In this document: one piece after another, positions 1 to 22,425 of the stretch
How positions within the stretch are numbered: the stretch's first letter is position 1
How the letters are laid out: the number at the start of each line of letters is the position of its first letter
Virus record (IMG/VR): IMGVR_UViG_3300027741_000292
Coordinates: 1-22,425 of that record
Source of the DNA: a virus
Direction: 5' to 3' (one strand)
DNA: 22,425 nt
Notes under the pieces: model-generated
Databases searched by the model: none
Told to the model about the DNA's origin: nothing
What the model saw: the letters and a program-made list of their open reading frames with translations, nothing else
Made by a program: the position numbers and the translations under genes

Positions 1-1
1 T

Positions 2-961
2 ATTGTTAGTTATTTGAGTGACATTCCAGGTATGTGGGATCATAAGGCACAAACATTTACTGACGCCGGTATGGACAAACTAAAGACTGTATTAAAGAAC
101 AATCCCAAGTATATCAAGTATGCCCTTAACCTTGACTACAAAGATTATGAGGCGGAAGGTGTGGCGGAAGGCTTACAGAAAATAAATTGGGTTAAACCCA
201 ATTTTGACTTTGAATGGCACGAAGTTGAAGAACAATCCAAGATGAAACAAGTCCCGGTTGATGTCAGACAGTATTATCAAAAACATTTTCCTAACAAAGA
301 TGCATGGTTAAAAGCAGTTCAAAATGGTAAGGCAGTTGTAGTGCCACCCGACCATGCCTATGAGATAAGAAATGCTCCGTTTGATAAAGCAGCTTTACAA
401 AAAGTTTTAGCACCTACTGGTCACGAAGGTCCTATAGGTCCAGCAAAAGAAAAAAGAGTAAATGATTTGTTTGATAAAGGTCAAGTAGAAATGCCTATCA
501 TACTAAAAACAAGTCAAGGACTGTGGTTAATAGGTGGCAAAACACGATTGGGCACAGCAAATTATGTTAAAGGATTACCTGCTAAAGTTTGGCTGATAGG
601 TGGCAAGCAAGGTGTGGCGGAAGAGTGGAGTCAAAAATACAAAAGCAGTATCAATTGCAGTCACCCCAAAGGATTCTCACAAAAGGCCCACTGTGCTGGT
701 AAGAAGAAACACAATGAAAGTATAGAGATGGAAGTAGTTTGCCCAGACTGTGGCATGTGTGAAGCTCACGGTAATAGTAAAATCTACAACAAGTGCTGGA
801 CAGGTTTTAGAAAAGTTCCAGGCAAAAAACGCGGAGAAGAAGGTAGCTGTGAAAAGATTGGCGAAGACGCAGACGCAAGTTCTTCATCCAGTGTTAGTAT
901 AGCAGCAGCCCCACCACAAAATTTATTTAAAAAGCCAATTAAAAGGACTACCAAAAAATGA
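2..961 (+). CDS. Modular phage protein with ParB/sulfiredoxin-like and Cys-rich segments, 5' end outside window
   Basis: The frame is open from the first bases of the window with no stop and no convincing start, so the 5' end is probably missing. A TTG at 14 and an ATG at 32 are possible but weak starts. The protein is split by two GVAE motifs, near residues 49-52 and 200-203 counted from the TTG. The middle segment carries LKTSQGLWLIGGKTRL followed by KVWLIGG, which resembles the ParB/sulfiredoxin-like fold. The last segment carries CSHPKGFSQKAHC, a motif I associate with T4-like marine phage proteins, and CPDCGMC, a likely metal site, then a Ser-rich and basic tail. The stop overlaps the next start as ATGA. 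Virion-internal cargo cut by the prohead protease is inferred from the motif pattern, not shown. Function unknown. Confidence 0.75.
   Translation: MVSYLSDIPGMWDHKAQTFTDAGMDKLKTVLKNNPKYIKYALNLDYKDYEAEGVAEGLQKINWVKPNFDFEWHEVEEQSKMKQVPVDVRQYYQKHFPNKDAWLKAVQNGKAVVVPPDHAYEIRNAPFDKAALQKVLAPTGHEGPIGPAKEKRVNDLFDKGQVEMPIILKTSQGLWLIGGKTRLGTANYVKGLPAKVWLIGGKQGVAEEWSQKYKSSINCSHPKGFSQKAHCAGKKKHNESIEMEVVCPDCGMCEAHGNSKIYNKCWTGFRKVPGKKRGEEGSCEKIGEDADASSSSSVSIAAAPPQNLFKKPIKRTTKK
158..173 (+). repeat. Copy of GVAEG-coding repeat
   Basis: GGTGTGGCGGAAGGCT, in frame as Gly-Val-Ala-Glu-Gly. The same 16 bases recur at 1315-1330. A partial extra unit (GCGGAAGG) lies just upstream at 152-159. Confidence 0.8.
602..623 (+). 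repeat. Copy of GVAEG-coding repeat (long form)
   Basis: These 22 bases, starting GGCAAGCAA and ending GGTGTGGCGGAAG, are identical to 1709-1730. They are in frame in both genes, encoding GKQGVAE. Confidence 0.85.
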
Positions 962-1551
962 AAACCAAATTTATTTTAGAAACTTCAACATTAGAAGATG
1001 TTTTGATGACAAAATATCAGGACATGAAAGAGGCTTGTAATGTTTGTAAACAGACTCCATGCCAATGTAAAAAATCTGATGAAAAAGAACTGGCGGAAGG
1101 TTATTTCAATCATAGTATCGATGATGCATTCAAAATGCTCGATGATCTAATGCGTCAAGAACGTGATTTAGACATTGAGCCAATGCTAAAAAGGTTATCA
1201 CCGGAGCTTCAAAAACAACTGGTCCAGTGGGCCCAAACAGATGGCAAAGCCGCTGTGGCTAATGACGAGTATCCAGAAGCAGATTGGGCAGCAAGGATTA
1301 ACAAATATTTGCATGGTGTGGCGGAAGGCTCGACTGGTCTATCTATACAACAACTGGCCACCATCAGCGATGAAGCATTAGATAATGCTTATCATTATGG
1401 TCGTAGTACCCCAGGTAATACATTTGGCTGGCAAGCAAACTTGAAGTCAGCGGCTTATGCTAAACAAATGATTGACAAGGGTGTTACTGATATTGAAGCC
1501 ATTAGCGAAAGGTTGGAATACCACTGCTCAAGCATTTGTAAAAAATCCTGA
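958..1551 (+). CDS. Modular phage protein, N-terminal part before a probable frameshift
   Basis: Starts at an ATG overlapping the previous stop (ATGA). As read it gives 197 aa, but the last ten residues or so look like an out-of-frame tail. Segments: an N-terminal Cys-rich piece (CNVCKQTPCQCKK, about residues 27-39), then ELAE|G, a helical acidic segment, HGVAE|G at about 119-124, and a segment ending DIEAISE. At base 1510 the reading frame of the conserved continuation (GWNTTAQAF...) is +1 relative to this frame. Dropping one A from the GAAAGG run joins the two parts into about 475 aa. The joined sequence reads ISEGWN, the expected opening of a RyR domain. Either a sequencing or assembly indel, a disrupted gene, or frameshifting would explain this. 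Probably a virion-internal, protease-cut protein (inference). Confidence 0.7.
   Translation: MKTKFILETSTLEDVLMTKYQDMKEACNVCKQTPCQCKKSDEKELAEGYFNHSIDDAFKMLDDLMRQERDLDIEPMLKRLSPELQKQLVQWAQTDGKAAVANDEYPEADWAARINKYLHGVAEGSTGLSIQQLATISDEALDNAYHYGRSTPGNTFGWQANLKSAAYAKQMIDKGVTDIEAISERLEYHCSSICKKS
1315..1330 (+). repeat. Copy of GVAEG-coding repeat
   Basis: GGTGTGGCGGAAGGCT, identical to 158-173 and in frame as GVAEG. Confidence 0.8.
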
Positions 1552-2386
1552 TCAATTCAGTGACACCGAAAAACTAAAAGCCGCTGGTAAACTCGAGGCT
1601 AAACTTCAACAACGATCACAATTGATGAAACAAAACTATGCTCAACTCCCAGAAGAAGAAAAAGAAAAAGACCGTGTGGTTGCTCGTGCATTGTTACAGG
1701 CTATTAAAGGCAAGCAAGGTGTGGCGGAAGGATCCAAAGAATTGCCGCAGTGGAAAAAAGATTGGTACGCTAAACAAAAACCAAATAGTTGGCCAAAGCA
1801 CCCTCAGCCATATCATAATCCAAATTGGATAGATGAACTAAGTCCAGAGGAGCGTAAAAAACTCATTGGAGGAAAAGGTGTGACGGAAGATCAAGACGAC
1901 GAGTGCCCAGTACATGGATCCCATGGATTCCCAAATCTCCAAGCAGATGAGTCTGCTTGTACTTGCGACTTTGACAAATTGGCAAATCCATCATGGCCGG
2001 ACGTGGAGCCAGACCAGGAAATGGACGAAGGCTCTTTTTATCGACAAGATTATTTTGATGCAAATAAAGATAGCAAAGTTAGAAGAAATGCTGAAATTGA
2101 CAAAAATCAAAATAAGAAGCAAGATTATTTTCGCGATCCAATAGACGATTTAGCTCATCTTCTTACACTTGCTGGCACAAAAGTCGGTGAAAAAGTAAAG
2201 GGAATGGTTAAAAAACCATCTGAACTAAATGAGTTGGGTGCAAATAATCCACCACAAGCTACAGGTACTAGCCCCGCACCAACAGCAAATACCGCAGCAA
2301 ATACAGCAGTAAATACATCCACTTTGAATCCGCAAGAACAAAAACAATTGGATGACTTGTTGAAAAAAGCTGGCGTTGTTAAATAA
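1472..2386 (+). CDS. Modular phage protein, C-terminal part with RyR-like domain
   Basis: The open frame begins at a weak TTG (1472), but genuine coding sequence seems to start at about 1511, as the continuation of the 958 gene in another frame. The first segment has GWNTTAQAFV, then LPEEEKEKDRVVARAL, the signature of RyR (ryanodine receptor repeat) domains. It ends in KQGVAE|G. Further segments are a W/P/K-rich piece ending GVTE|D, an acidic Cys/His piece (ECPVHGSHG and CTCDF) ending EMDE|G, and a basic helical piece with an Ala/Thr/Asn/Pro-rich linker. If this part were expressed alone, the first in-frame ATG after the junction is 1625, with no evident ribosome site, so I favour one gene of 958-2386 with a frameshift. 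RyR domains in prokaryotes and phages are thought to bind nucleotides or ligands in conflict systems; the role here is unknown. Confidence 0.65.
   Translation: MTRVLLILKPLAKGWNTTAQAFVKNPDQFSDTEKLKAAGKLEAKLQQRSQLMKQNYAQLPEEEKEKDRVVARALLQAIKGKQGVAEGSKELPQWKKDWYAKQKPNSWPKHPQPYHNPNWIDELSPEERKKLIGGKGVTEDQDDECPVHGSHGFPNLQADESACTCDFDKLANPSWPDVEPDQEMDEGSFYRQDYFDANKDSKVRRNAEIDKNQNKKQDYFRDPIDDLAHLLTLAGTKVGEKVKGMVKKPSELNELGANNPPQATGTSPAPTANTAANTAVNTSTLNPQEQKQLDDLLKKAGVVK
1709..1730 (+). repeat. Copy of GVAEG-coding repeat (long form)
   Basis: Identical over 22 bases to 602-623, in a different gene and between unrelated flanking segments. Confidence 0.85.
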
Positions 2387-2388
2387 TT

Positions 2389-2958
2389 ATGAAACTCATT
2401 GATTTATTTTTTGAATCAGAACTTGATGAGTATAGAAGCTCATATAGTAATGGTAGAATTGATTCGAAAAAATTCAAACCCGGAACAAGAGTGAGTCATC
2501 CCCTAATGGGGCCAAATTTGGGAACTATTGTTGATCCCAATACTATACCTATAGAAGATAGAAGAAGTACTGGAGTTCCAGTCAAACCAGATAGAACTAA
2601 TAAAATCTATTGGTTGAGTCCTGGAAGTTTGGAGATTTTGTCTGAAAACACACAACCCGAACCAGATACTGTGGCCAAGACTTGGGATCAAATGACACCA
2701 AAAGAAAAGTCGTCTGGTGTGAAAGGCCGCACAAAATATAATCCTGACACACGTAAGTATTATACAGTATTTGATGTTCCTGTAGAAAAGAAGCCAGAGC
2801 AAGACATGTCGGAAGGCAAAAAGGTTGATTCATTTGTTGACGCAGTTAAGAAAAGTGAAATTAAAGCAGGACATGCTGCTAAAGAAGCCGAATCTATAGC
2901 TTGGGCAACGGCTAATAAACGTGGTATGCTAAATAATAAAAACACTAAGAAAAAATGA
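2389..2958 (+). CDS. Conserved phage protein with one xxE|G-type site
   Basis: 189 aa, ATG three bases after the previous stop, no strong ribosome site. It begins MKLIDLFFESELDEY, an opening common among the short internal proteins of T4-like aquatic phages. A basic, Gly/Pro-containing middle (TRVSHPLMGPNLGTIVD at about 35-51, and YWLSPGSLEIL at about 74-84) looks like a small beta-barrel. DMSE|G at about residues 139-143 resembles the cleavage-like motif of the preceding genes, and a lysine-rich helical tail with WATANKRGMLNNKN follows. It overlaps the Dps-like gene by ATGA. Function not recognised; virion association is inferred only from its motif and position. Confidence 0.75.
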   Translation: MKLIDLFFESELDEYRSSYSNGRIDSKKFKPGTRVSHPLMGPNLGTIVDPNTIPIEDRRSTGVPVKPDRTNKIYWLSPGSLEILSENTQPEPDTVAKTWDQMTPKEKSSGVKGRTKYNPDTRKYYTVFDVPVEKKPEQDMSEGKKVDSFVDAVKKSEIKAGHAAKEAESIAWATANKRGMLNNKNTKKK

Positions 2959-3392
2959 CTACAGAATTAATCAAAGCCGCAAAAATTGCATTTGCTAGTG
3001 AATATAGCTTTTACTTGAAAGCACAGAATTTTCACTGGAACGTCACAGGAATAAACTTTCCACAATATCATCAATTGTTTGGAACAATCTACGAAGAAGT
3101 TGGTGACTCCATTGACCCATTTGCAGAAAATATACGCAAATTAGGATCATTCACTCCAGCTAGTTTTGATAGATTTAGTATGCTTACGGCTATTAACGAT
3201 GAATTAGAAGTTTTACCATCACAAGCAATGATTGCTGAACTATTAGAAGATAGCGATAAAATGTGCAAGGTTTTTAAAATGGTTTATGACTTGAGCGAAG
3301 CTGCTGGCGAAATTGGATTTAGCAATTTCCTAGCTGAAAGAATGGATGCCCATCGCAAACACAGTTGGATGCTTAGATCAACATTGGGCTAA
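2955..3392 (+). CDS. dps: Dps-like ferritin
   Basis: 145 aa four-helix protein of the Dps/ferritin-like family, which stores iron, removes peroxide and in some members binds DNA. It has the hallmark HWNVTG (His27) followed by His39, then D54-x3-E58 in DSIDPFAENIRKLG. These align with E. coli Dps H51, H63, D78 and E82 at the same spacing. The residue matching E. coli D67 is Gly43, so one ferroxidase ligand differs. The C-terminal half, FLAERMDAHRKHSWMLRSTL, is also typical. It has no extended Lys-rich N-tail for DNA binding. It lies directly after the modular genes with an ATGA overlap, so it may be co-expressed with late virion genes. Family assignment is firm; the role in the phage is inferred. 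Confidence 0.93.
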   Translation: MTTELIKAAKIAFASEYSFYLKAQNFHWNVTGINFPQYHQLFGTIYEEVGDSIDPFAENIRKLGSFTPASFDRFSMLTAINDELEVLPSQAMIAELLEDSDKMCKVFKMVYDLSEAAGEIGFSNFLAERMDAHRKHSWMLRSTLG

Positions 3393-3396
3393 TATT

Positions 3397-3786
3397 ATGC
3401 TAATTCATGAAATTTTAAATAAACATTCATCATTGAATGAATCTAAATCAACAAATCAAACCGTTGATGGTGAGGAAACATATAATGGCGACGAGTTTTT
3501 CGAATCATATGGCATTATGTCATATGATGAAGATAATCAATTAAATGAAGCTGAATATCAAGGAAGAAAAGTTCAACTCAACAAACCCATGCGCGGTGAT
3601 GTTAAAAAATTCAAAGTCTATGTTAAAAAGTCTAATGGGAATGTGGTTAAGGTTAATTTTGGTGATCCAAATATGACTATTAAAAAACATCTACCCAAAC
3701 ATAGAAAAAGCTTTAGAGCCAGACATAAATGTGATACTGCTCACGATAAAACCACAGCTAGATATTGGAGCTGCCGTAAGTGGTAA
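3397..3786 (+). CDS. Conserved basic T4-like phage protein
   Basis: 129 aa from the ATG at 3397, four bases after the dps stop; an upstream in-frame ATG at 3346 lies inside dps and is less likely. The N-terminal ~65 residues are acidic and contain SLNE|S and QLNE|A, both matching the LxE site cut by T4 gp21-type prohead proteases. The remainder begins AEYQGRKVQLNKPMRGDV and continues KKFKVYVKKSNGNVVKVNFGDP. It ends in a basic RKSFRARH...ARYWSCRKW tail. I recognise this C-terminal part as a family widespread in T4-like phages of aquatic bacteria, without an assigned function. A propeptide removed during head maturation is inferred. Confidence 0.85.
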   Translation: MLIHEILNKHSSLNESKSTNQTVDGEETYNGDEFFESYGIMSYDEDNQLNEAEYQGRKVQLNKPMRGDVKKFKVYVKKSNGNVVKVNFGDPNMTIKKHLPKHRKSFRARHKCDTAHDKTTARYWSCRKW

Positions 3787-3793
3787 AAAGAGT

Positions 3794-3872
3794 CACCTTA
3801 GGACCGTAACTTAGTTACGTGGTGAGGCCGGCTGCTGGCCTGAGACGGCTGAATTCGCTACTCAGAATCTCA
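3794..3872. ncRNA. Structured G+C-rich non-coding stretch (three hairpins)
   Basis: It lies between convergent genes and is clearly richer in G+C than its flanks. Hairpin 1: CACC (3794-3797) with GGTG (3821-3824), enclosing GTAAC-TTA-GTTAC (3806-3818). Hairpin 2: AGGCC (3825-3829) with GGCCT (3837-3841). Hairpin 3: GAGA-x3-CTGA (3842-3852) with TCAG-x2-TCTC (3862-3871), loop of nine. There is no U-tract, so it is not a classic terminator. No tRNA, known riboswitch or hammerhead core was recognised. The right arm of hairpin 3 overlaps the 3' end of the reverse-strand gene. It could be a small RNA, a processing site or a bidirectional transcript end; strand unknown. Confidence 0.4.
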
Positions 3873-4050
3873 AAAGTGAGCATTTATATTCAAACCAGGA
3901 ATACTTGATTAATTGCTCAAATATCTCATCAAAAGATTTCAACTCCAAATCGGCAATTATTTGAACAAATACCCGCCATCTAGATATATAATGATCATTA
4001 TCCTGTTGCCAGGCTTGGTAATAATGTAATAACGTTGATTCGTTGATCAT
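3862..4050 (-). CDS. Small reverse-strand protein of unknown function
   Basis: 62 aa on the minus strand, starting MINESTLLHYYQAWQQDNDH and rich in Trp, Tyr and acidic residues. Composition and codon use look like real coding sequence. On the minus strand, AAGGTGG lies nine bases before the ATG, and an exact T4 late-promoter box TATAAATA (plus-strand 4081-4088) lies about 30 bases upstream. It is the only likely gene on this strand in the window and converges on the gene ending at 3786. No family recognised. Confidence 0.55.
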   Translation of the reverse strand: MINESTLLHYYQAWQQDNDHYISRWRVFVQIIADLELKSFDEIFEQLIKYSWFEYKCSLLRF

Positions 4051-4080
4051 TTGACAATACCACCTTAAGATAAACCAAAA

Positions 4081-4088
4081 TATTTATA
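4081..4088 (-). promoter_or_regulatory. T4-type late promoter box
   Basis: TATAAATA on the minus strand, identical to the T4 late consensus, with a leader of about 30 bases to the reverse-strand ATG at 4050. T4 late promoters need no -35 element, and none is seen. Confidence 0.5.
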
Positions 4089-4123
4089 ATTTGATATTAG
4101 ATAACCAAAATACATAGTTTTTG

Positions 4124-4152
4124 TTGAATTTACTTAATTTTTCATATATAAT
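4124..4152 (+). promoter_or_regulatory. Sigma70-like early promoter
   Basis: TTGAAT (4124-4129), 17-base spacer, TATAAT (4147-4152). The ATG of the DsbA-like gene follows at 4175 with GGAG at 4164-4167. Confidence 0.8.
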
Positions 4153-4174
4153 ATAGTTTTATTGGAGAAAACTT

Positions 4175-4435
4175 ATGAGCTCAAAAATGTTTAACGCAGA
4201 ACAAAAAGCTAAATTGAATCAAATCATTAATGAGGGTATGCGTACACTTCATGAAATTGAAGATTTGACTGCTGGATTGAACGATACAGTAAAGGCAGTG
4301 GCAGAAGAATTGGAAGTTAAACCCAGCATTTTGAAGAAGGCGATTAAAATTGCACATAAGGCAAATTTGGGCGAAACTAATAAAGATCACGAAGCATTGA
4401 ATGATATCTTAGAAACTGTTGGGAAAACTTTGTAA
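4175..4435 (+). CDS. Small helical protein resembling T4 DsbA dsDNA-binding protein
   Basis: 86 aa, all-helical, with a strong promoter (TATAAT at 4147-4152) and GGAG seven bases before the ATG. The N-terminal half is a helix or coiled coil (KAKLNQIINEGMRTLHEIED). The second half, VKAVAEELEVKPSILKKAIKIAHK followed by an acidic helix ending the protein, matches the layout of T4-like DsbA: 'K.va.ElgvkpsvlnkalkvahK' then an acidic tail. In T4, DsbA is a double-stranded DNA-binding protein linked to late transcription. Assignment rests on length, architecture and context and needs a profile search. The promoter suggests early expression. Confidence 0.6.
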   Translation: MSSKMFNAEQKAKLNQIINEGMRTLHEIEDLTAGLNDTVKAVAEELEVKPSILKKAIKIAHKANLGETNKDHEALNDILETVGKTL

Positions 4436-4449
4436 ATTCATTGAATATT

Positions 4450-5268
4450 ATGAAATACAAAATTTTTCAGATCTGCTTTGACAAAGAGCAAATATCACAA
4501 TGTAATAGTCTAATAGAGCCTTTTGACAACACTTCAAATCTAAAACCTGAATTACGCGAGTTTCATAGTTTTAATAGGATTATTGATGAAGGATTTGTTG
4601 ATGATTTAGATGCCTGGGGAGTATTTGGTCCTAGATGGCAACTTAAACTTAAATATCCGTCACAAGATTTGTTTGATTCGATTGAAAATAATCCAGGTAT
4701 GGATGTTTGGATATTTAATCATGTAAGAGTTGTTAGTTCTCTGACTATCAATGTTTGGGAACAAGGTGAATTAGTTCATAAGGGTATGTTAAAAGTAACA
4801 AAAGCGGCTTTTACAAACGCTGGATATTCAACATCTGTTTTTGATAGTCTTATGGCAGACAATATATGCTTTTCAAGCTATTTTGTCGCAACAAAGAAAT
4901 TTTGGATCGAGTATATCAAATTTTTAAAAATTATCAAGCAGAGTTTGGAATCCTTGACGGGAGAATGTAGAGACTTATATCTTGGAAGCGCAAATTATTC
5001 AAGAGATAAAGATTTGAATATGTTTCCTTTTATTATTGAAAGATTATTCTCTACGTTCCTAACAATGAATAACTTTAAAGTTTATTCAAAACCATATGAT
5101 TATAGTGTCTATGGTGATGCATTGGGGAAATCTTCTGACGTTATTAATTCATTGAACGAATTAAAAAAATTATCAATAAAACTCAATTCCTATGATATCA
5201 TTCATGAATGGAATGTCATTAGATTATATTTGTTAGCCACGAATCCGAAATTACTTGATTTAGATTGA
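4450..5268 (+). CDS. Glycosyltransferase-associated protein (putative)
   Basis: 272 aa from ATG 4450; a TTG nine bases upstream (4441) would add three residues. It begins MKYKIFQICFDKEQISQC and has 'WGVFGPRWQLK', 'NPGMDVWIFN', 'NVWEQGELVHKGM' and 'FSSYFVATKKFWIEYIKFL'. This order (YKI.Q.c, F..k.....g..f, NPG.DV...n, nvWEQ...vHpG, cNY.v....FW..Y..f) matches a family I know mainly as domains accompanying glycosyltransferases in bacteria and viruses. Function is not established. Codons are AT-rich. It lies between the DsbA-like gene and a membrane protein. A role in modifying host or virion glycans is inference; a nucleotide-sugar donor site is not evident. Confidence 0.6.
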   Translation: MKYKIFQICFDKEQISQCNSLIEPFDNTSNLKPELREFHSFNRIIDEGFVDDLDAWGVFGPRWQLKLKYPSQDLFDSIENNPGMDVWIFNHVRVVSSLTINVWEQGELVHKGMLKVTKAAFTNAGYSTSVFDSLMADNICFSSYFVATKKFWIEYIKFLKIIKQSLESLTGECRDLYLGSANYSRDKDLNMFPFIIERLFSTFLTMNNFKVYSKPYDYSVYGDALGKSSDVINSLNELKKLSIKLNSYDIIHEWNVIRLYLLATNPKLLDLD

Positions 5269-5278
5269 ACAAAATATT

Positions 5279-5569
5279 ATGATCATTGATCTCTTTAGGC
5301 CTACTGTACAATGGATACAAGATGACTATAAAACTTATCCTACTCGTTTCCTCATTGAAGTTGTGGCTTGGGCTATTAGCATTGGATGTTCGATTACAAT
5401 GGCGATCACTGTACCGAATCCACCTTTACTTGTACTTTATCCTATTTGGATTATTGGCTGCGCTATGTATGCTTGGGCTGCTCATACTAGGAAAAGTTTT
5501 GGAATGCTGGCTAACTACCTCCTGCTTGTGACTATTGATAGTGTTGGTCTATTAAGAATGATTTTCTAA
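5279..5569 (+). CDS. Small membrane protein, three predicted helices
   Basis: 96 aa, ATG ten bases after the previous stop. After a soluble N-terminus (FRPTVQWIQDDYKTYPTR) there are three hydrophobic stretches at about residues 23-45, 49-69 and 74-95. The last runs MLANYLLLVTIDSVGLLRMI. This looks like a small integral inner-membrane protein of a type seen in T4-like cyanophage and pelagiphage relatives, where it is of unknown function. Another frame of the same region (5286-5531) is also hydrophobic but is a shadow. The lipoprotein gene follows one base after its stop. Confidence 0.75.
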   Translation: MIIDLFRPTVQWIQDDYKTYPTRFLIEVVAWAISIGCSITMAITVPNPPLLVLYPIWIIGCAMYAWAAHTRKSFGMLANYLLLVTIDSVGLLRMIF

Positions 5570-5570
5570 G

Positions 5571-5786
5571 ATGCGATTGACTTTGGTTTTGACGACAGCA
5601 TTGATATTGCAGGGATGTGCCGCTTACACAGTAGCCAGTGTGGGTTCTATGGTTACAACTGGCAAGGGTATTGGAGATCATGCAGGATCAGCAGCTACTG
5701 GTGGTGATTGTAATGTGATTAAACATTTACTGACTAGGCAGTTTGTTTGTGAAATGCCAGTGACTTATAATCAGAATCCTTTTTGA
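5571..5786 (+). CDS. Small lipoprotein
   Basis: 71 aa. The N-terminus MRLTLVLTTALILQGC is a lipoprotein signal with lipobox L-Q-G-C16. The mature part is short, Gly/Ala/Ser-rich (SMVTTGKGIGDHAGSAATGG) and has two further cysteines (about positions 47 and 60) that could form a disulfide. Likely anchored in the outer membrane of a Gram-negative host. It starts one base after the stop of the membrane protein gene and is probably co-translated with it. Phage lipoproteins of this size can be o-spanins or superinfection-exclusion factors. It lacks the proline-rich character typical of many o-spanins, so I do not assign one. Confidence 0.75.
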   Translation: MRLTLVLTTALILQGCAAYTVASVGSMVTTGKGIGDHAGSAATGGDCNVIKHLLTRQFVCEMPVTYNQNPF

Positions 5787-5801
5787 TCATAATAAATATT
5801 T

Positions 5802-5817
5802 TAGTCTCGCCGGACTA
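5802..5817 (+). other. Small hairpin between lipoprotein and polymerase genes
   Basis: TAGTC (5802-5806) pairs with GACTA (5813-5817) across a six-base loop TCGCCG. There is no U-tract after it. Possible transcript 3' end or mRNA structure in the polymerase leader. Confidence 0.35.
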
Positions 5818-5837
5818 TAAACGGCATGTAGAGTATG

Positions 5838-5862
5838 TGTGAGCTAGAAATCACATTAAGGA
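5838..5862 (+). promoter_or_regulatory. Hairpin plus Shine-Dalgarno before DNA polymerase (gp43-operator-like)
   Basis: TGTGA (5838-5842) pairs with TCACA (5851-5855) around the eight-base loop GCTAGAAA; a G-U pair can add a sixth rung. The ribosome site AAGGA (5858-5862) follows after two bases, then the ATG at 5869. T4 gp43 represses its own translation by binding a 5-bp, 8-nt-loop hairpin next to its ribosome site. The geometry here is the same, although the loop sequence differs. Confidence 0.5.
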
Positions 5863-5868
5863 AAAATT

Positions 5869-8532
5869 ATGTCATATGTTGATGCATTAATGGATAGAGC
5901 ACATGACCGAATACATGTGGTTGAACGTGTAAACGGTGAACGTGTTTATAAAGAATATCCAGCTAATTATGTTTTTTACTATAACGATCCCAAGGGAAAG
6001 TTTACTAGTATCTATAACACACCACTGAGTAGGTTTAGTACCCGCAGTGGTAAAGAATTTCAAAAAGAATTAAAAGCCAATAACCATAAGAAATTATGGG
6101 AAAGCGACATCAATCCAATATTCCGCTGTTTGGAAGAAAATTACTTGGGTGCAGAATCTCCCAAATTACATACAGCATTTTTTGACATTGAAACCGACTT
6201 TGATCCTGAGCGAGGCTTTTCAAAACCAGACGACCCGTTTAACCCAATTACGGCTATTTCAATATATTTAGATTGGATGGATAAATTAGTCACATTGGTA
6301 GTGCCTCCAAAAAGCTATAGCTGGGCCACAGCTGAAGAAATATGTAACGGTTATGAAAATTGCTTTTTGTTTGAAAGAGAAGAAGATCTATTAGATACTT
6401 TTCTTAATATCATTGATGATGCAGATGTACTGAGTGGTTGGAACAGTGAGGGTTTTGATATTCCCTATACTGTCATGAGAGTACATAAAGTGATGAGTAA
6501 GGATGACACTAGGCGTTTTTGTCTGTGGGGACAACATCCTAAAAAACGACAGTTTGAGCGTTTTGGTGCAGAACAACTTACTTTTGATTTGATTGGTCGA
6601 GTGCATTTGGACTATATGCAACTTTATAGGAAATATACTTATGAAGAACGTCATAGTTATAGTTTGGATGCTATTGGTGAATATGAATTAGATGAATGTA
6701 AACTTGCTTATGAAGGTACGTTGGATCAACTATACAATAGAGATTTTCCCAAATTTATTGATTACAATAGACAAGATACCCTGTTGTTGGCCAAGCTGGA
6801 TAAAAAACTAAGATTCTTAGATTTGTCCAACGAATTGGCACACGACAATACAGTATTACTAATGACCACGATGGGAGCCGTAGCGGTGACCGAACAGGCC
6901 ATTATTAATGAAGCGCATAGTAAAGGTTTAATTGTTCAAAATAGGAGAAGTAGAGATGATCAAGGCGAAACGCAAGCAGCAGGTGCCTATGTTGCTTATC
7001 CCAAAACGGGAATCCACGAATACATTGGTGCCATCGACATCAACAGCCTCTATCCCTCGGCTATTAGAGCCCTCAACATGGGACCGGAAACCATCATCGG
7101 GCAATTAAGACCCATAATGACTGATAGATATATCAGTGATAAGATGAAGGACAATGGTGGCAATTTTGCCGATGCTTGGGAGGGAATATTTGGCAGTTTT
7201 GAATATACTGCGGTGATGAATGGGGAACCAGGCACAGAAATTACTATTGATTGGGAAACTGGCGGTAGTGATATTATGAGCGCCGCAGATGTTTGGAGAA
7301 TGATATTTGATAGCAACCAACCATGGATACTCAGTGCTAATGGGACTATATTTAAATATGATACGAAAGGTATTATTCCAGGACTGCTAGAACGTTGGTA
7401 CGCTGAACGAAAAGAACTTCAGGCCAAAAAGAAAGATGCCACTACCCCAGAAGAAAAGGCCTTTTGGGATAAACGTCAGATGGTGAAAAAAATTAATTTG
7501 AATGCCTTATATGGTGCATTGCTTAACGCGGGCTGTAGGTTTTTTGATAAACGTATTGGACAATCAACAACATTGACAGGCAGGTGTATTGCTCGACATA
7601 TGCATTCCTATATCAATGAATGTATTGTTGGTGAATATAACCATGAAGGTTCTTCAATCGTTTATGGTGATACTGACAGCTCCTATTTCTCAGCATGGCC
7701 AGTAATTAAGGATGAAGTTGCTGCCGGGCGTATGGAATGGAATAAAGACATTTGTATTCAACTATATGATAACATTGCAGAACAAGTAAATGCCAGTTTC
7801 CCAGCATTTATGGAACGTGCATTTCATAGCCCAAGAGATATGGGTGCTTTGATCAAGGGTGGTAGAGAACTAGTTGCACTTAAAGGTCTTTTTATTAAGA
7901 AAAAACGATATGCTGTTTTGATTTATGACTTGGAGGGTAATAGACAGGATGTCTATGGTAAACCAGGAAAAATCAAAGCTATGGGATTGGATCTAAAACG
8001 CAGTGATACCCCCAAAGTAGTTCAAGACTTTTTGAGTGAACTGTTGTTAGCAGTTCTAACTGGTGCTGCTAAAGAAGAAATTTATGATAGAGTGCGTGAA
8101 TTTAAACTTGCATTCTTGGAACGACCAGCTTGGGAAAAAGGCACACCCAAACGTGTTAATAATTTGACCAAATATACTGCTGACGAAGAAAGATTGGGCA
8201 AGGCCAATATGCCGGGTCACGTTAGGGCCGCAATGAATTGGAACAATCTACGTAGAATGCATGGTGACAATTATTCAATGCAGATCGTTGACGGAATGAA
8301 AACCATTGTATGTAAACTTAAAGATAATCCATTAGGTTACAGTAGTGTTGGTTATCCAACAGACGAATCACACATACCACAATGGTTCAAAGATCTCCCA
8401 TTTGATGATGGGTTGATGGAAAGTACCATCGTAGATCAAAAGGTTGAAAATCTATTAGGTGTATTGGGTTGGAAAATTGGTGATTACACTGAGATTAGAA
8501 CCACATTTGATAGTTTGTTTAGTTTCGACTAA
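5869..8532 (+). CDS. 43: DNA polymerase, family B, T4 gp43-like
   Basis: 887 aa (T4 gp43 is 898). It replicates phage DNA and proofreads 3'-5'. Exonuclease motifs: FDIET with D106/E108; GWNSEGFD with N192/F196/D197; YNRQD with Y299/D303. Polymerase motifs: A, AIDINSLYPS with D390; B, KKINLNALYG (K540-G549); C, YGDTDS with D601 and D603. All catalytic residues are present and the gene is full length without interruptions. The ATG at 5869 has AAGGA six bases upstream and a hairpin just before it. The sliding clamp gene follows directly, so two replisome parts sit together; in T4 the clamp (45) and polymerase (43) are close but separated by 44, 62 and regA. Confidence 0.97.
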   Translation: MSYVDALMDRAHDRIHVVERVNGERVYKEYPANYVFYYNDPKGKFTSIYNTPLSRFSTRSGKEFQKELKANNHKKLWESDINPIFRCLEENYLGAESPKLHTAFFDIETDFDPERGFSKPDDPFNPITAISIYLDWMDKLVTLVVPPKSYSWATAEEICNGYENCFLFEREEDLLDTFLNIIDDADVLSGWNSEGFDIPYTVMRVHKVMSKDDTRRFCLWGQHPKKRQFERFGAEQLTFDLIGRVHLDYMQLYRKYTYEERHSYSLDAIGEYELDECKLAYEGTLDQLYNRDFPKFIDYNRQDTLLLAKLDKKLRFLDLSNELAHDNTVLLMTTMGAVAVTEQAIINEAHSKGLIVQNRRSRDDQGETQAAGAYVAYPKTGIHEYIGAIDINSLYPSAIRALNMGPETIIGQLRPIMTDRYISDKMKDNGGNFADAWEGIFGSFEYTAVMNGEPGTEITIDWETGGSDIMSAADVWRMIFDSNQPWILSANGTIFKYDTKGIIPGLLERWYAERKELQAKKKDATTPEEKAFWDKRQMVKKINLNALYGALLNAGCRFFDKRIGQSTTLTGRCIARHMHSYINECIVGEYNHEGSSIVYGDTDSSYFSAWPVIKDEVAAGRMEWNKDICIQLYDNIAEQVNASFPAFMERAFHSPRDMGALIKGGRELVALKGLFIKKKRYAVLIYDLEGNRQDVYGKPGKIKAMGLDLKRSDTPKVVQDFLSELLLAVLTGAAKEEIYDRVREFKLAFLERPAWEKGTPKRVNNLTKYTADEERLGKANMPGHVRAAMNWNNLRRMHGDNYSMQIVDGMKTIVCKLKDNPLGYSSVGYPTDESHIPQWFKDLPFDDGLMESTIVDQKVENLLGVLGWKIGDYTEIRTTFDSLFSFD

Positions 8533-8550
8533 TAAATTCAACCATATTAG

Positions 8551-8579
8551 TTGCTAATTCTAAATACATTAGTTATAAT
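8551..8579 (+). promoter_or_regulatory. Sigma70-like promoter for sliding clamp
   Basis: TTGCTA (8551-8556), 17-base spacer, TATAAT (8574-8579). GGAG at 8591-8594 and ATG at 8600 follow. The spacer contains TCTAAATAC, one mismatch from the late box TATAAATAC, so dual use is possible. Confidence 0.7.
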
Positions 8580-8599
8580 TCAATATCATAGGAGTGAAC

Positions 8600-9346
8600 A
8601 TGAAAGATCAATTATCGGATATTATTCAACATACACACGGTTTAGGTGTTGTTGATCTAGTTAAAGTTACAGGAACTGAGTCTGAAACTATTGTAAATGC
8701 AGTGGCTGAAGATCGTAGCGTTATTGTAGAAGCCAAATTTTCTGGCCCAGTGGCAGATTTTATTGGTGTGTTTGGTATGCCAAACATGGGTAAATTAAAT
8801 ACCATTATCAATATCGGCGAATATAAAGAAGATGCCATTCTTAATATTATTAAACAAGACAAAACAGGTGAAGATGGGACTGTTACTAGTCTCCCAGTTG
8901 GTATTCATTTTGAAAACAAAACTAGAGACTTTAAGAACGATTATAGGTTTATGGTACAGGATATCATTAACGATCGCTTAAAAACAGTTAAGTTTAAAGG
9001 TGTTAAGTGGGGCGTGGAGATTGAGCCAAGTGTGTTGAGTATTCAACGTATGAAGTTTCAAGCACAGGCCAATAGTGAGGAAGAAACATTTATTGCCAAA
9101 ACAGACAAGGGCAATTTAGTATTTTACTTTGGTGATCACAGTAGCCATGCAGGCAATTTTGTTTTTGCTTCCAGTATTAGTGGCTCGTTGAGCAAGGCTT
9201 GGAATTGGCCAGTGGGTGTAGTTATTAGTATCCTCAATTTGCCAGGCGACAAAGTCGTGCGTTTTAGTGATGAGGGTGCGGCACAGATCACTGTTGATAG
9301 TGGTATTGCTGTTTGGACTTATACTATTCCAGCTCAAACCAAGTAA
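8600..9346 (+). CDS. 45: Sliding clamp, T4 gp45-like
   Basis: 248 aa (T4 gp45 is 228). It forms the ring that tethers the polymerase and, in T4, also activates late transcription. Recognised by GVFGMPNMGKLNTIINIGEY with GIHFENK in the N-terminal half, and DKGNLVFYFGDHSSHAGNFVF...WNWPVGVVISIL in the C-terminal half, as in clamp proteins of aquatic T4-like phages. I chose ATG 8600, five bases after GGAG; a GTG at 8594 overlaps that ribosome site and is unlikely. It has its own promoter after the polymerase gene. No clamp loader (44/62) is in this window. Confidence 0.87.
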   Translation: MKDQLSDIIQHTHGLGVVDLVKVTGTESETIVNAVAEDRSVIVEAKFSGPVADFIGVFGMPNMGKLNTIINIGEYKEDAILNIIKQDKTGEDGTVTSLPVGIHFENKTRDFKNDYRFMVQDIINDRLKTVKFKGVKWGVEIEPSVLSIQRMKFQAQANSEEETFIAKTDKGNLVFYFGDHSSHAGNFVFASSISGSLSKAWNWPVGVVISILNLPGDKVVRFSDEGAAQITVDSGIAVWTYTIPAQTK

Positions 9347-9395
9347 AAGTCTGTGATCAAAAGACTAGACGTGCTTGTGGCATTAACAGAAGAAT

Positions 9396-11210
9396 ATGAA
9401 TCAAGATAATTTAACAGAAAAACAACTTGGCCCTAATGGGCTGAGTCAATATGCAGTATTTTTGCCAGCCATATCTGGATTCTATGCTACATTTATTGGC
9501 AATCAACGTGTCAATAATGACTTCATTGACCCTGCACGTATGCCAGCACAAATACAGGATATGGAACAATTAAATTGGCTTAATAGTCAAAAAAGTCTGT
9601 TTCCATATAAATGGAGTTTGTATTCAGGTGGCCATGCCAACTTGGATCTATCTAAACCTGACCCGAGTGAGGATATGGTTCGTGATCGAGAGCCGGGCAG
9701 TTTTATATTAGGTGATAGTGGTGGGTTTCAATTAGGTAAAGGTCTTTGGCCTGGAGAATGGCGAGACCCCAATAGCACAGAAGTTCAACAACATTTGGCA
9801 GCATTGAAGGCAGCTGGTCCAGAAGTTCGTCCGGCTTTAGATTCAAGTGGAAATCCAAAAAAAGATAAAAATGGCAATGTAAAAACAGTTGTAATTGATC
9901 ATGCTAAACAATATCAAGATCGAATCGATGCGGCACAGAAGAAGCGTGAAGTTATTTTAAATTGGTTAGATACAGTTGCTGATTATGCAATGATTTTGGA
10001 CGTTCCAACCTGGGTCATTTATAATCCAGAAGCCAGTGATGCTTGTGGTATTAAAACATACGCAGATGCCATCAATGCTACGAAATATAATAATGAATAT
10101 TTTATGGCTAATCGCCGTGGAGTAAAAAATGGCGGCGCAAAGTTTCTAAATGTTCTTCAAGGTTCCAATCATGAGGAAGCTGATGAGTGGTATGACCTAA
10201 TGAAGGATTATTGTGATCCTGCAAAGTATCCTGATACACATTTCAATGGTTGGGCCATGGGTGGTCAGAATATGTGTGAGCCAGAGTTGATTTTACACAG
10301 ATTAGTGGCTTTGCGCTATGATAATCTTTTGCAGGAAGGTGTTCATGATTGGATGCACTTTTTGGGAACTAGTAAGTTGGAATGGGCAGTATTGCTAACT
10401 GATATTCAACGTGCAATTAGGAAATATGTTAACCCACAGTTTACTATTAGTTTTGATTGTGCTAGTCCATTCTTAGCCACAGCAAATGGTCAATTATATC
10501 ATGAGATTTCAGTTCCAAATAAAGGAAAGTGGAGTTATAGAATGGCTGGTGGCTGTGATGATAAAAAATATGCCCAAGACACTAGACCATTTGGTCAAGC
10601 TTTATTAGATGATGGTCTTTATAATACTTTTGAAGAAAGTCCTATCAGTTCTAAAATGTTGATCAAGGATGTTTGTATATATGGTCATGGTGTTCCTAAT
10701 TGGACCGCCATAGATGCAGATAACATTGATCATTCAAAAGTATTTAAAGATCCAGTGATTATGAATGATCCTCGCTATTGGATCACAATGGGTGATAAAA
10801 ACAAAATTGACAAAGTGGGAACCACCAGTTGGGATAGTTTTAGCTATGCATTGATGATGGGGCATAATGTTTGGATGCATATCACAGCAGTTCAACGTGC
10901 CAATGCTCTTTATGAACAGGGGCATTATCCAGCAATGATGCAACGTCGTGGCGGTGATTATGCCAAATTTGGAGATATTGTTGATAAAATCTTTGCGGCA
11001 ACGACTAGACAAGAATCAGAAGATATAATTAAAAGTTATAGCAGCTATTGGATGGAAATCCCTGGAACTAGAGGGTTTACTGGTAAAAAATCGATGAATC
11101 CCTTGACCATGAGCAATAAACTTGTTACAATAGAAGGAACAACCACAAAGGTTGAAAAAGTTAAAAAAGAAAAATCTAAAGTAATACTAAACGATTTATT
11201 TGAGGAGTGA
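9396..11210 (+). CDS. dpdA: DpdA-like TGT-family transglycosylase (7-deazaguanine insertion)
   Basis: 604 aa. TGT-family enzymes exchange guanine for a 7-deazaguanine base; phage DpdA does this in DNA rather than tRNA. Visible landmarks: GDSGGFQ with D107 (TGT general acid/base motif DSGGFQ); ILDVPTW, matching the substrate-binding Asp region; FNGWAMGG, matching the TGT GG(L)xxGE loop; and ISFDCASP with D354, matching the catalytic nucleophile in TGT FDCVxPTR. The C-terminal CxCxxC...H zinc site of tRNA TGTs is absent, which favours DpdA. The ribosome site before ATG 9396 is weak. A YdcH-like gene follows. FolE and a QueD-like gene elsewhere in the window support the pathway. TGT family is firm; DNA as substrate is inferred. 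Confidence 0.87.
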   Translation: MNQDNLTEKQLGPNGLSQYAVFLPAISGFYATFIGNQRVNNDFIDPARMPAQIQDMEQLNWLNSQKSLFPYKWSLYSGGHANLDLSKPDPSEDMVRDREPGSFILGDSGGFQLGKGLWPGEWRDPNSTEVQQHLAALKAAGPEVRPALDSSGNPKKDKNGNVKTVVIDHAKQYQDRIDAAQKKREVILNWLDTVADYAMILDVPTWVIYNPEASDACGIKTYADAINATKYNNEYFMANRRGVKNGGAKFLNVLQGSNHEEADEWYDLMKDYCDPAKYPDTHFNGWAMGGQNMCEPELILHRLVALRYDNLLQEGVHDWMHFLGTSKLEWAVLLTDIQRAIRKYVNPQFTISFDCASPFLATANGQLYHEISVPNKGKWSYRMAGGCDDKKYAQDTRPFGQALLDDGLYNTFEESPISSKMLIKDVCIYGHGVPNWTAIDADNIDHSKVFKDPVIMNDPRYWITMGDKNKIDKVGTTSWDSFSYALMMGHNVWMHITAVQRANALYEQGHYPAMMQRRGGDYAKFGDIVDKIFAATTRQESEDIIKSYSSYWMEIPGTRGFTGKKSMNPLTMSNKLVTIEGTTTKVEKVKKEKSKVILNDLFEE

Positions 11211-11212
11211 CT

Positions 11213-11425
11213 ATGTACGAAAATCGAATCCGCCATCTTAAAGAAATGCACAGAGTTTTAGATAAAAAATTGGATGAACATGAAAAAAATCATGCTCATA
11301 CAGAAGAAACTTTGGTTCACGATTGGAAAAAACAAAAACTTGTTCTTAAAGATGAAATTCGTAGGTTAGAACGCCTACAATGGGAACACGAAAACGAAAC
11401 TGTTGATTTAGATAGAGATCATTAA
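11213..11425 (+). CDS. YdcH/DUF465-like small coiled-coil protein
   Basis: 70 aa from ATG 11213, five bases after GGAG, which lies in the end of dpdA. It is highly charged and helical. LKEMHRVLDKKLDEHEKN followed by WKKQKLVLKDEIRRLERL matches DUF465 (YdcH family): 'Li..Lk..d..f..L...h..Ld..I' then 'lkkeKL.lKDei.r.l'. The molecular function of YdcH proteins is unknown; they are small soluble coiled coils common in Proteobacteria. It sits between dpdA and a membrane protein with a good ribosome site, so it is likely translated in the same operon. Confidence 0.7.
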   Translation: MYENRIRHLKEMHRVLDKKLDEHEKNHAHTEETLVHDWKKQKLVLKDEIRRLERLQWEHENETVDLDRDH

Positions 11426-11441
11426 TTAGAAAGGAAATACT

Positions 11442-11801
11442 ATGTTAAACTTATATAAAGGTCTATTGGATATCACTATTAAAAATAGTAAAACTCAGAT
11501 TAGTGAAATTACCACACATATTAGACAATTTAATGAAAAAGATGAAAATTCTCTTTTGCAACCTAAAAGCTATTGGAATCTTTTATTGGAAATGTCCTGG
11601 ATATTAATCACATTGTTTAAGAGTGTGATTGGTATTGGTTTGTTAATGTGTATGTTTATTGTGTTCTATCCTTTGAACGCATTCTTGTCATATCTTGAAT
11701 TGTTTGTGGTTAAATCTGAACAAAGTTTGTCTCCATATACATTTGCAGAAAAGCCACTATTAGAAGAAACTACAACTAAAAAACTACGAGCGCAAAAATG
11801 A
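11442..11801 (+). CDS. Membrane protein of unknown function
   Basis: 119 aa, ATG 11442 with AAGGA six bases upstream. The N-terminal ~45 residues are soluble and helical (KNSKTQISEITTHIRQFNEK). One long or two closely spaced hydrophobic helices cover about residues 51-90 (ILITLFKSVIGIGLLMCMF...FLSYLELFVV), and a short charged tail ends in KKLRAQK. No family recognised. It overlaps the next gene by ATGA, implying translational coupling to the oxidoreductase. Confidence 0.7.
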   Translation: MLNLYKGLLDITIKNSKTQISEITTHIRQFNEKDENSLLQPKSYWNLLLEMSWILITLFKSVIGIGLLMCMFIVFYPLNAFLSYLELFVVKSEQSLSPYTFAEKPLLEETTTKKLRAQK

Positions 11802-12676
11802 AAAGTTTGATTGTGGGTATGGGCATCGGCCAATTATACAAAACTGTTTTGACAGAATTAGGTCATGACATTGTTACTGTTGATGCCGATAAAAATAAAA
11901 ATGTAGATTTTGAAACTATTGATCAAGCAATCCTAGTTCATAAGCATTTTGATACTGCACATATCTGCACTCCAAACTTTACACATTTCGACCTTACCAC
12001 TCGAGCAGCTCGAGCTAGTAAAATTGTATTTGTTGAAAAGCCAGGTGTTGCTGCTGCCTTAAATTGGGCCACTTTGGTTCATACATTTAAAGACACACGT
12101 TTCATGATGGTTAAAAACAACATGTGGCGTGACAATATTCAACAATTAAAACAATCAGCTCTTGATTCTAATAAGGTTAATTTGTTGTGGCATAATCGAG
12201 ATCGAGTACCTAATCCGGGCACTTGGTTTACTACTAAGAAGTTGTCATTTGGTGGCGTGAGTCGAGACCTAATGCCGCATTTATTGAGCTTGTATATTGC
12301 TCTAAATCCCGATTGGATAGAAGAATCAATGACCGGTAAGAGCTCAGATCGTAAATGGAATTTAGAGGATCTAACACAAACCGATTATGGCATTGTAAAA
12401 GCTGATGGTGTTTATGATGTGGATGACCATTGTTATATAGATTTTGGCACCAAATGGCATTTGTCGGCCGACTGGCGAACCAATCAGACTGATAATAGAT
12501 CCATTAAGTTTGAAAAATCTGATGGAACTACAGAAACGTTTGAATTGGGACTTTGCCCTGAATCAGCATATAAATCAATGATTGCGGATGCTTTGGCTAA
12601 TCTAAATAACGAAAATTTTTGGAGACAACAATTGGTTTATGACTATTGGATTCATGAAAGAGTGGAAAATTTATGA
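11798..12676 (+). CDS. Gfo/Idh/MocA-family oxidoreductase
   Basis: 292 aa, shorter than most members (about 330-380). The N-terminal Rossmann fold has GMGIGQLY at residues 7-14, an acidic strand end (VDAD), ICTPNFTHFDL, and the family EKP motif at E80-K81-P82. A C-terminal alpha/beta substrate domain follows. Such enzymes oxidise or reduce sugars, often nucleotide-linked, with NAD(P). It overlaps both its upstream neighbour and the zinc-type dehydrogenase downstream by ATGA, so the two dehydrogenases are probably made together. A paired role in making an unusual sugar is plausible; the substrate is unknown. Confidence 0.85.
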   Translation: MKSLIVGMGIGQLYKTVLTELGHDIVTVDADKNKNVDFETIDQAILVHKHFDTAHICTPNFTHFDLTTRAARASKIVFVEKPGVAAALNWATLVHTFKDTRFMMVKNNMWRDNIQQLKQSALDSNKVNLLWHNRDRVPNPGTWFTTKKLSFGGVSRDLMPHLLSLYIALNPDWIEESMTGKSSDRKWNLEDLTQTDYGIVKADGVYDVDDHCYIDFGTKWHLSADWRTNQTDNRSIKFEKSDGTTETFELGLCPESAYKSMIADALANLNNENFWRQQLVYDYWIHERVENL

Positions 12677-13554
12677 TAGTCAAATGCCTGCAAACTCTTG
12701 GTCAAGGTAACTTTGAAGAAGTTGAATATCAAGTTCCAGCAATTGGAAAAAATGAAATTCAAGTTCGCGCAGTGATGACTGGTGTGTGCAGAAGTGATAT
12801 TGATATGATGCAGGGTAATTTTGGCCCATTACCATTGCATATGCAAGGTCATGAAGGTCTAGGCCAAGTAGTTGCTATTGGTGATGATATTTCCAATGTC
12901 AAAATAGGCGACTACGTTGCTACACGTGGCGAACCAGCTTACGCAGATATATATAATGTGCGTAAAGATGAGTATATATATGTGCCAGAAGCACACCCTA
13001 GATATATTATTGAACCTGTAGCCTGCGGAATTAATACTGCACAACTTGATACCAAAGATAAAAATAGTAAAATTCTAATCATTGGTAGTGGATTTTTGGC
13101 TTGGGTTGCTTATCACACCCTAACTAAATTTAAACATTATAAAAATGTAGATGTGTTAGGTTCCAGTAATATCGACCTATGGGGAGATGTATTATTATTC
13201 GGAACCAGTGAAAGCTATGATGTGGTTATTGACCTATCTGGAAAATATGCTTTGGGTTTGGATATAAACCTAAATAATAATGCATTAATAGTTGATGCTG
13301 TTGGAAAAGCTGTATCAAAACAAGAAGCACAACAACAACTTTGGAAAGCTGTTACTACTATTAAGCCCAGTCCACGTAATCCAAATTTTCATCAATCGAT
13401 GAAAGACGCTGTATGGATGATTGAAAACGGTTATCTTGACGTTGATAATTTCTGGACAAGAGCTTATAATAGGACAACTGAATGGCAACAGGCATTTGCG
13501 GATGGTGTGGATCGTCCAAATGGCTATAGCAGAGGTTACATTAAATGGGATTAA
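12673..13554 (+). CDS. Zinc-type alcohol dehydrogenase (MDR family)
   Basis: 293 aa, short for the family (about 340-350). The GroES-like half has GVCRSDID (C39), GHEGLGQVVAIG (H60, E61), VKIGDYVATRG and IEPVACG (E114). These are the catalytic zinc-site landmarks of medium-chain dehydrogenases. The four-Cys structural zinc lobe is missing. The Rossmann half is compact with ILIIGSGFLAW as the nucleotide loop. The gene begins within the end of the oxidoreductase gene and overlaps the next gene by ten bases. Pairing with a Gfo/Idh/MocA protein is known in sugar and surface-glycan clusters. Substrate unknown. Confidence 0.85.
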   Translation: MIVKCLQTLGQGNFEEVEYQVPAIGKNEIQVRAVMTGVCRSDIDMMQGNFGPLPLHMQGHEGLGQVVAIGDDISNVKIGDYVATRGEPAYADIYNVRKDEYIYVPEAHPRYIIEPVACGINTAQLDTKDKNSKILIIGSGFLAWVAYHTLTKFKHYKNVDVLGSSNIDLWGDVLLFGTSESYDVVIDLSGKYALGLDINLNNNALIVDAVGKAVSKQEAQQQLWKAVTTIKPSPRNPNFHQSMKDAVWMIENGYLDVDNFWTRAYNRTTEWQQAFADGVDRPNGYSRGYIKWD

Positions 13555-14063
13555 ACACAGTAGAACGTCAAGGTGTCACATACTTTACGGGTTATGAAGT
13601 AGAACATACTGTTTGCCATGGTATGAAAACGTTGTTTGTTGTGGGCACACCACCACTTGAAGAAATCTTCTCAAAAGCTGAGGAAAGTCAAGTAAAACAC
13701 ATCTATTTTGGTACTAGTCAAAGCTTTAATCCTAAGGCAATGACCCATGGTGAATATCAAGCATGGGATGAAGTTATCCTTGGCTGTTTAAATAAAGACT
13801 ATTGGGTAACTTTAGATTTTGGTGTAGAACACATTGAAGGTGTATTGGAATCTAGTTACAACGAATATAATCGTTTTGTTCCTATGATTAGTGTAAAATT
13901 GCCTTACATTAATCAACTCAACTATAATGCAACATTAAAGTTGGATGATAAGACTTGGGGAGCCACAAATCCAGGCGTATGGACACATCATCTTCAAAGC
14001 CTAATGAATAAGGAAACTTATACTCATTGGGATCAATATGAAAACGACTCAACAGTTGAATAA
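13545..14063 (+). CDS. Conserved T4-like phage protein, function unknown
   Basis: 172 aa, overlapping the dehydrogenase gene by ten bases. It begins MGLNTVERQGVTYFTGYEVE and includes GMKTLFVVGTPP, VKHIYFGTSQSF, YWVTLDF, VPMISVKLPYI and KTWGATNPGVWTHHLQSLM. This set is a family I recall from T4-like phages of cyanobacteria and other aquatic bacteria, without known activity. The alternation of short beta strands with loops suggests an alpha/beta or barrel fold. It is the first of three consecutive conserved phage genes before the QueD-like gene and the strong hairpin at 15110. Confidence 0.75.
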   Translation: MGLNTVERQGVTYFTGYEVEHTVCHGMKTLFVVGTPPLEEIFSKAEESQVKHIYFGTSQSFNPKAMTHGEYQAWDEVILGCLNKDYWVTLDFGVEHIEGVLESSYNEYNRFVPMISVKLPYINQLNYNATLKLDDKTWGATNPGVWTHHLQSLMNKETYTHWDQYENDSTVE

Positions 14064-14074
14064 GGAAATATAAA

Positions 14075-14356
14075 ATGGGATTCAAGCGTTGGTTAAGAAG
14101 TTGGTTATATTCTGATCAGGAACCGGAAATCAAAATACGTTCAACATCACTTGTAAGTTATTCGGACTCTCGTCAAGATTTTGGAAACAGTATTAAGTTT
14201 AATTTAGTTTCGGCTCGAGGCGGGGCAATTATCACAGTAAAACATTATGATCAAGTCAAAGATCGAGAGTTTGAAACAGTTTATGTAATTCATGAAGATG
14301 AAAGTTTCGATCAAAATCTACTTAATATTATCAACATGGAAAGGATTAAATTATGA
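14075..14356 (+). CDS. Conserved small phage protein
   Basis: 93 aa, ATG 14075 with AAGGA upstream. After a basic, Trp-containing N-terminus (MGFKRWLRSWLY) the protein looks like a small beta sheet with a C-terminal helix: NSIKFNLVSARGGAIITVKHYD, REFETVYVIHED, then SFDQNLLNIINME. I recognise the 'GIKF...a.GG.iv....yd...d......YvI.d' pattern from T4-like phages but know no function. It overlaps the QueD-like gene by ATGA, so the two are probably coupled. Confidence 0.72.
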   Translation: MGFKRWLRSWLYSDQEPEIKIRSTSLVSYSDSRQDFGNSIKFNLVSARGGAIITVKHYDQVKDREFETVYVIHEDESFDQNLLNIINMERIKL

Positions 14357-14781
14357 ATCAAGAGCAACGTGAAACTATCGAGCGTATTAAATCTGCGGCT
14401 AATAGGAATATTTGGGTTACATTTCAAAAAGCTGGATTTCATAAATATCCAGCAGCCAGTATTGATCCAGCATTAGAGGATGTTTCCTATCTTGGAAATC
14501 GTCATCGTCATTTGTTTAAATTCAATATACAAATTGAAATTTTCCATAATGACCGTGAAATCGAATTTCATCAATTTTTAAACTATTGTGAGTCATTGTT
14601 CAATACTGGTGCTATTGACATTGACTATAAGAGTGTGGAGATGCTGGCTGACGACCTGTATCTACATATTGCTGTACGATATCCCAATCGTGCAGTAACC
14701 ATCTCCGTAAGTGAAGATGGTGAATGTGGTTGTACTATTGAGTATAATACTCGTAGACCCAACCTAACTGTTAGTGTATAA
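14353..14781 (+). CDS. QueD/PTPS-like T-fold protein (putative)
   Basis: 142 aa. Its order of elements parallels 6-carboxytetrahydropterin synthase QueD: His30, then H51-R-H53 in NRHRHLFKFNIQIEI (QueD LHGHSFMVRLEI, zinc His pair); REIEFHQFLNYCE (QueD IIDFAELK); YKSVEMLADDLYLHI (QueD NPTSEVLAKWIW); and VTISVSEDGECGC with E121 (QueD VMVKETCTAGC, catalytic Glu). The zinc histidines and Glu are in place, but the catalytic Cys before HxH is Leu47 and the DHH...N element is not obvious. It may be a diverged enzyme or a non-catalytic T-fold protein. QueD acts just after FolE in preQ0 synthesis, and a FolE lies in this window. The alignment was made by eye. Confidence 0.55.
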   Translation: MNQEQRETIERIKSAANRNIWVTFQKAGFHKYPAASIDPALEDVSYLGNRHRHLFKFNIQIEIFHNDREIEFHQFLNYCESLFNTGAIDIDYKSVEMLADDLYLHIAVRYPNRAVTISVSEDGECGCTIEYNTRRPNLTVSV

Positions 14782-14820
14782 TTATTTTTTAACTTTAACT
14801 TTTGAAAGAAAGAAAACAAA

Positions 14821-15105
14821 ATGGCACAGCCTAAATGGATCGAAAAATATCTTCGTATGAAGCCCGAAGTTACTAAATTATTTGATGATTTGGAAGCATA
14901 CTTAGATTATTGTAAGATCAATATGTTGAAGTTCGACGAGAAAGATCTCTATCGCAGTGAGCAATATCGTCGATTCGAAAAATATCGCAATTGGCTCTAT
15001 CGTCGTGGTAATGCTGAACAATCTGGAGAACCACAGAAAGAATATTCACGACCACCTCGTAAAGAATATTCACGAGCACCGCGTTCGCAACAACAACAAA
15101 CGTAA
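14821..15105 (+). CDS. Conserved phage protein with short tandem repeat tail
   Basis: 94 aa. The N-terminal ~65 residues (PKWIEKYLRMKPEVTKLFDDLEAYLDYC, then DLYRSEQYRRFEKYRNWL) are helical and resemble a small conserved family of T4-like aquatic phages. The tail has two copies of KEYSRxPR and a Gln-rich end, and is basic and probably disordered. The upstream region is purine-rich (GAAAGAAAGAAAA) without a strong Shine-Dalgarno core. It is the last gene before the hairpin at 15110-15132. Function unknown; nucleic acid contact through the basic tail is a guess. Confidence 0.7.
   Translation: MAQPKWIEKYLRMKPEVTKLFDDLEAYLDYCKINMLKFDEKDLYRSEQYRRFEKYRNWLYRRGNAEQSGEPQKEYSRPPRKEYSRAPRSQQQQT
15037..15084 (+). 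repeat. Two-copy 24-base in-frame tandem repeat
   Basis: AAAGAATATTCACGA at 15037-15051 recurs at 15061-15075. Period 24, with two mismatches across the unit. Encodes KEYSRPPR then KEYSRAPR. Confidence 0.85.
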
Positions 15106-15109
15106 GATT

Positions 15110-15132
15110 AGTGGGGGACTTGTTCCCCCACT
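15110..15132 (+). terminator. Strong hairpin ending the dpdA operon
   Basis: AGTGGGGGA (15110-15118) pairs perfectly with TCCCCCACT (15124-15132) across a five-base loop, five bases after the preceding stop. No U-run follows (CATAATC), so intrinsic termination is uncertain; it may stabilise the mRNA 3' end. Confidence 0.65.
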
Positions 15133-15156
15133 CATAATCAAATATTGACTTTTAAC

Positions 15157-16257
15157 ATGACAGTTTATATTGTAGATCTCGAAAGTATCCCTACTAGATA
15201 CACTTGCGAATGGCAAGAACATATTCCTAAACTTTTAGAACAAGCTGGTCATGATGTTAAAATTATTACAGGTCCTGTTGATATACCTAGTGCTACTACC
15301 CCTGGCGCATTTCTTAACTTTGGTGGAACTAATATTTTCAAAGCTTGCCAAGTTGAACAAATGGCTAGGCTATTTTGTTCCGGATCAATCTGTGCTGGTG
15401 ATCACTTTATCTTTACAGATGCTTGGCACCCTGGTATCATCAATTTAAAATATATGAGTGAACTACTGAATATTCCAGTAGTTACACATGGTCTTTGGCA
15501 TGCCGGAAGTTATGATAATCAAGATTTCCTAGGACGTCTTGTTGGCAATAAACCTTGGGTTAGGCATGCGGAGAAAAGTTTCTTCCATGCATTTGACTAT
15601 AATTACTTTGCTACGAATTTTCATATAGAAATGTTCTATACAAATTTGTTGAATGATTATCCTACAGAGAATCCTTGGTTTGAAGAAGATCTTAAACACT
15701 TGCTGGATGGTGAATTAACAGATAAGATTGTGCGTACAGGTTGGCCAATGGAATATATGGATGCCATATTGTCTCCATATAAGAATATGTCTAAACGTGA
15801 TCTTATCTTATTCCCACATCGCATTGCTCCAGAAAAACAAGTTGAAATTTTTAGAGATTTGGCCACACAATTGCCACAATACGAATTTGTTGTGTGCCAG
15901 GATCAACAATTGACTAAGAATGAATATCATACTTTGTTAGGTCAAGCAAAAATTGTATTCAGTGCTAACTTACAGGAGACGCTTGGGATAAGTTGTTTCG
16001 AAGGTGCAGTGGTAGATGCCATCCCAATGATTCCCAATAGACTTAGCTATAAAGAAATGTATTTTGATATTTTCAAATACTCAAGCCAATGGACCGAATC
16101 GTTTGAATCATATTCACAACATAAACAAGAGTTATGTGGCTCAATAATTCAACATATGGATAATTATTCTAATCTAATTCCAGAGATTAAAAAACAAGCC
16201 GCAGTTTTGTCTGAAAAGTTTTTCTCGGCAACGGTGTTATTAAATAATATTAAATGA
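15157..16257 (+). CDS. GT-B glycosyltransferase (GT1/GT4-like)
   Basis: 366 aa from ATG 15157; a TTG at 15145 would add four residues, and neither has a clear ribosome site. The C-terminal half has LILFPHRIAPEKQVEIFRDL, YEFVVCQDQ, and QETLGISCFEG with E274-x7-E282. These are the donor-binding features of retaining GT-B enzymes (E-x7-E). The N-terminal half has acceptor-domain style strands (YIVDLES, HDVKIITGP, HFIFTDAWHPG). It would transfer a sugar from a nucleotide or related donor; the acceptor (DNA base, lipopolysaccharide or virion protein) cannot be told. It overlaps the epimerase gene by ATGA, so donor-making and transfer are likely coupled. Confidence 0.82.
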   Translation: MTVYIVDLESIPTRYTCEWQEHIPKLLEQAGHDVKIITGPVDIPSATTPGAFLNFGGTNIFKACQVEQMARLFCSGSICAGDHFIFTDAWHPGIINLKYMSELLNIPVVTHGLWHAGSYDNQDFLGRLVGNKPWVRHAEKSFFHAFDYNYFATNFHIEMFYTNLLNDYPTENPWFEEDLKHLLDGELTDKIVRTGWPMEYMDAILSPYKNMSKRDLILFPHRIAPEKQVEIFRDLATQLPQYEFVVCQDQQLTKNEYHTLLGQAKIVFSANLQETLGISCFEGAVVDAIPMIPNRLSYKEMYFDIFKYSSQWTESFESYSQHKQELCGSIIQHMDNYSNLIPEIKKQAAVLSEKFFSATVLLNNIK

Positions 16258-17237
16258 AAAAAACAATTATATTGACAGGTGCCTTTGGCTATATTGGTAG
16301 CCATACTGCCAAAGTTTTTAAACAAGCTGGATATGAAGTCTATGGTATTGATCGTGAGCATACAATACCTGAAGCAGCACCATTCTTAGATATTTGGCTC
16401 AGAAGTGATTTTGCTGATGCCGTTCCTACATTATTGTCAAATAATTTAGATGTAGAAGCTATTGTACATTGTGCTGGCACAAGCCTTGTTGGACCTAGCA
16501 TAGATAATCCTGGGCTATATTATGATAATAATACAGCCAAGACCAATCAAATGTTACATGAGATTAGAAATTTAGATTGGTCTGGTCTAGTGGTCTTTAG
16601 CAGTAGCGCCGCAGTATATGGCAATAATTGCGTCAGTCCAATTAAGGAATCTGCTGAGGGATTTCCAGTAAGCCCATATGGTTGGAGTAAAAAGTTTTGT
16701 GAACAAGTTATTCACGACCATTGTCTAGCTCATGGTATGAGAGGAATAGCATTGAGATATTTCAATGCCGCCGGTTGTGATATTTCGGGAGAGTTGGGTC
16801 ATGTACGATATGACACTCATATTATTCCAAGAATACTCAGCGCACATCAAAATAGATCTAAATTTATTCTAAATGGCAATGATTTCAAAACCCCAGATGG
16901 TACATGTATAAGGGATTACCTTCATGTTGAGGATATAGCCAGGGCTCATTTGGCCGCAGTTACATTTGGCCAAAATTTGGATTTTGGTGAATTTAGAAGT
17001 TACAATTTGGGTACTGGCCAAGGTTATAGTAATTTACAAGTTGTTGAATCTTGTGAGCGTGCCTTTGGTGCTAGTTTAAATTACCAAATTGGTGACAGGA
17101 GAATTGGTGATCCTGACATATTAGTTGCCGATGGTTCAAAATTTCAAAATGATTCTCTTTGGGTTCCCAAATATAGTGATATTGATGTTATTTGCAAGTC
17201 TGCCTGGGCTTGGCAAAAAAATATTAGTATGTTATAA
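16254..17237 (+). CDS. galE: UDP-glucose 4-epimerase-like SDR enzyme
   Basis: 327 aa, close to bacterial GalE (about 338). The NAD loop TGAFGYIGSHT (residues 8-18), SSSAAVYG (116-123), catalytic Y142-x3-K146 in YGWSK, RYFNAAG (169-174) and DGTCIRDYLHVEDIARAH are all GalE signatures. It interconverts UDP-glucose and UDP-galactose, or the N-acetyl forms. It starts within the stop of the glycosyltransferase gene (ATGA). A promoter for folE overlaps its last codons (-35 at 17210-17215). The GalE class is well supported; exact sugar specificity is not. Confidence 0.9.
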   Translation: MKKTIILTGAFGYIGSHTAKVFKQAGYEVYGIDREHTIPEAAPFLDIWLRSDFADAVPTLLSNNLDVEAIVHCAGTSLVGPSIDNPGLYYDNNTAKTNQMLHEIRNLDWSGLVVFSSSAAVYGNNCVSPIKESAEGFPVSPYGWSKKFCEQVIHDHCLAHGMRGIALRYFNAAGCDISGELGHVRYDTHIIPRILSAHQNRSKFILNGNDFKTPDGTCIRDYLHVEDIARAHLAAVTFGQNLDFGEFRSYNLGTGQGYSNLQVVESCERAFGASLNYQIGDRRIGDPDILVADGSKFQNDSLWVPKYSDIDVICKSAWAWQKNISML

Positions 17238-17238
17238 T
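17210..17238 (+). promoter_or_regulatory. Sigma70-like promoter for folE
   Basis: TTGGCA (17210-17215), 17-base spacer, TATAAT (17233-17238). It overlaps the end of galE. folE starts at 17273 without a clear Shine-Dalgarno sequence. Confidence 0.65.
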
Positions 17239-17272
17239 TGCCTAAATACTTTTAATCTAATTTTAATAATTT

Positions 17273-17962
17273 ATGGAAAAAAATCTATCACAAGTTTTGC
17301 GTGAACGCATGCGATCAGACGGCAAGAGGTTCTGGGCTGGTGACAATATCAGTGAATATATTACAGAGTCGGACCGAGAACATTTAATCAATGAAGCTAC
17401 GGAGGCATTTGAAAAGGTATTGGATACTTTGCTTATTGACCGAGAGAATGATCCAAATAGCAAGGGCACAGCTCGTAGACTTGCCAAGATGTATTACAAT
17501 GAAATTATGGAGGGACGATATGAGCCAGCACCAGACGCAACAGCATTTCCAAATGATTCGTCAGACCGTTATGAAGGTATGTTGGTTGTTCGTAGTGAGC
17601 TTCGCAGTATGTGTAGCCATCATCACCAACCCGTTAATGGTGTTGCTTATATTGGTATTATTGCGGCTCAGAAACTTATCGGACTCAGCAAGTACACCCG
17701 TATTGCACAGTGGTGTGCCAGACGAGGTACACTCCAGGAGGAGTTATGTAATGACATTGCCCGCGAGATTAGCAAAGCTACTGACTCAGAAAACATAGGT
17801 GTTTATATGAGAATGACACATGGATGTTGTGAAAATAGGGGCCTAATGGCTCATGATAGTTCCACAACAACCACTGTGCTTAGGGGAGCATTTAACAATG
17901 ATGCTGGTACAAAGAAAGAGTTTTTCGACACTCTAGCACTTCAAGAATCACATAAGAGATAA
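17273..17962 (+). CDS. folE: GTP cyclohydrolase I
   Basis: 229 aa (E. coli FolE 222). It converts GTP to 7,8-dihydroneopterin triphosphate, the first step toward folate and toward 7-deazaguanines (preQ0, queuosine). Zinc site: C114-S-H-H117 in MCSHHHQPVNG, and C185/C186 in HGCCENRG, aligning with E. coli C110, H113 and C181. KYTRIAQWCARR and LRGAF are further family blocks. Tandem cysteines at 185-186 are unusual. The phosphoribosyltransferase gene starts one base after its stop, so the two are likely co-expressed from the promoter overlapping galE. The likely purpose is to feed 7-deazaguanine synthesis with the DpdA-like protein; folate boosting is the alternative. Confidence 0.95.
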   Translation: MEKNLSQVLRERMRSDGKRFWAGDNISEYITESDREHLINEATEAFEKVLDTLLIDRENDPNSKGTARRLAKMYYNEIMEGRYEPAPDATAFPNDSSDRYEGMLVVRSELRSMCSHHHQPVNGVAYIGIIAAQKLIGLSKYTRIAQWCARRGTLQEELCNDIAREISKATDSENIGVYMRMTHGCCENRGLMAHDSSTTTTVLRGAFNNDAGTKKEFFDTLALQESHKR

Positions 17963-17963
17963 T

Positions 17964-18497
17964 ATGACTAAAAAAGTATATTACAATAATCGTACAGTTA
18001 AAAATTGGATTTTTGAAATCATTCAACAAATCAATGCCGACAATTGGCGTCCTGATTGTATTGTTGGTATTACCAGAGGCGGGCTTGTGCCAGCAGTCAT
18101 GTTAAGTCATTGGTATAATGTTCCTCTACATACTGTGAAGATCAGTTTACGAGATTTTGCCGAGGATACCGAGAGTAATCTTTGGTTACCAGAAATGGCT
18201 TTTGGTCATGTCAATTATGATCTCATGTGTTCGGATGATGGCAGGAAAAATATGCTGATTGTGGACGATATCAACGACAGTGGTGCAACCTTTCAATGGT
18301 TAGTCAATGATTGGCAAAGCAGTTGTTTGCCCAGTGACAGTCGTTGGGGTGATGTTTGGCATAATAATGTCAAATTTGCAACATTAATCAACAATGAAGC
18401 CAGTGATTTCAAAACTGTAGATTATACTGGCCTAAGCATCAATAAAGTTGATGATCCAATTTGGTGTGTATTGCCCTGGGAAGAATTTTGGCGATAA
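17964..18497 (+). CDS. Type I phosphoribosyltransferase (purine-type)
   Basis: 177 aa. PDCIVGITRGGLVPAVMLSHW (about 30-50) is the early PRPP/pyrophosphate loop region, and NMLIVDDINDSGATF (97-110) is the PRPP-binding motif (DDxxDSG). The family transfers ribose-5-phosphate from PRPP to a purine base or related ring; the look is nearest to xanthine-guanine or hypoxanthine types, but the base pocket cannot be read with certainty. It begins one base after the folE stop. It might salvage the guanine released when DpdA swaps bases, or charge a 7-deazaguanine base; both are inference. Confidence 0.85.
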   Translation: MTKKVYYNNRTVKNWIFEIIQQINADNWRPDCIVGITRGGLVPAVMLSHWYNVPLHTVKISLRDFAEDTESNLWLPEMAFGHVNYDLMCSDDGRKNMLIVDDINDSGATFQWLVNDWQSSCLPSDSRWGDVWHNNVKFATLINNEASDFKTVDYTGLSINKVDDPIWCVLPWEEFWR

Positions 18498-18501
18498 CTA
18501 C

Positions 18502-18530
18502 TTGACGGTGAATAATTTTGGTAGTACAAT
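18502..18530 (+). promoter_or_regulatory. Sigma70-like early promoter
   Basis: TTGACG (18502-18507), 17-base spacer containing TTTTGGT, TACAAT (18525-18530). It drives the small gene at 18568, which has AAAAGGG upstream. Confidence 0.72.
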
Positions 18531-18567
18531 ATATGAGCAGTAAAAACTAATTTAAAAGGGTATTAAA

Positions 18568-18741
18568 ATGGCCGGCAAAGCAAAATCGATATATCTAACA
18601 ATCTATTATAAAGGTACGCTGAAAACAGCGTTTCATAAAGTATTCTTTGAGGCAAAGGCCTACAATGAGTATGTCAAAACTGAAGAATTCATTGCCAAAT
18701 GGTCCAAGGATCAGTTTGACATTGTAAAAGAAACTTATTAG
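18568..18741 (+). CDS. Small protein, 57 aa, function unknown
   Basis: Starts MAGKAKSIYLTIYYKGTLKT with ribosome site AAAAGGG and a good promoter at 18502-18530. It is basic at the N-terminus, with a strand-rich front and a helical C-terminus (EYVKTEEFIAKWSKDQFDIVKETY). Too short for confident family assignment; early expression and size fit a host-takeover or regulatory peptide. The next gene follows after a palindrome that contains its ribosome site. Confidence 0.65.
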   Translation: MAGKAKSIYLTIYYKGTLKTAFHKVFFEAKAYNEYVKTEEFIAKWSKDQFDIVKETY

Positions 18742-18742
18742 A

Positions 18743-18758
18743 TCCTTGATATCAAGGA
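18743..18758 (+). promoter_or_regulatory. Perfect palindrome holding the ribosome site of the next gene
   Basis: TCCTTGATATCAAGGA, eight bases per arm. The right arm includes AAGGA, seven bases before ATG 18765. In RNA, fewer bases would pair, but CCTTG can mask the ribosome site. It could also be a protein-binding site. Confidence 0.55.
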
Positions 18759-18764
18759 AGCAGA

Positions 18765-18992
18765 ATGAAAAAGATCCCAATGTTAGAACGGTTTGCCGCA
18801 CAAAGTCTTGTCGAGCATGACGGTGAATTAATCTTTAGTAAAGAAAAGTTTGCTCAGTTGATTGTGAAAGAATGTGTATCCATATGTCAGCGTGAATCTG
18901 ACGACGATGATGATCAATTTGAATTGGGTAGATCGTACCAGTCAAAGGAAATTACAGAACTTATAAAAAGACATTTTGGAGTTGAAGAATGA
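18765..18992 (+). CDS. Small phage protein, function unknown
   Basis: 75 aa, ATG 18765 after AAGGAAG. FSKEKFAQLIVKECVSICQRE followed by an acidic run (DDDDD) and SYQSKEITELIKRHFGVEE. This 'FA.LIv.EC..ic' pattern is frequent in small phage proteins of unknown function. The next gene overlaps its stop by ATGA. Confidence 0.7.
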   Translation: MKKIPMLERFAAQSLVEHDGELIFSKEKFAQLIVKECVSICQRESDDDDDQFELGRSYQSKEITELIKRHFGVEE

Positions 18993-19198
18993 AACTGTGC
19001 CCCAAGTGTGATTCACCTGCCATCTGCTGCGATCACTGTATGAACTATGACTTCAATGCCGACAGCGAAGGTCGCTATACGGGTGCAGGCCGTGCGGATG
19101 CAGTAACAGTGATTCATCTGATGACAGCCGCTACCCTGGATGAAGAATCTAATGTTGCAGAATCACAACAATATTTGTCTAAATTTCGGTTGGCCTAA
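18989..19198 (+). CDS. Small Cys-rich protein with probable metal site
   Basis: 69 aa. CPKCDSPAICCDHCMNYDF at the N-terminus has CxxC...CCxxC spacing typical of a zinc ribbon or knuckle. The rest (AVTVIHLMTAATLDEES) is helical. It is richer in G+C than genes to its left, marking the start of the compositionally distinct block. The -35 of the next promoter overlaps its last codons. Function unknown. Confidence 0.65.
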   Translation: MKLCPKCDSPAICCDHCMNYDFNADSEGRYTGAGRADAVTVIHLMTAATLDEESNVAESQQYLSKFRLA

Positions 19199-19218
19199 AT
19201 CTATTTTGGTTGTATAAT
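19190..19218 (+). promoter_or_regulatory. Early promoter cassette, copy 1
   Basis: TTGGCC (19190-19195), 17-base spacer, TATAAT (19213-19218), then a leader with ATTGTAACGCAAAAAGGAGT shared with other copies. Drives the gene at 19251. Confidence 0.8.
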
Positions 19219-19250
19219 ACTTGTATTGTAACGCAAAAAGGAGTGGGAAA

Positions 19251-19397
19251 ATGAGAGAATTGCAACAACTATTAGTTGATTCTGTGGGCTGTGGACTGTC
19301 CGACCGATCCATTATTGAATTGATGGTCGAAGAAGGTTTGCCTAGAGAAGCTTGTCCAGAAATCCTGCGAGTTTTTAAAGAATCATTGAGTTGCTAA
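19251..19397 (+). CDS. Small protein, 48 aa
   Basis: MRELQQLLVDSVGCGLSDRS, continuing to ...VFKESLSC. It is helical and acidic, with four Cys. It has an AAAAAGGAGT ribosome site and its own promoter cassette. The stop is followed at once by a hairpin (19396-19413). No family recognised; the strong signals argue that it is real despite its size. Confidence 0.7.
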   Translation: MRELQQLLVDSVGCGLSDRSIIELMVEEGLPREACPEILRVFKESLSC

Positions 19398-19413
19398 AAA
19401 ACAACAGTTTTTT
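19396..19413 (+). terminator. A/T stem-loop before promoter cassette 2
   Basis: AAAAAAC (19396-19402) pairs with GTTTTTT (19407-19413) around AACA. The U-rich right arm could serve as a weak terminator. Placed between a stop codon and an early promoter, as in the PeSL cassettes of T4-type phages. Confidence 0.5.
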
Positions 19414-19415
19414 GG

Positions 19416-19444
19416 TTGACCAAAAAACATTTTGGTTGTATAAT
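19416..19444 (+). promoter_or_regulatory. Early promoter cassette, copy 2
   Basis: TTGACC (19416-19421), 17-base spacer, TATAAT (19439-19444). ACCAAAA-AACA-TTTTGGT (19419-19436) lies across the -35/spacer, and a nine-base-arm palindrome (19408-19427) is centred on the -35. The shared leader ends in AAAAAGGAGT. Confidence 0.85.
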
Positions 19445-19475
19445 ACACTTATTGTAACGCAAAAAGGAGTAGATT

Positions 19476-19730
19476 ATGAAACTAATTGGACATTCATACA
19501 ATTACAAGGTGGTTACAGATATATCCAGCAAAGAAGATGCCGAGACTGATGTGAATGGTAGACAAATTCTATTTAAAACTAATAATTATAAAAATGCGCG
19601 AAAAAAATGCATTGAGTGGGCGGCTTTCGACGATATTGAAGTGTTTGTCCTTGACGAATTTGGCAGCATCAAGTTCTCTTGTCAAGGTGCTTCAGAAGCC
19701 TTTGATCGATTTCCAAAAACATTTGGTTGA
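19476..19730 (+). CDS. Small early protein, function unknown
   Basis: 84 aa from ATG 19476, six bases after GGAGT. It starts MKLIGHSYNYKVVTDISSKE; the middle is basic (TNNYKNARKKCIEWAAFDD) and the end is mixed strand/helix (IEVFVLDEFGSIKFSCQGAS). Its stop codon lies within the -35 of the next cassette. No family recognised. Expected to be expressed early from its own promoter. Confidence 0.72.
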   Translation: MKLIGHSYNYKVVTDISSKEDAETDVNGRQILFKTNNYKNARKKCIEWAAFDDIEVFVLDEFGSIKFSCQGASEAFDRFPKTFG

Positions 19731-19755
19731 CCAAAAATCATTTTGGTTGTATAAT
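19727..19755 (+). promoter_or_regulatory. Early promoter cassette, copy 3
   Basis: TTGACC (19727-19732, overlapping the upstream TGA stop), 17-base spacer, TATAAT (19750-19755). Palindrome ACCAAAA-ATCA-TTTTGGT at 19730-19747. Leader nearly identical to copy 2. Confidence 0.87.
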
Positions 19756-19787
19756 ACACTTATTGTAACGCAAAAAGGAGTAGGAAA

Positions 19788-20042
19788 ATGGCAACATACA
19801 TGGATGCAGTCAACGGCAATCACACCAGCCAGCCCAACTATGACACACGTCACGGTGGCCCTTTTGATCGTGGCTCAGCCGACAGCTGGTACGGTCGCAA
19901 ATTTGATCCGCACTACTGGCCACAAGGCACTTACAAAGGTACTCGCGTGGAGATGGCACAGATGACTGCTGCCGAAATCACAGCCTATACCGCAGGATTC
20001 CGTGACAACGAGCAATTTGGCGGCAAAAAAGAGTGGGATTAA
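19788..20042 (+). CDS. Small conserved phage protein (DRGSAD...HYWP type)
   Basis: 84 aa, visibly G+C-rich. FDRGSADSWYGRKFDPHYWPQGTY, then MTAAEITAYTAGFRDNEQFGGKKEW. This pattern (DrG..D..Y.R...PH.wP.G...g......T..E...Y..GF......kdW) recurs in AT-rich form at 20888-21085, so the two are probably distant paralogues. Such proteins are common in phage early regions; function unknown. Own promoter cassette and GGAGT ribosome site. Confidence 0.75.
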   Translation: MATYMDAVNGNHTSQPNYDTRHGGPFDRGSADSWYGRKFDPHYWPQGTYKGTRVEMAQMTAAEITAYTAGFRDNEQFGGKKEWD

Positions 20043-20046
20043 ACGG

Positions 20047-20076
20047 TTGACTCGAATTGGTCGTTTCGGTTATAAT
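20047..20076 (+). promoter_or_regulatory. Early promoter cassette, copy 4 (diverged)
   Basis: TTGACT (20047-20052), 18-base spacer, TATAAT (20071-20076). The spacer differs from the other copies (CGAATTGG, TTTCGG), but the leader still ends in CAAAAAGGAGTAGGAAATG-type sequence. Confidence 0.78.
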
Positions 20077-20106
20077 ACTAGTATTGCGAACAAAAAGGAG
20101 TAGGAA

Positions 20107-20391
20107 ATGTCACAACTTAGCACTATTCAGCAAATCAATTCTGCCATCATGTTTGGTAATCTAACCAACACTGAATTGTCCAGTATCATTGATGCCGTCA
20201 AATGGGCCCGCAGCCAGTTGACCAAGGATGTGAAGAACTCGATCAAGACTGGGCAGATGGTCAAGTTTACGTCAAGCAAAACCGGCAAGACCCTGGTGGG
20301 AGATGTGACCAAAATTGCTATCAAGTATGTCACAGTCCGCACTCCGCAGGGTCTTTGGCGAGTGCCTGCTAACATGTTGGAAGCCGCATAA
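20107..20391 (+). CDS. Small conserved phage protein with beta-barrel-like C-terminus
   Basis: 94 aa. The N-terminal half is helical (LTNTELSSIIDAVKWARSQL). The C-terminal half is a small beta-barrel pattern: IKTGQMVKFTSSKTGKTLVG, then VTKIAIKYVTVRTPQGLWRVP. The 'G..VkF.s.rtG....G.V.ki..k.v.V....glWrVPa.mL' signature is shared by many phage early proteins and resembles KOW/SH3-like barrels. Function unknown, nucleic acid binding possible. G+C-rich, with its own promoter. Confidence 0.75.
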   Translation: MSQLSTIQQINSAIMFGNLTNTELSSIIDAVKWARSQLTKDVKNSIKTGQMVKFTSSKTGKTLVGDVTKIAIKYVTVRTPQGLWRVPANMLEAA

Positions 20392-20396
20392 AACGG

Positions 20397-20425
20397 TTGA
20401 CCAAAAATCATTTTGGTTGTATAAT
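20397..20425 (+). promoter_or_regulatory. Early promoter cassette, copy 5
   Basis: TTGACC (20397-20402), 17-base spacer, TATAAT (20420-20425). The spacer is identical to copy 3. The leader ends AAAAAGGAGTTTGAG before ATG 20457. Confidence 0.87.
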
Positions 20426-20456
20426 ACTTGTATTGTAACGCAAAAAGGAGTTTGAG

Positions 20457-20882
20457 ATGGCACACATGAGTCAAGAAAAGAAAGCAAAGATTGCTCCAGT
20501 TGTAAAAGCAATCTGCAAAAAGTATAATATCAAGGCCAGCCTGGCAGTTCGCAATCACTCTACACTGTGCCTGAATTTGCGCCAAGGCGAGATTGACTTT
20601 GTTGAAAACTTCATCGAAACTGATAGCCGGGTCGCACATGGTCGAAAAATGTCCCAGGACCAAATCGACTACATCCGCCGAAATCGATCACTGGATGTGA
20701 ACCCTTACTGGTTCCAGGAACACTTTTCAGGTCGGGCCTTGGAGTTTTTGAAAGAAATATTTGCTGCCATGAATGCAGGCAATCATGACCGTAGTGACAT
20801 TCAAGTCGATTACTTTGATGTGGGCTGGTATGTGGATGTCAACATTGGTCGGTGGAATCAACCATATGCACTGGTTAAGTGA
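20457..20882 (+). CDS. Conserved phage/plasmid protein, possibly LPD29-like
   Basis: 141 aa. MSQEKKAKIAPVVKAICKKY, ASLAVRNHSTLCLNL, then LDVNPYWFQEHFSGRALEFL and GNHDRSDIQVDYFDVGWYVD followed by VNIGRWNQPY. I recognise this conserved family from many phages and mobile elements; it may correspond to large polyvalent protein associated domain 29, but I am unsure of that label. Biochemical function unknown; a role early in takeover or anti-restriction is only a guess. G+C-rich, own promoter cassette, strong GGAG site. Confidence 0.75.
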   Translation: MAHMSQEKKAKIAPVVKAICKKYNIKASLAVRNHSTLCLNLRQGEIDFVENFIETDSRVAHGRKMSQDQIDYIRRNRSLDVNPYWFQEHFSGRALEFLKEIFAAMNAGNHDRSDIQVDYFDVGWYVDVNIGRWNQPYALVK

Positions 20883-20887
20883 ACTAT

Positions 20888-21085
20888 ATGAAAGAAATTG
20901 ATAAATCTTCAGGATCTCCATATGCTTGTGGTTTGAATGATGCCTATCAAAAAAGAATGTCATTCCCCCATAAATGGCCGAAAGGTTCGGGAATTGGTCA
21001 ACCTATAGTTAATTTGACTGTTGAAGAACAAGATGAATATTTGTTAGGTTTTAATCAACAAACTAAATTTAAAGATTGGGAATGA
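20888..21085 (+). CDS. Small phage protein, paralogue-like of the 19788 gene
   Basis: 65 aa from ATG 20888; a GTG at 20879 overlapping the previous stop would add three residues, and neither has a clear ribosome site. YACGLNDAYQKRMSFPHKWPKG, then LTVEEQDEYLLGFNQQTKFKDWE, parallels the G+C-rich protein at 19788-20042 in order of motifs. Unlike that gene it is AT-rich, so the two copies have different histories. Overlaps the next gene by ATGA. Confidence 0.65.
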   Translation: MKEIDKSSGSPYACGLNDAYQKRMSFPHKWPKGSGIGQPIVNLTVEEQDEYLLGFNQQTKFKDWE

Positions 21086-21633
21086 AACATTCTATTAGAT
21101 TATTGATGCTATGTACATTAATATCATCAGCTTGGGCTGGTGAAGAATGTAGAATGCAAAATGCTAATCAAATGATTGGCAAAAGAAATGTTGGTGGCAT
21201 ATATGATTTGGTCAAGACCAAAAGTCCAGGCAAATGTAATGTAAAATTCACCGTAGAGGTCGACGGAACAAAACATAATGTAAATTGGACTCATGATGAT
21301 GTTCACGATCCCGAAGTTAGTTGTAGAATCGCTATCGAAAACGGCATGAATGAATTATATTCTAGACTGCCTGGCCTGTTTGAAACTGAAAGCATTACGG
21401 TTTGTAAAGAAGGCAGTGATGTTAAAAATGGATTCAAACCAGTGGAAATAGGTGAAGAAATTTTAGAAACTGAAGTTGGCTATGTATCCAATGATAAACG
21501 ATATTTTAGACACAATGGGTGGTCTTTGTGTAGAAGATTTCAAGAACAATATAATTATCGCGGCTTGCAAATTCGACAGGGCATTATTTGTCGATCTGAG
21601 GGCAAACTGTGGCGAGTTGTTGAAAAATGGTAG
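21082..21633 (+). CDS. Exported protein with signal peptide, Cys-rich
   Basis: 183 aa from ATG 21082 (ATGA overlap). A TTG at 21076 is less likely. The N-terminus MKHSIRLLMLCTLISSAWA is a typical Sec signal, probably cut after AWA. The mature part has several cysteines suited to disulfides in the periplasm (EECRM, GKCNV, VSCRI, VCKEG, LCRRF, IICRS). No family recognised. With the following lipoprotein genes it forms an envelope-targeted group. AT-rich like the main phage sequence. Confidence 0.75.
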   Translation: MKHSIRLLMLCTLISSAWAGEECRMQNANQMIGKRNVGGIYDLVKTKSPGKCNVKFTVEVDGTKHNVNWTHDDVHDPEVSCRIAIENGMNELYSRLPGLFETESITVCKEGSDVKNGFKPVEIGEEILETEVGYVSNDKRYFRHNGWSLCRRFQEQYNYRGLQIRQGIICRSEGKLWRVVEKW

Positions 21634-21662
21634 TTGACTTTTGATTGTTTTGATTGTATAAT
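21634..21662 (+). promoter_or_regulatory. Early promoter before envelope peptide genes
   Basis: TTGACT (21634-21639), 17-base spacer, TATAAT (21657-21662). It starts directly after the upstream stop codon. The leader differs from the 19190-20425 cassettes. Confidence 0.8.
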
Positions 21663-21691
21663 ATATTTTTGTTTGACACTGAAAGGTACTT

Positions 21692-21820
21692 ATGAAAGGC
21701 TTTGTTTTAGGAACTATTTTCGGAGTAGTTATTGCTACTGTTGGTTTTTCTGGCATTGCTAAGATGCTGGATAAAGGGGTTGATACAGTTAAAACTCACA
21801 GTCAGGAGTTGGCAAAATGA
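21692..21820 (+). CDS. Small membrane-anchored peptide, 42 aa
   Basis: MKGFVLGTIFGVVIATVGFS, then GIAKMLDKGVDTVKTHSQELAK. One hydrophobic helix (about residues 3-24) with a short amphipathic tail. GAAAGG lies before the ATG, and a strong promoter at 21634-21662. It overlaps the next small lipoprotein gene by ATGA. Function unknown; an envelope location is likely. Confidence 0.7.
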   Translation: MKGFVLGTIFGVVIATVGFSGIAKMLDKGVDTVKTHSQELAK

Positions 21821-21969
21821 AATGCATTTTATCAATGATTTTGATTTTAGCTTTGTCAGCATGCAGTACTGTTAAAGAAACTGCTGGTGGGTTCGTTGAT
21901 GGGGCTAGTAAGGATATCAAGAGTTTGGGCACTGCTGGTGAAAAATTGGCAGATAAGATTAGAAACTAA
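21817..21969 (+). CDS. Entericidin-like small lipoprotein, 50 aa
   Basis: MKCILSMILILALSAC is a lipoprotein signal with lipobox L-S-A-C16. The mature part (STVKETAGGFVDGASKDIKS, then LGTAGEKLADKIRN) resembles entericidin-type lipoproteins (CNTv.G.G.Di...G). Entericidins are small outer-membrane lipoproteins of Proteobacteria. The start overlaps the stop of the preceding gene. A phage copy may alter the envelope or block superinfection (inference). Confidence 0.72.
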   Translation: MKCILSMILILALSACSTVKETAGGFVDGASKDIKSLGTAGEKLADKIRN

Positions 21970-21982
21970 TTAAGGAAATATT

Positions 21983-22425
21983 ATGAAAAAACTGTTTACA
22001 CTTTTGCCAATCGTAGCGGCACTAGCCGCATGTGGTACAACTGATCCAATGGCCAAACGTGCCGAAGCTGAACGTGAACGTCAAGTTCAATATGTTGAGC
22101 GAGTCATTGACAAAGCACCAAAGTGGATGACAGAATTGCCAACCAGTAAGAGTGCTGTTTATTCCAGTGGTACTAGTGCTAGTGGTGATTATTCTATGGC
22201 TGTTCACAAAGCCAAATCAGATGCTTATGCAAAAATTTGTATGGCTGCCAGCGGTACTGCTAGTCAACGAACCAACATTTATCGTGCAGATACAGAAAAC
22301 GCCAGTACAGAACTCAGTGAAATGGTGATCAGGATGTCCTGCAAACAAGTGGATGTCACTGGTGTTGAAGTTGTTGAGCAGAAGATTATTTCTGAGGGCA
22401 ATAGGTATCGTGCATATGTGTTGGT
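21983..22425 (+). CDS. LPP20-like lipoprotein, 3' end outside window
   Basis: 147 codons are visible before the window ends in frame. The ribosome site TAAGGAA precedes ATG 21983. Signal MKKLFTLLPIVAALAAC with lipobox L-A-A-C17. A charged linker (AKRAEAERERQVQYVERV) follows, then APKWMTELP, YSSGTSASGDYSMAVHKAKSDAYAKICMA and a strand-rich end. The 'P.W....P.....y..G.g.......A...A...A...i' layout resembles LPP20/LPOB-type outer-membrane lipoproteins of bacteria. Likely acquired from a host; role in the phage unknown, envelope remodelling or exclusion possible. Confidence 0.8.
   Translation, partial: MKKLFTLLPIVAALAACGTTDPMAKRAEAERERQVQYVERVIDKAPKWMTELPTSKSAVYSSGTSASGDYSMAVHKAKSDAYAKICMAASGTASQRTNIYRADTENASTELSEMVIRMSCKQVDVTGVEVVEQKIISEGNRYRAYVL

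Follow-up and report, generated by a model that had tools for sequence, protein, structure and literature searches.

A promoter-cassette array in an uncultured T4-type phage and its apparent part in shuffling small gene modules

A row of small genes, each preceded by a similar predicted promoter and leader, raises the question of whether such repeats only drive expression or also provide the homology by which the genes are exchanged, and of whether they are the promoter early stem-loops (PeSLs) that the initial annotation matched them to. The window analysed here, a whole virus record of 22.4 kb (22,425 nt), is an incomplete genome. Its T4-type DNA polymerase (phrog_262, E 7e-189) is closest among isolates to those of the large rhizobial phages Sinorhizobium phage Phosso (51%) and Atu_ph07 (48%). 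The phage would accordingly be a T4-type myovirus, T4-related by its polymerase and with a morphology deduced from a partial genome; it is an uncultured phage, probably of freshwater origin. Searches by megablast, blastn and tblastn of the cassette genes found no isolate phage with the array and no isolate match at the DNA level, and no exact cassette was found in bacterial genomes. Isolates having a homologue of the last array gene, ORF 20457, have promoters that are few or not arrayed. One homologue lies at 140335-140745 of phiN3 (KR052482); in some Sinorhizobium phages it is annotated 'molecular chaperone DnaJ', for which PHROGs and Pfam give the window protein no support.

All five copies lie on the plus strand at the positions first reported (19190, 19416, 19727, 20047 and 20397), and a small ORF begins within about 30 nt of each. 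At every site the hexamers match at 10-11 of 12 positions with a spacing of 17-18 nt, as predicted sigma70-like promoters, and TTGACC-N16-18-TATAAT occurs three times in the window versus 0.05 expected from shuffles. Four copies (19190, 19416, 19727 and 20397) form one 62-nt repeat family of 84-98% identity with the leader TATTGTAACGCAAAAAGGAGT, the longest exact runs in common being 42 nt (19190/20397) and 45 nt (19416/19727). The description of the copies as near-identical, with -35, spacer, TATAAT and leader in common, thus holds for these four but not for 20047, which has an 18-nt spacer (TCGAATTGGTCGTTTCGG) and a leader (ATTGCGAACAAAAAGGAGT) of its own and shares exact runs of only 11-16 nt with the other window copies.

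The first cassette (19190..19250, dialect A) has TTGGCC as its -35, a 17-nt spacer and TATAAT at 19213-19218, and precedes a 48-aa ORF (19251..19397) without a family match, a singleton numbered as cassette family 104. The second (19416..19475, dialect A) has TTGACC, a 17-nt spacer containing the 7-bp hairpin ACCAAAA/TTTTGGT, TATAAT at 19439-19444 and the leader of the first. Its 84-aa ORF (19476..19730) ends in a TGA (19728-19730) inside the TTGACC of the third cassette (19727..19787, dialect A, same spacer hairpin); likewise, an ORF ending at 19198 reads through the -35 at 19190, so that the reported overlap of -35 elements with upstream stops is confirmed. There follow an 84-aa ORF of family 8 (19788..20042; 11 contigs), the fourth cassette (20047..20106, dialect B, with TTGACT and TATAAT at 20071-20076), a 94-aa ORF of family 0 (20107..20391; 78 contigs), the fifth cassette (20397..20456, same spacer hairpin) and a 141-aa ORF of family 1 (20457..20882; phrog_10415), which is 89% identical in L009-L011.

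As had been stated, the genes between the copies are unrelated, the five falling into five different families; all are small (48-141 aa) and without Pfam assignment, and gene order there is little conserved. Their supposed richness in G+C applies to ORFs 19788 (52.5%), 20107 (47.4%) and 20457 (44.8%), clearly above the 37.5% of the window, but not to 19251 (40.8%) and 19476 (36.5%), which are not clearly raised. A sixth promoter core, TTGACTTTTGATTGTTTTGATTGTATAAT, lies at 21634..21691 on the plus strand before ORF 21692, with the same spacer type (TTTTGATTGTATAAT) and a leader unrelated to those of the array. Positions 21692-21969, 3' of this core, hold two very small ORFs, the second of which (50 aa) carries the lipoprotein-type signal LALSAC and could not be assigned to a family with confidence.

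Several genes elsewhere in the window deserve mention in their own right. GVAEG or a near variant (GVAEE, GVTED) occurs five times in three consecutive ORFs at the left end (14-961, 958-1551 and 1472-2386; window 14-2386) and almost nowhere else in related loci; we take such motifs to resemble prohead-protease cleavage sites. A ferritin-like/Dps-type protein is encoded at 2955-3392. A 604-aa ORF at 9396-11210, for which no match was found in Pfam, NCBIfam or PHROG, carries a DSGGFQ motif, presumably as in tRNA-guanine transglycosylase/DpdA-type enzymes, and lies near a GTP cyclohydrolase gene (17273-17962); the two may point to 7-deazaguanine DNA modification. Positions 11798-17237 hold a group of sugar/nucleotide-sugar genes, including a GFO/IDH/MocA oxidoreductase, an ADH-like protein and, at 16254-17237, a GalE-type epimerase above the NCBIfam cut-off.

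Besides the sixth core, the wider search for the cassette covered 187 loci (1.37 Mb) of IMG/VR relatives, namely contigs fetched with three cassette genes and four stretches from three contigs having the exact cassette. The pattern TTG[AG][CT]N-N15-18-TATAAT found 713 promoters, versus 20 in the reversed control, and 520 of them are followed by a Shine-Dalgarno (SD) and an ORF, representing 107 gene families. A 17-nt spacer is seen in 477 cases; leaders have a median length of 30 nt, and the encoded proteins one of 94 aa. Contigs of 170-380 kb carry 8 to 46 promoters each, mostly on the same strand, with a strong bias in whole contigs (44/2, 39/0, 34/0). The upstream stop usually falls within the -35 or ends 5 nt ahead of it, and at 24 of 185 tandem junctions it is the TGA of TTGAC. 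It should also be noted that the family 3 promoters (L038, L043, L050, L061) are nested in a long inverted repeat (e.g. GACAGTTATTA...TAATAACTGTC) and have a long leader, unlike the other cassettes. Separately, L169 (at about 1540), L179, L180 and L183 have a cassette-type promoter before a 365-aa protein (MKKIFAIMIAFAATSVFAQSAVNITGLVDTG...), beside a 20107-type gene; this protein reads like a betaproteobacterial porin and may be a clue to the host.

Relatives do not keep the same genes in the same order. Among 174 tandem cassette-gene pairs, 93 are distinct; 15 cassette-gene families are found directly before family 1 (window 20457) and 12 before family 0 (window 20107), and the cassette gene that follows family 8 differs among L005, L009, L093 and L098. 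With families in brackets, close relatives read [13][26][1] in L043, [13][26][15][35][1] in L044/L045/L046, [13][15][1] in L050 and [13][1] in L038/L040, and the window and L009 have [8][0][1] versus [0][15][1] in L010/L011. Between these relatives, blastn segments stop and resume inside cassettes. Fourteen event types, from 51 contig pairs, consist of a module present or absent between cassettes; here the cassette of the 'empty' site can be set beside those of both parents. In L043 versus L044, with flanking proteins of 98% and 99% identity, the junction cassette equals the one following the upstream gene in its 5' half and the one preceding the downstream gene in its 3' half; L050 versus L045, L040 versus L044 and L009 versus L010 give further mosaic cassettes of the same pattern. 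Hence, the proposed exchange of single-gene modules bounded by the cassette is borne out by the differing gene orders and by crossovers resolved inside cassettes.

The two sides of the promoter follow different genes. When only the upstream gene is common to two contigs, agreement is 0.63 in the bases 5' of the -35 (baseline 0.36) and 0.49 at the RBS/SD (baseline 0.39); when only the downstream gene is common, the values are 0.40 5' of the -35 and 0.71 in the leader (baseline 0.42). The switch in linkage lies within the promoter, with the reservation that the contig pairs in these tests, drawn like all our data from metagenomes, are non-independent and that gene-adjacent bases are partly linked anyway.

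Judging from its cassettes, the window is itself a recombinant, in which cassette 20047 has the dialect of L009 and its neighbours have another. Cassette 20047 is identical at 66 of 68 positions to the orthologous L009 cassette (at 5332 there), compared with only 53/72 and 58/71 for the cassettes on either side, which carry the dialect of L005-L008. The block in common with L009 begins at 19725, at the -35 of the third cassette. In the fifth cassette, the 5' flank up to the -35 is of L009/L114 type (GCATAAAACGGTTGACCA) and the remainder is dialect A.

By the same kind of comparison, recombination is not limited to cassettes. ORF 20107 is an intragenic mosaic that switches at ~20190-20210 from an L009-L011-like 5' part to an L114/L119-like 3' part: identity to L009 is 83-100% up to about 20210 and 43-60% thereafter, and identity to L114 climbs from 47-67% to 70-97% past the switch. 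Homology to L010 stops at 20878-20882, where gene 20457 ends and no cassette is present, and the L131 homologue of ORF 19476 (69% at the DNA level) lies directly 3' of a 20107-type gene with no cassette between. Cassettes are thus not the sole sites of exchange. In the 75-90% amino acid identity bin, neighbour conservation is 0.54 at cassette junctions versus 0.78 for non-cassette pairs, and 0.40 where a cassette gene is followed by a gene lacking one. We therefore do not take this gene-order test as evidence that exchange is specific to cassettes: cassette-less junctions of cassette genes are equally unstable, and part of the plasticity therefore belongs to the region or the gene type.

Taken together, we consider it probable that the cassettes are early promoters doubling as recombination homology, by which modules of one to three genes are moved. 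Each would consist of a strong promoter of the host sigma70 type (17-bp spacer, near-consensus hexamers), a short unstructured leader and a Shine-Dalgarno, and each small accessory gene would be expressed early as a unit of its own. With its length of 50-65 nt and its near identity both among genes and among relatives, the cassette would serve as homology; a crossover inside the promoter would delete, insert or reorder one- to three-gene modules and leave the flanking genes unharmed, because the promoter stays intact in every product, as the upstream stop codon often does. Within a lineage, cassettes would grow alike, giving rise to its dialect. Promoter and leader, module indels, mosaic cassettes, altered gene order and dialects can all be read from the sequences. 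The promoters would presumably be active, and early in timing, and the crossovers would be the work of phage or host homologous recombination machinery. Homogenisation may proceed by conversion or duplication, and exchange would follow incidentally from the repetition of promoters, without itself having been under selection.

Alternatively, the cassettes could be bona fide PeSLs of the RB49/phi1 kind, in which a promoter is combined with a stem-loop terminator, insulating each gene and serving as the means of shuffling; we find this rather unlikely. In its favour, three of the five window copies (19416, 19727 and 20397) have the perfect 7-bp hairpin between -35 and -10, followed by TATAAT, where some RB49 hairpins also sit (TTGACAGGGGATCGGCGATCCCCTATACT). 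Among 331 distinct cores of the clade, spacer stems of at least 5 occur in 11.2%, versus 4.0% expected (at most 6.6% in 200 shuffles), and the stem sequences are unrelated; a few relatives (L070, L131, L132 and L134) have a true terminator abutting the -35. However, the hairpin is absent from two of the five window copies, and in the other three it is A+T-rich with only 2 G-C pairs, versus 4-6 in RB49 promoter hairpins of at least 7 bp. The largest lineage (group B, around L012-L067) has no excess of spacer hairpins. A terminator abuts the -35 in only 7 of 396 cassettes (1.2 expected), and at the five window cassettes no terminator-like hairpin with a T-run was found in that position. Stop codons here run into the -35, leaving no room for a terminator. 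No stem-loop was found in the transcribed leader, which is unstructured, and the search for an Rfam element found none. The match to PeSLs is thus upheld in part: the promoter and the module shuffling agree with it, and the stem-loop is a weak hairpin in three of five window copies and a minority feature of the clade, with the terminator absent from the window.

The dialects lend themselves to another explanation, in which they act as operators bound by a regulator, or by an RNA-binding protein, of the phage itself and are alike through common selection rather than recombination. Spacer and leader are indeed lineage-specific, a palindrome (GTTTTTTGGTTGACCAAAAAAC) overlaps one -35, and at protein identities below 60% the cassettes of one genome resemble each other (0.65) more than orthologous cassettes do (0.56). 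Above 80% identity, however, orthologous cassettes are the more alike (0.81 versus 0.67 within genomes), pair covariation in the palindrome is weak, and cassette 20047 carries the other dialect within the same array; we regard operators as improbable. The greater likeness of close relatives' orthologous cassettes means that homogenisation is slow, and the pattern as a whole is compatible with slow homogenisation or with shared selection. We considered a palindrome centred on GGTTGACC as a general feature and rejected it, its pair covariation being weak.

A reading in which the cassettes are promoters only, kept by selection for strong early expression, with genes arriving and leaving by illegitimate recombination ('morons') and similarity reflecting sigma70 and ribosome constraint, is already disfavoured, and we give it little credence. 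The -35, -10 and SD are functionally constrained, and turnover of gene order is high at cassette-less junctions too; but the similarity extends into spacer and leader outside the hexamers, in exact runs of 42-45 nt, and constraint does not predict crossovers inside cassettes or opposite linkage gradients. Finally, that unrelated genes were joined at 60-nt repeats during short-read assembly is very improbable. The repeats are indeed identical over up to 45 nt, and some variants sit on contigs from a single sample (L043 and L050, for example); but identical arrangements are found in separate metagenomes (three for L044/L045/L046, two for L010/L011, and also L038/L040), which argues against misassembly, and reading frame and spacing are kept in the joined modules.

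To our knowledge, promoter-mediated gene shuffling had previously been examined in a few close phage pairs. Under the preferred reading, of promoters doubling as recombination homology, the proposed process is now seen across more than 100 contigs of uncultured phages, in which single crossovers can be placed inside a promoter, and this suggests that the stem-loop is dispensable for the shuffling role. The opposite linkage gradients on the promoter's two sides are a signature applicable to other phage groups. We put forward tentatively, at somewhat under even confidence, the broader proposal that a cassette without a constant stem-loop, converging on dialects, is a principal driver of the turnover of accessory genes in a large uncultured T4-related group, and that crossovers inside promoters keep every recombinant gene expressed.

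Comparable arrangements are known from other viruses. In the archaeal myovirus HGTV-1, a TATA-like box with an inverted repeat precedes most ORFs of one genome half and was proposed, by analogy with PeSLs, to shuffle genes (PMC3950731). It resembles our case in having a promoter-type motif before ORFs and a proposed role in shuffling, but the promoter is archaeal and shuffling was proposed from analogy, whereas swaps are compared directly here. In the Campylobacter group II phages CP21/CP220, direct repeats (units of 72-86 bp, in stretches of 1-2.9 kb) lie between modules of 28-55 kb and are crossover points for module rearrangement (PMC4546147). These phages too are T4-related and have direct repeats as crossover points, but their repeats are not single-gene promoter cassettes.

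PeSLs themselves were described from RB49; the features expected of them include a stem-loop that terminates transcription effectively and encapsidated mini-circles formed between neighbouring copies. PeSLs of the T4-type phages RB49/phi1 and others are reportedly the subject of Arbiol et al. 2010 and Comeau et al. 2014, as cited in PMC4503421 and PMC5348500. Our reference for them was a set of RB49 gaps picked by size rather than the published PeSL list. Nearly all of these gaps have a terminator immediately ahead of the promoter or else a G+C-rich 7-9 bp hairpin that lies in the spacer or covers the -10. The cassettes are like PeSLs in their TTGACN-N16-18-TATAAT-like promoter, short conserved leader with SD, location in gaps of 57-110 nt that separate small accessory genes, role as sites of exchange and, in some copies, a spacer hairpin. 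Unlike those of RB49, the hairpins in the window and clade are A+T-rich or absent, and the sequences form lineage dialects. As far as its sequence records, the array works like PeSLs in shuffling modules. Because a spacer hairpin is present in only three of five window copies and a stem-loop is missing from most of the clade, the cassette is best regarded as a variant of the PeSL rather than a member, a well-supported reading of an element that is probably widespread.
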